A stretch of 64,000 nt of DNA, from positions 1 through 64,000 of the forward strand of contig JAGMBO010000044.1 of NCBI GenBank assembly GCA_023129715.1, written 5' to 3'. This DNA is from Candidatus Eiseniibacteriota bacterium (GTDB lineage Bacteria > Eisenbacteria > RBG-16-71-46 > CAIMUX01 > WJJG01). Positions 1 to 64,000 of this stretch are shown here, one piece after another. The translations under genes and the position numbers were made by a program. The notes under the pieces were generated by a model. The model was not told the origin of the DNA. It worked only from the letters and a program-made list of their open reading frames with translations, and searched no databases. The stretch's first letter is position 1. Every line of letters begins with the position of its first letter.

Positions 1-51
1 ATCCACGAAACCGGGTCAACTCCACAAGGGGATAGGGGACCGGCGTGGGGC

Positions 52-186
52 TCATGGTGATCGCGGCTTGGGGAACCCAGAGAGGTCCCCGCGCAAGCGA
101 CAGATCCGGGCAACCGCCTTCTGGCGGGCCTCTTCGCCGAGGGTCAGCAGGATGTGGGTGTACTCCAGGCGATCGAAGAGGACGAC
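52..186 (-). other. Open stretch of 44 codons beyond the stop of the first gene
   Basis: Reading past the TAG stop of the neighbouring beta-propeller gene, the same frame stays open for 44 codons to a TGA and looks helical, with an arginine- and alanine-rich segment and a proline-rich end. It has no start codon or ribosome binding site of its own. It could be chance openness in high-GC DNA, or the tail of an older longer gene. I do not recognise a family. The rest of bases 1-186 shows nothing clear. Confidence 0.15.
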
Positions 187-1809
187 CTAACGCAGCACGA
201 CGAGGCGCTGCTGGCAGGTGATCCCCCGCTGGCAGGTGACTCCCTGCTCGGTCCGGAGCTTGACCAGGTAGACGCCGGAAGCCGCGTCATCGCCATCATC
301 GGTCCGGCCGTCCCAGCTCAGAGTGTGAGTGCCCGCTCCATGGCAACCACCATCCAGGCTGCGGATGAGCCGGCCATCGGGGCTGAAGATCGAGAGGGTC
401 ATCTGTCCCGCTCTGGGCATTGTGTAGCTGAGCATGACCCTGGGGTTGCAGGGGTTGGGGTAGGCCGAGAGGACCGGGAGGACCAGCGTCTCGTCGATCG
501 CTGCCGGGTCGAGGTCGCAGATCGAGAAAAGATCCCCGCCGTTGCCCATCTCGTTGGCGTGCACGTGCTTGCCACAGGCGGTGACCAGGATGGTGCCGTT
601 GGCCCGGTGGCAGATGTCGACGTCGTAGATGGATCCGGGGGCGTCGACCGTGAACTCAGGCGTGGAACTCTCGCGGGAGAAGACATGGATCTCATCATTC
701 GTGTTGAACTGGCTGCCCCAGGAGCCGACGACGAAGTAGTCCCCATGATTGGTAGTGGCGATGGCCACGGGGATATCCTGGTACGAGCCTCCCGACTGGG
801 TGTAGTCGTAGGTCCAAAGTGGCGTGGAGCTCGCCGGGTCGAAGCACTGGACCACATTCTGGTCGTAGCTGGTTGGGTACCAGGCGGCTACGAGGAGGTT
901 GCCCGCATCCGAGAAGATGCACTGTCTCAGGATATTGGAACCACAGATCGTCGTCCACTTTGTGTCGTAGGTCGAGCCGTTCCACTCCCAGACGCGCAAC
1001 CAGCTGAAGCCCGCGGCCACAAGGCTGCCATCCCCGGAAAGGCCGAGGGGATCAGCGTTCGCCCCGCCACCGCCCCGCCAGCGCAAATCGCTCGTGGCGG
1101 ATTCGATGACATAGATCGGACGACCTGCGCGCAGCGCCACGACGGAACCGTCGCTGCTGATCTCCAGACTGCGTCCGTAGTCGCCGCTATCGCAGTCGAA
1201 GCTCGAAAGCAGTGTGCCGGTGGTCACGTCATAGCAGTGGATGCGGGCGAAGCCCGCCTGCATGTTCAGGGCTACGGCGACGACCTCGCCATGATCCGAG
1301 ACCTTGATGCAGCGACCGGCGACCAAGCAATCGGCGATGTCCTCGCTCCAGAGCGGGGTTTCCGAATCGACCGACCAGCAGTGGATGCTCGCGCCGCTGA
1401 TGCCGCTGTTGGTCTCGACACTGGCGCAGACGGATTCCCACTTGGCCCCGTCGGAGTAGCTGTCCCCGCCGGACACGGTCCACGGTGGTGTGCCATCGCC
1501 CCAGGTCTCGTGCAGCATCACGCCGGAGACGGGACTGTGATCAGCGCTGGCGAAGATACGTTCGCCACTGAAACAGTAGCTTGCGTTGGTGTAGCAGGAG
1601 CCGTCGATCGTGCGCTGCCAGATCACATCGTCACGCCAGGCGTCCTGGCTGGAAGCGGCGATCTCGCCACCGACCTGGGCCTCGTTGACATAGTAACTGC
1701 CCTCGGGGCCGTGACGCATGAAGCAGCACGACTGATCGGCTCCAGCGGGCAAGCTGAGGGCGGTGACCAAGACGAAGACAGGTATGAGAGTGATGCGCGA
1801 GCGTAGCAT
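187..1809 (-). CDS. Secreted beta-propeller protein with FlgD/type IX-like C-terminal tail
   Basis: 540 residues. Residues 1-24 form a typical signal peptide (positive start, long hydrophobic core, end PAGA). The middle, about 60-440, is a WD40/PQQ-like beta-propeller with repeated strands such as SGDGSLVAAG and SSDGSVVALRAG. From about 448 the protein ends in a FlgD-like beta-sandwich introduced by AYPNPCNP and closing with SGVYLVKL, the kind of tail that in FCB-group bacteria directs export and surface attachment. The start at 1809 is chosen because a GGGGAGGG ribosome site precedes it and the signal peptide begins there; an in-frame upstream extension would run through repeat DNA. An 18-bp in-frame duplication (210-245) doubles a six-residue motif, GVTCQR/GITCQQ, next to the C-terminus. 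Specific ligand unknown. Confidence 0.8.
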   Translation of the reverse strand: MLRSRITLIPVFVLVTALSLPAGADQSCCFMRHGPEGSYYVNEAQVGGEIAASSQDAWRDDVIWQRTIDGSCYTNASYCFSGERIFASADHSPVSGVMLHETWGDGTPPWTVSGGDSYSDGAKWESVCASVETNSGISGASIHCWSVDSETPLWSEDIADCLVAGRCIKVSDHGEVVAVALNMQAGFARIHCYDVTTGTLLSSFDCDSGDYGRSLEISSDGSVVALRAGRPIYVIESATSDLRWRGGGGANADPLGLSGDGSLVAAGFSWLRVWEWNGSTYDTKWTTICGSNILRQCIFSDAGNLLVAAWYPTSYDQNVVQCFDPASSTPLWTYDYTQSGGSYQDIPVAIATTNHGDYFVVGSWGSQFNTNDEIHVFSRESSTPEFTVDAPGSIYDVDICHRANGTILVTACGKHVHANEMGNGGDLFSICDLDPAAIDETLVLPVLSAYPNPCNPRVMLSYTMPRAGQMTLSIFSPDGRLIRSLDGGCHGAGTHTLSWDGRTDDGDDAASGVYLVKLRTEQGVTCQRGITCQQRLVVLR

Positions 1810-1892
1810 TCGTGTACCCTCCCCTGCGGATGTGGAAAGACAGCGCCTCGCTGCGTCGGTGGCTACTGGCTCATGGAGAGCGCGCGTAGTGC

Positions 1893-1957
1893 AGGTGGCC
1901 GTCTCCAACTCTACTGGCGTGCCCGTGGTCAAGGTGGCCGTTTCCAACTCGCTACTG
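1893..1957. repeat. Two direct repeats resembling an IS21-family element end
   Basis: AGGTGGCCGTCTCCAACTC (1893-1911) recurs as AGGTGGCCGTTTCCAACTC (1932-1950), 39 bp apart, each followed by a TACTG-type sequence. IS21-family insertion sequences carry multiple short repeats at their ends, and from memory the GGTGGCCG-TTTC-AAC core resembles those of some members. No istA or istB gene is visible, so this would be a remnant. A perfect 7-bp inverted repeat, GCTACTG-CAC-CAGTAGC (1951-1967), abuts the second copy and includes the stop codon of the next gene. Confidence 0.4.
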
Positions 1958-3412
1958 CACCAGTAGCATCTGCCGAACCAACTGTTTTCCCTCGGTCTTC
2001 AACACGTACAGATAAATCCCACTACCCAGGTTGCTCCCGTCAAACGGCACCCGATGCAATCCGCTCTCACAATGGCCGTGAGCCAGTGCTGCCACTTCCC
2101 TTCCCATGATGTCATAGATGATCAGCTCGGCCTGTTGTGCATACGGGAGGGTGAATTCAATGACCGCCCCTGCCTTGCAGGGATTGGGGTAACTCTGCAA
2201 CGATCCTCTGCCACCAGCAATCATCGCATCGTCGCTGATGATATCGGCTGCCTCCTCGCCGAACACCTTGAGCAGATATGCGTCGGTCGTTCCGTAGCCA
2301 GCCGTATATCCTGACACGATGTAATTGCCGTCATTCGTCGCCTGTACCGACCATCCCTTCTCCTCACTGTCCGTACCATATGTTCTTGACCATAAGATAT
2401 CGCCGAACGAATCCAGTTTCAGCAAGTAGACATCGCCGCTGCTCTCTCCAAATGACCTTGTGGTTCCCGACACAATGAATGAATCATTCGGAAGTATGTC
2501 CACCGCATAGCCCTTGTCATAGTTCGTCCCGCCATAGGTTCTTGTCCAGACAGTATCGCCTGCGGCATCCGTCCTAATCAGATATGCGTCATAACTGCCG
2601 GCACCGAAGGAATCGGTGAATCCTGCAATAATGTACCCATCATCCGATGTCTGCTGTACCGAGAATCCGGAATCCGTGCCTGGTCCCCCATGAGCCTTCA
2701 TCCAATCAAGATTCCCCGAGGCGTCGATTTTCACCAAGAAAACATCTTCATTGCCGTGGCCGAAGGACATCGTGTAGCCAACACAGATATATCCAAGATC
2801 AGATGTTTGTTCTACCCAGTATCCGATTTCGTAACCGGCCCCGCCGAATGATCTCGTCCAGTCGGTATCCCCATTCGCATATGTCTTGATCAAATACATA
2901 TCTTCGCTGGGAGCTTGTTGGTGCCCTGAAATGATATATCCCCCGTCAGAAGTCGGTTGAACGCACCTGCCGGTGTTTATCTCTGGAATAGGCACCTCAC
3001 CCCAGCGGCGAGTCCATAGCGTGTCTCCGAGGGCATCCGTCTTGAGAAGCCATACGTAACTGCCAAAGATACCGATCGGTTGAGTATTTCCTGCGACAAC
3101 AAAGCCGCCGTCGGGAGTCTGGCGGACACATCTAGCATCGTCACTACCGTCGCGGGCATAGGACTTCGTCCAGACAGTATCGCCGGCTGCATCGGTCCTG
3201 ATCAGATAGACATCATAGGATCCTGAGCCAAAAGAGGTAGTCCAACCAGAGAGAATGAACCCCTGGTCGGAAGTCTGGTCGACACACCAGCCTGTATCAT
3301 GACCGGCGCCGCCGAAGACCCGTGTCCACAAGGTATCTCCGGGAGTTTGGGCATTGACTGATGGCTGAATAGAGAGAGAAAAGCCAATTGCTAGTAGGAT
3401 TACTCGTTTCAT
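1952..3412 (-). CDS. Secreted seven-repeat beta-propeller protein with FlgD-like C-terminal tail
   Basis: 486 residues. A 21-residue signal peptide ends SVNA. About seven repeats of roughly 52 residues follow, each opening with GDTLWTR or a close variant and containing TSDQGFILSG-like and YDVYLIRTDAAG-like strands; this is a known extracellular beta-propeller repeat. The C-terminal FlgD-like sorting-type domain starts near residue 404 at SYPNPCKAGA and closes SGIYLYVLKTEG. The start at 3412 is supported by GGGGGG just upstream. Its base composition is clearly less GC-rich than its neighbours, and the IS-like repeats lie at its 3' end, suggesting later acquisition. It probably functions outside the cell or on its surface; no enzymatic motif is visible. 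Confidence 0.8.
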   Translation of the reverse strand: MKRVILLAIGFSLSIQPSVNAQTPGDTLWTRVFGGAGHDTGWCVDQTSDQGFILSGWTTSFGSGSYDVYLIRTDAAGDTVWTKSYARDGSDDARCVRQTPDGGFVVAGNTQPIGIFGSYVWLLKTDALGDTLWTRRWGEVPIPEINTGRCVQPTSDGGYIISGHQQAPSEDMYLIKTYANGDTDWTRSFGGAGYEIGYWVEQTSDLGYICVGYTMSFGHGNEDVFLVKIDASGNLDWMKAHGGPGTDSGFSVQQTSDDGYIIAGFTDSFGAGSYDAYLIRTDAAGDTVWTRTYGGTNYDKGYAVDILPNDSFIVSGTTRSFGESSGDVYLLKLDSFGDILWSRTYGTDSEEKGWSVQATNDGNYIVSGYTAGYGTTDAYLLKVFGEEAADIISDDAMIAGGRGSLQSYPNPCKAGAVIEFTLPYAQQAELIIYDIMGREVAALAHGHCESGLHRVPFDGSNLGSGIYLYVLKTEGKQLVRQMLLVQ

Positions 3413-3609
3413 GATAGTTGCCCCCCTGCCGAAACGACACTCTGGATGATTGCTCCTAAAGCGGAGGCACAGGAAGAATTGGCGCACTCAAGAGCAATAG
3501 TAGTGCATTGAGTATCGGTTGGTCAAGCGGATGTGGGGGGATATGGCGGCGCAGGGATCGATCCCACGGATACCTGTCATTTGGGAGGGCTGAGATGGTT
3601 CTGGCGGCC

Positions 3610-5127
3610 TCAATCCGGTGGCGCGTGATTGGACTCGCCCGTCCGGCGGGCGGGACTGCTGGGAGGCACGGCCTTGCCGGATGGGGACCGACCTGCGCAG
3701 CGTAGCAGTGCGCCACGGAGAAGGATCCTCAGGTAGTCGGGAATCGCCCGGGACTGCACGATGGCCTTTAGCTTCTCCCAGACGAATCGCGGCGAGGAGA
3801 CCCGCAGTGCAATGAAACCAAGGCGCAGCCGGCGCAGTTCCCGCAGTCCCATACCAGGTTGGATCAGAAGGGGGATACTGTCGACCGGGCGGAAGAGACT
3901 CCGGTTGAGCGTATTCGTGTAGGGCTTTGACCAATGGAACCCCGCCGGCATCAGGTTGCGCTCTCGAGCAAATGTTTCGACCGCCGTGCCGGGATAGATC
4001 TTGATCCCCGCCTGATAGGCGGCCAAGCGGATGGAACGGCGGTTGCGGCGGATGAAGCGGTTGGTTTCACATGCTTCCGGCCAGGTCTCTCCCGGATGAC
4101 CAATCGTGAAGAACACCTTGGTCAGCAAGCCTAGCTCACGGGTCCACCTCAGAAGCTGCTCCGCATCGCTGACTGAGGTCCGCTTGCGAATACAATGATC
4201 CAGCACACGCTGAGACCCGGACTCGACCCCGACATCCACGTAGTAGCAGCCGGCTTGCTGCATTGTCGCAAGCAACCGCTTGTCGACCGAGCCCACGCGG
4301 ATCTCGCACTCCCAGGGGATCTGGATCCTGCGGTCAAGAAGCTCTGCGCAGAAACCCTCTGCGTGACTGCGCTGCAAAGTGAATGTGCTGTCGAAGATCT
4401 TGATGCCCTGGATGCCGTAGTCGGACAGCAATCCTTCAATCTCGTCCACGACCAGAGACGGGTTGCGCGTCCGGTAGGACTTGCCGAACATGGCCGCGGC
4501 AGAGCAGAAGGTGCAGCCGATGGGACAACCGCGGGCGGTAATGACTGAAGCGCCAGGAATACCCATGTAGTCCATCATCATGTGATAGCGAGCCATGGGT
4601 ACAAGATCACGGGCGGGCGGGCCAAGGGAATCAAGGTCGTCATTGATGGCTCGTGGTGACGTCCGGGCAATCCGGCCATTGTCGCGATAGCCGATTCCCT
4701 TGATGCCAGAGAGCTCCGCAAGGTGCTTCCCATGGGATGCCCACTGAGCAAGCTCCAGGCAGGCTTGTTCTCCCTCGCCGCGCACGATGACATCAACTGT
4801 GGGGATGTGCGCCAAGGTATCCTCAATGGCGAAGGTCGCGTGGGGTCCTCCATAGACCACGGTCGTCTCCGGGGAGTGCCGCTTGAGACTGGCGGCGATT
4901 TCGAAGGAGCGGAAGCGGCAGTGGGATGTCCCTCCTAGCAATGCCAGGGCGGGATGGAGCTCAGCCGCAAGATGACCCGCATCGCGGTTCTCCACCTGCT
5001 CATCGAGAAACACCACCTGGTGCCCGGCTCTCCGGAGTTCGCCGGCAATCCAGAGCATGCCCAGTGGTGGCATCTTCTCGAAGACGGGGAGTTCGGGTTC
5101 CTGGGGATAGATGGCCAGAATGTTCAT
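3610..5127 (-). CDS. Radical SAM protein with N-terminal B12-binding-type domain
   Basis: 505 residues. The N-terminal 150 residues have the Rossmann-type layout of cobalamin-binding domains (PPLGMLWIAGELRRAGH, VVYGGPHATF, VRGEGE), although the classic DxHxxG histidine loop is not evident. The radical SAM core carries RGCPIGCTFC with the 4Fe-4S cysteines at about 201, 205 and 208, followed by DVGVESGSQRVLD and TIGHPGETW, typical of the BchE/P-methylase-like class. Such enzymes use S-adenosylmethionine to methylate or rearrange unreactive carbons, often in lipid, cofactor or natural-product synthesis. The C-terminus is arginine-rich. The start at 5127 follows GGTGG; a longer frame lacks a better signal. 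No neighbour indicates its substrate. Confidence 0.8.
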   Translation of the reverse strand: MNILAIYPQEPELPVFEKMPPLGMLWIAGELRRAGHQVVFLDEQVENRDAGHLAAELHPALALLGGTSHCRFRSFEIAASLKRHSPETTVVYGGPHATFAIEDTLAHIPTVDVIVRGEGEQACLELAQWASHGKHLAELSGIKGIGYRDNGRIARTSPRAINDDLDSLGPPARDLVPMARYHMMMDYMGIPGASVITARGCPIGCTFCSAAAMFGKSYRTRNPSLVVDEIEGLLSDYGIQGIKIFDSTFTLQRSHAEGFCAELLDRRIQIPWECEIRVGSVDKRLLATMQQAGCYYVDVGVESGSQRVLDHCIRKRTSVSDAEQLLRWTRELGLLTKVFFTIGHPGETWPEACETNRFIRRNRRSIRLAAYQAGIKIYPGTAVETFARERNLMPAGFHWSKPYTNTLNRSLFRPVDSIPLLIQPGMGLRELRRLRLGFIALRVSSPRFVWEKLKAIVQSRAIPDYLRILLRGALLRCAGRSPSGKAVPPSSPARRTGESNHAPPD

Positions 5128-5262
5128 GACGCCACCAACATGTGCCGGAAGCGCCCCTGCGGTCTTCTGGAATGAACCGCAGCCGTTGTCTGCGGACACC
5201 AGTGAGCACGAGCACTCGGCAGGAAGAGGATATCGACGTGGGAACCCGCTGGCAAGGGTTTT

Positions 5263-5331
5263 GATCCTGTGGGTCTGGATCCTACGTCTGGATCCTATGC
5301 GTGGATCCTATGTCTGGATCCTATGCTGCCG
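5263..5331. repeat. Tandem array of a 13-bp unit (about five copies)
   Basis: Five consecutive copies of GATCCTATGTCTG or close variants start at 5263 (15 bp), 5278, 5291, 5304 and 5317. The array sits in the 300-bp gap between the divergently transcribed radical SAM gene and the beta-helix gene. The remainder of the gap shows no gene. Confidence 0.85.
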
Positions 5332-5428
5332 GATCGGTCGTCGCAGCCCCGCCCTCCGTGCGGTACAATTGCACCGCCGCAAGGCCTTGAACATGACGCT
5401 GATGGCGTGAGCAGGAGGGGGGGCAGTC

Positions 5429-6892
5429 GTGTGGCGGACTTCCGTCGCTGGTGCAGTGCTGTTCGTCCTGTCCGCGCCCGCTCACCCCACCACCCATCTC
5501 GTCCGGCCCGACGGGACGGGGGACTGGCCGACGATACAGGCAGCGGTCGCTGCCGCACTCGGGGGAGATGTCATCGAGCTCGCTGATGGTGTCTTTGCCG
5601 GTCCGGGCAATCGCGATGTGGACATCATCGGCAAGGAGCTCGCGATCTGCTCGCAGAGCGGTGACCCTATGGCCTGCCAGGTCGATTGCCAGGGTACTCC
5701 GAACGAGCCCCATCGTGCCCTGCTCTTCTGGACTGCGAGCAGGCCTTACACCGGCAGCGTTGAAGGAATCACCTTCATCCACGGCTATGCCGAGTTTGGT
5801 GGCGGTGTGCTTTGCCGCGAACATGCCCACATCTCCTTCGCGAATTGCGTTTTCCGGGAAAACGAGGCGGTCCTGGGTGGGGGGCTTTGCTGTGTGGCGG
5901 ACGAGGGCTCCCTTCTCGGAGGATCGGCTGGGGGCCAACGGGATGTTCCCTTGTATGTGATCTCGGACTGCTTCTTCGAGAACAATCATGCACTGGGAAC
6001 GGGCGGAGCCGCATATCTCCTCACCGGCAGCTATCTTCTCGAGCACTGCAGAATCACCTCGAATGAAGGCGATGGGATCAGCTGCATGTACGCTGTGACC
6101 GACTACACCGACTGCGACTTCCGCGACAATACCGGGCCGCGCGGTGCGCTCGTGTGGGAAACCTGTTTCTTCACCTCCACGATCCAGGGTTGCACCTTCC
6201 GTGGCAATGCTCCGGCGGCGCTCTACAACAATCACAATGTCGATATTCATATCGAGAGCTGCACGTTCTGGAGCAACGCCGTCGCGATCCAGGATGAGTG
6301 GGCGACGCCCTGTGTGCTGGCACGGACGATCATTGCCAACAGCTCGGTGGCTGCGTTCGGAGAAGAGGACAACGCCACTCTGACTTGCTGCGATCTCTTT
6401 GGCAATGCCGGCGGCGACTGGGTCGGCTCGATCGCCGAGCAACTCGGCATCAACGGCAACTTCTCCGCCGACCCGTGCTTTTGCGATGCCAAGAACGGCG
6501 ACTACCACCTCTGGAACTACTCCCCCTGCAACCAGGAGGGGTGTGGGTTGATCGGCGCATGGCCCGTGGGATGCTCGGATCCGCAGGTGATGGTGCCGGT
6601 GCCGGAACCGCGGACTCGTGCGCCGCGGGCGAGCGTCTCCCCGAATCCCGTGGCAGGACCTGCCCAGATCCGCTATGTGCTGCCCACGCGCGCGAAGCAG
6701 CTTGCCCGGTTCACTATCTACGACCCTGCCGGGCGCGCAGTCCGGACGCTCATGAGTGCCGGGCAGGCCACCGGCGCTCTCACCTGGGACGCCACCGACG
6801 CGCGCGGACATCGTGTTCCCTCGGGTGCGTACTTCCTACGTCTCCGCGTCGGGGAGCAAGAGGTGGTGAGGAGGGTGGTAGTCGTCCACTAG
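5429..6892 (+). CDS. Secreted right-handed beta-helix protein with FlgD-like tail
   Basis: 487 residues from a GTG start preceded by AGGAGGGGGG. A short hydrophobic signal segment (residues 8-20) leads into the VRPDGTGDWPTIQAAV motif that opens pectate-lyase-like parallel beta-helix domains of FCB-group surface proteins. The repeat region (about 90-370) has characteristic FANCVFRENEA and IQGCTFRGNAP rungs. The tail from about residue 398 (SVSPNPVAGPAQIRY to GAYFLRLRVGE) is a FlgD-like sorting-type domain similar to those of the two proteins at 187-1809 and 1952-3412. It may bind or cleave polysaccharide, but no catalytic residues can be assigned. Confidence 0.8.
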   Translation: MWRTSVAGAVLFVLSAPAHPTTHLVRPDGTGDWPTIQAAVAAALGGDVIELADGVFAGPGNRDVDIIGKELAICSQSGDPMACQVDCQGTPNEPHRALLFWTASRPYTGSVEGITFIHGYAEFGGGVLCREHAHISFANCVFRENEAVLGGGLCCVADEGSLLGGSAGGQRDVPLYVISDCFFENNHALGTGGAAYLLTGSYLLEHCRITSNEGDGISCMYAVTDYTDCDFRDNTGPRGALVWETCFFTSTIQGCTFRGNAPAALYNNHNVDIHIESCTFWSNAVAIQDEWATPCVLARTIIANSSVAAFGEEDNATLTCCDLFGNAGGDWVGSIAEQLGINGNFSADPCFCDAKNGDYHLWNYSPCNQEGCGLIGAWPVGCSDPQVMVPVPEPRTRAPRASVSPNPVAGPAQIRYVLPTRAKQLARFTIYDPAGRAVRTLMSAGQATGALTWDATDARGHRVPSGAYFLRLRVGEQEVVRRVVVVH

Positions 6893-7148
6893 AGATGGGT
6901 CGCAGGATTGTCGTGACAGTGGTCACACTGTGTCGCTTGCGAATCGAGGCTCCCGAAAACCGATGCCGGTCCCCGGATGGCGTCTCGGTACGGTCCGGCG
7001 AGAGACCTTGTGGCGCGACCTGCTTGCGGTTCGTTGGATCTGCGCCTATAAGGAGAGCAGTCGGGATGGGCCCGGTGAGGCATCCGCGGGAGTGGGCCAG
7101 GGCAAACTGGGACTGGAAGCGAGACCTGAAGGTCGGGTCATGAAACTG

Positions 7149-7232
7149 GTGAGTCTGGTCACGGGACCGGGGAGTCTGGACGCCGGACCGGGGAATCCGA
7201 TCACGGAATCGGGGAGTCTGGTCACGGAACCG
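7149..7232. repeat. Tandem array of a 21-bp unit (four copies)
   Basis: Four contiguous 21-bp units (7149-7169, 7170-7190, 7191-7211, 7212-7232), consensus beginning GGGAGTCTGGTCACGGAACC. In one frame they would read as a seven-residue repeat, SLVTGPG-like, but no credible start serves it. This occupies part of the 411-bp gap 6893-7303 ahead of the phosphate locus. The gap also holds a small dyad, ACAGTG-GTCA-CACTGT (6916-6931). Nothing else is seen there. Confidence 0.9.
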
Positions 7233-7303
7233 AGGTAGCGGAATCGGGAGCGTTGGGTCGGGAGCGCGTCCGGCGAGCTCGCGTTGCCGGCGGAGGAGGC
7301 AAG

Positions 7304-7951
7304 ATGGTCTTCGGCCAGGGGAAGAAGGACCAGGAGGTCCGCCAGGATATCCTCATGTACTGCGAGCTGATCGGCCGCACGGTCGATGAGTTCGCCCGGA
7401 TGATCCGCGAGTACATCGATTGGAACAAGCACTTCAAGGAGCAGAGCCAGAAGGTCCACCGGATGGAGGCCGAGGCGGACGAGATGCGCCGGTCGATCGA
7501 GAAGGCGATGTTCGCCGGCGCCTTCCTGCCTGCATATCGGGGTGACTACATCGCCTTCCTCGAGATCCTCGACCGTGTGGCCAACAAGGCCGAGGAGGCG
7601 GCCGATACGCTCTACCTCGTCAGGCCCGACATCCCGGAGGATCTGCGGGCCAGGTTCGTGCGGATTGCGGAGCTGACAACAGAGGCTTACCTACAGGTGC
7701 CGGTGGCGGCTGCCAAGATCATGGAAGGTGACAACGACATCGGATCACTCTGCCGCTTCGTGGAGCGCAAGGAACAGGAAATCGACAAGATCCAATTCAA
7801 TATCACGCGCAGGCTGTTCAAGGAGAGCGAGCTGAACAAGCCCGATGCGATGGTCGTCAAGCTGATCATCGACCAGATCTGCAATGTGAGCGATCGCATC
7901 GAGAACGTCATGGATCGGCTCTCCCTGACTGCGATCATCCGCCAGCTCTAG
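7304..7951 (+). CDS. DUF47/PhoU-like phosphate transport regulator
   Basis: 215 residues, the usual size for the DUF47 (TIGR00153) family, all-helical and related to PhoU. The pattern EILDRVANKAEEAADTLY and the C-terminal IIDQICNVSDRIENVMDRL helix are typical. Members are usually encoded beside a PiT permease and are thought to control phosphate uptake, as here, where the permease starts 42 bp downstream on the same strand. The start at 7304 is chosen because GGAGGAGGC lies just ahead; a longer in-frame reading would add an arginine-rich leader through repeat-adjacent DNA. The protein is cytoplasmic. Confidence 0.88.
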   Translation: MVFGQGKKDQEVRQDILMYCELIGRTVDEFARMIREYIDWNKHFKEQSQKVHRMEAEADEMRRSIEKAMFAGAFLPAYRGDYIAFLEILDRVANKAEEAADTLYLVRPDIPEDLRARFVRIAELTTEAYLQVPVAAAKIMEGDNDIGSLCRFVERKEQEIDKIQFNITRRLFKESELNKPDAMVVKLIIDQICNVSDRIENVMDRLSLTAIIRQL

Positions 7952-7993
7952 GGCGGCAACTCCCCGTCGAACTTGGGGCATTGCGAGGAGCAG

Positions 7994-8950
7994 ATGGGTG
8001 TCATCGTGCTCATCTTGATCGGTGTCGCCGGTCTCTACGCCGGCTGGAGCACCGGCGCAAACGACGCCGCCAACAGCATCGGCACGTCGGTAGGCGCCGG
8101 CCTGATGCGCTACCGCCACGCCGTCGCCTTGGCAGCCGTCTGTGTGGTGGCCGGGGCGGCGCTTCAAGGACACCACGTAATGGAGACGATCGGTGGGGGG
8201 ATCGTGACCGATGATCTCTCGCCGCTGGGGGTGTTGACGGCCTTGATCTGCTCGGGGCTCCTCGTCTCCATCGCAACCTTCCTGAGCATTCCGACCTCCA
8301 CGTCACAGGCCATCGTGGGCAGCCTGGCTGGTGTGGGTGTCGCGGCCGGGCTGGCCGTGGATGGCTCGAAGCTCTTGGTCATCGTCCAGTGCTGGATCTT
8401 CTGTCCCGTGCTTACCCTGGTGCTTTCCTATCTGATCTTGCGCCTCACCCGCTGGTTCCTGCGCCGCCATCAGAGCCGAGTTGTGACCCGCACGCTGACC
8501 ACGCTGGTGGTCGTCTCCGCCGGGTACTCCGGCTACTCCCTGGGGGCCAACGATGTCGGCAACGCCATTGGCCCCATCGCTGCTCTCCACGTTGTCGACA
8601 TGCAGGTGCTGGTCCTGATCGGCGGTCTCGCGCTCGCCTTGGGCGCGCTGACCTTCGGCAAGGGCGTAACCGAGACCGTCGGCAAGAGCCTCACGCGCCT
8701 CGACCTCTCAGGCGCCTTCTCCGCGCAGATCTCCGCGGCGTTGGGCATCCACTTCTTCTCCATGTTGGGTATTCCCGTCTCGACCTCGCAGGCGATCGTC
8801 GGCGGCGTGCTTGGCGTGGGGGTGTTCCATGGCATCCGGACGATCTCGCGGAGAAGACTGCTCGCGGTCGGCATCGGCTGGCTGCTGACGCCGACGATCG
8901 CCGGCGTGCTTTCCTTCCTCCTCTACACGCTGCTGACCGCGCTGGGATAG
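7994..8950 (+). CDS. pit: PiT-family inorganic phosphate permease
   Basis: 318 residues, about nine or ten membrane segments. The family signature occurs twice, as expected of the internally duplicated PiT fold: GANDAANSIGTSVG near residue 20 and GANDVGNAIGPIAAL near residue 185. The motif PTSTSQAIVG (about 100) is echoed by PVSTSQAIVG (about 258). The transporter imports phosphate, probably with a cation, across the inner membrane. The start at 7994 is favoured over a TTG at 7973 because GCGAGGAG lies five bases ahead. It follows the DUF47 gene with a 42-bp gap and very likely shares its transcript. Sulfate as substrate cannot be excluded in this superfamily. Confidence 0.9.
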   Translation: MGVIVLILIGVAGLYAGWSTGANDAANSIGTSVGAGLMRYRHAVALAAVCVVAGAALQGHHVMETIGGGIVTDDLSPLGVLTALICSGLLVSIATFLSIPTSTSQAIVGSLAGVGVAAGLAVDGSKLLVIVQCWIFCPVLTLVLSYLILRLTRWFLRRHQSRVVTRTLTTLVVVSAGYSGYSLGANDVGNAIGPIAALHVVDMQVLVLIGGLALALGALTFGKGVTETVGKSLTRLDLSGAFSAQISAALGIHFFSMLGIPVSTSQAIVGGVLGVGVFHGIRTISRRRLLAVGIGWLLTPTIAGVLSFLLYTLLTALG

Positions 8951-8989
8951 GGATCGCCTTGTTCCGGTGGGCCGGGGTGCCATGCGCCG

Positions 8990-9958
8990 CTACGGGGATT
9001 CCCTGCGCCGGCCGAAGATCGTGTAGAAGATCACCGCCATGGCGATCAGCATCACCAGTGTGGCCGCCGGATCGAAGTGGGTCGTATGGAACAGCGCGGG
9101 GGTGTCGAAGATCGAGCCTTCGAAGGTGACCGCGACGGCGCTGAAGAGATTGTTGGCGGCATGCACACCGATCGCCAGTTCCAGCGTCCCGTCGCGCAGG
9201 GAGATGACCGCTAGGAAGACCCCGGTCAGGAAGTAGATCAGGATCAGCAGGATCGGATTCACCCCCATTTCCGGATTAGCGAGGTGGGGCAGGACGAAGA
9301 GAAACCCCGACCCGCAGGCCAGCAGCAGGGGATTACGGCTGGCGCGGCTCAATCCCTGGATCAGATAGCCACGGAAGAAGAGTTCCTCTGCGGTCGTCTG
9401 AATCGGAGTCAGCAGCAGGGCAAGCGGCAGGAAGACGAAAAAGAGCCCCGGATCCCACCGCAGCTCGTAGCTGGCTGGGGCAAGGGCGTAATCGACCAGC
9501 GCGCTGAGGCAGCAGAGCGCCCACCAGACGCCGAACCCTTGCAGAACGCGGCCCAGGCGCAGGCGCGGCCGGGCCGTCGCCAGGCTGAGCAACGAGCGCC
9601 GATGGATGAGGCGCACGACGAAGATCAGTCCGAGGAGCAGGAAGGGGTGGACCATGTTGATCAACAGGAAGCCCCGTAGCGGTCCGAACGTGCTCGGCGA
9701 GGAGAGTGATTCAGCGATCTCGCGTAGCGAGAGACCCGGGTCGGCCATCCGCAGGGCGAACAGTAGGCTGACGATTGCACCCGCCGCTTGCCAGTAGATG
9801 AAGACGAGGAAGGCCCCCAAGACGTAGCGGGCCCCGGCGCCCTTTCCCCAGCCGGCCGCATCGAGGAAGCTGCAGCCCCGCGGCCCGGCCGGCGCGTGGG
9901 AATCGCCGCCTCCCTCTCCGGCGTTCGGGGGGGCGATGGTGGTCTCGTTCGGGGTCAT
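8990..9958 (-). CDS. CPBP family intramembrane metalloprotease
   Basis: 322 residues with about seven to eight hydrophobic segments. The CPBP (CAAX protease and bacteriocin-processing, ABI) motifs are present: TTAEELFFRGYLIQG with the catalytic glutamate pair, the later HLANPE and the final histidine/asparagine motif GVHAANNLF. These residues line a glutamate-metal active site inside the membrane. The gene starts 10 bp after the menA stop and is probably co-transcribed with it; only a weak AAGG ribosome site is seen. Substrate unknown; bacterial members act in peptide maturation or protein interaction. Confidence 0.85.
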   Translation of the reverse strand: MTPNETTIAPPNAGEGGGDSHAPAGPRGCSFLDAAGWGKGAGARYVLGAFLVFIYWQAAGAIVSLLFALRMADPGLSLREIAESLSSPSTFGPLRGFLLINMVHPFLLLGLIFVVRLIHRRSLLSLATARPRLRLGRVLQGFGVWWALCCLSALVDYALAPASYELRWDPGLFFVFLPLALLLTPIQTTAEELFFRGYLIQGLSRASRNPLLLACGSGFLFVLPHLANPEMGVNPILLILIYFLTGVFLAVISLRDGTLELAIGVHAANNLFSAVAVTFEGSIFDTPALFHTTHFDPAATLVMLIAMAVIFYTIFGRRRESP

Positions 9959-9968
9959 GCCTTGGTCA

Positions 9969-10880
9969 TCAGAAGAACACCGGCGCCAGCGTGCCCAGGA
10001 TCAGCAGCAGCCCGAAGGCCATCTGTAGCTGTGCCGTGCGCATGTCCAGGTTGACGAGTCTCCCCCGTCCATTCGCGTGCTCACCGCGGGGCCAGACCTC
10101 ACGCACCACACCGAGGGCCAGCGGCAGCGAGAGCAGCGCCAACAGCGCGGTGGGCACCGCAATGCCCGTCGCGGCGAAGACGATGACCGAGAGGTAGGCG
10201 AACAGCAGCAAGAGCGCATAGACGATCCGCGCCGGGCGGGGACCGAGGATCATCGCCATCGTCTTGATCCCCGCCTCCCGGTCGCTGGTGATATCGCGCA
10301 GATTGTTCCCGTGCAGGATTGCGGCGATCAGGAGCCCCATCGGCACGCTGTAGGCGACCGGTGTCCAGGAAAACGCCCCCGCTTGCACGATGTAGCCGCC
10401 GACGGTGATTCCGACGCCGAAGGCGACGAAGACGGAGAGATCGCCGAGGGCCCGGTACTTGAGTGCCGTTGGAGCCGCGGTGTACCCGGCGCCCAGAAGC
10501 AACCCGATGCCGATCAGCGGCAGCAGCACGGGTCCCACCGCGAGGACGAAGTAGAGCGCGAAGAGTGCCGAGACGCCCCAGAGGATCAGTCCGGCGATCA
10601 ACACCTCGTGGGCGGTGAGTCGTCCGGTGACCAGCGTGCCGCGGGAGGCGCCCTCGACGCCCGGGCGATCGACGCCGCTGCGGTAGTCGTAGTAGTCGTT
10701 GAGCAGGTTGGCCGCGGCGTGCACGCACGCCGCCCCCAGCGCGGCGAGGAGGAAGTGCGGGAGATCGAAGCGCACACCTGCATGCGTTACCGCCACCACG
10801 CCCCCCAGCAGCGCCGGAATGACCGAGGCGGGGAAGGCGAAGGGCCGAGTGGCCATCCAGAAGGTCCGCAAGCGGTTCAT
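9969..10880 (-). CDS. menA: 1,4-dihydroxy-2-naphthoate polyprenyltransferase (MenA/UbiA family)
   Basis: 303 residues, eight to nine membrane segments. The first aspartate-rich prenyl-diphosphate/Mg site is NDYYDYRSGVDRPG (about 61-74), followed by RGTLVTGRLT; the second is NNLRDITSDREAGIKT (about 188-203). The NDYYDxxxGxD form is typical of MenA, which attaches the polyprenyl tail to dihydroxynaphthoate in menaquinone synthesis at the inner membrane. The start at 10880 follows AGGAAG; an upstream in-frame ATG at 10913 has no good ribosome site. It heads a two-gene unit with the CPBP protease. No other men genes are in the window. Confidence 0.85.
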   Translation of the reverse strand: MNRLRTFWMATRPFAFPASVIPALLGGVVAVTHAGVRFDLPHFLLAALGAACVHAAANLLNDYYDYRSGVDRPGVEGASRGTLVTGRLTAHEVLIAGLILWGVSALFALYFVLAVGPVLLPLIGIGLLLGAGYTAAPTALKYRALGDLSVFVAFGVGITVGGYIVQAGAFSWTPVAYSVPMGLLIAAILHGNNLRDITSDREAGIKTMAMILGPRPARIVYALLLLFAYLSVIVFAATGIAVPTALLALLSLPLALGVVREVWPRGEHANGRGRLVNLDMRTAQLQMAFGLLLILGTLAPVFF

Positions 10881-10950
10881 GGCAGTCTTCCTGGGGGTGT
10901 CGCGCCCCCTCAATGATCCCCCCGCCGAGCTGCACCGGCTGTGCGGCCCC

Positions 10951-11117
10951 GAGTGAGCGGCACGGCGCAGCCCCGAGTGAGCGGCACGGCGCAGCCCCGA
11001 CTGAGCGGCACGGCGCAGCCCCGAGTGAGCGGCACGGCGCAGCCCCGAGTGAGCGGCACGGCGCAGCCCCGAGTGAGCGGCACGGCACGGCCACGACTGA
11101 GCGGCGCGGGCGGCCCC
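10951..11117. repeat. Tandem array of a 24-bp unit (seven copies)
   Basis: Units start at 10951, 10975, 10999, 11023, 11047, 11071 and 11095; the consensus starts GAGTGAGCGGCACGGCGCAG. The first five are almost identical (one G-to-C change in the third); the last two have drifted and the last ends about one base short. The array fills about a third of the 543-bp gap 10881-11423 between divergent menA and the ferredoxin gene. The rest of the gap shows no convincing gene or promoter. Confidence 0.93.
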
Positions 11118-11423
11118 TGGGCTTCTTCGAGGCGGCCAACCCTAGCCCGTCGGGGTTGCAGCGGTCAACGGGGGAAGCTCCCAGGCTGTGGCACGCCCGG
11201 GGCGCGCAGTGGGCCGTCCGGCGCATACTCCGGCTCGGCTCGGGCACTTGACGCCTCCCTGCGAGTGGCGTAACCTTCCTTCCTTTGCTCAGTTTGCAGG
11301 GTGTCTCGGATTCCGCGAACCGCCGGGCGGGAGATCGTCTCGGCCATCTCGGGGTTCTGGGGTGTTCTCCGGCCGGACCGCTAGGGTCCGTCAGCCGGAC
11401 TACTGCCGGGAGGGGTTCTAGAC

Positions 11424-11684
11424 ATGGCGACCGAAGCTGCGGCCAAGAAGCAAGCCGGCAAGACCCGGGGCCACATCGAGATTCGGGTCGACGAGTGCAA
11501 GGGGTGCGGATGCTGCGTCATCGTCTGCCCCAAGCAGGTCCTCGAACTCTCGAAGGAACTCAACAAGATGGGTTATCACCCCTGTACGTACAAGGGGGAG
11601 GGCTGCATCGCCTGCGGGTTCTGTTTCTATGCCTGCCCTGAGCCGGGGGCGATCACCGTCTACACCAAGGAGGCGGGGGAGTAA
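11424..11684 (+). CDS. korD: Ferredoxin-type delta subunit of 2-oxoacid:ferredoxin oxidoreductase
   Basis: 86 residues carrying two 4Fe-4S motifs: [12 protein letters not shown] (cysteines 25, 28, 31, 35) and [12 protein letters not shown] (61, 64, 67, 71). It passes electrons from the thiamine-diphosphate centre of the enzyme encoded by the next two genes to external ferredoxin. The start has GGGAGGGG ahead. It opens a three-gene operon with gaps of 33 and 13 bp. The gene letter is by analogy with the 2-oxoglutarate enzyme; the 3-methyl-2-oxobutanoate enzyme (Vor) is equally possible. Confidence 0.88.
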
Positions 11685-11717
11685 GGCGCGGTTTCTTGAA
11701 GGAGTAAGGGGGAAGCG

Positions 11718-12782
11718 ATGGCCAAGATCATCCTCAAGGGCAACGAAGCCATCATCCGGGGGGCGGTTCTCGCCGGTTGCCGCACCTACTTCGGCTATCC
11801 GATCACGCCGGCCAGCGAGATCGCCGAGGCTGCCGCAGCCTACATGCCCCGCGTGGGAGGCACGTTCTTGCAAGCGGAGAGCGAGGTGGCGGCGATCAAT
11901 ATGGTCTACGGCGCCGCCGCCGCGGGCGTGCGCGCGATGACCGCCTCCTCGGGGCCGGGGATCAGCCTGAAGATGGAAGGCGTTTCCTACCTCGCCGGCG
12001 CCGAGCTGCCCTGCGTGATCATTTCCGTCGGCCGCGGTGGCCCGGGGCTGGGCAACATCGCGCCGGAGCAGGGCGACTATCATCAGGTCGTCTGGGGCGG
12101 CGGGCACGGCAGCTACCGCAACATCGTGCTGGCCCCCAACTCGGTTCAGGAAATGTCCGACATGACCATGCTCGCCTTCGAGCTGGCCGACAGATATCGC
12201 AACCCGGTCTTCGTGCTCACCGACGGCGCGATCGGCCAGATGATGGAGCCGGTCGAGTTCCCCGACGAGAGCCGCGTCCCGCCGCAGAAGGACTGGGCCA
12301 TCGGGGTCGGCCCGGGCCCGCGCAAGAACTTGGTTTCCTCGATCTTCCTGGACGCCGATGAGCTTGAGGGAAGCAACAAGCACCTAATGGAGAAGTACGC
12401 GCAGATCGAAGCCGAGGAAATCCGCTTCGAGGAATACCAACTCGACGACGCCGAGCTGGTGATCGTGGCCTACGGCATCGTTTCGCGCGTCGCTCGCTCG
12501 GCGATCGAGACCCTGCGCCCGCAGGGCGTCAAGGTCGGACTGTTGCGCCCGATCACCCTCTGGCCCTTCCCCGAGAAGAAGCTGGCCGAGGTTGCCGGGC
12601 GCCGGCACGTACAGACGTTCCTCGACGTCGAGATGAACCATGGGCAGATGATCAAGGACGTCAAGCTGGCCGTGCTCGGCCGTAAGCCGGTTTCTTTCTA
12701 CGGTCGCATGGGGGGCCACATTCCCACCGAAGTCGAGCTAGTCGGGGAGATCCAGCGACAGATGGAGATGGCGACCGCCTAG
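11718..12782 (+). CDS. korA: 2-oxoacid:ferredoxin oxidoreductase, alpha subunit
   Basis: 354 residues, the usual length of KorA/VorB alpha subunits. It shows the N-terminal pyrimidine-binding region with [16 protein letters not shown] and the conserved glutamate context [20 protein letters not shown], then [22 protein letters not shown], and a C-terminal transketolase-like domain. With the beta, gamma and delta parts it oxidatively decarboxylates a 2-oxoacid to acyl-CoA, or runs in reverse to fix CO2. The ribosome site is AAGGGGGAAG. The acid used (2-oxoglutarate or branched-chain) cannot be fixed by eye. Confidence 0.88.
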
Positions 12783-12795
12783 GGGAGGAGATCCG

Positions 12796-14238
12796 ATGAA
12801 GGTCAAGTTCGCGAAGCCGGAGACATTCTACGACGTCTACGAGCGCAAGGCGGGCGGGGACCAGACGGTGACCCACTACTGCCCCGGCTGCGGGCACGGC
12901 AACATCCACAAGATGATTGCCGAGGCGATCGCTGATCTGGGCGTTCAGGACCGGACGGTTTTCGTCAGCCCGGTCGGCTGCAGTGTCTTCGCCTACTACT
13001 ACTTCGACATGGGCAACATCCAGGCGGCCCACGGCCGCGCTCCGGCGGTGGCGACCGGGGTGAAGCGCTCCCATCCGGATAGCATTGTCATCTCCTATCA
13101 GGGCGATGGGGACCTGGCCGCGATCGGGACCGCCGAGGTCGTCCATGCCGCCAACCGCGGCGAGAAGATCACGGTCATCTTCGTCAACAACGCGATCTAT
13201 GGGATGACCGGCGGCCAGATGGCCCCGACGACGCTGGTGGGCCAGCGCACGACGACGACCCCCTACGGCCGCTCACCGGTCAACGAGGGCTACCCGATAC
13301 GGGTCGCCGAGCTGATCAATGCGCTGCAGGCCCCGGTCTACATCGAGCGCGTCGCGCTCACCGATGCGAAGCACACCGCTCAGACGCGCAAGGCGATTCG
13401 CAAGGCGCTGACCTACCAGGTCGAGAACAAGGGCTTCTCACTCGTGGAGGTCTTGGCGGCCTGTCCGACCGGCTGGGGGGTGCATCCGACCCAGGCGCGC
13501 GAGTGGATCAAGGAGGCGATGGAGCCGGTCTTTCCGCTGGGCTGCTTCCGCGACCGAGGCGCGGAAATCGAGGCCGCTCCGCTCGAGCCGCGGCCGTTCA
13601 TCAACGAGGATCTTCACGAGAAACTCGATGTGCCTTCTCCCGGACTGGCCGTCGAGGAAGTTGTTCCCGGAACGATGGACCATCTGCCCGAGGCGCTGCG
13701 CAATCCCCGCATCAAGGTGGCTGGATTCGGTGGGCAGGGGGTTCTGATGCTCGGCTTGGGGCTCGCCACCGTCGGGATGAAGCTCGGCTACCACGTTTCC
13801 TGGCTGCCCTCCTATGGCCCCGAGATGCGCGGCGGGACGGCCAACTGCAGCGTGCGGATCTCGACGAACATGATCGGCGCCCCAACGGTCGCCGAGTCGG
13901 ACCTGCTCGTCGCCTTCAATCGCCCATCGGTCGAGAAATTCGAGCCCGACCTGCGCGCCGGGGGCATGCTCTTCTACGACAGCTCGCTTGTTGACGTGGC
14001 TCCGCAGAGGGGGGATATTGGGATCGTGGCCGTACCGGCCACCAAGTTGGCGGATGAGCTGGGCAACACGAAGGCGGCCAACATGGTGATGTTCGGTGCG
14101 ATCGCCGAGAAGACGGGGCTGTTCAAGGAGGATGACGTACGCAGTCATCTCGGCGACTTCATCAAGAAGAAGAAGCTCATTCCGCTCAACGAGGAAGCCG
14201 TTGCCAAGGGGGCGCAGTTCGTGCGCGACATGGCCTAG
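12796..14238 (+). CDS. Fused beta-gamma subunit of 2-oxoacid:ferredoxin oxidoreductase
   Basis: 480 residues containing two subunits that are usually separate. Residues 1-280 are the thiamine-diphosphate-binding beta subunit: YCPGCGHGNIHKM (cysteines 29 and 32), QGDGDLAAIGT (102-112) and FVNNAIYGMTGGQMAPTT. Residues 305-480 are the gamma subunit, opening with KVAGFGGQGVLMLG and continuing SYGPEMRGGTANCSVRIS. A linker of roughly 25 residues joins them, with no stop or frameshift. The fusion completes the set alpha, beta-gamma, delta. The preceding alpha gene ends 13 bp upstream and AGGGGAGGAG serves the start. A cytoplasmic enzyme. Confidence 0.9.
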   Translation: MKVKFAKPETFYDVYERKAGGDQTVTHYCPGCGHGNIHKMIAEAIADLGVQDRTVFVSPVGCSVFAYYYFDMGNIQAAHGRAPAVATGVKRSHPDSIVISYQGDGDLAAIGTAEVVHAANRGEKITVIFVNNAIYGMTGGQMAPTTLVGQRTTTTPYGRSPVNEGYPIRVAELINALQAPVYIERVALTDAKHTAQTRKAIRKALTYQVENKGFSLVEVLAACPTGWGVHPTQAREWIKEAMEPVFPLGCFRDRGAEIEAAPLEPRPFINEDLHEKLDVPSPGLAVEEVVPGTMDHLPEALRNPRIKVAGFGGQGVLMLGLGLATVGMKLGYHVSWLPSYGPEMRGGTANCSVRISTNMIGAPTVAESDLLVAFNRPSVEKFEPDLRAGGMLFYDSSLVDVAPQRGDIGIVAVPATKLADELGNTKAANMVMFGAIAEKTGLFKEDDVRSHLGDFIKKKKLIPLNEEAVAKGAQFVRDMA

Positions 14239-14346
14239 GCCCGGGTGGGACAGCCCTGGCCGGGTCTGCGGTCGGATCCCGTGACGCCGGTTGCGTCCGA
14301 GGCGCGCCCTAGCCTGACCTTCACCAGGGAAGGGGGTGAGTCAGGA

Positions 14347-14766
14347 ATGAGCCGGACTATTCTCGTCGTCGAAGAGCATCCGTCTCTGCGCGAGCGCTAT
14401 GCGGAGGTTCTGCGCAGTGAGGGGTTCGAGGTCGTCAGCGCCCCGCCCACCGAAGATGCCCACCGTCTGATCAGCGAGGCGGCTCCGGATGTCATCGTCC
14501 TCGATCCCGACTGCGCCGGCGGCAAGGGGATGGCGATCGCGCTGGAGGCGCTCGGCACCAACCCGTCGATCTCGCTGGTTTTCAACACCTCGCATCCGAT
14601 CAACATGGAAACCGACTTCTCCACCTGGGTAGCGGATGCCTACGCGGTGCGCTCCCACTCCCCGGAGCATGTGAGTGCCGCCGTGCGCCGGTTGATCCCC
14701 GGGCCCGAGCGGGCGGCCCGGCGTCGCCGGGGGATCAGCCGCCGGCAAGCACTCTCTCGCGCATGA
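14347..14766 (+). CDS. Receiver-domain (CheY-like) response regulator
   Basis: 139 residues, a single receiver domain plus a short basic tail. The acidic pair appears as VVEEHPSLRERY (EE rather than DD), the likely phosphoacceptor is the aspartate in VIVLDPDCAGG, and a threonine follows in VFNTSH. The conserved lysine is not obvious; AVRSHSP, with arginine, occupies its place. Receiver-only proteins act through partner binding. The start follows an AGGGGGTGAG/CAGGA region. The 3' end overlaps by 32 bp the end of the convergent gene at 14735-15250. No kinase is adjacent; the NtrC-type regulator at 15678 could share its pathway. Confidence 0.75.
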   Translation: MSRTILVVEEHPSLRERYAEVLRSEGFEVVSAPPTEDAHRLISEAAPDVIVLDPDCAGGKGMAIALEALGTNPSISLVFNTSHPINMETDFSTWVADAYAVRSHSPEHVSAAVRRLIPGPERAARRRRGISRRQALSRA

Positions 14767-15250
14767 TCAGATGTTCTTCGAGCCGGTGGAGGATCTGATC
14801 GAGATCTCTCAGGTACCGCTCCAGGGTGCGCGGCGCACCCGAGAGGCGGCTGCCTTGCGCCAAGTGCGTCTCGGCATCCTCTAGATCCTCGAAGATCAGC
14901 AGATCGGACTCGAGAATTCTCTCCAGCGTGATCTCGCGCACCTTCTCAGTCTCGAAGAAGCTCCACAGGTCTCCGGGGGCGAAGCGCACCGCGTCGGTGT
15001 CGCGGGCCAGCCGCACGCGGCGCTCTTCGAGATCCTCGACCTGCGCCGGGGCGGCCCGGTTCTGCCAATGAGCGCGCACTCGGTCGACCTCGTCGAGGAG
15101 GCGTTGGATGCTGCGACAGACGCGCGCGCGCAGGCGGGAGTCTTCTTGGCGGCGCAGATCCCGATGCTTGTAGCCATGATAACCCGGCACGAGATAGGCC
15201 AGATTCTCGAGGAAACGGATTCCGTCGGGGCGTCGGGGGGCATGCTTCAT
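14735..15250 (-). CDS. Conserved helical protein of unknown function
   Basis: 171 residues, almost entirely charged helix, with heptad-like patterns (RVCRSIQRLLDEVDRV, TLERYLRDLDQILHRLEEHL) suggesting a coiled coil. A short FLENLAYLVPGYHGYKHRDL segment near residue 15 is the most distinctive motif. I do not recognise the family. No signal peptide or membrane segment is seen, so it is probably cytoplasmic. The start at 15250 is preceded by GGAGAG. Convergent and overlapping by 32 bp with the receiver gene at 14347. Confidence 0.65.
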   Translation of the reverse strand: MKHAPRRPDGIRFLENLAYLVPGYHGYKHRDLRRQEDSRLRARVCRSIQRLLDEVDRVRAHWQNRAAPAQVEDLEERRVRLARDTDAVRFAPGDLWSFFETEKVREITLERILESDLLIFEDLEDAETHLAQGSRLSGAPRTLERYLRDLDQILHRLEEHLIMRERVLAGG

Positions 15251-15677
15251 GGCGCACTCTCCGTGCCGACCTCTCGTGAGAGGCAGGCGGGCTCTGCAGC
15301 GTGGATCGCGTCGCGCGGCGGGGGCATCCCTCCCGGGACGAGTCTGCCCGGGACGGGATCGCAACCAGCCAGCGGGCTCGTTCCCAATCGCTTTTTTTTC
15401 CCGCGTCTCCCACGGCCCCAGATGAGGCGCCTGCTCCGCGCGGGGCGGTTCCAGCCTTCCCCAGCAGAGCGACGACGCGGGAAGATCTACAAGTCCCGTG
15501 CCTCAGGCGCTTGACCCCGCCGAACTGCCTGCCTAGCATTCCGAAAGCAGGTTTGGGGCCAGGGCCGGCTCACCGTGCAAGGTGCCGCCCCGCATCGCGG
15601 GAAGGCAGTTTGCAACGTGAGATAGGTGTCTTATTGCGGCAAATCTGACGCCGCAGGCCCTCCTGGCAGGAGGCTGT
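15251..15677. other. Intergenic region with no gene seen
   Basis: 427 bp between divergent genes. It contains a run of eight T (15392-15399) without a clear stem beside it, and no promoter that I would call. The AGGAGG ribosome site of the next gene lies at its right end (about 15668). Confidence 0.5.
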
Positions 15678-17057
15678 GTGCCGGTTGCGATGCGAGAGGA
15701 TGGGACGCTGGTTCCCACGGTCCTGGTGGCCACGGAAGCCGAGGCCGAGGGGGGCCGGATCAAAGCCCTCCTTGGCGAGGAGGGCCTGACTGCCCTGTTG
15801 GTGACGAACCAGGAAGCTGCGGTCAACGTGCTCGATAGCGCCCCGGTCGATGCGCTCGTCACCCGCTTGCGGACCCCCCGCATCCGCGGCCTTCACCTGC
15901 TGGCACTGGCCCGGGAGCGCAACCCGGAGGCGGCCGCGGTGCTGATCATCGACGATGATCAGGTCGAGCAGGCGACTCGGGCAATGGGGCGCGGGGTGAT
16001 CGATTTCCAGTCACGTCCTCTCAATTTCGAGAGGCTGGCTGCGGTGATCCGGTTCCTGGCCACCTACCAGCGGCGCGGCGCCGAGCTGCTGCGCATGGAG
16101 CGCCGGCTCGATGCCCGTTTCGGCTTCACCGGCATCATCGGTGGGTCGGCCGCCATGGCGGGCCTGGTTTCGCGCCTCAAGGAGATCACCCCTTCCGAGG
16201 CGCCCGTGCTCCTGACCGGAGAGGCGGGCAGCGGCAAGACCCTGATCGCGCAGGTCATTCATCAGAACAGCCCGCGGCGCAACGGGCCCTTCGTCACCGC
16301 CGACTGCTCGGCCCTTGGCGGGCGCGCACTGGCCCGGCGGCTCTTTGGCGCTGCGCCGGGGGGGCGGCGGGCGCGCCGACGGGGACACATCGAACAGGCC
16401 CTTGGCGGAACGTTGCTGCTGGGCGAGATCGCGGCGCTCCCGACCGAGCAGCAAGGGCGTCTCGCCGAGGTGATCAAGACGGGCCAATTGCGCACCGAGT
16501 TCTCCGGCCCGCCGGTCGAGACGAACATCCGCCTGGTCGCCGCGAGCAGCCGAACGATCGAGGAGCTCGTCGGCGAGGGCCACTTCCACGAGGGGCTCTA
16601 CGAGCTGCTCGCCGAGGCCCGCCTCGATATCCCTCCTCTGCGGCATCGCCGTCGTGACATTGCCACCCTGACCCGCCATTTCCTCGAAGCGTTTCTTGGG
16701 AAGGAGCGAACGCCTCCAGCGGTGCCGCGCCCCGTACTCGATCGCCTGGAAGCCTACGACTGGCCCGGCAACGTGCGCGAGCTGCGCGCTGTCGCCCGGG
16801 AGCTGAGCGAGCACCTTCAAGCGGGGGGGGTGCTGCGTGTGGACGCGCTCCCCGGTGAGATTCGGGAGAGCCGCATGCCGGCGGAGCGGCTTCAGATTCC
16901 GGTGGGGTTCTCGTTGGGGGAGGCCGAGCGCTGGCTGATCGAGGAGACGCTGCGCCGCACCCGGGGGAATCGGGAGAAGGCGGCCGAGATTCTCGGGATC
17001 GGGCTGCGGACGCTCTATCGCAAGCTCAGGTCCTACCGGCCCGACGCCGAACCGTGA
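15678..17057 (+). CDS. Atypical NtrC-family regulator lacking receiver Asp, GAFTGA and Walker B Asp
   Basis: 459 residues from a GTG start five bases after GGCAGGAGG. Layout: receiver-like domain (10-130), AAA+ domain (155-385), Fis-type helix-turn-helix (about 425-455, GNREKAAEILGIGLRTLYRKL). It departs from working sigma-54 activators at several points. The receiver aspartate is missing (VTRLRTPRIRG, arginine at 63). The GAFTGA loop that contacts sigma-54 is replaced by GAAPGGRRARRRG (224-236). Walker B reads GGTLLLGEI, glycine instead of aspartate (249). Walker A is intact but altered, GEAGSGKT (181-188). It probably binds DNA and may bind nucleotide, but is unlikely to remodel sigma-54 RNA polymerase. 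Confidence 0.85.
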   Translation: MPVAMREDGTLVPTVLVATEAEAEGGRIKALLGEEGLTALLVTNQEAAVNVLDSAPVDALVTRLRTPRIRGLHLLALARERNPEAAAVLIIDDDQVEQATRAMGRGVIDFQSRPLNFERLAAVIRFLATYQRRGAELLRMERRLDARFGFTGIIGGSAAMAGLVSRLKEITPSEAPVLLTGEAGSGKTLIAQVIHQNSPRRNGPFVTADCSALGGRALARRLFGAAPGGRRARRRGHIEQALGGTLLLGEIAALPTEQQGRLAEVIKTGQLRTEFSGPPVETNIRLVAASSRTIEELVGEGHFHEGLYELLAEARLDIPPLRHRRRDIATLTRHFLEAFLGKERTPPAVPRPVLDRLEAYDWPGNVRELRAVARELSEHLQAGGVLRVDALPGEIRESRMPAERLQIPVGFSLGEAERWLIEETLRRTRGNREKAAEILGIGLRTLYRKLRSYRPDAEP

Positions 17058-17070
17058 ATCCAGGGCACTT

Positions 17071-17150
17071 CAGACCTCTTGAATGCATTTCGGACCTGTT
17101 GAATGTATCTCGGACCCGCTGAATACACCTCAGATCTCCTGACTGATTCG
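17071..17150. repeat. Tandem array of a 20-bp unit (four copies)
   Basis: Four contiguous 20-bp units starting at 17071, 17091, 17111 and 17131; the second reads CGGACCTGTTGAATGTATCT. Divergence increases to the fourth copy. It starts 13 bp after the NtrC-type gene and lies in the 494-bp, unusually AT-rich gap before groES. Confidence 0.88.
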
Positions 17151-17158
17151 CCATCAAC

Positions 17159-17193
17159 TGCCATAATGGCATCGCGATTCGCGAGAGCTCTCG
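17159..17193. promoter_or_regulatory. Cluster of palindromes upstream of groESL
   Basis: Three adjoining dyads: TGCCATAATGGCA (17159-17171, perfect around a central A), TCGCGATTCGCGA (17172-17184, one central mismatch) and CGAGAGCTCTCG (17182-17193, perfect). They could be operator sites for the chaperonin operon or the upstream regulator. No CIRCE element is present. Confidence 0.4.
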
Positions 17194-17383
17194 ATTTCAT
17201 TGGCTGATATCGAGCAAAGCAGCTTCCTGGTGCCGAATGGGGCTTGGGCGCTTCATCTTGTAACTCGTTTTGTTTCGCATTGAAACGTTCTTGGTGTTCT
17301 TCGTAGCCTTCTGCTGCATCAGTCTGCATCAGTTTCCATGGGTTCTCGCTGCTCTGATTTCTATCTTCAATTCAGATAAGGTG

Positions 17384-17412
17384 TTGCCAATTGCCTGTCA
17401 CTTTGGCATAGT
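17384..17412 (+). promoter_or_regulatory. Candidate sigma-70-type promoter of groESL
   Basis: TTGCCA (17384-17389), 17-bp spacer, CATAGT (17407-17412); five and four of six consensus matches. It would give a leader of about 130 bases before groES. TGCCA...TGGCA forms a loose inverted repeat over the spacer. Confidence 0.4.
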
Positions 17413-17551
17413 TCTGGCACTTAGTTTGGTCGAAGGGGTCAACCTGCTTCCGAAGCGAAGCGGTGGGATATGAGGTGGGGACAGGCGCAGAGGATGACCG
17501 TGTGCCGCCCCAGGGTTTGGTCGTACAGGACACGGCAAAGGAGGAAGGTCG

Positions 17552-17854
17552 ATGAAGACGAAGATTCGTCCTCTTGGAGACCGCATCCTTGTGAAGCGGC
17601 TCGACGAGACGAAGGAGCAACGCTCCACCGGCGGGATCATCATTCCCGACACCGCCAAGGAAAAGCCGATGGAAGGCCAGGTCGCCGCGGTGGGCCCGGG
17701 TCGCCGGACCGACGACGGCAAGCTGCAGAAGGTCGAGGTCAAGGTCGGTCAGCGGATCCTGATCGGCAAGTATGCCGGCACGGAAGTCAAGCTCGACGGC
17801 GATGAGTACGTGATCATGCGCGAGGATGATGTCCTCGGCGTTATCGAGAGCTAG
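17552..17854 (+). CDS. groES: Co-chaperonin GroES
   Basis: 100 residues, the standard length. The N-terminus [16 protein letters not shown], the mobile loop [24 protein letters not shown] and the C-terminal DDVLGVIE are diagnostic. It caps the GroEL ring during protein folding. AAAGGAGGAAGG lies just before the start. groEL begins 19 bp downstream, a classic operon. Confidence 0.98.
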
Positions 17855-17873
17855 AGAGAGAGAGGAGGCTGAC

Positions 17874-19514
17874 ATGGCTGCCAAGCAGATCATTTTCCAT
17901 GAAGAAGCGCGCCGGGCGATTCTTGCGGGCGTCGAGCTTCTGTCGAAAGCCGTCAAGGTGACGCTCGGCCCCCGGGGCCGCAATGTGATCCTGGAAAAGA
18001 AGTGGGGTTCCCCCACGATCACGAAGGATGGCGTCACGGTCGCCAAGGAGATCAGCCTGGAAGGCGCCTGGGACAACATGGGCGCCCAGATGGTGCGTGA
18101 GGTTGCCTCGAAGACCTCCGATGTCGCCGGTGACGGGACGACCACTGCGACCATCTTGGCCGAGTCGATCTTCCGCGAGGGCCTGCGCAACGTGACCGCC
18201 GGCAGCAATCCGATGCACCTGAAGCGCGGCGTCGAGAAGGCGGTGACGGTGGTTGTCGCCGAGCTCGAGAAGATGGCCAAGAAGGTCAGTGACTCGGGCC
18301 CAATTGAGCAGATCGCGACGATCTCGGCCAATGGCGACGAGACGATCGGCAAGATCATCGCCGAGGCGATGGACAAGGTCGGCAAAGAAGGCACGATCAC
18401 CGTCGAAGAGGCCAAGGCGATGGAGACGACCCTCGACGTCGTCGAGGGGATGGAGTTCGACAACGGCTACCTCTCGCCCTACTTCATCACCGACAAGGAC
18501 ACGATGGAGGTCGCGCTCGAGGACGCCCACATCCTGCTGCACGACAAGAAGGTCTCGAGCCTCAAGGACATTCTCCCGATCCTCGAGCAGGTCAGCCAGG
18601 CGGGCCGCGCGCTGGTGATCATTGCCGAGGATGTCGAGGGTGAGGCGCTGGCGACCCTGGTGGTCAACCGCCTGCGCGGCACGCTGCAGTGCTGCGCGGT
18701 CAAGGCCCCCGGCTTCGGTGATCGGCGCAAGGCGATGCTCGAAGACGTCGCGATCCTGATCGGCGGTTCGGTGATTTCCGAGGAGCAGGGGCGCAAGCTC
18801 GAGAGCGCCACGCTCAAGGACCTCGGTCGCTGCAAGTCGATCCGTATCGACAAGGACAACACGACGATCATCTCGGGTGCCGGCAAGACGGCCGACATCA
18901 AGGCGCGCATCGACCAGCTCTCGCGCCAGATCGATGATACGACCTCCGATTACGATCGCGAGAAGCTCCAGGAGCGTCGCGCGAAGCTCTCCGGCGGCGT
19001 GGCGGTGATCAGCGTCGGTGCCGCGACCGAGACGGAGATGAAGGAGAAGAAGGCGCGCGTCGAGGATGCGCTGCACGCTACCCGGGCGGCCGTCGAAGAG
19101 GGGATCGTCCCCGGCGGCGGGGTTGCCCTGCTGCGCTGCATCCCGGCGCTCGACAAGCTCGAGGAAGATGGTGACATCCAGCTCGGCATCAAGATCGTCC
19201 GCCGCGCGCTCGAGGATCCGATGCGCACGCTGGCCGACAACGCGGGTGTCGAGGGCAGCCTGGTCGTTCAGGAGGTCCGCAAGAACCCGAAGAAGAGCTT
19301 CGGCTACGACGTCGAGCGCGACGAGTATGTCGATATGCTCCAGGCCGGGATCATCGATCCGAAGAAGGTCACCCGCGCCGCGTTGCAGAATGCGGCTTCG
19401 ATCGCGGGCCTCATGCTGACGACCGAGGCGATGGTCTCCGAGATCCCGGAGAAGGAGAAGCCGATGCCGGGCGGCGGCGCGGGCGCCGGCGGCGGCGGCA
19501 TGGACATGTACTAG
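17874..19514 (+). CDS. groEL: Chaperonin GroEL
   Basis: 546 residues. It contains the ATP-binding segment [33 protein letters not shown] with the catalytic aspartate region, and the closing glycine/methionine-rich tail. ATP-driven folding chamber that works with GroES. Starts after AGGAGG, 19 bp behind groES. The tail is [13 protein letters not shown] rather than repeated GGM. A strong hairpin at 19611-19647 ends the operon. Confidence 0.98.
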
Positions 19515-19610
19515 ACGCTAGGCGAGCGCGCTGGCCTTGTTGCGCGCGCGGCTTCGGAAGGCGTGAAAGCCGAGGAGCCGGGCGGCAGTGAGGGCCGGCG
19601 AGCCTTTGGA

Positions 19611-19647
19611 GAGCCGCCCGTTCCCCGAGTAGGGGAGCGGGCGGCTT
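19611..19647. terminator. Hairpin terminator between groEL and glnA
   Basis: GAGCCGCCCG-TTCCCC, a five-base loop and GGGGAG-CGGGCGGC followed by TTCTTGCTT. It sits between the convergent groEL and glnA genes and probably serves both. Confidence 0.75.
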
Positions 19648-19689
19648 CTTGCTTGCCAGGGACGGGGCCTATCAAGGCCCGGATGGGGA

Positions 19690-21120
19690 TCAGAAATCGT
19701 AGTAGAGTGTCATTTCGTAGGGATGCGGTCGGTTGCGGACCTCCTCGGCCTCGCGGATCATTTTCTGCTCGACCCACGCCGGAACGAAGTCCTCGGGGAA
19801 GACATCCGCCTCGGTCAGAAACGCGTGGTCCTTCTCGAGTGCAGTGAGCGCCTCGCTGAGCGAGGTCGGCACCGGGGCGAGGCACCGCAGCGCCTTGCGC
19901 GAGAGATGACGGACGTTCTCGTTGATCGGTCCCCAGCCGAAGTCGCGCGGATCGATCTCGCGGCGAATTCCGTCGAGGCCGGCCATCAGCATTCCCGCCA
20001 TGGCGAGGTAGACGTTGCAGGTGCCGTCGGGGGGACGGAACTCGATGCGTTGCTCGGCCGCCTCGTTGGCGTACTTGGGCAAGCGGACCGCCGCGCTGCG
20101 ATTGGCGACTCCGTAGAAGAGCAGCGTCGGCGCCTCGAAGCCCGACACCAAGCGCTTGTACGAGTTGGTGCTCGGGTTGGTCAGCGCGAGCAGCGCGCGG
20201 CCATGTTCGAGCAGCCCGCCGATGTAGTGGAGGGCGAGCTTGCTCAGCCCATCGGGCCCCCGGCGGTCGAAGAAGAGATTGCGCCGGCCCTGGAGCAGGT
20301 TCTGATGGAAGTGCATGCCCGAGCCCGCTTCCGCATAGAGCGGCTTGGGCATGAAGGTCGCGCTGCGACCGTTGCGGACGGCGACGTTCTTGACAACATA
20401 CTTCGCCCACATCGTGCCGTCGGCGCATTTCATCATCGGCTGGCGGGCGAGTTCGATCTCGCACTGGCCGGGACCGCCGACCTCGTGGTGGTGATAGCGT
20501 ACCGGCATGCCCGCCGCCTCGATCATCCCCGACATTACCGTGCGCATCTTGTAGAGCCGGTCGAGCGGGGCGATGGCGTGGTAGCCCCCCTGGTGGGGGA
20601 TGTTATGTCCGAGCTGGGCATGTCCCGGGGCAGCCGTGTTCCAATCGGCCTCCTCAGAATCGATGCGGTAGAAGGACGAGTTGATCTCGTTGCCGTAGGA
20701 GACCTCACTGAAGACGTAGAATTCCAACTCCGCCAGCCAGAGACTGTCGGTGGCGATCCCGAGCTTGCGCATGAAGCTCTGCGCGCGCTGGGCGATGCCC
20801 CGGGGATCGCGGGAGAACCACTTGCGCGTGTCGACCTCGGCTGCCTGGCAGATGAGACTCAGCGTCGGGGTCTCCCAGAAGGGATCGAGCAGGGCCGTTT
20901 CCGGATCGGGAATCAGGGTCAGATCGCCCGCCTCCTTGCGCTTGAATCCCGCGACACTCGAGCCGTCGAAGGCAACGCCCCTGCGCAAGACACCCGGTCC
21001 GAAGGCGCTGACCGGCAAGGTCACGTGCTGCCAGCGGCCGAAGAGATCGGAGAACTTCAGGTCGATCATTTCGACACCGTGGCGGCGGATCAGGTTCTTG
21101 AGACCCTCGTAGCCCTTCAT
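19690..21120 (-). CDS. glnA: Glutamine synthetase (type I fold)
   Basis: 476 residues, normal for GSI. It has the beta-grasp start (VEMIDLKFSDLFGRW, GVAFDGSSVAGF), the glutamate metal ligands (LAELEFYVF), GSGMHFHQNL with its active-site histidine, NPSTNSYKRLV, NRSAAVRLP and EFRPPDGTCNVYLAMAGML. It makes glutamine from glutamate, ammonia and ATP. The tyrosine loop adenylylated in enterobacterial GSI (NLYDLP) is absent here (GPINENVRHLSRKAL), so control is probably by feedback or transcription. AAGGAAG precedes the start. A 34-bp tandem array lies directly upstream, starting 61 bp from the start codon. Confidence 0.95.
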   Translation of the reverse strand: MKGYEGLKNLIRRHGVEMIDLKFSDLFGRWQHVTLPVSAFGPGVLRRGVAFDGSSVAGFKRKEAGDLTLIPDPETALLDPFWETPTLSLICQAAEVDTRKWFSRDPRGIAQRAQSFMRKLGIATDSLWLAELEFYVFSEVSYGNEINSSFYRIDSEEADWNTAAPGHAQLGHNIPHQGGYHAIAPLDRLYKMRTVMSGMIEAAGMPVRYHHHEVGGPGQCEIELARQPMMKCADGTMWAKYVVKNVAVRNGRSATFMPKPLYAEAGSGMHFHQNLLQGRRNLFFDRRGPDGLSKLALHYIGGLLEHGRALLALTNPSTNSYKRLVSGFEAPTLLFYGVANRSAAVRLPKYANEAAEQRIEFRPPDGTCNVYLAMAGMLMAGLDGIRREIDPRDFGWGPINENVRHLSRKALRCLAPVPTSLSEALTALEKDHAFLTEADVFPEDFVPAWVEQKMIREAEEVRNRPHPYEMTLYYDF

Positions 21121-21180
21121 CGCGTCTTCCTTTCGTCGCTTCCGGCTCTGCCGGGTGCCATGCGGTGGTGCTTACCCGCT

Positions 21181-21384
21181 TGCCCCTGTCGCCTGGGCGG
21201 TGTCAATTCCCGTTTGCCCCTGTCGTCTGGGTGGTGCCCATTCCCGCTTGCTCCTGTCGCCTGGGCGGTGCCGATTCCCGCTTGCCCCTGTCGCCTGGGC
21301 GGTGTCAATTCCCGTTTGCCCCTGTCGCCTGGGCGGTGCCGATTCCCGCTTGCCCCTGTCGTCTGGGCGGCGCCCATCGAGGGA
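21181..21384. repeat. Tandem array of a 34-bp unit (six copies)
   Basis: Units begin at 21181, 21215, 21249, 21283, 21317 and 21351, each starting TGCCCCTGTCGCCTGGGCGG or a near variant and continuing with a variable TGCCGATTCCCGC-type part. The sixth diverges at its end. There are no spacers, so it is not a CRISPR. The array fills most of the 336-bp gap between divergent glnA and hflX and would lie in the glnA leader or promoter. Confidence 0.95.
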
Positions 21385-21456
21385 GAAAAATGGTAGCCCA
21401 TCGGGCCAAGAGCATTCAAGAGATACGCGTTTCTGCTATCATAGGAGCGGAGGACT

Positions 21457-22767
21457 ATGAGTCGACGCCGTACTGCGGATGACGAGGGAGCCACGTCGCA
21501 GCCCACCGGGGGGAGGCGTAGTGGTCGGGAGCGCGCCTCGGGAACGGGCCGGAGCGGTCCGTTCGAGACGGCTCCCCGGGCCGAGCGCGCGCTGCTCGTT
21601 GGACTCTCCGGCAACGGCCGGGGGGAGGCGCGCCGGGGTGCGGGGATCGCCGGGCCGGTCTCGCCGCCCGCCGGGGAGGGACTCGGCGAACTCGCCCAGC
21701 TTGCCGAGGCGGCCGGCAGCGAAGTCGTCGGCCGCCTTTTCCAGCGGCCCGCCGGTCGCCGGCCGGGCACCTTCCTGAGCAAGGGCAAGCTCGAGGAGCT
21801 CGGTCAACTCGCCGACGCGCAAGAGGCCGATCTGATCATCTTCGATGAGAATCTCTCCCCCGTTCAGACGCGCAATCTGCAGGAGTCGCTTCAACGCAAG
21901 GTCCTCGACCGCACCGAGTTGATCCTCGACATCTTCGCCACCCGGGCGCGCACCCGCGAAGCCCAGCTCCAGGTCGAGCTCGCCCAGCTGCAGTACCTGC
22001 TGCCGCGACTGACCCGCATGTGGGTGCACCTCTCCCGACTCGGAGGGGGCATCGGCACGCGGGGACCGGGCGAGACGCAGCTCGAGGTCGACCGCCGGCG
22101 CGTGCGGCAACGCATCAGTGCGCTCAAGCGCCGGTTGGTCGCCGTCGAGCGTGAGCGGGCCGTCCAGCAGCGCCGCCGGCGGGAGATGTTCCGCGTCTCT
22201 CTGATCGGGTATACCAACGCGGGCAAGTCGACGCTTTTCAATGCGCTCACCCACGCCACAGTGCCGACCGAGGACAAGCTCTTTGCAACGCTCGATACGA
22301 CCACCCGCCGGCTCGTCCTCGAATCGGGGGAAGTCCTGTTGCTCTCTGATACGGTCGGCTTCATCCGCAAGCTTCCGCATCACCTCGTCGCATCCTTCCG
22401 CGCAACACTGCGCGAAGTGCGCGAAGCCGACCTGCTGGCGCATGTCGTCGACGCCTCGCACCCATGTTTGCGTGAGCAGATGGCGGCGGTCGGCGAGGTG
22501 CTCGATGAACTGCTCGATGGACATGCGGTGCGCCAGATCGTCGTGCTCAACAAGGCCGATCTGCTCTCCGAGACCGAGCGGCTCGCGCTCGCGACCGAGA
22601 TCCCATGTGCCGTCATGCTGGCGGCGACCGATCCCGGAGATGTGGCCCGCTTTCGCGACCATCTCGCCCAGGCCTCCCGCGGCGAGGGCTGGAGCGCCCG
22701 GCGGGGCGGCCGCTGCCCGCGCGCTGCCGATGCGGTAGCGCCCCTGCCGGGAGGTGGTCGCGCGTGA
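21457..22767 (+). CDS. hflX: GTPase HflX
   Basis: 436 residues. The HflX-specific N-domain has SKGKLEELGQLA, IIFDENLSPVQTRNLQ and DRTELILDIFATRARTREAQLQ; the linker has the glycine-rich RLGGGIGTRGPGETQLE; the G domain has G1 GYTNAGKST, G3 DTVGFIRKLPHHLV and G4 NKAD. HflX binds the 50S subunit and splits stalled ribosomes. The first 45 residues are a poorly conserved basic leader. The start is supported by AGGAGCGGAGG. Confidence 0.95.
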   Translation: MSRRRTADDEGATSQPTGGRRSGRERASGTGRSGPFETAPRAERALLVGLSGNGRGEARRGAGIAGPVSPPAGEGLGELAQLAEAAGSEVVGRLFQRPAGRRPGTFLSKGKLEELGQLADAQEADLIIFDENLSPVQTRNLQESLQRKVLDRTELILDIFATRARTREAQLQVELAQLQYLLPRLTRMWVHLSRLGGGIGTRGPGETQLEVDRRRVRQRISALKRRLVAVERERAVQQRRRREMFRVSLIGYTNAGKSTLFNALTHATVPTEDKLFATLDTTTRRLVLESGEVLLLSDTVGFIRKLPHHLVASFRATLREVREADLLAHVVDASHPCLREQMAAVGEVLDELLDGHAVRQIVVLNKADLLSETERLALATEIPCAVMLAATDPGDVARFRDHLAQASRGEGWSARRGGRCPRAADAVAPLPGGGRA

Positions 22768-22809
22768 GGGCTGCCGGCCGGTGAGCGCCGACGGTGCGGC
22801 GGGGCGAGA

Positions 22810-24159
22810 ATGATGCACGCGGAGCCGGTAGCGAGTGATCCTCTTGATGCCTCGCGGCTCGATCGCTGGCTCTGGAGCCGTGCGCGCCGCGAGTGGCTGA
22901 CATCTCTGCGCGCCGCGATGACGGGCTGTTCCACTCGCGTCGAGCTCGAAGCCGCGCCGTTCTGGCGACGGGAGGGCCCGCGGCTCGATCGGCTCATGAC
23001 CCGCGTGCAGACCGGAGCGCCTGGAACGGGCCGGCCCCCCTGGCAGTCGGCCTGGCCGGAAGCGCCCCCCCGTGGCGGGGGACGTGCCGAAGACCTTGGC
23101 TGCCTGCGCCTCGTCCACTGGAATATCCTCAAGGGGATCGCCTTTGCGGAGATCCTTGCTGTCCTGGAAGAGAACTCCTGCCTGCGCTCCCCCGATATCC
23201 TCCTGCTCAACGAGATCGACGTCGGGATGGCCCGCTCGGGCAACCGGCACGTCGCTGCCGAGCTGGGCGCGCGCCTTGGGATGCATTGGGCCTTCCTGCC
23301 CAACTACCTCGAGCTGACCAAGGGGCCGGGCCGGGAGGCGGACGCCCCCGGCGAGAACCGGATCGGCCTCCATGGCCTGGCGATTCTGACCCGGCGGCCG
23401 CCCCGCCGGCTGAGGCCCGCGCCGCTTCCGGAATGTTTCGACATGTTCGCCTTCGCCGAGAAGCGCTACGGGCGGCGGGCGGGGTTGCTCGCGCTTCCGG
23501 CGAGCGGTCCGGTGGTGGGGAGCGTGCATCTGGAGGTGCGGGGAACCCCCGCCTGCCGCGCCCGGCAGATGGGGGCTCTGCTCGCCACGCTCGAGCGGGA
23601 ACTCGCCGCCGGCAGCCTCCTCGACGACCCGCCGCGGACCCCGGCAGTGATCGGGGCGGGGACGGCCGGCGGCGGCATCCTGCCGCCCTCTCCGCCGGTC
23701 GTGCTCGGTGGCGATCTGAACACGCACACCTTCGTGCGCGGATCGCTGGGGGCCAAGGCGCGCGGCTACCTGCGCATCCTGAGGCTTTCCCGGGACGCAC
23801 TGGCGCAACAGCTCAGCGAGCCCTGGCGCGCCGGGCGCGAACCGCTCTTCGGCCTCCTGGAGCGCCACGGTTTCGCCTGGGCACCCTTCAACGATTGCCG
23901 CCCGACGGCAGCCGAGATGCTCGGGCGTATCGAGGAGGTGGGCGGGTGTTTTCGCGGGGTGCAGCGGGCGTTCCTGGCGCCGCTGGGGGGAGGCTCGCGC
24001 CGGATCCCGCTGCGGCTCGACTGGTTCGCCGGCCGGGGGGTGACCCTGGCAGCCGATGCGGCGCCGGTGACCGTGGGGGAACCCTCGCTCGACGACGTGC
24101 CTTCCGATCACCTGCCGATCACCCTCGACATCGCCTGGCCGACCGGACAGCCGGACTGA
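22810..24159 (+). CDS. Endonuclease/exonuclease/phosphatase-fold protein
   Basis: 449 residues. The EEP (DNase I-like) fold begins near residue 98 (LRLVHWNILKG). Catalytic motifs are visible: LLNEIDVG (metal-binding glutamate), VLGGDLNTHTF (Asp/Asn pair) and SDHLPITLDI (final Asp-His). The first 95 residues are a family-specific extension. No signal peptide. Members include nucleases, phosphodiesterases and lipid phosphatases, so the substrate is open. It starts 42 bp after hflX on the same strand and is likely co-transcribed. Confidence 0.8.
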   Translation: MMHAEPVASDPLDASRLDRWLWSRARREWLTSLRAAMTGCSTRVELEAAPFWRREGPRLDRLMTRVQTGAPGTGRPPWQSAWPEAPPRGGGRAEDLGCLRLVHWNILKGIAFAEILAVLEENSCLRSPDILLLNEIDVGMARSGNRHVAAELGARLGMHWAFLPNYLELTKGPGREADAPGENRIGLHGLAILTRRPPRRLRPAPLPECFDMFAFAEKRYGRRAGLLALPASGPVVGSVHLEVRGTPACRARQMGALLATLERELAAGSLLDDPPRTPAVIGAGTAGGGILPPSPPVVLGGDLNTHTFVRGSLGAKARGYLRILRLSRDALAQQLSEPWRAGREPLFGLLERHGFAWAPFNDCRPTAAEMLGRIEEVGGCFRGVQRAFLAPLGGGSRRIPLRLDWFAGRGVTLAADAAPVTVGEPSLDDVPSDHLPITLDIAWPTGQPD

Positions 24160-24222
24160 GTGGCTTCGCGCGCGGCAAGCCCGCGGGCACCCCGGCACAG
24201 CCACCTCCGCGCAGCGGGTGAC

Positions 24223-25764
24223 TCAGGCGGGTTGCGACTCGGCCTCCATGATCACCAGGTTCTCGCGCAGGAAGGGAAGTATGCGGTCGAGCGAGTCGAC
24301 GACTTCGGGATCGAGCTGCGAGCCGCGCACGCGGCGGATCTCATCGAGCGCTTCGTCCTCCCCGCGTGGTTGGCGGTAGGGGCGGCGCGAGGTCAGCGCG
24401 TCGAAGGTATCGGCGACGGCGATGATCCGGGCCGCGCGCGGGATGCCTTCGCCGGCGATTCCGAGCGGGTAGCCGCCGCCCGCGTAGCGTTCGTGATGCA
24501 GCAGCACTGCCTGGGATGCGTCCTGAAGCTGGCGGATGTGGCTCAGGACCTGATAGCCGCGCTGGGGATGCTGCTTGACGATATCGTACTCCTCGCGGGT
24601 CAGTCGTCCGGGTTTGTTGAGAATGGATTCGGGCATCCCGATCTTGCCGACATCGTGGAGCAGCGAGGCCCATTTCAGCGACTCCAGCTCGGTCGTCGTC
24701 AGCCCGAGCTCCTTGCCGAGCAGCATCGAGAGCAGATGGACCCGCGTAGAGTGGCCCGAGGTGTAGTGGTCCTTCGCCTCGATCGTGCTCACCAGCGCCC
24801 GTACCGTCGAGAGCAGGAACGCCTCGTGATTCTGTTGGAAGCCACCCGCCCGCAAGGCGAGTTTGAGTTGCTCGGCCAGCGACTCGATCAGCCCCATCTC
24901 CCCTGCCCCGAAGGGGCGAGCGTCGGCCCGCACCAAACAGAGCAGTCCCGCGGAATGCCCGCGCGGGGGCAGAAGGGCATAGGCAAGCTGGGCAGGCATG
25001 GGAAGGCTCAACGGGGCGCGCAGGATCGCGGTTGCCTTCGCCTGGGTGACCAGGGGCTCCGCGCGGCGCGGGCGCACGCGGTCGCGGAGATGTTCGCCCA
25101 GACGCCGCGCCAGAGTCTCGTCGAACCACTCGGGGCGCCGCCGGGAGTTTCTGCGGGGCGCCAGCAGCAACCAGCGCCTCCCCGGCAGCGAGAGCAACGC
25201 GGCATCCGATCCGGTTGTCCGGCGGCATTCCTCGAGGATGAACTCGAGCGTGCCGCGCAGATCGGGCGAGTGGGCGAGCCGCTCAGTGATGCGATGGAGC
25301 AGATCGACCCGCGAGCGGCTGTCGGCCAGCGCGTCGACCATCGAGTGGTTCTGCCGCAGCAGCTCGAGGTGCTGTCCCAGGACGCGGGCGAGATCTTCGA
25401 GGAACACCTCCACCGCCTGCGGCGGCGACTCCGGTGGGGTGCCCCGCGAGGCCTGGTTCGTCGTTTGGGACCAGGCCAGGATCGCCGCCAGGCCGCCGCG
25501 GGTGCGCACCGGCACGGCCCGCAGCTCGCCGCCGGCCGCGTCACGCCCGCTGATCGTGGTGTGGTGGGCCGCGGCACGGCTGACCACATCGCTCAAGGCC
25601 GCATCGGGCGGCCCGGCGGCGGACCGGGGGGCGGAGAGAATCACGTGCAGCTGTTCGGACCAGACGGTCAACGATCCGCCCAGCACCCGGGCGGCGCTAC
25701 GCAAGAGGCTAGCGAATCGCGTCTGCAGGAATCGATCTGGCGCGGCGCTGTGTAGGCTGGTCAT
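24223..25764 (-). CDS. HD-GYP domain protein, probable cyclic-di-GMP phosphodiesterase
   Basis: 513 residues. About 1-170 has no clear assignment, 170-320 looks like a GAF sensor domain, and 325-495 is an HD-GYP domain. Key motifs: GHSTRVHLLS, LLHDVGKIGMPESILNKPG (the HD pair near 370), HHERYAGGGYP (the GYP signature reads GGYP) and DTFDALTSRRPYR. HD-GYP enzymes hydrolyse cyclic di-GMP. The start at 25764 has GGAAAG ahead. Convergent with the EEP gene (63 bp apart) and divergent from the SurA-like gene. Confidence 0.88.
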   Translation of the reverse strand: MTSLHSAAPDRFLQTRFASLLRSAARVLGGSLTVWSEQLHVILSAPRSAAGPPDAALSDVVSRAAAHHTTISGRDAAGGELRAVPVRTRGGLAAILAWSQTTNQASRGTPPESPPQAVEVFLEDLARVLGQHLELLRQNHSMVDALADSRSRVDLLHRITERLAHSPDLRGTLEFILEECRRTTGSDAALLSLPGRRWLLLAPRRNSRRRPEWFDETLARRLGEHLRDRVRPRRAEPLVTQAKATAILRAPLSLPMPAQLAYALLPPRGHSAGLLCLVRADARPFGAGEMGLIESLAEQLKLALRAGGFQQNHEAFLLSTVRALVSTIEAKDHYTSGHSTRVHLLSMLLGKELGLTTTELESLKWASLLHDVGKIGMPESILNKPGRLTREEYDIVKQHPQRGYQVLSHIRQLQDASQAVLLHHERYAGGGYPLGIAGEGIPRAARIIAVADTFDALTSRRPYRQPRGEDEALDEIRRVRGSQLDPEVVDSLDRILPFLRENLVIMEAESQPA

Positions 25765-26040
25765 GATCGCGGACTTTCCTTCCCGATGCGCGCAGGCGAG
25801 TGTGCCGGATGTTGCCTCCGGCTCTCGGTCGGGCGAGCGGCGTGGGGCCCCGCCGGCAGGCGCCCTTTTCCGGACCGGCACCAATGTCTCTAATCGGTTG
25901 ACGGGGCCGCTTTCTGCGCCTGCTTGTGCACTGCCCGGGGGTGGAAATCGGCTTTCTGGTTGGATCCCGCCGGGGGCTCGACTATTCTGCGGGCGCTTCT
26001 TGAGGAGCATGGGGAGACGGCGACGGTAGCAAGGTGTGCC

Positions 26041-27420
26041 ATGAAGCGAGAGGCCGCGATGCAAAGCGCTAACCGATCAGCAGATCGCCGAACTTGGGGC
26101 GGCCTGCCACCAGTTGGGCGGGTGGCTGGAATCATGCTGGCTCTGTTCCTGCTGGGCGCCCCGGTGGGCGGGCAGACGGAGGTGATCGAGCGGGTCGTCG
26201 CCGCGGTCGAGGATCAGCCGATTCTGCTCAGTGAGATCCAGGGACGCCTGATCATGGAACTCGAGCAGCTCGGCGTCGATCCGGGCGACTCCGCCACGGT
26301 GCACCAGGTGCGCGACGATCTGATCGAGTCGATGATCAATGAGCGGGTCCTGCGGCTCGAGGCCGAGAAGGTCGGCTTTCAGGTCTCGGATGAAGAGATC
26401 GCCCGCGAGGTCGATGCGGCCGTCGAGCGTAACAAGCGACTGCTTGGCTCGGAGGAGATGTTCCAGCTGCAGCTCGAGCGCGAGGGCTACACCGAGGATG
26501 AGTTGCGCCAGCGCTTCAGTGAGGATGCGCGCCGTCAGATCCTCGCCACGCGGCTGCTACAGGCCGAAGTCGGCCGCCGGATCGAGGTGACCCGCCAGGA
26601 GGTTCGCGAGTATTTCGAGCAACACCGCGACGAGCTGCCCCAGCGTGAGGCGGTGCTGCACATGCAGCGCATCGTCGTCGTGGCCAATCCCGACTCGACC
26701 GTGCTGGCGCGCACGCGCGAGCTCGCTGAAGATGTCGCCGGCCGGATCCGCGCCGGCGAGCTGACCATCGCCGATGCCGCCCGCCGCTACTCCGACGATC
26801 CCAACGGTCGCTCCGGCGGCGATTTGCACCGCATCCAGCGCGGTGACCTCGTCGGTCGCCTGGGAGAGCCCTTCGAGCAGCAGGTGTTCGCGCTGGAGAC
26901 CGGCCAGATCAGTGAGCCGCTGCGCAGTCCGCTCGGCTTCCACCTCGTCTTTGCCCACGAACGCGCCGAGGATGGTTCCTGGGTCCACCTGAGCCACGTG
27001 CTCTTCTCGGTTGCCGTGCTGCGGGCCGACGTCGCCGACGCGTACGAGCGGGCGCTCCGGATCCGGGAAGAAGCACTCGCCGGGAAGCCGTTCGAGGAGC
27101 TGGCGCGCGAATACTCCGAGGCTCCCGAGGCGGCGGAGGGAGGCGATCTGGGCTGGCTGCCGCTCGCGGCCCTCGAAGAGGCCCTGCGCGTGGCGCTCGC
27201 GGATCTGCCCCAGGACGAGCCGAGCGAGGTCGTCGAAATCGGTGGCGCGTTCCTGATCCTCCGCTACCTCGGGCGGGAGGAGGCGCGGCCCTACGCCTTC
27301 GAGGAGATCGAGACGGAACTGACCGATTTGGTGCACCAGGTGCGCATGGAAGAGGCCTATGCGCGCTACGTTGAGCGCCTCAAGGCCGACTACTACATCG
27401 AGCGGCGCCAATGGGAGTGA
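26041..27420 (+). CDS. SurA-like periplasmic peptidyl-prolyl isomerase/chaperone
   Basis: 459 residues with an N-terminal hydrophobic export segment (about 28-45). A SurA N-terminal chaperone domain follows (VIERVVAAVEDQPILLSEIQ), then two parvulin-type domains, about 205-300 (ARRYSDDPNGRSGGDL, SPLGFHLVFAHE) and 310-420 (AREYSEAPEAAEGGDLGW). It would help outer-membrane proteins fold in the periplasm, fitting the many such proteins nearby. An alternative ATG at 26059, with GAGAGG ahead, is about as well supported. The end overlaps the next gene by 10 bp. First gene of a long coupled operon. Confidence 0.85.
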   Translation: MKREAAMQSANRSADRRTWGGLPPVGRVAGIMLALFLLGAPVGGQTEVIERVVAAVEDQPILLSEIQGRLIMELEQLGVDPGDSATVHQVRDDLIESMINERVLRLEAEKVGFQVSDEEIAREVDAAVERNKRLLGSEEMFQLQLEREGYTEDELRQRFSEDARRQILATRLLQAEVGRRIEVTRQEVREYFEQHRDELPQREAVLHMQRIVVVANPDSTVLARTRELAEDVAGRIRAGELTIADAARRYSDDPNGRSGGDLHRIQRGDLVGRLGEPFEQQVFALETGQISEPLRSPLGFHLVFAHERAEDGSWVHLSHVLFSVAVLRADVADAYERALRIREEALAGKPFEELAREYSEAPEAAEGGDLGWLPLAALEEALRVALADLPQDEPSEVVEIGGAFLILRYLGREEARPYAFEEIETELTDLVHQVRMEEAYARYVERLKADYYIERRQWE

Positions 27421-27710
27421 GGATCGATCAGCTGCTCCACTGGCTCTGTCTCGTCAAGAGCCGCTCGTTGGTCGCGCGGGCCTGCAAGGCCGGCCGCATC
27501 CGGGTCAACGGGCAAGAGGTTCGCCCCGCCAAGGAGGTCCGGTCCGGAGACCACATCCTGATCGATGATCCGCTCAAGCGCCACCGGTGTGAGATCGAGC
27601 TGCTGGAACTCCCTGTCCGGCAGGTGAGCCGCAGAGAGGCCCCCGCCTGCTACCGGGTTCTGCAAGACGAGCGTCTGGGGCCGCTGGATGGAGATATCGA
27701 GTCATCATGA
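27411..27710 (+). CDS. S4-domain RNA-binding protein (Hsp15/RqcP-like)
   Basis: 99 residues. The S4 fold covers residues 1-65: RIDQLLHWLCLVKSRSLVARACKAGRIRVNG split over two helices, then VRSGDHILI. Related proteins Hsp15 and RqcP bind 50S subunits carrying peptidyl-tRNA and assist recycling or quality control. The start overlaps the SurA-like gene by 10 bp, and the stop overlaps ftsE in an ATGA. Confidence 0.82.
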   Translation: MGVRIDQLLHWLCLVKSRSLVARACKAGRIRVNGQEVRPAKEVRSGDHILIDDPLKRHRCEIELLELPVRQVSRREAPACYRVLQDERLGPLDGDIESS

Positions 27711-28405
27711 TTTGCTTCGAGGAGGTCTCGAAGGTCTTCCCGGGCGGAACGGGCGAGGCGGCGATCGCCGATCTGACGCTGCGGATCGAACCCGGGGAGA
27801 TGGTCTTCATCCTCGGCCAGAGCGGCGCGGGCAAGAGCACGCTGCTCAAACTGATCACCCTCGAGCAGCGCCCCACCCGCGGGCGCGTAACCGTGGGGCC
27901 CTTCGACAGCGAGACGATTACGCGGCGCGGGATTCCCCATCTGCGGCGTCACTGCGGGGTCGTCTTCCAGGATTTCCGGCTGATCAAGGACAAGACGATC
28001 TTCGAGAACGTCGCCTACTGCCTGCGAATGACCGGCACGCTGGAAAAGCTGCTCATCACCCGGGCGGTCTCACGGGTCCTGCATCGGGTCGGGATCTATG
28101 GCAAGCGCGATCGCTTTCCGCATGAGCTGAGTGGGGGAGAACAGCAACGGGCGGCGATCGGACGTGCCCTGATCCATCAACCCCCGGTGTTGCTGGCTGA
28201 CGAGCCGACCGGAAACTTGGATGCCGAGACGGGGCGCGATGTCCTCGAGGTGCTGGCCCAACTGCATTTGAGCGGGACGACCATTCTGGTGGCGACCCAC
28301 GACGAGGAACTCGCGCGCCGCTACGCGACGCGCACGTTGACCCTACGAAACGGGAGGGTCGTGGAGGACCTCTTCCTGCGTCCCCATGGCACGGAAGTCT
28401 TTTGA
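27707..28405 (+). CDS. ftsE: Cell-division ATP-binding protein FtsE
   Basis: 232 residues, standard for FtsE. Walker A GQSGAGKST (37-45), Q-loop FQDF (88-91), signature LSGGEQQR (141-148), Walker B VLLADEPTGNLD (161-172) and the switch histidine in VATHDEE. With FtsX it forms an ABC-type complex at the septum that couples ATP hydrolysis to activation of wall hydrolases. Overlaps the S4 gene by 4 bp and ftsX by 4 bp. Confidence 0.93.
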   Translation: MICFEEVSKVFPGGTGEAAIADLTLRIEPGEMVFILGQSGAGKSTLLKLITLEQRPTRGRVTVGPFDSETITRRGIPHLRRHCGVVFQDFRLIKDKTIFENVAYCLRMTGTLEKLLITRAVSRVLHRVGIYGKRDRFPHELSGGEQQRAAIGRALIHQPPVLLADEPTGNLDAETGRDVLEVLAQLHLSGTTILVATHDEELARRYATRTLTLRNGRVVEDLFLRPHGTEVF

Positions 28406-29292
28406 GAGCGTTCTTTTTCTTCATCCAAGAAGGCTGGGTCTCGCTGCAGCGGAACCTCGCGGCGAGCTTCGCGGCGGTCACCGCCCTGGGCGCGGTACTG
28501 TTCGTGCTGCTGCTCTTTCTCTTGTTGAGCCACAACGTCATGCTGCTGGCCGGGCGGCTCGAGGATCGCAAGGGGCTCTCGGTGTTCCTGGCGAGCGATG
28601 TCACCGCCGAGCGCATCGAGGAATTGCGCCACCACTTCACCAGCTTCCCCGAGGTGCGCGACCTGCGCTTCGTCAGTCAGAGCGAGGCGCTCGATGAAGT
28701 CGAAGCCGACCTGGGGATGGAGGGGACGCTCGAGGCGCTGGGCGAGAATCCGCTGCCCGATGCCTTCCTCGTGCTTCCCGCCCTGGAGGCGAGTCACGCC
28801 GAGGGACTCGCGGCCCTGGCGACCGAGATGGAGGCCTACGAGGGTGTCGAGGATGTGCTCTACGGGCAACGGTGGATCGCGGCGCTCGATCAGGGGCTCC
28901 ATGTTGTGCGCCGGGTCAACGCCCTGACGGGCGGGCTGGCGACGATTGCGATCATCCTCGTGCTGGCCAACACGTTGAGACTCCTGGTGCTGATGCGTGA
29001 AGAACAGCTGGTGATCTTGCGTCTGATCGGGGCGACGCACGCCTTCCTGCGCGCGCCCTTCCTGGCGGCCGGTCTGATTCTCTGTCTGATCGGGGCGCTG
29101 CTCTCCCAGTTGATCCTCTACGCCGGATTCGTGACGACGCGTTCCTTCATGCCGGGTCTGCGATTCCTGCCCAGCGAGTGGCTGATCTTGTTTCTGCTGG
29201 GGGTGGTTGCCGTCGGCCTGCTCGGCAGCTTCCTGACCGTCGAGGCGTCGATTCGCAGTCTCGAGCGCCGCGGAGGAGGCGGCGATGCCTAG
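28402..29292 (+). CDS. ftsX: Cell-division protein FtsX
   Basis: 296 residues from a TTG start within TTGA, coupled to ftsE. One N-terminal membrane helix (about 22-42), a periplasmic domain (about 50-170) and three C-terminal helices (about 180-285), the FtsX topology. Partner of FtsE; its periplasmic loop recruits the EnvC-like protein encoded next, with which it overlaps by 8 bp. Confidence 0.92.
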   Translation: MRAFFFFIQEGWVSLQRNLAASFAAVTALGAVLFVLLLFLLLSHNVMLLAGRLEDRKGLSVFLASDVTAERIEELRHHFTSFPEVRDLRFVSQSEALDEVEADLGMEGTLEALGENPLPDAFLVLPALEASHAEGLAALATEMEAYEGVEDVLYGQRWIAALDQGLHVVRRVNALTGGLATIAIILVLANTLRLLVLMREEQLVILRLIGATHAFLRAPFLAAGLILCLIGALLSQLILYAGFVTTRSFMPGLRFLPSEWLILFLLGVVAVGLLGSFLTVEASIRSLERRGGGGDA

Positions 29293-30577
29293 GCGCGTGC
29301 CCCTGAATCTGGTCCGCCCCGGCGCGCGCCGGTCCCGCCGGTCCCGCCGGCCCCCCACGGGCCCCGGAGCCCAGAGGAAGCAGTACCCGCGACGTAGTCG
29401 CGCATTGCTCTGCGGTGCGGGGCTCATTGTGCTGGCGACCCTCACCCTCGGGCTGGCCGCACCTTGGGTCGCCGCCAGCGACCCGAACCAGGGGATTGCC
29501 GGGCGGCGCGCCGAACTCGAGGATCTCAAGCGCCGGATCGAGCAGAAACGCCGCCAGGTCGCCGAACTGCGGGCAGAGGGAGAAGACATCGAGCGCATTC
29601 TGGCCGAAGTGGAGCGCGAGCGCGGGATGACCGAGCGCTACCTCGAGAAGGTCAGGCGCCAGGAGACCCAGCTCGGTCAGCGGATCCGTGCGCAGCAGGA
29701 GTGCTTGGCGGAGAAAGAGGGCCAGCGCGAGACCGCTCGCCAGGAGATGGCGGCTGCATTGGTGCACTACTATAAGGAACGGCGAGTGACCGCCGCCGAG
29801 CTGCTCGTCTCCTCCGTCACCTTCAGCCAGCTCTTCGCCCGGGCGCACTACTGGGTGCGCATGATCCGGCGCCTGCGCGGGCAACTCGAGGATCTGCTCG
29901 CCCAACATGCGGCGATCCGCGCCGAACTGAAAGAGATCGAGACGCGCCGGCGCGAGGTGCGCGGCCTGCGCCACGAGCGCCAACAACAACTCGAGCATCT
30001 CACTCGCGAGGAGGCGGCCCGGCGCACGCACCGCGAGGAGCTGCAACGCACGGTCGCGCGCTTCGAGGAGCAGACACGCAAGCTGCTCGCCTCGCAGGCG
30101 GAGATCGAGCGGCTCATCGAGGCGGCTCTGCGTGCTCCGGCGGCGGGGATCGACGCCGACCTGGCGTCCCACCGCGGGCGCGTGCCCTGGCCGCTCACCG
30201 GACGCGTGATGACCCGCTTCGGGACCCAGGTGCACCCGCGCTACGGCACGAAGGTCGAGAACAAGGGCATCGAGATCGCCGCCGCCGAGGGCACCCCGAT
30301 CCAGGCGGTGGCCGGCGGGCGGGTGGTCTTCGATGGCTGGCTGGGCGGCTATGGCCGCACCGTGGTCGTCGCCCACGGCGATCAGCTCTTCACGCTCTAT
30401 GCGCACGCGTCCGAGGTGCTCGTCGGCCGGGGCGATGACGTGGCCGCCGGACAGACCATCGCCCGGGTCGGTGCCAGCGATTCGCTGATCGGTCCCGCTC
30501 TCTACTTCGAGATCCGCCAGGGGGCGCGGGCGGTCGATCCGTTGCGCTGGTTGGCCGCGAGGAGTTCGCCGCGATGA
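29285..30577 (+). CDS. envC: EnvC-like murein hydrolase activator (coiled coil plus degenerate LytM)
   Basis: 430 residues. An arginine-rich start and a hydrophobic export segment (about 40-62) are followed by a long coiled coil (70-280) and a LytM/M23-type domain (300-425). The LytM metal ligands are lost: the HxxxD site reads NKGIEI and the HxH site reads GPALYFEIR. This matches E. coli EnvC (WKGMVI, PSLYFEIR), which has no peptidase activity itself and instead activates amidases when FtsEX pulls on it. Its place directly behind ftsE-ftsX, overlapping ftsX by 8 bp and holB by 4 bp, supports this role. No amidase gene is in the window. Confidence 0.9.
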   Translation: MPRRVPLNLVRPGARRSRRSRRPPTGPGAQRKQYPRRSRALLCGAGLIVLATLTLGLAAPWVAASDPNQGIAGRRAELEDLKRRIEQKRRQVAELRAEGEDIERILAEVERERGMTERYLEKVRRQETQLGQRIRAQQECLAEKEGQRETARQEMAAALVHYYKERRVTAAELLVSSVTFSQLFARAHYWVRMIRRLRGQLEDLLAQHAAIRAELKEIETRRREVRGLRHERQQQLEHLTREEAARRTHREELQRTVARFEEQTRKLLASQAEIERLIEAALRAPAAGIDADLASHRGRVPWPLTGRVMTRFGTQVHPRYGTKVENKGIEIAAAEGTPIQAVAGGRVVFDGWLGGYGRTVVVAHGDQLFTLYAHASEVLVGRGDDVAAGQTIARVGASDSLIGPALYFEIRQGARAVDPLRWLAARSSPR

Positions 30578-31656
30578 TCCTCTTCGACGCGATCCGTCAT
30601 CAGGAAGGCGTGATCACGGTGCTGCGCGGCGCGGCGGCGAGCGGGCGGCTGGCCCATGCCTATCTCTTCTGGGGTCCCGAGGGCGTGGGCAAGACGCGCA
30701 CCGCCCAGGCGCTGGCGCAGCTGCTGCTCTGCAGCCGCCCCGATCCCCCGTGCGGATCTTGCTCGGAGTGCGAGCGCGTGGCGCGCCTCACCCATCCCGA
30801 TCTCCATTGCGTCCTGCCGGGCGCGCGCGGGGGCAGCGCCGATGAGCGCAAGCAGCTCGAGGCCTTTGCCGCCGACTTCTTCTACGTCCCGCAGATCCCG
30901 CGCAACGCGACGATCAGCATCGAGCGTATCCGTGGGCTGAAGCTGGAGTCCTCGAAGGCGCGCGTGCGGGCGGGGAACCGAGTGATCGTGATCCGCAATG
31001 CCGGACGGATGACCCACGAGGCGGCGCAGGCGGCCCTGAAGATCATCGAGGAACCGCAGCCGGGGACCTTCCTGATCCTGACCTGCCGCGATCCAAGTCG
31101 CGTCCTACCGACGATTCTCTCCCGTTGCCAGCGCATGCGCCTGCGAGCCCTGCCGCGGGAGTATATCGAGGGGACGCTGATCGAGCGGCTCGGTCTCGAG
31201 GCCGAGGTGGCCCGCTTCTTCGCCGCGCTCGCCCAGGGAGGGCTCGGGCGGGCGCTGGCGCTGGCGGAAAGTGATGCCCGCACGGCCCGCGACCGTGCCA
31301 TCGAGCTCTTCGAGACCCCCCTGGGGGATGCCGGGGAGGCGGCGCGACGCGCCCAGGCGCTCGGGCGGGGCTGGGATGCCGAGGCGGCCCGGATGGCGGG
31401 CGAGCTGCTGCTGACCTGGTACAGTGATCTGCTCGCGGTGCGCCACGAGCTTCCCGCGGAACGTCTCACGCACGGCGACCGCCTCCCGCAGCTGCGCCGC
31501 CAGGCGGAGCAGCTCTCGCTGGCGGCGATCCGCCGGCGGATCGAGACGGTGGAGGAGATGCTCGGGGCGCTGGAGCAGCACGTCAATCCGCTGCTGGCGC
31601 TGCAGGGAGCGCTCCTGAGGATCAATGGCCTTGTCGAGGCCGATCCCCCTTTCTAA
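30574..31656 (+). CDS. holB: DNA polymerase III subunit delta-prime
   Basis: 360 residues. Clamp-loader AAA+ start: HAYLFWGPEGVGKT (Walker A 34-41), a zinc module with cysteines 53, 60, 63 and 66 (PPCGSCSECERV) then HPDL, and KIIEEPQPGTFLILTC followed by LSRCQRMRL (the SRC motif). Part of the complex that loads the sliding clamp onto DNA. Overlaps the EnvC-like gene in ATGA. Confidence 0.9.
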   Translation: MILFDAIRHQEGVITVLRGAAASGRLAHAYLFWGPEGVGKTRTAQALAQLLLCSRPDPPCGSCSECERVARLTHPDLHCVLPGARGGSADERKQLEAFAADFFYVPQIPRNATISIERIRGLKLESSKARVRAGNRVIVIRNAGRMTHEAAQAALKIIEEPQPGTFLILTCRDPSRVLPTILSRCQRMRLRALPREYIEGTLIERLGLEAEVARFFAALAQGGLGRALALAESDARTARDRAIELFETPLGDAGEAARRAQALGRGWDAEAARMAGELLLTWYSDLLAVRHELPAERLTHGDRLPQLRRQAEQLSLAAIRRRIETVEEMLGALEQHVNPLLALQGALLRINGLVEADPPF

Positions 31657-31809
31657 GCTGATTGTCTGGTATTCGCGATCCCGCAGAACCTTGGCTCCGG
31701 AGAGCTGGTAGAATGGGGAGGGCGCGGCGCCCCCCGGTCATTTCGCCAGGGGGCGGCAAACCGTCGTGTCGAAGTCGCCGGTTCGGTCTGGGTGAGAGAG
31801 GAAGCCACC

Positions 31810-32874
31810 ATGACGCGATCCCGCAGATCGCCGAGTCGCTCGGCCTCCCATCCCTCCGGGAGACGGGGTGGAGGGGGCCGCCGCCGGGGTGAGCCGGGCC
31901 GGGGGCCCGCACCGGTCCCGGAGCGTGACGCCACGGTTACGGAGATGACCGACCAGCCGCTGGTCTATGTGGCCTTCCGTGGCGGGCGGCGGGAGGCCTA
32001 TGGCAATGCCGCCGAACTGATCGTGCGCTTGGGCGACTTCGTGTTGGTCGAGGCCGAGCGCGGCCAGGACCTGGGCTGGGTCGTCGCCGAGACGGGGCCG
32101 CCAATCAGGCGCCGCAAGCACCAGCCGTTGCGCAAGCTGGTGCGGTTGGCGACGCGCGATGAGGCCAACCGGCTGGCGACCCTCGTTCAGGAGGACCGGG
32201 ACGCCTTCGAGATCTGCCAGGGGCGCGCGAGGCAATTCGGTCTCAAGATGAAGATCATCGACGCCGAGACGCAATTCGACGGCAACCGAATCACCTTCTA
32301 CTTCACCGCCGACCACCGCGTCGACTTCCGTGAACTCGTCCGTGATCTCGCGAGCATCTTCCGCACCCGGATCGAGCTGCGTCAGGTCGGCGCACGCGAT
32401 GCCGCGCGCCGCTGTGACGGCGTCGGTCCCTGCGGTCGGCGTCTCTGTTGTACGACGTTTCTGCGCGACTTCGAGCCGGTGACGCTCAAGATGGCCAAGG
32501 AGCAGAGCCTGCCCCTGAATCCCGCCAAGATCTCGGGCAGCTGCGGCCGCCTGATGTGCTGCCTGAACTACGAGGCCTCCCATTACCGGGCGGCAATGCG
32601 CCAGGCGCCGCGTCCCGGGAGCCGCTGGTGCTACGCGGAGCGCGAGTGGATCGTCGCCCGAGTCGACTTGGGCAACTATCGGATCCTGCTGGAAGATTGC
32701 GACGGAAAGAACGAGTTCGTCGACTTGATGCGCTTCCAGGAAAAAGCCGTCTCCACGGGCGGCACCCGGTCCGACGCGCAGCGTCCCGCCGAGGAATCCC
32801 CCGAGTCCGATTCGCCCGCCGTCGCAAAGGCGGAGCAGGCCCAGCCGGATCGCTCGGGCGGCCGCGATGATTGA
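31810..32874 (+). CDS. PSP1-domain protein, RicT (YaaT)-like
   Basis: 354 residues. After a 50-residue basic, glycine-rich leader comes the PSP1 domain with its cysteine sets: CDGVGPCGRRLCC (about 201-213) and SGSCGRLMCCLNYE (about 240-254). These bind 4Fe-4S clusters in the Bacillus RicT/RicF/RicA complex, which affects RNA maturation and phosphorelay signalling. Gene order holB-ricT-tatD-rsmA is common in bacteria. The start at 31810 is chosen because GAGAGGAAG precedes it. The end overlaps tatD by 8 bp. The leader of 153 bp after holB could hold an extra promoter, but none is clear. Confidence 0.87.
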   Translation: MTRSRRSPSRSASHPSGRRGGGGRRRGEPGRGPAPVPERDATVTEMTDQPLVYVAFRGGRREAYGNAAELIVRLGDFVLVEAERGQDLGWVVAETGPPIRRRKHQPLRKLVRLATRDEANRLATLVQEDRDAFEICQGRARQFGLKMKIIDAETQFDGNRITFYFTADHRVDFRELVRDLASIFRTRIELRQVGARDAARRCDGVGPCGRRLCCTTFLRDFEPVTLKMAKEQSLPLNPAKISGSCGRLMCCLNYEASHYRAAMRQAPRPGSRWCYAEREWIVARVDLGNYRILLEDCDGKNEFVDLMRFQEKAVSTGGTRSDAQRPAEESPESDSPAVAKAEQAQPDRSGGRDD

Positions 32875-33724
32875 CACCCATGCCCATCTGCACTTTCCCG
32901 ATTTCGACGCCGACCGCGCGGCGGTGATCAGCCGCGCCTTCGCCTTCGGCATCACCGGGATTGTCGAGATCAGTGTCGCCCCCGGCGCCTGGGCGGAAGT
33001 CCTGAGGCTCGCGCAGGCCGATCCGCGCATCTTTGCCGCCCTCGGCGTTCATCCCCACGAGGCGGCCGCGGCGACGCCCGGCGCGCTGCGACGCATGGAG
33101 CGGCGTCTCGCCGATCCCGGCGTTGTCGCCGTCGGTGAGACGGGGCTCGATCGCGTGCGCGGGTTTTCCTCGCACGAGGATCAGCGGCGGGCGCTGATCG
33201 CGCAGATCGGCATCGCGCGCGAGTCGGGCTTGCCGCTCGTGATCCATTGCCGCGAGGCTTTCGATGAGTTGATCCCGCTCCTCGCGCGGGAAGGGGGGGC
33301 GGCGATCCGGGGCGTCTTCCACTGCTTCTCGGGTGGGGTCGCCGAGGCGCAGGCGGTCACGGCGCGCGGGTTCTTAGTCGGGCTCGGCGGCGCGGTGACC
33401 TACGCGCCCGAGCGCTGGCGCCCCGTACTCGCCGCGCTGCCGCGCGAAGCGATCCTGCTCGAGACCGATGCGCCCTTTCTCCGCCCGGCCCCCGATCGTC
33501 GTGGGCGCAACGAGCCCGCCCTGCTGCTGCGCACCGCCGAGGCGATCGCACCCGATCTGGGCATGACCTGCTCCGAGCTGGTCGCCTTGGCGGACGCCAA
33601 TGCCCGGCGCTTCTTCGGCCTGTCTGCGCCGGGCGCCGCGGTTGAATCGGCGGCGGATGGCGATGTCGCGGCCGAACGCTCGGCGAGCGGCTCCGCCGCG
33701 CCCGACTCGCCGGAGCGCTCCTGA
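32867..33724 (+). CDS. tatD: TatD-family metal-dependent hydrolase (DNase)
   Basis: 285 residues. Metal ligands are visible in order: DTHAHLHF (His 5 and 7), VAVGETGLD (Glu near 92), LVIHCREA, FHCFSGG and LLETDAPFLRP. TatD enzymes are 3'-5' exonucleases acting in DNA repair and quality control. The last 25 residues are a variable tail. Overlaps ricT by 8 bp and rsmA by 1 bp (TGATG). Confidence 0.9.
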   Translation: MIDTHAHLHFPDFDADRAAVISRAFAFGITGIVEISVAPGAWAEVLRLAQADPRIFAALGVHPHEAAAATPGALRRMERRLADPGVVAVGETGLDRVRGFSSHEDQRRALIAQIGIARESGLPLVIHCREAFDELIPLLAREGGAAIRGVFHCFSGGVAEAQAVTARGFLVGLGGAVTYAPERWRPVLAALPREAILLETDAPFLRPAPDRRGRNEPALLLRTAEAIAPDLGMTCSELVALADANARRFFGLSAPGAAVESAADGDVAAERSASGSAAPDSPERS

Positions 33725-34635
33725 TGTCCGTCCCGGTCGGCACGAAGCAGTGGCTGCGCGCCGCCGGGATCCGGCCGCGGAAGGCGTGGGGGCAGAACTT
33801 TCTGATCAATGCGCGGGTGGCCGAGCGCATCGTGGCGGCCTGGCCGCTCGACACGGGGACGGCGGTGCTCGAGATCGGCGCGGGCGCCGGGGCGCTGACC
33901 CTGCCGCTACTCGCCCGGGGGGTGCCGGTGCTGGCGGTGGAGCGCGACCCGCGGCTGGCGACGCTGCTCGAGCGGCGGGCCGCGGCCGAATGCCCCGGTG
34001 CTCCCCTGAGGGTGCAGGTGGCCGATATCCGCGAACTCGCTCCCGGGGCCGAACTCGCCGGCGGGGTGGCGGCCGGCGGGGAGATCAGCCACTGGGGGTT
34101 GGTCGGCAACCTGCCCTACGCGGTGACCACGCCGATCTTTGAGTGGGTCTTGAAGTTCCGGCGCCACTTCGCCTGGGCCGCCTTCATGGTGCAGCGGGAA
34201 TTCGCCGCGCGCCTGCTGGCCCCGGTCGGCTCGGCCGACTATGGCTCGCTGACCCTCTGGGTGCGCTTCCGCTACCGGGTCACGAAACAGCTTGCGGTGG
34301 GCCAAGGGAACTTCTGGCCGATACCCAAGGTGGATTCAATTGTGGTGCGGTTGGATCCGCTCACCGCGCCTCCCGTTGAGGTTTCCAACGAGGCGCGCTT
34401 CGAGCGGATCGTGCGGGCGGCCTTTGCCCACCGCCGCAAGGTGATCGCCGGCTCGCTGGCGCATAGCCTGCGGCTGCCGCGCGCCACGGTCGATCGGGCC
34501 CTTGAGGAGGCTGGCATCGATAGCCGCAAGCGGGCCCAGGAGTGTGAGCTTGACGAGTTCGCCGCCCTCAGCCGGGTCTTGGAGCCGCTGCTTGCTGCCG
34601 CGGCGCCCTCTCGGGGGCTGCGGAATCCCCACTGA
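33724..34635 (+). CDS. rsmA: 16S rRNA (adenine-N6,N6) dimethyltransferase
   Basis: 303 residues. SAM-binding motif I VLEIGAGAGALTLPLL, acidic VLAVERDPRL, catalytic motif NLPYAVTTPIFEW and the positioning motif AWGQNFLI near the start are those of RsmA/KsgA. It dimethylates the two adjacent adenines of helix 45 in late 30S assembly. Translationally coupled to tatD. Confidence 0.93.
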   Translation: MSVPVGTKQWLRAAGIRPRKAWGQNFLINARVAERIVAAWPLDTGTAVLEIGAGAGALTLPLLARGVPVLAVERDPRLATLLERRAAAECPGAPLRVQVADIRELAPGAELAGGVAAGGEISHWGLVGNLPYAVTTPIFEWVLKFRRHFAWAAFMVQREFAARLLAPVGSADYGSLTLWVRFRYRVTKQLAVGQGNFWPIPKVDSIVVRLDPLTAPPVEVSNEARFERIVRAAFAHRRKVIAGSLAHSLRLPRATVDRALEEAGIDSRKRAQECELDEFAALSRVLEPLLAAAAPSRGLRNPH

Positions 34636-34677
34636 ACGTGCTAGGGTTTCGGCGATTTTGCTGCTCCAGGGGGGACC

Positions 34678-35460
34678 ATGGCTGCACAGGGACTGATCGG
34701 CATCGTCTTGGCGGGCGGCTTGGGTAGTCGCCTGAGCCCGTTGACCAGGGTGACCAACAAGCACTTGCTCCCGGTCTACGATCGGCCGATGATCTACTAC
34801 CCGATCGAGACGCTCGCCCAGGCCGGCATCCGCGACATTCTGCTCGTCACCGGCGGCAACAACGCCGGGGATTTCCTGCGCCTGCTCGGCAATGGGCGGG
34901 ACTTCGGACTCAGCCACCTCGACTACGTCTACCAGGAGGGCGAAGGGGGCATCGCCGCCGCGCTCTCCCTGGCACGGTACTACGCGCAGGGCAAGCGGAT
35001 GGTCGTGATCCTCGGCGACAACATCATCGCCGATGACATCACCCCGCACGTCGAGCGCTTCGCCCAGCAGGAGCGCGGGGCGAAGATCCTGCTGAAGGAA
35101 GTCGACGATCCGCAGCGCTTCGGGGTCGCCGAACTCGCCGAGGACCGCGTCGTGGGGATCGAGGAGAAGCCGCAGCGGCCCAAGACCCGCTACGCCGTGA
35201 CCGGCATCTACATGTACGATGACCAGGTCTTCGGGATCATCGACCGACTCGCGCCCTCGCAGCGCGGGGAACTCGAGATCACCGACGTCAACAACGCCTA
35301 CATCGGTTGGGGCCAGCTGACCTTCGACTTCCTCGATGGTTGGTGGACCGACGCCGGGACGTTTGGATCGCTCCTGCGCGCCAATGTCCTCGTTGCCCGG
35401 CAGCGGGACATGCCGCTGCCGCCGGGTGTCCCCGGGAGCGGGCCCGAAGCGGGAGCATGA
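34678..35460 (+). CDS. Glucose-1-phosphate nucleotidyltransferase (RfbA/RmlA-like)
   Basis: 260 residues, a short RmlA-like form. Nucleotide-binding loop IVLAGGLGSRLSPLT with the following NKHLLPVYDRPMIYYPIE; ILGDNII; GIEEKPQRPKTRYAVTGIYMYD; and WTDAGTF all match thymidylyl- or uridylyl-transferases. It would supply dTDP-glucose or a related sugar nucleotide for surface polysaccharide. No other rml genes are present. Starts 42 bp after rsmA and overlaps the next gene by 4 bp. Confidence 0.87.
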   Translation: MAAQGLIGIVLAGGLGSRLSPLTRVTNKHLLPVYDRPMIYYPIETLAQAGIRDILLVTGGNNAGDFLRLLGNGRDFGLSHLDYVYQEGEGGIAAALSLARYYAQGKRMVVILGDNIIADDITPHVERFAQQERGAKILLKEVDDPQRFGVAELAEDRVVGIEEKPQRPKTRYAVTGIYMYDDQVFGIIDRLAPSQRGELEITDVNNAYIGWGQLTFDFLDGWWTDAGTFGSLLRANVLVARQRDMPLPPGVPGSGPEAGA

Positions 35461-37406
35461 GCAGGCAAGGCAGCAGAAGCAAGGAGCTCGGGGGGCGGCT
35501 GGTGACGGCGCTGCTGGCGGCGCTGCTCTGCGGCGTGAGCGCCGAGAGCCGGGCGGAGGCCTCAACATCCTCCTCCACCACGACCTCATCCCCATCCTCC
35601 ACCCCTGCGGACGAGACGATCCTCACCCGCTACGGGATTCGTCCCCGCTACGATACGTCGTTTCGCGTCAACCGCCAGGAGCGGAGCTGGAGCCAGACAC
35701 TCGCTTTCAGCCGCGGCGGCGGACTCGCCAACCTGAACGTGTCGCTCAATGTCAAGACGCGGGAAGATGAGACCCGCAACGACTTCGAGGAAGGGATCAA
35801 CGGCTTGAAGATCAGCGTCGGCCGCAGCAGCCGGCTGGGCAAGCTGTCCTTCAGTACCGCCGCCAACCGCAGATACACGCAGACCTCTCAGTCTCTGCAT
35901 TCGCGTGACAGCGACCAACTCGCCTTCACCAATACTCTGCCGCTGCGTGCGGCCGAGACCTCTTCGCTGAACTTGAGTTTCGGGCTTGGGTGGGTCGAGG
36001 ACCGTGAGGTCAAAGAGAACCGCCGCCTGACCACGACCGTGGATCGCACCGTGGCGACCGGATGGGAGGCGGATGCGAACCTGAAGGGCGAGTGGGCCCT
36101 GCACAGCGCCGTGAGCCTCGATGTGGGAACCAACTGGAACGGGTCGGTGCAGTCCTCACGCACGACGCACACCGAGGAGGGGGGGGGCGATGCCTTCGAG
36201 GCGACCGATCACAGGCGCGACAACCGCGCATTCGCCAATCTCGAGTGGAGTCGCAGTGAAGGTTTGCACGTCCTGCTGAAGACCAACTGGGGGGATGCCG
36301 TCGCGCAGTACTACCAGGCCTCCGCCGAGACCCAGGAGACGAAGCGGCACAACAGCCGCTCCGTCGATCTGACCGCCGACGGGGCCTTTGCCGGGCAGTT
36401 CGGCTACGTTGCGAAGATCTTCGCCGACCGCCGGCAGTTCGACTACCAGGTCGAGGCGAACGACAAGCTGAACGCAACGACGAAATACGAGCTCACGCTG
36501 GAATACCTCCCCCGCCTGCCCTTGCTGCGCGGCGGAACGCTGAGTGGAACGGCATCGCTGAGCAACAAGCGCAGCCAGCGACAGAAGACGACTCCGAGTG
36601 ACATCGAGGGCACGCTGCTCGAGGCGAAGTTCATCCGGCCGTTGGGAGAACAGTTCACTCTGACGATGCGCACGCGCGGCGACCTCGAGCAGTACTTCTA
36701 TGACGACGGATCCCTCGACAAGGACCGGTTACGCTTGGCCAATCAGGTCTTCCTGCGCTACAAGCGCGGGCCCGGCCTGCGCGCCAGTCTCGGCTACGCG
36801 TCGAACGAGGTCGAGGAGGTTCACATCCCCAGCAATCGTGCGGCTCAGAGCCAAGTGAAGAATGACTATCGCGTAACGGCCGACTATGACGCCGCTCTTC
36901 CGGCGGGGATCCGGATCAGCCAGAACTTCCAGATCAGCGCGACCTACACGTACTATGTGTATGATGAGAATCGCAATGCTCTGCGGCGCTCGAACCGGGT
37001 CACCACCAAGCTCGCCGTGCCCCTGATCGAGCACTCTTCGATCAGCTTGGTGCACATCTTCGAGAAGGCGGACAGGGGCAGCTACCGCTATCCCGAGAGC
37101 GAGGAGGGGCGGGTCTACAACAAGACCCAGCTCGACTTGCGGCAGAACCTGAGCGCCAAGATCGAGTATACGATTGCGGGAGCGATTACCCTGAGGGTGA
37201 CCGAGGACCTACGGATCACCTCGAACAAGCAGCACGCGACCGATGCGGTCACGCGGCGCGAGGCGCATTCCTTCTCGGGCTTTGTCGGCCTGCGCCGCAA
37301 CCTCGAGAATGGGATGATGGTGACAGCCAACTTCGAACGGACCGAGAGCAACAATGAAGACCCCTACTGGAAAATCGATGCCCGGGTGCAGAAGACCTTC
37401 GACTAG
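35457..37406 (+). CDS. Large beta-strand-rich outer-membrane protein, unknown function
   Basis: 649 residues with a signal peptide (about 15-32, ending SRAEA) and a Ser/Thr-rich linker (SSSTTTSSPSS). The rest is alternating-residue beta strands with charged turns (LNVSLNVKTRED, LSFGLGWVEDRE, VTADYDAAL), and the protein ends KIDARVQKTFD with a terminal aromatic, consistent with a beta-barrel of perhaps 26 or more strands. No named family is recognised. The start at 35457 lies in an ATGA overlap with the nucleotidyltransferase, suggesting the same transcript. Its 3' end overlaps the next gene by 53 bp if the earlier start of that gene is used. Confidence 0.7.
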   Translation: MSRQGSRSKELGGRLVTALLAALLCGVSAESRAEASTSSSTTTSSPSSTPADETILTRYGIRPRYDTSFRVNRQERSWSQTLAFSRGGGLANLNVSLNVKTREDETRNDFEEGINGLKISVGRSSRLGKLSFSTAANRRYTQTSQSLHSRDSDQLAFTNTLPLRAAETSSLNLSFGLGWVEDREVKENRRLTTTVDRTVATGWEADANLKGEWALHSAVSLDVGTNWNGSVQSSRTTHTEEGGGDAFEATDHRRDNRAFANLEWSRSEGLHVLLKTNWGDAVAQYYQASAETQETKRHNSRSVDLTADGAFAGQFGYVAKIFADRRQFDYQVEANDKLNATTKYELTLEYLPRLPLLRGGTLSGTASLSNKRSQRQKTTPSDIEGTLLEAKFIRPLGEQFTLTMRTRGDLEQYFYDDGSLDKDRLRLANQVFLRYKRGPGLRASLGYASNEVEEVHIPSNRAAQSQVKNDYRVTADYDAALPAGIRISQNFQISATYTYYVYDENRNALRRSNRVTTKLAVPLIEHSSISLVHIFEKADRGSYRYPESEEGRVYNKTQLDLRQNLSAKIEYTIAGAITLRVTEDLRITSNKQHATDAVTRREAHSFSGFVGLRRNLENGMMVTANFERTESNNEDPYWKIDARVQKTFD

Positions 37407-38061
37407 CGGGGCGCAGTCGGATCGCCGGGCGCTCGGCGACACCCCCGCGCCCGGACGCCGGAGAGCAGGCGGTGCACATGGCCGTGCGGGCCGGCTGGCG
37501 CTGCTGCTCTGCGCGGCGCTCTTGCTCGGCGGGTGCCTGTTCAGCACGCGCAAGGATGAGGGAGACGTCGATCCCAATGGAGGGGCGGTCTGGCTGCCCC
37601 CGGTGACGCTGGGCAACGCGCTCGGCAACATGCAACGGGCCCTCGAGAAGGGCGTGCTGACTAACTATGGTAACTCGTTCAACGATAGTTACTTCGAAAT
37701 GGTGCTCGACCCGGCCGATCTGTCCGAGCTGGGCCAGAACGAATTCGACACCTGGAACGCGTCCCTGGAAGAACAGCGGATGTCGGGGATTCTGATCAGC
37801 ACCGAGGCGACCCTCGAGGTCTTCTGGGTGCCGCGCGACTCGGTGGATCAATCGTCCAGTGTGCGCTACTATGAAGACTTAGCCTATCGCTTGGAGTTCG
37901 CTGAGCCGACCCGCTCGGTGACCTATTCCGGCAAGGTCGACCTCTGGTTCGAGGACGATGGGGCCGGGGAATGGTATATCACGAAGTGGATCGATAAGCG
38001 CGACGGCTCTCCCAACCGCACCTGGAGCTGGTTGCGGGCTCGTAACCAAGTGGAATTCTAG
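37354..38061 (+). CDS. Lipoprotein of unknown function (copy 1)
   Basis: 235 residues. After a basic leader the hydrophobic segment ends in a lipobox, LLLGGC (Cys near 61). The mature part has NALGNMQRALEKGVLTNYGNSF and ends WYITKWIDKRDGS, sharing spacing and motifs with the following lipoprotein (NLLENLKMAYRERVVAEY... WTIVKWED). The start is uncertain: ATG at 37354 lies inside the upstream gene; 37378 is an alternative. Both give an unusually long basic leader before the lipobox. Probably sits in the outer or inner membrane. Confidence 0.68.
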   Translation: MKTPTGKSMPGCRRPSTSGAQSDRRALGDTPAPGRRRAGGAHGRAGRLALLLCAALLLGGCLFSTRKDEGDVDPNGGAVWLPPVTLGNALGNMQRALEKGVLTNYGNSFNDSYFEMVLDPADLSELGQNEFDTWNASLEEQRMSGILISTEATLEVFWVPRDSVDQSSSVRYYEDLAYRLEFAEPTRSVTYSGKVDLWFEDDGAGEWYITKWIDKRDGSPNRTWSWLRARNQVEF

Positions 38062-38274
38062 GCGGGCGATGCGGGGCGGCGAGTGCCCGCCGTGGGCGGA
38101 TATCCGCCCCGCGGGCAGCCGAGACGCCGGGGAATGGCGGAAACCTGACAGCTGCAGTCGGGGTTGAATCTGCTGGGTAGAGCCGCCGGCCAAGACCGTC
38201 GATAGCACGGGCGAGGAAGATCAATCGCAGGGATGCATTCCGGCCTCTACTGGGTTTCGAGGAGGATCCGAGCA

Positions 38275-38856
38275 ATGAGACGGACACTGCAGCTGGGAGT
38301 CAGCGGGTTGCTGCTCCTCCTGATGATTGCGGGCATCACCGGATGTCCCTTCTCTCCCGATTCGGGCAACGGCGACGACCCGCCCCCGGACTTGTTCAAG
38401 GCTCGCACCTCGCCGGAGAACCTGCTCGAGAACTTGAAAATGGCCTATCGGGAGCGGGTGGTCGCCGAGTACGAGAGTCTGTTGGCGATGGACTTCACCT
38501 TCTTGCTCTCCGCCGAAGATGCCGCCGAGCCCGGGATGCCCGAGTCCTGGGGGCGGCAGGATGAGATCGGGATCCACACGAACATGTTCGACTCCGACCG
38601 CGTGCAGGACCTGTCGCTGAGCTTCGATTCGGGGGACCGCGTTTTCGACCCGACCGATGGTCTCTGGACGATCACGATCACCAACGTGCGGTTGCGCCTC
38701 TATGGGGAGACGCCGGGGAACGAGGGTGAGGGGCCGGAGGAGTACAAGGTCGACAGCGGGACCTCGAAGTTCTGGTTCCGCGAGAATGACTGGACAGAAC
38801 CGGGAACCAGCAACAAGATATGGACGATCGTCAAGTGGGAGGACAATCCCATCTAG
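38275..38856 (+). CDS. Lipoprotein of unknown function (copy 2)
   Basis: 193 residues. Signal MRRTLQLGVSGLLLLLMIAG and lipobox ITGC (Cys 24). The mature region looks like a SnoaL/NTF2-sized alpha-beta protein: LLENLKMAYRERVVAEYESLL, then beta strands ending IWTIVKWEDNPI. It resembles the protein encoded just upstream and is probably a paralogue. Start fixed by GAGGAGGATCC. The 213-bp gap before it shows no clear feature. Confidence 0.75.
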   Translation: MRRTLQLGVSGLLLLLMIAGITGCPFSPDSGNGDDPPPDLFKARTSPENLLENLKMAYRERVVAEYESLLAMDFTFLLSAEDAAEPGMPESWGRQDEIGIHTNMFDSDRVQDLSLSFDSGDRVFDPTDGLWTITITNVRLRLYGETPGNEGEGPEEYKVDSGTSKFWFRENDWTEPGTSNKIWTIVKWEDNPI

Positions 38857-38908
38857 TCCCCTCCAGGTTATCCGGGGCGCTCGCCCCGGGCAGTGGAAGG
38901 CGTTGTCG

Positions 38909-39385
38909 ATGAGCCGCAAGGCGGGATCTTCGCGGGCCGGGCGCTGGGCGCTCGGCCCGCTTCTGATAGCCTTCTTTTCCGGGGCTCTGTTGGTCGTCTT
39001 GGTCGTCGTCCTCCTCGAGTGGCCGGCGAGGCGTCCTGGGGGGGCAACTGCGGCCGCCGGGCGTCCGGCGGTGCAGGAGCAACTCGCCGGGCTGGCCGCA
39101 CTGCTTGATTCCCAGGCGGAATGGGAACAGATCGGTGACGTGAGCTGCCCGGAATGGCATGGCCGGATCGTTGATGAGACGAGTCTGGTGCGCTGGAACG
39201 CCGGGGCCACCGCCGCCCTGGGGGCGGCGGGTTTCGAGATCCTCGCCGGGAAAGAGGATCTGATCCACCGCCGCAATCGCTGGCCGCTGCAGAGATTGAC
39301 TCTCGAAGTCGGGGTTGCCGGCGAGCAGATCGCCACGGTGATTGTCGAGACGGGGCGTTCTCCGAGCCTGCCGCCGCCCTTCTAG
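38909..39385 (+). CDS. Small membrane-anchored protein of unknown function
   Basis: 158 residues with a single N-terminal membrane helix (about 17-37, rich in Leu and Val) and a 120-residue domain outside the cytoplasm. GGAAGG lies ahead of the ATG at 38909. The domain has WNAGATAALGAAGFEIL and closes with strands EVGVAGEQIATVIVETG. No family recognised. Last gene of the run that starts with the barrel protein at 35457. Confidence 0.6.
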   Translation: MSRKAGSSRAGRWALGPLLIAFFSGALLVVLVVVLLEWPARRPGGATAAAGRPAVQEQLAGLAALLDSQAEWEQIGDVSCPEWHGRIVDETSLVRWNAGATAALGAAGFEILAGKEDLIHRRNRWPLQRLTLEVGVAGEQIATVIVETGRSPSLPPPF

Positions 39386-39396
39386 GTCGCGCCTCT

Positions 39397-39617
39397 GGGC
39401 GAACGCTCCCGGGGGGCCCCGCAGGGCGAACGCTCCCGGGGCGACACGTCGGGGCGGACTCCGTGCGGCGCGGCCGCACTCCGTCCGCCCCTCCTAACGC
39501 CCCGTCCGCGTCCGCCCTGCGGGGCTCTCTGGCCGATGGCCCGTTCGCGTCCGTCTTGCGGGGCTTCCTGCCCGACGGCCCGTTCGTGTTTGCCCTGCGG
39601 GGCTGCCCGACATCCGT
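39397..39617. repeat. Repeat-rich gap upstream of secD: 27-bp duplication and 39-bp triplicate
   Basis: GGGCGAACGCTCCCGGGG occurs at 39397-39414 and 39424-39441 (27 bp apart). A separate 39-bp unit starting CCCGTCCGCGTCCGCC repeats at 39501, 39540 and 39579. Together they occupy most of the 385-bp gap 39386-39770. The unit length is a multiple of three, but no start or ribosome site is associated. Confidence 0.85.
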
Positions 39618-39690
39618 CCGTACTCGGCATGCGGGGTCTGGCTGCGGGATGGATTGCGGGCTCGGAAGGGACGGAGTCCAGAGAATACCG

Positions 39691-39720
39691 TTGATTCCAA
39701 CCTTGCGGCTTCGCTAGAAT
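39691..39720 (+). promoter_or_regulatory. Candidate sigma-70-type promoter of secDF
   Basis: TTGATT (39691-39696), 18-bp spacer, TAGAAT (39715-39720), about 50 bases before secD and just after the repeat array. Confidence 0.45.
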
Positions 39721-39770
39721 CCTAGGTCTGTGTTTTCAGGGGACTGTTTCGTCCGGCGGAGGATTTTCGC

Positions 39771-41357
<1,587 letters not shown>

Positions 41358-41427
41358 GACGATGCCGGTTGCGGTCGGGCCGACCGGGCCCGGTCGGACG
41401 TAGCGACCGAGGGGGGATTGCGGGAAA

Positions 41428-42348
41428 ATGCTGACCTTCGTCACCGATACCCACATCGACTTCATGTCCAAGCGCCGGGCGTTTTTCGTCGTCTCGGCAG
41501 TGGTCATCCTGGCCGGGATTGTCTCCTTTGCCTTGCATGGCGGCTTGCGCCTGGGCATCGACTTTGCCGGCGGGCGGCTGATCGAGTACCGCCTGGGTGA
41601 AGACCTGACGATCGACGAGCTGCGCACGGCGGCGGCGGCGGCCGGCTACGCAACCGCCGAGATCCAACCGGTGCGCGGCCGCAGTTACGTGCTCTTCCGC
41701 ATCTCCGATATCGACGTCGCCGAGCAGGAGGGTGGTGAGATTTCCCCGTCGGCGGAGATCCGCGATGCCCTGACCGCGGCGCATCCCGGCATGGAGGTCG
41801 AATTGCTCCGCGAGGAGAGCGTCGGGGCGAAGATCGGCAAGGAGATTCGCGGGCAGGCCATCTGGGCGATGTTGATCGCCCTCGGGCTGATCCTGATCTA
41901 TATCGCAATTCGTTTTGAGTTCCGCTTCGGTGTCGGCGCGGTCGTTGCTCTGTTGCACGATGTGCTCGTGACCTTGACGGTGCTGTCGATGCTCGACCGC
42001 GAGATCACCATGCCCGTGGTCGCCGCGCTGTTGACGATTGCCGGATACTCGATCAACGACTCGATCGTCGTCTTCGACCGGATCCGCGAACAGCTCGTGC
42101 GTCTCCGCCGGGAATCCTTCCCCGGCGTGCTCAATGTCAGCATCAACCAGGTGCTCTCGCGCACCGTGGTGACCTCGCTGACGACGCTCTTTGTGGCGCT
42201 CTCACTGTTGATCTTCGGTGGTGAGATCATCCGGGACTTCGCGCTCGCGATGGCGATCGGCGTGATCGTCGGGACCTACTCTTCGATCTTCGTCGCCAGT
42301 GCGCTGGTGCTCGAGTTGCGCCAGGCGGCCGAGGCGCGCGCTTCCTAG
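41428..42348 (+). CDS. secF: Protein translocase subunit SecF
   Basis: 306 residues, six membrane helices. Conserved GIDFAGGRLIEYR in the periplasmic loop and GYSINDSIVVFDRIREQL in the C-terminal half, followed by SRTVVTSLTTLFVALSLLIFGG. Works with SecD. Start preceded by GCGGGAAA. Confidence 0.95.
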   Translation: MLTFVTDTHIDFMSKRRAFFVVSAVVILAGIVSFALHGGLRLGIDFAGGRLIEYRLGEDLTIDELRTAAAAAGYATAEIQPVRGRSYVLFRISDIDVAEQEGGEISPSAEIRDALTAAHPGMEVELLREESVGAKIGKEIRGQAIWAMLIALGLILIYIAIRFEFRFGVGAVVALLHDVLVTLTVLSMLDREITMPVVAALLTIAGYSINDSIVVFDRIREQLVRLRRESFPGVLNVSINQVLSRTVVTSLTTLFVALSLLIFGGEIIRDFALAMAIGVIVGTYSSIFVASALVLELRQAAEARAS

Positions 42349-42514
42349 GCGGCCCGGTCAACATCCACCCGGCAGCGAGGCCGCGCGCGTCCCCGGGTTC
42401 TCCCCCCATGTTCGATCTCGGAACCGATGGGTCTGCAATGGGTTCCAATCGTAGACCGGCCGTGCGGCCTGCCCGGTCGCCGGCCCGACCACGCGCAGAC
42501 CTGAGGAGGTGTTC

Positions 42515-43255
42515 TTGAGAGCCTCGTCCAGGATCGGGATCCTGCATCTGCTCATCCTGACGGTTTTTCCATTGGGTCTCGGGATGGCGGCCCCCGTGGC
42601 GGCCGACCCGCTCGGGGGCCCGGGGCTGGTGTTGGCACGGCTGAAGTATGGGGGTGGGGGAGACTGGTACAGCAACCCGACCTCGCTGCCCAATCTGTCG
42701 CGGGCCCTCGCCGAGCGCACCTCGATTCCGATGCAGCGCCATCAGGAGGCGCGCGTGGCGCCCCTGGACGAGGAGCTCTTCGACTATCCGCTGCTGTACA
42801 TGAATGGCCACGGCACGATCAAGCTGACCGAGGCGGAGAAGGCACGGTTGCGCGAGTATCTGCTCGGGGGCGGGTTCCTCTTCGCCGATGACAATTATGG
42901 GATGGATGCGAGCTTCCGCGAGATGATCGCCGCGGTCTTCCCCGATCGAGCGCTCGTCGAGGTGCCCTTCGATCACCCGATCTATCACTCTTTCTACGAG
43001 TTCGACCAGGGTCCCCCCAAGATCCACGCGCACGACGACAAGCCCCCGCAGGGGTTCGGGATCTTTGATCGGGGGCGTCTGGTCGTCTTCTACACGTACG
43101 AGGCCGATATCGGGGATGGGTTGGAGGATGCCGATGTCCACAGCGACCCGCCCGAGAAACGGGAGGCGGCCCTGCGGATGGCGATCAATGTCGTCGTCTA
43201 TGCCCTAACGGGCGAAGCGGCGGCCAATCGAATCGGGGTCTCCGGCGGGGCCTAG
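42515..43255 (+). CDS. DUF4159 secreted protein
   Basis: 246 residues. Signal peptide (about 6-30, ending PVAADP). The DUF4159 core includes LARLKYGGGGDWYSNPTSLPNL, LLYMNGHG (about 90-97), YLLGGGFLFADDNYG and VPFDHPIYHSFYEF. The fold is related to class I glutamine-amidotransferase/ThuA-like domains, function unknown; it is often encoded with MoxR/BatA-type and DUF4175 genes. A TTG at 42515 is chosen because GAGGAGG ends five bases before it; a GTG at 42509 overlaps that ribosome site. Confidence 0.82.
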   Translation: MRASSRIGILHLLILTVFPLGLGMAAPVAADPLGGPGLVLARLKYGGGGDWYSNPTSLPNLSRALAERTSIPMQRHQEARVAPLDEELFDYPLLYMNGHGTIKLTEAEKARLREYLLGGGFLFADDNYGMDASFREMIAAVFPDRALVEVPFDHPIYHSFYEFDQGPPKIHAHDDKPPQGFGIFDRGRLVVFYTYEADIGDGLEDADVHSDPPEKREAALRMAINVVVYALTGEAAANRIGVSGGA

Positions 43256-43347
43256 GAGGGTTCGTTCGCCGGCACGACCTGGGGTACGCTGCCAGGTCTG
43301 CCGCCGGGGGTGCGCGGCCCGCCGCGCGGGACGAGGAACGAGAGCTG

Positions 43348-46300
43348 ATGGCAACCGACTCGCACAGGGCTGCTGCCGCGCGCCGCGCGGCGCCGCACGG
43401 GGAGGCCGGAATCGCGGTCCTGCTGCGGCATGGGCGTCGGGCGCGCCTCCGGCGGCAGAGCATCGAGATTCTCCTGGGGTGGGTGGGGCTCTGCCTGCCC
43501 GGGCTGGCCCTGCTCTTTCTCGCGGGGCTGGCGGTGCCGCCGGAGCGGCACTGGTCGGGGATCATGGCGGGTCTGGCCCTGGTCTGGATCGTGGGGACGC
43601 TGCTCTGGGTGGCTCGGGGGGCTCTCTGGCGGCGCCTCAGCCTCGCCGCCTATGCCCAGTGGCTCCAGCGTCTCGCCGGCCTGCGGCGCAACGAGCTGAC
43701 CAATGCGTTGGCTCTCGAGCGGGATCGCGCCCGTTGGGCGGATGATCCGATTTCACGCGATCTCGTCGAGCTGGCGATTGTCCGCGCTCGTGAGCGATTT
43801 CGCCGGCTGTCCCTGCGCGCGCTCCACGCTCGTCGCTCGCTGCGGGGCCCGCTGCTGCGCGCTGCGGCCGCGGGGCTGCCCCTCCTGCTCGTTGCGTTGC
43901 TCGCCCCCGCGCGCTTCGCCGACACCGCCCGGCTCTTCCTCGCCGCGGGCGGGGTGGGGGTCGTGCCGCCGGTCACCCTGGAGGTTTCTCCGGGCGCCGA
44001 GCGGGTTGAATGGGGCGCCTCGGTGGAGATCGAAGCGACCATCGCCGGCCGCCGGCGGCCCGACGGCGCCGCGATCGAGATGCGCCGTCCCGATGGAGAC
44101 TGGACCGCGGTGCCGATGGTGCGCGTTCCCCGGGGGGATGACCGCGACCGCTACTCGTTCCTGATCAGCTCGCTCAAGGGGGATCTCGACTACCGCATCG
44201 AGGCCCGCTGGGCGAGCAGTCCGGTCTATCACCTGCGCGTGGTGCACCGCCTGCAGGCGACGGGCTACCGCAAACGCTATGAGCCTCCCGCCTACACGGG
44301 GCTGGCCCCGCAGCGCGAGGTCTCCTCGGCGGGCGACCTGGCTGGGCTGGTCGGGACCATCGTGACCCTCGAGGTCCTCCATCGGCGTCCGGAGATCGCG
44401 GGGCGGATCCTCTTCGACGCCGGCGGCGATCCGTTGCCCCTGCGACCCGTCGCCGACGATCGCCTGGGTGCGAAGTGGGCGCTCACGACCTCCGGAAGCT
44501 ACCGCGTCGAGTTGCGCGATCCGCGCGAGGACGAGCGCTGGCTCTCGGATGTCTTCACGATCGAGGCGGTTCCCGACCTGGCGCCGTTGGTACGGCTGTT
44601 GAGCCCGCCGCCGGTGATCGACATGCCTCCGGAGATGCAGGTGCCCCTGGAGGTCGATTGCGTGGACGATTTCGGGGTGACCGAGGTTGCCCTGATTTAT
44701 GGCCGTCCCGGCGACGATCCGACCCGTGAGGTTCTGCGTCGCTGGATGCCGGCCAACGCCGCCGCCGCGGGCGCGACCGGCAGGGCTGCCCCGATGAGTG
44801 CTCCCGCCGATGTGGAGGCGCCGGGGGGGGCGGAGAGCGGCTCCGGCGGGGTGGAAGGCCCGTTTGGTGGAGTGCCGGCGGAGGCGCGGATCGTGCACGT
44901 CTGGAACCTCGAGTCGCTGCCGCTCCTGCCGGGCCAGGAGTTGCACTACTTCCTCCAGGTTCTCGACAACGATCCCCTGCATGGACCGAAGTCGGCCGAG
45001 ACGCCGCTCGCCACGATCCGCTTCCCGACGATGGCCGAGATGTACGTTCAGGCCGAGGATCAGCGGGAGAACGAGATCGAGTCGATGGCCGAAACTCTCG
45101 CCGATCAGGAGGGATTGCGGGAGAGCTTGCAGCGGATCTCGCGCGAGATGCTGCGCGAGGACGAGATCTCCTGGGAGCGCCAGCAAGAGCTCGGGGATCT
45201 GCTGCAGCGCCAGGAAGAGCTGGGTCGCAAGATCGAGCAGCTCGAGCAATCGCTCGAGGCCTCGGCCCAGCGCATGGAGAACCAGAGCCTCTTCTCGATG
45301 GAGGTGCTCGAGAAAGTCCGCCAGATCCAGGAACTGGTGCAGCAGGTCCACAGTGAGGATTTCCGCCAGGCGGTCGAACGCATGCAGCAGGCGTTGCAGG
45401 ATCTCGATCAGCGGGAACTGCAGCGCGCCATGGAGCAGATGAAGGTGACCCAGCAAGAGGTCAGCCAAGCGCTCGACCGGACGTTGCAGATGCTGCGCCG
45501 CCTGCTCGCCGAGGAGCAACTCGACCGCATCCTCCAGCAGCTCGATGAGCTGACGACCCGTCAGGCGGCGATCAACGAACAGCTCGCCCAGCAGGCCGCG
45601 GGTGAGACGCCCGAGACGCCTCCTGTGCCCGAGCGTGCCGGGGAGACGCCGCCTGGGGAACAGCAGGCGGCGGCCGATTCCGCCGGCGCGCCGAGTGAGC
45701 CGCAGCCGCTGAGCGAGGCCGAGGCGGAGGCGTTGGAGAAGGAGCAGGAGCGGCTGGAGCGCGAGCTGGCCGAGCTGCAGGAGATGCTCGAGAAGCTCGA
45801 GAAGGGTGACGCCGCCGTCCTGGATGACCTGCGTCAGGCGCTCGAGGAGATGCGCGAGCAAGGGGAGGCTGAGCAGGCGCTCGAAGAGATGCGCCGGGCG
45901 CGCGAGGCGATGGCGCAGAATGACCGGGAGTCCTCGTTGCGCTTTGGCCGCCGGGCCCAGAAGCGTCTCGAGCAGATGCAATCGGGTCTGAGCGCGATGA
46001 GGCAGGAGATCGATCAGGAGCGTCTCGAGTACCTGGTGCGGGCGCTCTTCGGGCTCGCCAACCGGATGGTGGATGTCTCGCTGCGCCAGGAGACGCTCGT
46101 CGCCCGGGGGCGCTCCCAGGGGCCGCACGAATTGGCTGTGCGCCAGCAGGAGCTCTACGAGGAGACACAGGCGCTGACCGACTCGCTGCAGGCGCTTTCG
46201 CGCGAGGTGCCCCTGATCGGGATGCCTCAGATGCGGGCCATGGGAGAGGCCCTGAAGAATCTCGGGGCGGCGCGCGACGCATTCGAAACGGGACAGCGGG

Positions 46301-46962
46301 GGCGAGCGGTCTCGCTGGCCGAGGAATCGGTGCGCGCGGTCAATGCGGCGGTCAGGACGCTACTGGAGAGCGCTGCCCAGGCCCAGAGTTCCTGCCAGTC
46401 GAGCTGTCCCAATCCCTTCAATCGCATGCAGTGCCTCACCGGCCAGCAGTCCTCCCTGAATCAGGAGACCCGGCAGATGATGGGCGCCTGCCAAACTCCG
46501 CGCCTGACGCAGAGCCAGCAGCAGGGGATGATGCGCCTGGCGGCGCGCCAGGAGATGATCCGCCAGGGGCTCGACGAGATTCAGGGGAGCATGCAGGGCT
46601 CGCAGCAAATGCTCGGGGATCTGCAGTCGGTCGTCGAGGAGATGGAAGAGGTCGCCGAGCAGCTGCGTCAGCGCAATGCGGATCCCCGCATCATCGAGCG
46701 CCAGGAGCGGATCTTGAGCCGGCTGCTCACCGCCCAGCGCAGCATCCGCCAGCGCGACCGGAGCGAGCAGCGGGAGTCACGGACCGCCCGCGATCGGGGC
46801 CCGCGGGCCGGCCCGCCGCCGGTCGATGAGGGCGAGTCGCTCGCTGAGCGCCTGCAACGGGCGATGCTGCGCGGCAGCCAGGATCCCGTGCCGGCGGAGT
46901 ACCGGCCCCTGGTCGAGCAGTATCTGCGCTCGTTGTTGCGCCGGCCCGCGGGTCGGCGGTGA
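43348..46962 (+). CDS. DUF4175-like giant membrane protein with coiled coil
   Basis: 1204 residues. Three membrane helices near the start (about 38-61, 70-90 and 168-186) precede a periplasmic beta-rich region (200-545) and a very long Gln/Glu/Arg-rich coiled coil (565-1200) broken by a proline-rich stretch (about 750-790). A cysteine-rich spot, SSCQSSCPNP, lies near 1015. Layout and composition fit DUF4175-family proteins found next to DUF4159 in FCB and proteobacterial genomes; none has a defined biochemical role. It may be a scaffold spanning the envelope. Followed at 20 bp by the TPR gene. Confidence 0.75.
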   Translation: MATDSHRAAAARRAAPHGEAGIAVLLRHGRRARLRRQSIEILLGWVGLCLPGLALLFLAGLAVPPERHWSGIMAGLALVWIVGTLLWVARGALWRRLSLAAYAQWLQRLAGLRRNELTNALALERDRARWADDPISRDLVELAIVRARERFRRLSLRALHARRSLRGPLLRAAAAGLPLLLVALLAPARFADTARLFLAAGGVGVVPPVTLEVSPGAERVEWGASVEIEATIAGRRRPDGAAIEMRRPDGDWTAVPMVRVPRGDDRDRYSFLISSLKGDLDYRIEARWASSPVYHLRVVHRLQATGYRKRYEPPAYTGLAPQREVSSAGDLAGLVGTIVTLEVLHRRPEIAGRILFDAGGDPLPLRPVADDRLGAKWALTTSGSYRVELRDPREDERWLSDVFTIEAVPDLAPLVRLLSPPPVIDMPPEMQVPLEVDCVDDFGVTEVALIYGRPGDDPTREVLRRWMPANAAAAGATGRAAPMSAPADVEAPGGAESGSGGVEGPFGGVPAEARIVHVWNLESLPLLPGQELHYFLQVLDNDPLHGPKSAETPLATIRFPTMAEMYVQAEDQRENEIESMAETLADQEGLRESLQRISREMLREDEISWERQQELGDLLQRQEELGRKIEQLEQSLEASAQRMENQSLFSMEVLEKVRQIQELVQQVHSEDFRQAVERMQQALQDLDQRELQRAMEQMKVTQQEVSQALDRTLQMLRRLLAEEQLDRILQQLDELTTRQAAINEQLAQQAAGETPETPPVPERAGETPPGEQQAAADSAGAPSEPQPLSEAEAEALEKEQERLERELAELQEMLEKLEKGDAAVLDDLRQALEEMREQGEAEQALEEMRRAREAMAQNDRESSLRFGRRAQKRLEQMQSGLSAMRQEIDQERLEYLVRALFGLANRMVDVSLRQETLVARGRSQGPHELAVRQQELYEETQALTDSLQALSREVPLIGMPQMRAMGEALKNLGAARDAFETGQRGRAVSLAEESVRAVNAAVRTLLESAAQAQSSCQSSCPNPFNRMQCLTGQQSSLNQETRQMMGACQTPRLTQSQQQGMMRLAARQEMIRQGLDEIQGSMQGSQQMLGDLQSVVEEMEEVAEQLRQRNADPRIIERQERILSRLLTAQRSIRQRDRSEQRESRTARDRGPRAGPPPVDEGESLAERLQRAMLRGSQDPVPAEYRPLVEQYLRSLLRRPAGRR

Positions 46963-46982
46963 CCGTGACTGGAGAGCTGCCC

Positions 46983-48644
46983 ATGGCGCGTACTCGACAG
47001 ATCAAGCATCGCCACGGCCTGGGATTTGTCCTAGTGCTGGCCGGCCTGCTCTGTACGGCCGCCGGCGCGGGCGCGCAGAGTGTCTCGCGGGCACAGGTGC
47101 CGGTCGACCGCAAGCAGCAGATCGCGCAGGCGGAGCGACTGGTCCGCCAGGGGCGGGCGCCCGAGGCGCTGCCGATTCTCGAGATGCTTCACCGGCGCTA
47201 CCCCGATGATCCACGCGTGCTGCTCGCCCTGGCCTCGGCCCATCTCCATGGCGGCAACCAGGACAGCGCCATCGTGCTGCTGCGCACCGCGGCCGAGGAG
47301 CGCGGCGAGCGCGATCCAAACCTCTGGGTGCAACTCTCACGCTTCCATCGCCGGGCGGGCGACGGGCGGGCGGCGGTCGCGGCCCTGTTGCGCTGCATCG
47401 ATCAGCGCCCGATCTGGGCCGAACGCCTGCGGGACCGGTTCGAGCTGCTGGTTGCCGACAGCACCGTCGGAGATAGCGCCCTGGCCGCGCTGGAGGAGGC
47501 CGCTCTGCCTGCCGAGGCGGGGAGCGCCTACAAGGAGCTGCTGGCGCACGTTTATGCCATCGGGGGACGCACTGCCGAGGCCCTGCGTTTGGTGATGGAG
47601 GTCGATCGGGCCCAGAGCGGGCGGGGCCGGGTGCTCTTCCCGCTGGCGCGGACGCTCTCCGGGCGCAGTGAGCCCTCCCATGCGCTGGCGGCCTTCGACT
47701 CGGTGCTGGCGCTCGAACCGCGCCCCGACCTTGCGCAGGAGGTCTGGTTCGAGAAGGCGCGCCTGCTGGCCACCCGCGGGCGTGCCGCCGAGGCGGTCGC
47801 CGCCTACACGGCCGCCGAGGAGCAGCTTCCCCGGGGACCGCTCGGGGCGCGGGCGGCGCTGGCGCGCGCCGAGTTGATCGCCGACGAGCTAGGCGATCTG
47901 GCTGCGGCCCGCGCGGTCTTTGTGGAACTGCTGCGCCGCATCGATCAGCAGCCGCGCGCGCATCGGCAGCAATCGCTGCGGGATCAGGCTCGCCTGGGAC
48001 TGGCCGACTGCGCGCTGCGCCAGGAGGATTTCGACGCCGCCGGTGAGCGCTACGGTGAATTGGAACGGGGCGCCTCCCGCGCCGAGATTCGTGAACGGGC
48101 CGCCTTCGAGCAGGCCGAGATTCTCTTCTTCGCCGGAGGCTTCGATGAGGCCGAGGAGGCCTACTACCAGCTCAGCGATCGCTACCCCCAGGGCGTGTGG
48201 GTCAACGACGCCTTGCAGCGGGTGCTGCTGCTGGGCGAGCGTCGCGGCGCACGCGGTCTGGAGGACCTCGCGCGCGTGCTCTATCTGCGGCGCGTCGGAC
48301 GCCGCGAGGAGGCCCTGGCGGTGACCCGGGAAGCTCTCGGGGCGGCGGGGGAGACGCCCTTGGCCCCCGAACTCTACCTGCAGGCGACGCAGCTCTGTGG
48401 CGAGCTCGACCGGGCGGCGCAGGCCGACAGCGCGCTCGGGCGCCTGTTGGGCGAGCACCCGGAGAGCCGGGCGGCGCCGGCGGCGCTGCTGTGGCTGGGG
48501 AATCTCCTGGCCCAGTCGCCGGCGGGGCGCGATCGTGCGCGGGAGTACTACGAGCGGATCCTCCTCGAGTACCCGCGGGCTTTCGAGGCGCGCCGTGCGC
48601 GCGCCATGTTGCGTGTCTTGATGGCGACCGAGGATCAATCCTAG
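46983..48644 (+). CDS. Secreted TPR-repeat protein
   Basis: 553 residues. Signal peptide (about 8-30, AGAGA). Then about ten tetratricopeptide-like helical repeats (QAERLVRQGRAPEALPIL, LASAHLHGGNQDSAIVLL, AEILFFAGGFDEAEEAYYQL, YYERILLEYPRAFEARRARA). A periplasmic protein-binding scaffold. The ATG at 46983 with GGAGAG ahead is preferred to a GTG at 46959 in the overlap with the upstream gene. Same operon as the DUF4159 and DUF4175 genes. Confidence 0.8.
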   Translation: MARTRQIKHRHGLGFVLVLAGLLCTAAGAGAQSVSRAQVPVDRKQQIAQAERLVRQGRAPEALPILEMLHRRYPDDPRVLLALASAHLHGGNQDSAIVLLRTAAEERGERDPNLWVQLSRFHRRAGDGRAAVAALLRCIDQRPIWAERLRDRFELLVADSTVGDSALAALEEAALPAEAGSAYKELLAHVYAIGGRTAEALRLVMEVDRAQSGRGRVLFPLARTLSGRSEPSHALAAFDSVLALEPRPDLAQEVWFEKARLLATRGRAAEAVAAYTAAEEQLPRGPLGARAALARAELIADELGDLAAARAVFVELLRRIDQQPRAHRQQSLRDQARLGLADCALRQEDFDAAGERYGELERGASRAEIRERAAFEQAEILFFAGGFDEAEEAYYQLSDRYPQGVWVNDALQRVLLLGERRGARGLEDLARVLYLRRVGRREEALAVTREALGAAGETPLAPELYLQATQLCGELDRAAQADSALGRLLGEHPESRAAPAALLWLGNLLAQSPAGRDRAREYYERILLEYPRAFEARRARAMLRVLMATEDQS

Positions 48645-48659
48645 AGGAGACGTACGTCG

Positions 48660-50000
48660 GTGGCAGATCGGAGCGGGGTTTTCTTGACTTGGGGCCGGCG
48701 TGCGCCGGCGGCCGTAATGCAGGCGTGCGCACGCCAAGGGATCGCCGCTGCGATGGCGGGACTGTTCTTGCTCGCCGCCGGCAGCACCAGCGTGGGGGCG
48801 GCGCTGCTGATCCCGATGGATTTGCTGCAGACCGATCATCTCAAGGCCTACGGGATCGCCTTCCAGGCGCTCGAGATGGGCACCGACGTGGAGTGGCTGC
48901 TCAACTACCGCGGCGGGGCGTTTCTGATGGAGGATCGCGAGGAACTGCGCCGCGCGATGCTGATGCGCGGCGTCTTCTTCGAGGCGGCCGGCGCCGGCGA
49001 GCAGGCGCAGATCTATCAGGAGATCGAAGAACACAACATGGAGGTGATCCTGCTGGAGAAGGCCCCGCGGATCGCTGTCTATGTCCCTCCCGCCACGGTG
49101 ACCGAGCCCTGGGACGATGCGGTCATCCTGGCCCTCGAATACGCCGACATCCCCTATGACACGGTCTACGACGAGGCGATCCAGTCGGGGCGCCTGGCCG
49201 CTTATGACTGGTTGCATCTGCATCACGAGGACTTCACCGGCCAGTATGGGAAGTTCTACGCCAGCTTCCGCCACGCCGCCTGGTATCAGAATCGCAAGGC
49301 CCAGGCAGAGGCGTCTGCGCAGGCGGCGGGGTATGCGAAGGTCTGGCAGCACAAACATGCCACCGTCCAGCGGATTCGTGAATATGTCGCCCGCGGCGGA
49401 TTCCTTTTCGCGATGTGTTCGGGCTGCGATACGTACGACATCGCCCTGGCGGCCGGGGATGTCGACATCGTCGATGTGGTCAACGACGGCGATGCCCCTG
49501 ATCCGCGCGCCCAGGAACGGCTCGATTTCAGCCGCTGTCTGGCTTTCGAGGACTTCCGCCTCGAGGTGAACCCGTTCATCTACGAGTTCTCCAACATCGA
49601 CATGAGCGACTACTCGCGGCTGCGTGGGGCGGAGGCCGATTTCTTCGTGCTCTTCGAGTTCTCCGCCAAGGAAGACCCGGTGCCGACCATGCTGACCCAG
49701 TGCCACGTCAACATGCTCAACGGGTTCATGGGGCAGACGACCAGCTTCAATCGCGAGACGCTGAAACCGGCGACCCTGGTCCTGGCCGAGGTGCCCGGGA
49801 CCGAGGAAGTCCGCTACATCCACGGCAGTTTCGGTCAGGGCACCTTCACCTTCCTGGGAGGGCACGACCCCGAGGACTACGAGCATCGCGTCGGAGATCC
49901 GCCGACGCAGCTCGAGTTGCACAAGAGCTCGCCGGGGTACCGGCTGATCTTGAACAACATCCTTTTCCCGGCGGCCAAGAAGAAGGAACGGAAGACCTAA
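48660..50000 (+). CDS. Secreted amidotransferase-fold-like protein of FCB type (often mis-named asparagine synthetase B)
   Basis: 446 residues from a GTG start behind AGAGGAG. Hydrophobic export segment about 27-48 (GLFLLAAGSTSVGA). The mature protein begins LLIPMDLLQTDHLKAYGIAF and contains VEWLLNYRGGAFL, WLHLHHEDFTGQYGKFY and, near 250, FLFAMCSGCDTYDIALA, which resembles the nucleophile-elbow context of class I glutamine-amidotransferase folds. From memory, similar proteins in FCB genomes carry the automatic name asparagine synthetase B, but no N-terminal cysteine or synthetase domain is present here. Possibly an enzyme or a scaffold paired with the DUF4159 protein. Confidence 0.65.
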   Translation: MADRSGVFLTWGRRAPAAVMQACARQGIAAAMAGLFLLAAGSTSVGAALLIPMDLLQTDHLKAYGIAFQALEMGTDVEWLLNYRGGAFLMEDREELRRAMLMRGVFFEAAGAGEQAQIYQEIEEHNMEVILLEKAPRIAVYVPPATVTEPWDDAVILALEYADIPYDTVYDEAIQSGRLAAYDWLHLHHEDFTGQYGKFYASFRHAAWYQNRKAQAEASAQAAGYAKVWQHKHATVQRIREYVARGGFLFAMCSGCDTYDIALAAGDVDIVDVVNDGDAPDPRAQERLDFSRCLAFEDFRLEVNPFIYEFSNIDMSDYSRLRGAEADFFVLFEFSAKEDPVPTMLTQCHVNMLNGFMGQTTSFNRETLKPATLVLAEVPGTEEVRYIHGSFGQGTFTFLGGHDPEDYEHRVGDPPTQLELHKSSPGYRLILNNILFPAAKKKERKT

Positions 50001-50030
50001 GTTACTGTGCGGGAATCTCAGGCGTGCAGG

Positions 50031-50093
50031 GGGCGAGCGGACCGGATGGGATCGGCGGGCACATCCCGCCGATCCCATCCGGTCCGCTCGCCC
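50031..50093. repeat. Perfect 29-bp inverted repeat with 5-base loop
   Basis: Arms 50031-50059 and 50065-50093 are exactly complementary around CACAT. It lies 31 bp after the amidotransferase-like gene and faces convergent serC. No U-tract follows on either side, so it is not a classic intrinsic terminator, although such a hairpin could stabilise or end both transcripts. Confidence 0.9.
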
Positions 50094-50115
50094 CATCGGG
50101 CTGTGCCGAATCGCG
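50087..50115. repeat. Dispersed repeat, copy A
   Basis: This 29-bp sequence (CTCGCCCCATCGGGCTGTGC and nine more bases) matches 62023-62051 at 26 of 29 positions. Neither copy lies in a gene. Confidence 0.6.
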
Positions 50116-50196
50116 GCGCCGCCCTGCTCGTGGTTGAGCCCGAGCGGCGCCGCGGCGCAAGAAAGCGCGTAGCCGAGGGCGGGGCGTGGCCGCCTG

Positions 50197-51285
50197 CTAG
50201 CCGTTCGCCTTGGCGAAGGCCTTCATGAACTCGACGATCGCCTCGACCGACTCCAGCGGGCAGGAGTTGTAGGCCGAGATGCGGATCCCACCGACCGAAC
50301 GATGGCCCTTCAGCCCGAGCAGATTGCCCAGCTTGCCCTCGGCAACGAATCGCGCCTCGAGGTCCTCCGCAGGCAGGCGGAAGACGATGTTCATCAGCGA
50401 GCGGCTCTCCTTGGGCACCGGCGCGCGGAAGAAGTCGGGATTGGCATCGATGGTGTCATAGACCATCCCGGCCTTCTTGCGGTTGCGGGCCTCGATCTCG
50501 GCCAGTCCGCCGGCGTCCATCATTGTCCGCAGCACATTGCGGACCATGTAGATGTTGAAAGAGGGGGGTGTGTTGAAGAGCGAGTTCTTGTCGGCATGCG
50601 TCTGATACTTGAGCAGGGTCGGCACGCCCTCGGTCTTGCATTGCTTCAGAATGTCGTCGCGGATGATCACCACGGTGACACCCGCGGGACCGATGTTCTT
50701 CTGGGCGCCCGCGTAGATGATCCCGAACGGGGAGGGATCAAACGCGCGCCAGAGGAAGTCGGAGGACATATCACAGACGATCGGCACGCCGCCGGTGTCG
50801 GGGAAAGCGTGGAACTGGGTGCCCTTGATTGTATTGTTGCTTGTCATGTGGACGTAGCGGGCTCCCGGGGTCAGCTTCAGCTCGTCCTGGCGCGGCACGC
50901 GTTTCAGTTCGACCGTCTCGCCATCGAAGGCGACATTGACAGTGCCGAAGAGCTTCGCCTCGGCGATCGCCTTCTTCGACCAGGTGCCGGTGTGGATGTA
51001 GTCGGCCGTCTGGCCGGCACTGAGGAGATTCATCGGCACCATGGCGAACTGCAGGCTGGCGCCGCCCTGCAGGAGGAGCACATGGAAGCGCTCTCCGAGA
51101 CCGAGCATCTCCTTGATGATCGCAATCGTCTCGTTGTGGACCGCGTCGTATTCCTTCGAGCGGTGGCTTGTCTCCATGACCGAGGTGCCAGTGCCTTCCC
51201 AGTCGAGCAGCTCTCGCTGGGCCCGCTCGAGGGCGGCCACGGGCAAGACCGCCGGGCCGGGATAGAAATTATGCGCACGTGCCAT
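50197..51285 (-). CDS. serC: Phosphoserine aminotransferase
   Basis: 362 residues. Start HNFYPGPAVLP, GGASLQFAMVPMNLL, DMSSDFLWRAFD and the PLP lysine in YAGAQKNIGPAG (about 197) are typical. Catalyses the second step of serine synthesis, 3-phosphohydroxypyruvate plus glutamate to phosphoserine. AAGGAGGGG precedes the start. Follows serA by 29 bp. Confidence 0.95.
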   Translation of the reverse strand: MARAHNFYPGPAVLPVAALERAQRELLDWEGTGTSVMETSHRSKEYDAVHNETIAIIKEMLGLGERFHVLLLQGGASLQFAMVPMNLLSAGQTADYIHTGTWSKKAIAEAKLFGTVNVAFDGETVELKRVPRQDELKLTPGARYVHMTSNNTIKGTQFHAFPDTGGVPIVCDMSSDFLWRAFDPSPFGIIYAGAQKNIGPAGVTVVIIRDDILKQCKTEGVPTLLKYQTHADKNSLFNTPPSFNIYMVRNVLRTMMDAGGLAEIEARNRKKAGMVYDTIDANPDFFRAPVPKESRSLMNIVFRLPAEDLEARFVAEGKLGNLLGLKGHRSVGGIRISAYNSCPLESVEAIVEFMKAFAKANG

Positions 51286-51314
51286 CGCGAGACCCCTCCT
51301 TGTTCGTGAAGCGA

Positions 51315-52190
51315 CTACTTCCCACCATGCTCTTCGAGAAGCGCGACGATGATGTCGCCGATCCGCAGCAGGTTCTCCTTCGATGAGGCCCCGATGTGGG
51401 GCGTCATGAAGACATTCGGCGCGGACAACAGGGGCGAGCTCTCCGGCGGCGGATCGCTCTCCCAGACGTCGGTCCCGTAGGCACGCACCTTGCCGCCGGC
51501 GAGCGCGGCGGCAAGATCGGCCTCGTTGATCACCTTGCCGCGCCCGGTGTTGATCAGAATGACCCCATCCTTCATCTTGCCGATCAGTCCGGCATTGATC
51601 ATGCCCCGGGTCTCTTCGGTCAGGGGCGTGTGCAATGAGATGAAATCGGCCTGGGCCAGCAGCTCGTCGAGCGAGACCAGCTCACAGGCGTCGGCACGGT
51701 CGACGTATTTGTCGTAGGCGAGCACGTGCATGCCGAAGGCCTTGGCCCGCTTGGCGACTTCGCCGCCGATTCGCCCCAGGCCGATCAGACCGAGTGTTTT
51801 CTGATAGAGCTCGGTGCGCTTCAGTTCCTTCTTCGCCCACTGGCCGGCCTTCATCGTCATGTGGCCCTCGATCAGGCGATTGGGAATCGCCACCAGATGG
51901 GCCATCGCCAGCTCGGCCACCGCCACGCTGGAGGCTGCCGGAGTGTTGAAGACCTGGACGCCCTTCTGTTTCGCATAGTCGAGATCGACGTTGTCGAGCC
52001 CGACGCCGCCGCGGATGATGATCTTCAGCTCCGGCGCCGAGTCGATGTACTCCTTGGTGCATTTCGTCTTGCTGCGGATGAGAACCACGTTGGCGGTGGG
52101 CAGCTGGTTCTTGTCGTCAGTTGCCTCGCCGAAGGCTTTCAGGCGCTCGGGAAGCGATGGATCGAAGGCATCCGAGATCAGGATCTTCAT
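51315..52190 (-). CDS. serA: D-3-phosphoglycerate dehydrogenase (short form)
   Basis: 291 residues, shorter than the usual 400-530: the C-terminal ACT domain is absent, so serine feedback is unlikely. D-isomer 2-hydroxyacid dehydrogenase features: IIRGGVGLDNVD, NAD-binding GLIGLGRIGGEVAKRA, LINTGRGKVINE and the catalytic His in MTPHIGASSKEN. Start set by GGAGGAG. Middle gene of a three-gene minus-strand operon. Confidence 0.9.
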   Translation of the reverse strand: MKILISDAFDPSLPERLKAFGEATDDKNQLPTANVVLIRSKTKCTKEYIDSAPELKIIIRGGVGLDNVDLDYAKQKGVQVFNTPAASSVAVAELAMAHLVAIPNRLIEGHMTMKAGQWAKKELKRTELYQKTLGLIGLGRIGGEVAKRAKAFGMHVLAYDKYVDRADACELVSLDELLAQADFISLHTPLTEETRGMINAGLIGKMKDGVILINTGRGKVINEADLAAALAGGKVRAYGTDVWESDPPPESSPLLSAPNVFMTPHIGASSKENLLRIGDIIVALLEEHGGK

Positions 52191-52274
52191 GGTCTCCTCC
52201 TCATCACCCGGCCGCTGTGCCGGGGACCGTTCCCGTGGCAGGCTCACTCGGCCCGCTTGCTCCGCAGGTCCGGC

Positions 52275-53513
52275 CTAGTCTTCCAGGGGGCGCACGATCA
52301 GGCCGGATCGTAACTTCGGTTCGAACCAGGTCGATTTCGGGGGCATCACTTTGCCCGCGTCGGCGACGGACATTAGCTGTTCGATGCTGGTCGGATAGAG
52401 CGCGAAGGCGACCGCCCAGCCTTCCCGGCAGCGCCGCTCCAGCTCGTCGGTGCCGCGGATGCCGCCGACGAAGTCGATGCGCCCATCGGTGCGCGGGTTG
52501 GTGATCCCGAGCACTGGTTGGAGCAGGTTGTCCTGCAGAATGGCGCAGTCGAGCGAGGCGACCGGATCGTCGGCCGGAAAGCTGCCCGGGCGTGCGGTCA
52601 GGCGGTACCAGCGCCCCCCGAGGAACATGCCGAAGCTCTGTGGTTCGCTCGGTTCCGGCCGCTCGGCGGGGGCGACGTCGAAGGAGTCCTCGAGCCGGGC
52701 GAGCAGGGCCTGCTCGTCCAGACCGCCGAGGTCGCGGACCACGCGGTTGTAGGGCAGGATCTTCATCTGATCGTGGGGGAAGATGACCGTCAGGAAGAAG
52801 TTGTAGGGCTCATCGCCGCGATGGTTGGCGTTCGCCTCGCGGCGCAGCGCCCGGACCCGGGTTGCCGAGGCGCTGCGGTGGTGACCGTCGGCGACATACA
52901 GGTGGGGCACGGCGCCAAAACCCTCCTGGATGCCGCTGATCGTCTCGGTGTCGCGGACCACCCACAGGGTGTGCTGGATACCATCATCACTGGTAAAATC
53001 GTATTCGGGCTCCGCGGTGCAGATCTCGGCGACGCGTTGGTCGATGGCGGCACTCGCCGGGTAGGTCAGGAAGACCGGCCCGGTGTTGGCATTGAGCGCG
53101 TTGACGTGGCGCGTGCGGTCGTCTTCCTTGTCGGGACGCGTGTGCTCGTGCTTCTTGATTCTCTGATTCTCGTATTCATCCACGCTGGCGCTCGCTACGA
53201 CACCGGTCTGCACGTGATCGCCCATGCGCTGGCGGTAGGCGTAGAGCGCGGGGGAATCCTCGCGGATCAGAACGCCCTTCTCGATCAAGCTCCGCAGACT
53301 GGCGGCGCCCCGTTCGTAGACCTGCGGATCGTAGGGCGAGATCTCGGGCGGCAGATCGATCTCGGGCTTGATCACGTGCAGGAAGGAGACTTGGTTGCCT
53401 TCAGCCATTTCCCTCGCCTCATGCGAGTTGAGCACATCATACGGCGGTGAGGCTACCTGAGCCGCCAGATCTCGGCGGGGCCGCCAGGCACGGAAGGGTT
53501 CGACGCGCGCCAT
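52275..53513 (-). CDS. DUF1015 family protein
   Basis: 412 residues. Core motifs VASPPYDVLNSHEA, HEHTRPDKEDDR, LYVADGHHRSASA and PYNRVVRDL match DUF1015, whose members often lie in an operon with serC and serA, as here. Function unproven. Start preceded by GAGGAG. First gene of the serine operon (84 bp before serA). Confidence 0.9.
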   Translation of the reverse strand: MARVEPFRAWRPRRDLAAQVASPPYDVLNSHEAREMAEGNQVSFLHVIKPEIDLPPEISPYDPQVYERGAASLRSLIEKGVLIREDSPALYAYRQRMGDHVQTGVVASASVDEYENQRIKKHEHTRPDKEDDRTRHVNALNANTGPVFLTYPASAAIDQRVAEICTAEPEYDFTSDDGIQHTLWVVRDTETISGIQEGFGAVPHLYVADGHHRSASATRVRALRREANANHRGDEPYNFFLTVIFPHDQMKILPYNRVVRDLGGLDEQALLARLEDSFDVAPAERPEPSEPQSFGMFLGGRWYRLTARPGSFPADDPVASLDCAILQDNLLQPVLGITNPRTDGRIDFVGGIRGTDELERRCREGWAVAFALYPTSIEQLMSVADAGKVMPPKSTWFEPKLRSGLIVRPLED

Positions 53514-53620
53514 CCTACTCCTCCTCAAGCACTTTGTCCTGCCGATCCATTGCAAGTCGCCGATATTAGCAGGTGGGGCAGACCCGGCGCCAGTCCAAGC
53601 TGGTCCGGCTTCGCTGGGCC

Positions 53621-53650
53621 TTGACAACCGACAAAGGCTCCCGCCAAGAT
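53621..53650 (+). promoter_or_regulatory. Possible promoter of the zinc-ribbon gene
   Basis: A full-consensus TTGACA (53621-53626), 18-bp spacer and a weak CAAGAT (53645-53650). A hairpin GGCCCCGCC...GGCGGGGCC (53706-53727) lies between it and the ribosome site. Confidence 0.3.
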
Positions 53651-53758
53651 TCGCCCGGGTGCAAAGAGACGGCTGACTCCGCCGCGTGGCCTGAGCGCGG
53701 GGAGGGGCCCCGCCGGTCGGCGGGGCCGCCAAGGCCGATCTTCGATGGGGAGGGGAGG

Positions 53759-53956
53759 ATGGAGAAGGGATTTGCACTGCCCGCGTGCAAGAAGTGCGGA
53801 GCCGGGGTTCTGATCCCGCTGTCCGACTACGGCCGAGATGGTGCGCCCATCGAATACAAGGCATGGGCCTGCACCAATCCCGAATGCGGCTTCAACATCC
53901 GCATCGACAACGGCGAGATCAGCTACGGGCGGACCATCACCTCCTCGAACAAGTAG
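53759..53956 (+). CDS. Small zinc-ribbon-like protein
   Basis: 65 residues with CKKCGAG near 14-17 and a second cysteine pair in WACTNPECGF near 41-47, a spacing suited to one zinc ion. GGGGAGGGGAGG is directly ahead. No membrane or signal sequence. May bind nucleic acid or act as a protein adaptor; no named family. Confidence 0.65.
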   Translation: MEKGFALPACKKCGAGVLIPLSDYGRDGAPIEYKAWACTNPECGFNIRIDNGEISYGRTITSSNK

Positions 53957-54093
53957 CGCCGGTGGCCCCCGGGTCGGCGGCCGGCGAGGGCGTGAGCCCG
54001 ATGCCGCCCGGCCGCCCATGGGTTCGGGAGGCTGCTTGGCGAGCGGCTGCTTGCCCTTCCCATCTTTTCCGCACCGGGGAATCTGGGGGGGGC

Positions 54094-54852
54094 ATGATCA
54101 AGGCGGTACTTTTCGACCTCGACAATACCCTGACCGACTTCATGAAGATGAAGGACGGCGCGATCATGGCCGCGATCGCCGCCATGGTCGACATGGGGTT
54201 GCCGCTCTCGTCCGCCGAGGCGCGCCGGCGGATCTACGAGATCTACGATCGCGAGGGCATCGAATACCAGCGCGTCTTCGACCAGCTCCTGCGCGATGTC
54301 TACGGCCGGTTGCGCTCCGAGGTGCTCGCCGCCGGGATTACCGGCTACCGTCGGGCGCGGGAGTCGCAATTGGTGCTCTATCCCCACGTCCACGCGACCT
54401 TGGTCGCGTTGCTGCGCCAAGGCATCCGCCTGGCCGTGCTTTCCGACGCCCCCAGCCTGCAGGCCTGGCAGCGGCTGCATCATCTTGCGCTCCAACACAT
54501 GTTCGAGCACGTCATCACCTTCGACGACACCGGCGAACACAAGCCCTCCCCGGCGCCCTTCCGCCGGGCGATGGAGTTGCTCGGGCTGCCCGCCCCGCGG
54601 CTTCTGATGGTCGGCGACTGGCCCGCCCGAGACATGAAGGGGGCCGCGGCCCTGGGCATCCGCACCGCCTATGCCCGCTACGGGGATACCTCGGGGGCGG
54701 AGTGTTCGGGGGCCGATTTCGAGATCGACGACATCGCCGAGCTGCTCGGGATCATCCATGACATCAACGGGCAGGATGCGAGCGGCGACGACATCAACGG
54801 GCAGGATGCGGGCGGCGACCGGCCGTCCCCGGAGACGGAGGAGGCGCAATGA
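54094..54852 (+). CDS. HAD-superfamily (subfamily IA) hydrolase
   Basis: 252 residues. HAD motifs: I LFDLDNTLTDF (nucleophile Asp), II AVLSDAP, III HKPSPAPF (Lys) and IV MVGDWPARDMKGA. Resembles the TIGR02253-type phosphatases. The C-terminus has a 30-bp in-frame duplication (54760-54789, 54790-54819) giving DINGQDASGD twice. Overlaps nnr by 4 bp. Small-molecule phosphatase of unknown substrate. Confidence 0.85.
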   Translation: MIKAVLFDLDNTLTDFMKMKDGAIMAAIAAMVDMGLPLSSAEARRRIYEIYDREGIEYQRVFDQLLRDVYGRLRSEVLAAGITGYRRARESQLVLYPHVHATLVALLRQGIRLAVLSDAPSLQAWQRLHHLALQHMFEHVITFDDTGEHKPSPAPFRRAMELLGLPAPRLLMVGDWPARDMKGAAALGIRTAYARYGDTSGAECSGADFEIDDIAELLGIIHDINGQDASGDDINGQDAGGDRPSPETEEAQ

Positions 54853-56495
54853 AGCTGATCACCTCCCTGCAGATGCGCGAGTGCGACCGGCGAACGATCG
54901 CGGGGGAGGGGTTGGATGGCCCGATCCCCGGTCGCGTCCTCATGGAGCGGGCTGGTTGGGGGATCACCGCCGCTCTGCGCCAGCATTTCGGCGACCTCGG
55001 CCAGCGCCCGATCCTGATCTTCTGCGGCCGCGGCAACAATGGGGGAGACGGTCTGGTGGTCGCGCGCCACTTGCTGGCGGCCGGCCTTGCGCCGCATGTC
55101 TTCCTGCTCGCCGGACGCGACCGCCTCTCCCCGGATGCTGCCGAGCAGGAGGCTGCCTACCGGGCCCGCGGCGGGCTGATCGAAGAGGTTTCCGGGGAGG
55201 AGCAACTCGGCCTCCGCGTGACCCAGGCGCTGAGGGCCGCCGGGCGCTTCCCGCCGTTGCTCGTCGATGCGTTGCTGGGTACCGGTGCCCGCGGGGCTCC
55301 CCGCGGCGTCATTGGGGGCTGCGTCCGACTGATCGAGGGGCTGCGCACCGAATGGGATGCCGAGGTGCTGGCGGTCGATCTGCCCACCGGGGTCGACGCC
55401 GATACCGGCGCCGTGACTGGAGAGGCGGTCGTTGCCGACTTGACCGTGACCATGGCCCGCCTGAAGGTCGGGTTTCTCTTCTATCCCGCCCGCAGCCATC
55501 TGGGCCGCGTCCGGGTCGTCGACATCGGCATCCCGCCGCTGGTGGAAAGCGATGTGGGCCTCCCGCTGCACCTGATGACCCGCGAAGATGCGTTCCTGCT
55601 GCTGCCGCAGCGCCCCCCCGATACGCACAAGTCGCGCGTCGGGCGGATATTGATCGTTGGCGGGTCTCCCGGGTTGACCGGGGCGCCGGCAATGGCGGGC
55701 CGTGCGGCCGTGCGCGCCGGCGCCGGACTGGTCACCATCGCCCTGCCGCGGAGCCTCGACTTGTCACTGGAGGCTCAGCTGACCGAGGTGATGACCGCTC
55801 CCTGTCCCGAGACCGCCGCGGGGGGGCTGGCCGAGGAGGCCGAGAGTGCGATCCTCGCGCGACGCGAGACCACCGACGTCTGGGCCTTGGGGCCCGGTCT
55901 GGGGCGGGATGAGGAGTCCCTGCATCTCGTTCGACGCCTGGTTGCCCGCTTCCCCGGCCCAGTCGTCGTCGATGCCGATGGCCTCTCCGCCTTCGCCGGA
56001 GAACCATGCCTGCGCCCCGCAGGGGCCCCGCCGCCGGTGCTTACGCCGCACCCGGGCGAGATGGCCCGCCTCGCGGCCGGGGACGCGGCCGCCCTGGCCG
56101 GCCCTCCCTATGAGATCGCCCAGCGCCATGCCCAAGCCCAGGAATGCGTCCTGGTCCTGAAAGGGGCACCGACGGTGATCGCCGGGCCCGATGGGGAGGT
56201 GTGGATCAATCCAACCGGCAATCCCGGACTGGCGACCGGAGGCAGCGGCGATGTCCTCACCGGGATCATCGCCGCCCTGCTCGGCCAAGGGCTCGAACCG
56301 GTGGACGCCGCGCGGTTGGGGGTCTTCCTGCATGGCGCGGCTGCCGATCATCTGTTGCCGGAGAAGGGGGCGGCGGGACTGGCGCCGCCCGACCTGATCG
56401 AGGCGCTGCCCTCCGCCTTCGCCGCGATCGGGGACCCGACCCGCCGCGCCACGAGCGACCATTGGGTGTCGGCAGGGGCATTTGCCATTCCGTGA
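54849..56495 (+). CDS. nnr: Bifunctional NAD(P)H-hydrate epimerase/ADP-dependent dehydratase
   Basis: 548 residues. N-terminal YjeF_N epimerase (1-215) with FCGRGNNGGDGLVVARHL and VDLPTGVDADTG; C-terminal ribokinase-like dehydratase (about 230-530) with TPHPGEMARL, VLKGAPTVI and NPGLATGGSGDVLTG. Repairs hydrated NAD(P)H. Coupled by ATGA to the HAD gene. Confidence 0.95.
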   Translation: MKLITSLQMRECDRRTIAGEGLDGPIPGRVLMERAGWGITAALRQHFGDLGQRPILIFCGRGNNGGDGLVVARHLLAAGLAPHVFLLAGRDRLSPDAAEQEAAYRARGGLIEEVSGEEQLGLRVTQALRAAGRFPPLLVDALLGTGARGAPRGVIGGCVRLIEGLRTEWDAEVLAVDLPTGVDADTGAVTGEAVVADLTVTMARLKVGFLFYPARSHLGRVRVVDIGIPPLVESDVGLPLHLMTREDAFLLLPQRPPDTHKSRVGRILIVGGSPGLTGAPAMAGRAAVRAGAGLVTIALPRSLDLSLEAQLTEVMTAPCPETAAGGLAEEAESAILARRETTDVWALGPGLGRDEESLHLVRRLVARFPGPVVVDADGLSAFAGEPCLRPAGAPPPVLTPHPGEMARLAAGDAAALAGPPYEIAQRHAQAQECVLVLKGAPTVIAGPDGEVWINPTGNPGLATGGSGDVLTGIIAALLGQGLEPVDAARLGVFLHGAAADHLLPEKGAAGLAPPDLIEALPSAFAAIGDPTRRATSDHWVSAGAFAIP

Positions 56496-56569
56496 GCCCC
56501 CCCGCGGCCGGCGGGCGCATCGCGTTGTTGTTGCAGGCACTTCGCGGCTCGCCCCGGGCTGAAACCCTG

Positions 56570-56598
56570 TTGACGATCGCCTTGCGGCTACCTATATT
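56570..56598 (+). promoter_or_regulatory. Good sigma-70-type promoter
   Basis: TTGACG (56570-56575), 17-bp spacer, TATATT (56593-56598): five of six matches in each box. It would start transcription near 56605 for the lipoprotein and outer-membrane protein genes that follow. Confidence 0.65.
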
Positions 56599-56700
56599 CC
56601 CTAAACATGGTTTTCCCCCGGCCCGCCCGCGCTCGGTGGCAGCGATTGCCGCTGCCCGGCGGGAGGGAGGTGCTCGCAGATGGCGGAGGAGGGGAGCAAC

Positions 56701-57174
56701 GTGGGCAAGTGGCGCGTTTCGCTGGCGGTGCTGGCTGTACTGCTCGTTCTGGGCGGCAGCGCGTGCACCAAACGCATCCCGGTCGAAGATGGCACCTTTG
56801 ATGCCATGGATTCTTTCGTGATCACCTTCTCCGACGGCTCCTCGATCCAGGGCAAGATCGGCCTCAACGAGCGCGTGCAGGTCATCACCGACGGTGACGT
56901 CTACCGTGGTACGATCGTTGATGTGACCATCGACGATATCTGGGTGGAGGATTGCCGCCTGATCCGATCCCTGGGGAAGCACGACGCCGAGTTGTCTCGC
57001 CTCTCCCATGCCCGGCACCATATCGACGAGATGCCGCAGGAGTTCACCTTCAACCGCGCGGATATCGAGCGTGTCGAGCAAGTCAAGCTCGACGGGTTGC
57101 GCACGGCATCGCGGTCGGTGTTCTGGACGGTCACCGGTGTCGTCTCGGCCTTCCTGCTCTCCGAGAAGTCCTAG
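56701..57174 (+). CDS. Probable lipoprotein of unknown function
   Basis: 157 residues from GTG, with AGGAGGGGAG six bases before it (an ATG at 56680 is also possible). Signal VSLAVLAVLLVLGGSAC with Cys near 21. The mature part has SFVITFSDGSSIQGKIG and YRGTIVDVTIDDIWV, a small Sm-like beta pattern, and ends in a hydrophobic segment (SVFWTVTGVVSAFLL). Neighbour of an outer-membrane protein gene. Confidence 0.65.
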   Translation: MGKWRVSLAVLAVLLVLGGSACTKRIPVEDGTFDAMDSFVITFSDGSSIQGKIGLNERVQVITDGDVYRGTIVDVTIDDIWVEDCRLIRSLGKHDAELSRLSHARHHIDEMPQEFTFNRADIERVEQVKLDGLRTASRSVFWTVTGVVSAFLLSEKS

Positions 57175-57244
57175 GCCCGAATCGCCGTGCTCCTGCGCGC
57201 GCGCATACTGGGGAATGGCAGGGAAGATGAAGAGGAGTCACGCC

Positions 57245-58813
57245 ATGGGGGTGCGTTCACAGGCGTACGTCGTACTGTTCACCGCGGTCGCGCTGGGGCT
57301 GCTCGCGCCGGGAGACGCGGCTGGACAGCAGGCGTGGATCATCGACGTCCAGGGCGCGCCATTCTCGCTCTACGACCCCAGCGTCTTCGAGCGGCCCTTC
57401 GGAGAGGGACCCTATCTCGCCGCAGTGCTGCCTCCCTTCCTCCATCGTCCGATCGATGATCTCGGCGCGCGCCCGGGTGCCGCCGCGATGGCGATGGGGG
57501 GAGCGCATACCGCGTTGGCCGCCGGACCGCTGGCGATGGCCTGGAATCCCGCCGGGCTGGCGGGGATGCGGGCCTCGCAGGTCGCCGTCGATGGGTTCTC
57601 GCTCAGTTCCTCGGGCTCGGCCGGCGATCTGCCCGACACGCTGATCATCCCCGGCTTCGGGGACTTCGGGATCAGCGGATACCGGAGTGCCCTCGGTTCC
57701 AGCAGTGGCTTCGGTTTCTTCGGGGCGGCAACGCCGCTGGTCTTCCTGGGAGGCCGCCCGCTGGTCGGCGGGGCCTGCTATCGGCGCCACACCGAGGTGG
57801 CCTACGGCCAAGAGAACCTGATCGAGATGAATTTGCTGCAGACGACCTCGGGGTTCCCGCTGAATCTCGGAATCGACAACGATGAACGCGGGTTCATCGA
57901 AAGCTACACCCTGGGCCTCGGCTACGAGCTGATTGCCTCCTCGCGCCTGGGCCTCAGTGTGGGAGCCACGGCCAATGTGCTCTCCGGCCGGCTGCGCTCA
58001 TCGAGCCTCACGCGGGTGGCGGTGCGCAACTTCGCGGAAGGGCATGGCCAGTATCGGCAGGACTATAAGGGGTTCGCCGCGGAGTTCGGCGCGCAGGCGC
58101 GGTTCGGCTCGCTGTTGCGTCTGGGTGGTTGGGTCGGGCTGCCCCACACGCTCGAGGTCTACGGCAGCCGCCTCGTCGACCTGCCCCTGATCTCGCCGGA
58201 TCAGCTGGTTACCTATCGGTTCCACTGGGAGATCGCCGACTACGATATGGAGCTGCCCCTCTTCGCGACCCTCGGTGCCGCGGTGGGACCGATCAAGGGG
58301 ATCGAGATCGCCGCGGACTACAACCACCGCCCCTGGTCCGAGGTCGAGATCAAGCACCGCGATGAGGCCTTCCAACAGTTCGACGGCCTGCTTCCCGCCG
58401 GGGATGTTTCAAGCTATCACGTCGGGGGACACTTCGAGTTCCCCTTGCTGCGGGGTTTCATTCATCGCGCCGGCATGGAGCTGACGACGCTGGTCGGCTA
58501 CCGGACGATGCCCCTCTCGATGCTCGAAATTGATCTGCAGGCCGGCACCGCACCCCACTATCGTGGCGATCAAGTCGAGGGAACGGCGACGACCTTCGGC
58601 TTCCTCCTCGATACCGGCCGGAATGTCTCCTTCTCGTTGGGTTTCGAGATGCGCTCCTATGACTACACCATGTGGTTCATGAACGATGCGCGCGAGCTGG
58701 GGACATTGGAGGAGCCGGGGCGCGATCTCTGGTTCCGGGACGAGGCCCGGCGGGTGATGTCGGTGAGCCGCGACGACACGATTCTGCGCTTCAGCTCGGA
58801 GCTGACGTTCTAG
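57245..58813 (+). CDS. PorV/OMPP1-like outer-membrane protein
   Basis: 522 residues. Signal peptide about 1-29. The N-terminal GARPGAAAMAMGGAHTALA and AMAWNPAGLAGM pair is the hallmark of the PorV/UPF0164/FadL-like barrel group. Beta strands follow to a final RFSSELTF with terminal Phe. The ATG at 57245 is chosen for its GAGGAG; 57227 is an alternative. Could be a type IX secretion partner or a hydrophobic-compound channel. A terminator follows at 58837. Confidence 0.75.
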   Translation: MGVRSQAYVVLFTAVALGLLAPGDAAGQQAWIIDVQGAPFSLYDPSVFERPFGEGPYLAAVLPPFLHRPIDDLGARPGAAAMAMGGAHTALAAGPLAMAWNPAGLAGMRASQVAVDGFSLSSSGSAGDLPDTLIIPGFGDFGISGYRSALGSSSGFGFFGAATPLVFLGGRPLVGGACYRRHTEVAYGQENLIEMNLLQTTSGFPLNLGIDNDERGFIESYTLGLGYELIASSRLGLSVGATANVLSGRLRSSSLTRVAVRNFAEGHGQYRQDYKGFAAEFGAQARFGSLLRLGGWVGLPHTLEVYGSRLVDLPLISPDQLVTYRFHWEIADYDMELPLFATLGAAVGPIKGIEIAADYNHRPWSEVEIKHRDEAFQQFDGLLPAGDVSSYHVGGHFEFPLLRGFIHRAGMELTTLVGYRTMPLSMLEIDLQAGTAPHYRGDQVEGTATTFGFLLDTGRNVSFSLGFEMRSYDYTMWFMNDARELGTLEEPGRDLWFRDEARRVMSVSRDDTILRFSSELTF

Positions 58814-58836
58814 ATCTTCACAGACCACCGCGTACA

Positions 58837-58874
58837 AAACCCCCGAGCGGGTCACCGCCCGGGGGTTTCTGTTT
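58837..58874. terminator. Hairpin terminator shared by the PorV-like gene and nrdJ
   Basis: AAACCCCC (58837-58844) pairs with GGGGGTTT (58861-58868), with an inner GCGG/CCGC stem, followed by CTGTTT. It lies between the convergent genes. Confidence 0.8.
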
Positions 58875-58892
58875 CCCATTCCAGCCGCGCGA

Positions 58893-61616
58893 TCAGGAAC
58901 AGCCGCTCGTTGATCCACACACCATGCATCGGTGACACGTCCCGCTACGGGTCATGAAGGAGCCACACTCCGAGCAGATCGGGGCATCGACGTCGTTGAC
59001 GAAGGTCACCCAGGGGCTGGGAGCCGAACTGGCTGTCTCCGGTTGGGCCGCCTCGGCCTCGCCACGCTCTTCGCCTTCCTCGGGCTTGGTGAGGAACTTC
59101 AAGGCCAGCCAACGGAAGATGTAATCGGCGATGCTCTTGGCATAGCGGATCTCAGGATGGTGCGTGAAACCCGAGGGCTCAAAGCGGGTGTGGACGAACT
59201 TATCGACCAGTACCGGCAGGGGAACGCCGAACTGCAGGGCGAGCGAGATCCCCGTGGCGAAGCAGTCGCAGAGGCCGGAGACGACGGTGCCCTCCTTGGC
59301 CATGACGATGAAGATCTCACCCGGCGAGCCGTCGGGATAGAGGCCGACGGTCACATAGCCCTCGTGGTCGCCGATCACGAACTTGTGCGTCACCGACTGA
59401 CGCTCCTCGGGGAGCCGCCGGCGCACGGGGGCCCGCTTGGCCTGCTCGTCCTTCGGGGCCGCGCCTTCCAGAGAGAGGGGCTGGACCTGCTTGGATCCGT
59501 CGCGGTAGATCGCGATCGACTTCAGGCCCTGCTTCCAAGCCCGCATGTAGATCTCGCCGAGCTCGGCGGCGGTCGTTTCCTGTGGGACGTTGACCGTCTT
59601 CGAGATCGCTCCCGAGATGAAAGGCTGCACGGCGGCCATCATCCCGACGTGACCATTGTGGTGAATGAAGCGCTGTCCGTTGCGTGGCCGGAAGGCGCAG
59701 TCGAAGACCGGCAGATGATCGCCCTTCAGGTGCGGCGCTCCTTCGATCGTTTCCTGCGCCTCCATGTACTCGATGATTTCCTTGGTCTGCGCCGGCGAGT
59801 AGCCCAGGTGCTGCAAGGCGACGGGCACGGTCCGGTTGACGATCTTCATCATCCCGCCGCCGACGAGGCGCTTGTACTTGACCAGTGCCAGATCGGGCTC
59901 GATGCCGGTCGTGTCGCAGTCCATCATGAAGGCGATCGTTCCGGTGGGGGCCAGCACGGTCACCTGGGCATTACGGTAGCCCCACTGCTCGCCCTTCTCG
60001 ATCGCCTCGTCCCAGACGCGGCGGACGGTGCTGAGCAGCCCCTCGGTGACCAGATCGGGGTTGATGCGCCCCAGTTCGTCCCGGTGTCGGCGCAGCACGC
60101 GCCTCATTGGTTCGCTGTTCTTGGAGAAACCCTTGAAGGGACCCATCACCCGCGAGATTTCCGCAGAGGTGGCATAGGCCTGGCCGGTCATGATCGCGGT
60201 GATCGTCGCCGCGATCGCCCGGCCGGCGTCGGAGTCGTAGGGCAGCCCCTGCGACATGAGCAGCGTGCCGAGATTGGCGTAGCCGAGTCCTAGGGGCCGG
60301 TAGTCGTAGCTCGTCTGCGTGATCCGCTCCGTCGGGTAGCTGGCGGAGTCGACGATGATCTCCTGGGCCAAGGTGACGATCGCCACCGCCGTGCGGAAGG
60401 CATCCGTATCGAAGGTGCCCTTCTCGTCGACGAACTGCATCAGGTTCAGGGAGGCGAGATTGCAGGCCGAGTCGTCGAGAAACATGAATTCGCTGCACGG
60501 GTTGCTGGCCCGGATGGGTCCCGTGTTGGGGCAGGTGTGCCACGCGTTGATCGTCGTGTCGAACTGCACACCCGGGTCGCCGCACAGCCAGGCGGCCTCG
60601 CTGATCATCTCCATCAGATCGCGGGCCCGGTAGGTCTCGACCGGCTCGCCGCTGGTCACCGCCCGCGTCTGCCACTGGCCGTCGCTCTCGACCGCCTTCA
60701 TGAACTCGTCGATCACGCGCACCGAGTTGTTCGAGTTCTGGAAGAAGACCGAACCGTAGGCCTCTCCGTCGATCGCCCCGTCGTAGCCGGCCTTGATCAG
60801 CGTCCAGGCCTTCTTCTCCTCGTTGACCTTGGTGCGGATGAACTCATCGATGTCGGGGTGATCGATGTTGAGAATGACCATCTTGGCCGCGCGGCGCGTC
60901 TTGCCTCCCGACTTGATGACCCCGGCGAAGGCGTCATAGCCCCGCATGAAGGAAACCGGCCCCGAGGCCGTTCCGCCCGTGGAGAGCCGCTCCCTCGAGG
61001 AACGCAGTGATGAGAAGTTGGTGCCGGTGCCGGAGCCGTACTTGAAGAGCATGCCCTCCGTCTTGGCCAGATCGAGGATCGACTCCATGCGGTCTTCCAC
61101 CGAGTTGATGAAGCAGGCCGAGCACTGCGGCTTTTCTTCGACTCCGAGGTTGAACCAGACCGGGCTGTTGAAGGCGACCTTCTGGTGGAGGAGCAGGTAT
61201 TGGAGTTCGGCCTCGAAGGTCTCGGCATCGTCCGCACCGGCGAAATAGCCCAGTTCGGTTCCCCAGCGGCGCAGGGTTCCCACTACCCGGTCGATCAGCT
61301 GCCGCAACGAGGCTTCGCGCTCCGGAGAGTCGGTGCTGCCGCAGAAGTACTTCGAGACGACCACGTTGATCGCCATCTGCGACCAGAACGAGGGGAACGC
61401 AACGTCGCTCTGCTCGAAGATCACCTCGCCAGAGTCGTTTGCCAGGCTCGCCGAGCGCTTCTCCCACGCGATGCCATCGTAGGGGTGGCGTCCGGGGGTC
61501 GTGAAGTAGCGCGGGATCTCCATGCCGCCGATCGTCGCCTGCTCACTGGCGGTCTGGGTGGCCGAGGTCGCCGGGGTGGTGCGTTGGGCTGCGTCTTGTT
61601 CGTACCGGTCGGGCAT
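58893..61616 (-). CDS. nrdJ: Vitamin B12-dependent ribonucleotide reductase
   Basis: 907 residues, class II. Visible: active-site Cys in CSACFINSVED, GTGTNFSSLRSSRE, the NPCSEFMFLDDSACNLASLNL region in two parts, TGTIAFMMDCDTTGIEPDLALVKYK, and a C-terminal zinc-type module with CSECG and CHRCMVCG. It makes deoxyribonucleotides with adenosylcobalamin, working with or without oxygen. GAGGAGGAG precedes the start at 61616. No cobalamin riboswitch is recognisable upstream. No class I or III enzyme in the window. Confidence 0.95.
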   Translation of the reverse strand: MPDRYEQDAAQRTTPATSATQTASEQATIGGMEIPRYFTTPGRHPYDGIAWEKRSASLANDSGEVIFEQSDVAFPSFWSQMAINVVVSKYFCGSTDSPEREASLRQLIDRVVGTLRRWGTELGYFAGADDAETFEAELQYLLLHQKVAFNSPVWFNLGVEEKPQCSACFINSVEDRMESILDLAKTEGMLFKYGSGTGTNFSSLRSSRERLSTGGTASGPVSFMRGYDAFAGVIKSGGKTRRAAKMVILNIDHPDIDEFIRTKVNEEKKAWTLIKAGYDGAIDGEAYGSVFFQNSNNSVRVIDEFMKAVESDGQWQTRAVTSGEPVETYRARDLMEMISEAAWLCGDPGVQFDTTINAWHTCPNTGPIRASNPCSEFMFLDDSACNLASLNLMQFVDEKGTFDTDAFRTAVAIVTLAQEIIVDSASYPTERITQTSYDYRPLGLGYANLGTLLMSQGLPYDSDAGRAIAATITAIMTGQAYATSAEISRVMGPFKGFSKNSEPMRRVLRRHRDELGRINPDLVTEGLLSTVRRVWDEAIEKGEQWGYRNAQVTVLAPTGTIAFMMDCDTTGIEPDLALVKYKRLVGGGMMKIVNRTVPVALQHLGYSPAQTKEIIEYMEAQETIEGAPHLKGDHLPVFDCAFRPRNGQRFIHHNGHVGMMAAVQPFISGAISKTVNVPQETTAAELGEIYMRAWKQGLKSIAIYRDGSKQVQPLSLEGAAPKDEQAKRAPVRRRLPEERQSVTHKFVIGDHEGYVTVGLYPDGSPGEIFIVMAKEGTVVSGLCDCFATGISLALQFGVPLPVLVDKFVHTRFEPSGFTHHPEIRYAKSIADYIFRWLALKFLTKPEEGEERGEAEAAQPETASSAPSPWVTFVNDVDAPICSECGSFMTRSGTCHRCMVCGSTSGCS

Positions 61617-62159
61617 TAGACTCCTCCTCGATAGCCCATGAAGCAATCCAGCAACAGGGTGGCGCGAGATGCTCGGGTCGCCCGGTGTGGAAGGCTGACA
61701 GCTGGCCCGTTCGCCGCGTCTCGGCCGCTAAGGAACCCTCTGGGAATCTGGCGAACACACCTACCTATGGGACACCCGCGTCGAGTCGTCAAACCGAAAA
61801 GCACCCGTTTCACTAACTGATTCTGTGCCAATCTGCTAGAGCCCTGTTCACCCGCGCTCGATTCTCCCGGAGGTGCGATGCGGAATAGGGGGCTTCGCTA
61901 ACACAGTATCAATGAACCGCTTCGGCGAGGACATCGCAGAAACCCCGCTCTGAGTGCAGGCGTCGACGGTGTGGTGTCGGGAAACAGGCTGCTGGCGCAC
62001 GTTTTCGCATGGCGAGTCGCCCCTCGCCCCACTGGGCTGTGCCGGATCGCGCGAAGTGACTTGGAATGCTGTGTTGGGTTCCATGGTGACGCGGGGGAGG
62101 GCTGGAGCGCTGCGGCGGGATGGGGGCGTTCCATTGGAGCCGGAGCGCCACGCTCGTTC
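61617..62159. other. Intergenic region without a supported gene
   Basis: 543 bp between nrdJ and the LysR gene. Short open frames lack starts with ribosome sites. It contains the second copy of the dispersed repeat (62023-62051). Confidence 0.5.
62023..62051. repeat. Dispersed repeat, copy B
   Basis: Matches 50087-50115 at 26 of 29 positions; see copy A. Confidence 0.6.
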
Positions 62160-63041
62160 TCAGGTGTCGCCGAGCAGGACCTCGAGAAAGCGTTGCATCG
62201 CCGTTGGGATCTCGCGTCCGCGCTTGATCAGGATTCCGAGGGGACGCTGATAGCCCATCTTGGCGAAGCGGACGACGGCGAGCGAGTTGCTGGCGACTTC
62301 ACGCTCGACCGTCATCAGGGGCAGGATCGAGATGCCCGTCTCGATCTCGATCGCGCGCTTGATCGTCTCGATGTTGTCGAATTCCATGGCGATCTTCACC
62401 CGCACGCCGTTTTCGCGCAGGATCTTGTCGATCGCCCGGCGGGTCGGGATGTCGCGATCGAAGGCGATGAAGGATTGGCCGGTGAGCTTGCGGATGTCGA
62501 TGCGCTTGAATCCGGTCAGCGGATGTCCGGGGGGGCAGACGACGACGAGTTCGTCGCTGCGGAACTCACGGATCTCGACGCCGGAACGACGGGCGGGGTA
62601 GGCGACGATCCCGATATCGACGGCATTGCCGACGACATCGTCGTAGATTCGGTTGGCCCGATTGTACTCGACGCGCATCCGCACGCCGGGGTAGCGGCGC
62701 ATGAACTCCGTCAGATAGGGGTGCAACTCGTGCAGCCCGACGCTGTAGATCGTGGCCACCCGGACCGTGCCCCCTACGCTGTCGGAGAGCTGGCGGAGGC
62801 GGTGTTCCATGCTCTCGAGGCGGGCGAGGGCATCCTTGGCTACTTCGTAGAGGATCTCACCCGCCTGTGTGGGGCTGAGGTTGCGCTTGCCGCGCTCGAT
62901 CAGCTTCTGCCCGTAGCGATCCTCAAGGCTGCGGACTTGTTGGCTGACCGCAGATTGAGAGATATAGTTGAGCACCGCGGCCTTGGAGAAGCTCTTGCTC
63001 TCGACGACATCACAGAAGACCTTCAGCGACTCGATCTGCAT
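62160..63041 (-). CDS. LysR-family transcriptional regulator
   Basis: 293 residues. N-terminal winged helix: SLKVFCDVVESKSFSKAA, ISQSAVSQQVRSLED; C-terminal effector domain from about 90 (GTVRVATIYSVGLHELHPYL, GVEIREFRSDELVVV, IETGISILP). It resembles the CysB/CbbR-type group. Likely regulates itself and the divergent gene at 63300 from the dyad at 63091-63107. Inducer unknown. Confidence 0.9.
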   Translation of the reverse strand: MQIESLKVFCDVVESKSFSKAAVLNYISQSAVSQQVRSLEDRYGQKLIERGKRNLSPTQAGEILYEVAKDALARLESMEHRLRQLSDSVGGTVRVATIYSVGLHELHPYLTEFMRRYPGVRMRVEYNRANRIYDDVVGNAVDIGIVAYPARRSGVEIREFRSDELVVVCPPGHPLTGFKRIDIRKLTGQSFIAFDRDIPTRRAIDKILRENGVRVKIAMEFDNIETIKRAIEIETGISILPLMTVEREVASNSLAVVRFAKMGYQRPLGILIKRGREIPTAMQRFLEVLLGDT

Positions 63042-63090
63042 CGCTCAGCGACCTCCCCGCGGCCCGGGATCATTCCACGCGCCCCTTGCG

Positions 63091-63107
63091 CTAATGTGAT
63101 CCATTAG
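63091..63107. promoter_or_regulatory. Dyad CTAATG-N5-CATTAG, candidate LysR operator
   Basis: Perfect 6-bp arms in an AT-rich pocket 50 bp from the LysR start codon. LysR-type proteins commonly bind such dyads beside their own gene. Confidence 0.45.
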
Positions 63108-63178
63108 AATGTTTCTTACCACGCGCGCCCGCGACCTGTCCAGCCAGACCGATCCGGCGAAAGGGGGAATCGGGTGCA

Positions 63179-63208
63179 TTGACAACCGCGGCGGTCTCTT
63201 CCTAGGCT
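63179..63208 (+). promoter_or_regulatory. Possible promoter of the methylthiotransferase gene
   Basis: TTGACA (63179-63184), 18-bp spacer, TAGGCT (63203-63208). The -35 box is full consensus, the -10 is weak. Confidence 0.4.
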
Positions 63209-63299
63209 GAGCGGGCCCGCTCGCCGCCCCGAAGGTCCGGCGGTGAGGGGGGGAGGGTGGGCCACGAGGTCGGAAGTTCATCATCGAGATGGGAGCGCC

Positions 63300-64000
63300 A
63301 TGCATCCGAGTCGACATCCCCGTTTCGCGCTGCGGTTCCTGGGTTGCCGGGCCAACCAGGAGGAGTGTGAGGCGCTGCGCTCGCAGCTCTTGACCGCGGG
63401 CGCCGAGGAGGTCGAGGCTCTGGATGCCGCCGACTGGGTGATCGTCAATACCTGTGCCGTGACCCGCTCGGCCCAGGCCCAGTCCCGCCAAGTGGTGCGC
63501 CGGGCCGGGCGCGCCCGCGGTGAGCGGGCCGCGGTGCTCGTCACCGGGTGCGGCGTGCAACTCGATCCGCAGGAATTCGCGGGCCTGCCCGGGGTCCGTT
63601 GGGTGGTCGGCAACGCGGAGAAGGCGCGCATTCCTGCCCTCTTGCTCTCAGCGGGGACACCCGCCGGCGCTCCGGCCGGGGTCGCGCACTGCCGGGGGGC
63701 GCGCGAGGTCCGCCGGGAACCGTTTGAGGAGCGGGGGGCGCACGTCTTCCATGGCGACGATCCGACCCTGCCCGGCTTCCTCGTGCTCGGGGCGGTCGTG
63801 CCGCACACGCGCGCCCGCGCGCTGCTGAAGGTCCAGGACGGGTGCTCCGGTTCATGCACCTACTGCATCGTGGCGGCGCTGCGCGGCCGTCCCCGCTCCC
63901 GCCCGCTGACCGAGGTAGTGCAGGAGACCGAGCGGCTGGCCGGGGCCGGGTATCACGAGGTCGTCCTCACCGGCATCAACTTGGGGCTCTACGGCCGGGA
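63300..64000 (+). CDS. tRNA methylthiotransferase, MtaB/MiaB-like (3' end cut by window)
   Basis: At least 233 residues; no stop before the window ends. N-terminal UPF0004 domain with FLGCRANQEE (Cys 16), NTCAVT and TGCGVQ cysteines for one 4Fe-4S cluster, then the radical SAM set DGCSGSCTYC (Cys 182, 186, 189) and VVLTGINLGLYG. It adds methylthio groups to tRNA position 37. The LGC-ANQ-E start favours MtaB over MiaB. The ATG at 63300 follows GGGAG. Confidence 0.85.
   Translation, partial: MHPSRHPRFALRFLGCRANQEECEALRSQLLTAGAEEVEALDAADWVIVNTCAVTRSAQAQSRQVVRRAGRARGERAAVLVTGCGVQLDPQEFAGLPGVRWVVGNAEKARIPALLLSAGTPAGAPAGVAHCRGAREVRREPFEERGAHVFHGDDPTLPGFLVLGAVVPHTRARALLKVQDGCSGSCTYCIVAALRGRPRSRPLTEVVQETERLAGAGYHEVVLTGINLGLYGR

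What the first reader, a model, noticed from the sequence alone, without database searches (positions are those of the whole stretch)
42515..50000. DUF4159 - DUF4175-like - TPR - amidotransferase-fold cluster behind secDF: best candidate for an undescribed envelope system
Four same-strand genes with gaps of 92, 20 and 15 bp encode a secreted DUF4159 protein, a 1204-residue membrane coiled-coil protein, a secreted TPR scaffold and a secreted protein with a nucleophile-elbow-like AMCSGCDT site. Two of the four look like class I amidotransferase-fold relatives. None has an established function. A membrane-spanning coiled coil, a TPR scaffold and two putative sensor/enzyme domains could form one complex. 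SecDF directly upstream suggests an export or envelope-maintenance link.
Basis: partly seen in the sequence, partly recalled or inferred. Interest (0 to 1): 0.7.

Follow-up and report, generated by a model that had tools for sequence, protein, structure and literature searches.

The report
Conserved FCB four-protein envelope module
Four neighbouring genes in this Eisenbacteria genome encode an uncharacterised membrane-and-periplasm protein set that is inherited, and lost, as one unit across the Bacteroidota superphylum and is found almost only where the type IX secretion system is, so a hidden part of the cell envelope of a major bacterial group can now be tested by experiment.

Summary
In detail: four same-strand genes (42509-50000) behind secDF encode an exported DUF4159 protein, a 1204-residue membrane protein over Pfam's DUF4175 cut-off, an exported TPR protein and an exported protein (AMID) with no family model. 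All four are consecutive in 22 of 23 testable loci of the window's phylum and in several other FCB phyla. AMID is 54-65% identical across FCB phyla. In 148 Bacteroidota genomes, where the genes are usually far apart, AMID and DUF4175 occur in the same 108 genomes, DUF4159 in those plus one (a paralogue in a MoxR cluster). The other 39-40 lack them, by six joint losses on a GroEL tree. Structure prediction puts DUF4159 and AMID in the class I amidotransferase fold; AMID keeps an invariant Cys-His-Glu-like site, DUF4159 has Asp for Cys. All 108 carriers also have SprA, the type IX translocon, and both SprA losses coincide with module losses; the window's genome has SprA. Paralogous DUF4159/DUF4175 sit in MoxR-DUF58-Bat clusters. 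Most likely: a MoxR-free relative of Bat/Cmd envelope systems, in which AMID is a periplasmic thiol hydrolase on a DUF4175 scaffold, supporting an envelope that runs type IX secretion. Substrate and complex are untested.

The parts
42509..43255 (+). DUF4159 protein, exported, class I amidotransferase-like fold without a Cys nucleophile (invariant DDxYG at 42887-42901, HxHD further on)
   Evidence: PF13709 E 9.5e-69; model pLDDT 85.7; best PDB match 4i66, E 6.7e-15, then weakly ThuA-like and GMP synthetase; alignment A3
43348..46962 (+). DUF4175 membrane protein, 1204 aa: three N-terminal membrane segments, beta-rich part, long charged helical half, conserved C-terminal RQxRILSRLLDAQRS motif
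   Evidence: PF13779 37.6 bits over cut-off 27.3; conservation; hydropathy and composition
46983..48644 (+). Exported TPR protein, 553 aa, the most divergent member
   Evidence: TPR_16 E 8e-14; between DUF4175 and AMID in the clusters of the phylum
48753..50000 (+). AMID: exported class I amidotransferase-fold protein, 415 aa, no family model; C222 codon 49416-49418, H371 49863-49865, E374 49872-49874, invariant C-terminal Lys-Thr at 49992-49997 (possible upstream GTG start at 48660)
39771..41357 (+). secD, lineage-conserved upstream neighbour; membership of the module not claimed
   Evidence: SecD domains; synteny
41428..42348 (+). secF, lineage-conserved upstream neighbour; membership of the module not claimed
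   Evidence: PF02355 E 9.1e-66; synteny

Best explanation
The four genes encode one co-inherited envelope module of the FCB superphylum, a relative of the MoxR-DUF58-Bat/Cmd envelope-integrity systems that works without its own MoxR ATPase. DUF4175 is the inner-membrane scaffold whose C-terminal part lies in the periplasm, the TPR protein is a docking subunit, DUF4159 is an amidotransferase-fold protein that binds a ligand or metal and has no Cys nucleophile, and AMID is the catalytic subunit, a periplasmic Cys-His-Glu hydrolase or acyl-transferase acting on an amide or gamma-glutamyl-type bond of a conserved envelope component. Its main role is to keep the envelope in a state that supports type IX secretion. 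Shown: gene order, joint inheritance, predicted folds, invariant site, nesting within SprA carriers. Inferred: topology, complex, catalysis, substrate, and the direction of the type IX link.
For: Four genes consecutive on one strand in 22 of 23 loci of the phylum and in KSB1, Krumholzibacteriota, Neomarinimicrobiota, UBP1 and others. DUF4159 and DUF4175 each in 33 of 35 AMID-bearing FCB genomes. In 148 Bacteroidota: AMID 108, DUF4175 108, DUF4159 109; the genomes coincide except G156, whose single DUF4159 lies in a MoxR-DUF58-BatA cluster. Six losses on a GroEL tree, five forced by well-supported branches; 20000 random placements of six losses never matched more than 4 of the 6 stems. Folds. 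C222, H371, E374 invariant in 61 of 61. The AMID elbow GGFLFAMC lines up with DUF4159 GGFLFADD (weak, probability 27%). SprA in 117 of 148, including all 108 carriers, and in 49 of 52 other genomes, G000 included; the G000 protein passes TIGR04189 at 504 bits against 200. Type IX sorting tails in three window proteins. MoxR-DUF58-Bat paralogue clusters, one with a GATase1_like protein.
Against: Nine Bacteroidota genomes have SprA without the module, so type IX secretion does not need it everywhere. UBP1 genome G079 has the cluster but no SprA match, and G041 has DUF4159/DUF4175 without SprA; both may be gaps in draft genomes. Only two SprA losses inform the type IX link. No module gene was seen regularly next to a type IX gene. 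MoxR lies within 5 kb of the FCB-type DUF4175 in only 2 of 39 MoxR-bearing genomes, about what chance could give. The catalytic role rests on a model and conservation; the His-x-x-Glu spacing differs from the classical H-P-E.
Confidence: 0.5

Rival explanations
1. A general envelope-integrity or stress module of the FCB group with no functional tie to type IX secretion; both are ancestral FCB traits lost together in reduced lineages.
For: Four of six module losses keep SprA; the 30-genome double-loss clade has compact 2-3 Mb genomes; defects in the MoxR/DUF58 operon RL3499-RL3502 (cmdA-D) of Rhizobium, a bacterium outside FCB, change envelope and cell shape (PMC5700661).
Against: No carrier among 148 lacks SprA; both SprA losses fall on module-loss branches, chance about 0.001-0.006, one of them in G083, a 3.9-Mb genome on one contig.
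Confidence: 0.35
2. AMID and DUF4159 are non-catalytic binding proteins on an amidotransferase fold (like the GH42 middle domain); the module is a structural or sensory complex.
For: DUF4159 lacks the Cys nucleophile; the best AMID fold matches include GH42 enzymes through their middle domain (which domain aligns is inferred).
Against: C222, H371 and E374 are invariant in 61 sequences with Cys at a strand-helix elbow, and SpuA, a Cys-His hydrolase, is among the matches.
Confidence: 0.3
3. A client-maturation system run by a MoxR ATPase encoded elsewhere in the genome (as in the paralogue clusters), not an independent module.
For: MoxR genes in 39 of 41 genomes tested; DUF4159/DUF4175 paralogues in MoxR-DUF58-BatA clusters; MoxR close by in Latescibacterota and Kapabacteria loci.
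Against: Adjacency to the FCB-type module is rare; MoxR is cytoplasmic while DUF4159, TPR and AMID are predicted to be exported.
Confidence: 0.2
4. An auxiliary of SecDF-driven export.
For: SecDF directly or closely upstream throughout Eisenbacteria, directly in Zixibacteria RBG-1 and a few genes away in Kapabacteria.
Against: No SecDF seen beside the module in KSB1, Neomarinimicrobiota, Krumholzibacteriota or Bacteroidota loci.
Confidence: 0.12

Closest known systems
MoxR-DUF58-Bat/Cmd clusters (Bacteroides aerotolerance operon; Rhizobium leguminosarum RL3499-RL3502, cmdA-D)
   Same: Paralogous DUF4159 and DUF4175 proteins, TPR proteins and amidotransferase-fold domains occur in such clusters in FCB genomes
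   Different: No MoxR, DUF58 or VWA/BatA protein in this module; AMID was not seen in those clusters; the module has its own distribution
Hoch_4089 of Haliangium ochraceum (PDB 4i66), DUF4159
   Same: Related sequence and same fold as the first protein
   Different: Deposited as an uncharacterised protein; its gene context was not examined
SpuA and class I amidotransferase-like hydrolases
   Same: Fold and order of a Cys elbow and a later His/Glu
   Different: AMID is predicted to be exported, about 415 aa, with H-D-P-E instead of H-P-E and no sequence match in PDB
AdvA of Acinetobacter baumannii
   Same: Annotated with a DUF4175 domain and membrane helices; cell-division role (PMC7481262)
   Different: Different organism group; homology to this protein and presence of partners were not tested here
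Type IX secretion system (SprA, PorV, PorW and others)
   Same: All module-bearing Bacteroidota sampled carry SprA
   Different: The module is absent from nine SprA-bearing genomes and matches none of the named components above NCBIfam cut-off

Membership tests
DUF4159 (PF13709) | Score over Pfam cut-off | tested here: met
   231.4 bits against 25.9
DUF4175 (PF13779) | Score over Pfam cut-off | tested here: met
   37.6 bits against 27.3, over part of the model
Class I glutamine amidotransferase-like superfamily (AMID) | Fold | tested here: met
   Foldseek E 2.7e-6 with STM3548, 3.4e-4 with SpuA; model pLDDT 87.5; TM-scores modest
Class I glutamine amidotransferase-like superfamily (AMID) | Nucleophile Cys at strand-helix elbow and following His/Glu | tested here: inconclusive
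   C222, H371, E374 invariant and placed as expected in the secondary structure; distances in the model were not measured and spacing is H-x-x-E
Class I glutamine amidotransferase-like superfamily (AMID) | Hydrolase or amidotransferase activity | not testable with these tools
   Needs an enzyme assay
MoxR-DUF58-Bat/Cmd system | MoxR AAA+ ATPase and DUF58/VWA proteins in the cluster | tested here: not met
   None among the genes of the cluster (neighbours); present in paralogue clusters
Type IX secretion system component | Match to a known component family | tested here: not met
   Only sub-cut-off TPR similarity to PorW/SprE, 32.2 against 250 bits
Type IX secretion system component | Presence restricted to genomes with the translocon SprA | tested here: inconclusive
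   Met in 108 of 108 Bacteroidota carriers; exceptions elsewhere are the drafts G079 and, in part, G041

The most novel reading that the evidence does not exclude
AMID is an unrecognised periplasmic thiol enzyme that the type IX secretion system depends on in most lineages, working from a DUF4175-DUF4159-TPR complex; this would be a new accessory complex of that system with a new enzyme family.
Probability: 0.3. Interest if true: 0.85.

Novelty: new variant of a known kind. Interest (0 to 1): 0.68.

Why it matters
A set of mostly single-copy genes kept across most sampled FCB phyla has no assigned function, and its catalytic-looking member, at least as conserved as SecD and SecF in the same comparisons, has no Pfam or NCBIfam model. 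Joint loss of unlinked genes makes a specific prediction: deletion of any one should give the same phenotype. The nesting within type IX carriers offers a concrete system in which to look for it. The open library held no paper naming DUF4159 and one naming DUF4175.

Tried and rejected
tblastn of AMID in plasmids: no match. PDB sequence search with the AMID profile: none. Asparagine synthetase B as the AMID identity, a name I recall from database annotation: no support from Pfam, NCBIfam or fold, and the papers found did not bear on it. MoxR as a regular neighbour of the FCB-type module: 2 of 39, not clearly above chance. SprA on the same contig as module genes in two genomes (13-20 kb away): not above chance and not used. 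A first GroEL tree was discarded because a group of sequences had been translated in the wrong frame; one search replaces it. A first DUF4175 alignment failed on coordinates. Searches for papers on the spread of type IX secretion through FCB phyla found nothing useful. Not done: the TPR protein could not be traced in Bacteroidota, because its sequence is too divergent and generic for the profile.

Full report
What is there. The four ORFs are as described. DUF4159 and DUF4175 pass Pfam's cut-offs, the third is TPR, and the fourth, here AMID, has no family in Pfam or NCBIfam. Hydropathy supports export of proteins 1, 3 and 4 and three membrane segments in DUF4175, so that, if the N-terminus is cytoplasmic, the bulk is periplasmic (inference).

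Conservation of the arrangement. AMID was found in 42 and DUF4159 in 41 of 47 genomes of the phylum, and each in 25 of 26 of the good-quality ones. Where one locus holds both ends, the four genes are consecutive and on one strand in 22 of 23; the other has one further called ORF on the opposite strand between. SecD-SecF precede, directly or with up to five genes between. AMID is 55-74% identical within the phylum, while the TPR protein is often near 30%.

Beyond the phylum. The limit and the ranking mean that absence outside the FCB group is not shown. The full cluster recurs in KSB1, Krumholzibacteriota, Neomarinimicrobiota, UBP1 and unnamed lineages. In Bacteroidota it is split: AMID often follows dnaB, and DUF4175 precedes an RsbW-like ATPase, ybeY and mnmG (gene names other than the ATPase were given by eye). 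DUF4159 and DUF4175 are nevertheless present in 33 of 35 AMID-bearing genomes each.

Joint inheritance. In 148 Bacteroidota genomes AMID is in 108, DUF4175 in the same 108, DUF4159 in those and in G156. The G156 copy lies in a MoxR, DUF58, BatA, DUF4175-like cluster next to tldD/tldE-like genes (BatA by Pfam), the same context as the second DUF4159 copy of G160 and G129 and similar to that of G111, so it is the other paralogue. A GroEL tree of 80 of the genomes (all 40 losers, 40 carriers) needs six changes, five forced by well-supported branches. Relatives of the losers carry the genes on different contigs or megabases apart, so single deletions do not explain it. Random placement of six losses by branch length never matched more than four of the six stems in 20000 draws. 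One gene tree was used, and GroEL may misplace rows.

Type IX secretion. SprA_N is found in 117 of the 148: all 108 carriers and nine non-carriers; the 31 without it all lack the module and are one 30-genome clade and G083. The chance that both SprA losses fall on module-loss stems is about 0.006 by length or 0.001 by count. The idea of testing type IX secretion came after seeing the loss pattern, and only this one marker system was tested. SprA is also found in 49 of 52 further genomes, with G079 as a carrier without a match. The G000 protein passes the NCBIfam SprA equivalog at 504 bits, and three proteins in the window have type IX sorting tails over cut-off. This supports a link but rests on two events; SprA may simply be as ancestral as the module.

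Structure and mechanism. DUF4159 is modelled with confidence and matches Hoch_4089 and, weakly, ThuA-like and amidotransferase domains. AMID is modelled at pLDDT 87.5 and matches amidotransferase-like STM3548 and the hydrolase SpuA; TM-scores are modest, so this is fold kinship, not orthology. C222 sits between a strand and a helix; H371 and E374 follow the last long strand; all are invariant. A short profile match lines up GGFLFAMC of AMID with GGFLFADD of DUF4159, which suggests Asp where AMID has Cys. Of 61 AMID sequences 59 end in Lys-Thr; the other two run to the end of their contigs.

Relation to known systems. DUF4159 and DUF4175 also occur in MoxR-DUF58-BatA clusters of FCB genomes (L236, L362-L365), one with a VWA/GATase1_like protein. 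A Rhizobium operon of this type, cmdA-D, is reported to affect envelope and cell shape (PMC5700661); that it contains DUF4159 is my recollection and was not tested. The window module lacks MoxR, DUF58 and BatA, so it is not filed as a member; it is best described as a MoxR-free relative.

Verdict. A real, co-inherited module of unknown function, very probably in the envelope. Module as one functional unit: about 0.85. AMID catalytic: about 0.6. Functional tie to type IX secretion: about 0.45. These are judgements.

Noticed in passing
window 187-1809 (-), 1952-2899 (-), 5456-6892 (+): Three secreted proteins with type IX secretion sorting tails (TIGR04183 over cut-off).
   Followed up: partly
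AMID C-terminus, window 49992-49997: The protein ends KKKxxKT, and the last two residues are Lys-Thr in 59 of 61 homologues, the other two being cut by contig ends; function unknown.
   Followed up: partly
L362, L363, L365: In Bacteroidota the second DUF4159 paralogue sits with tldD/tldE-like genes, MoxR, DUF58, BatA and a shorter DUF4175-like protein.
   Followed up: partly
window 35457-39385: A 649-aa protein without a significant Pfam family and small exported proteins precede secD; their order is kept in related families.
   Followed up: no
L361 6432-13319 (G000 contig C152): SprA of this genome lies beside rimP-nusA-infB-like genes (neighbours named by eye).
   Followed up: no
L180: Record titled Sphingomonadales has the gene order of Crocinitomicaceae loci around AMID; probably a mislabelled or mixed MAG.
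   Followed up: no
window 57245-58813: Sub-cut-off similarity to BamG and PorV families.
   Followed up: no
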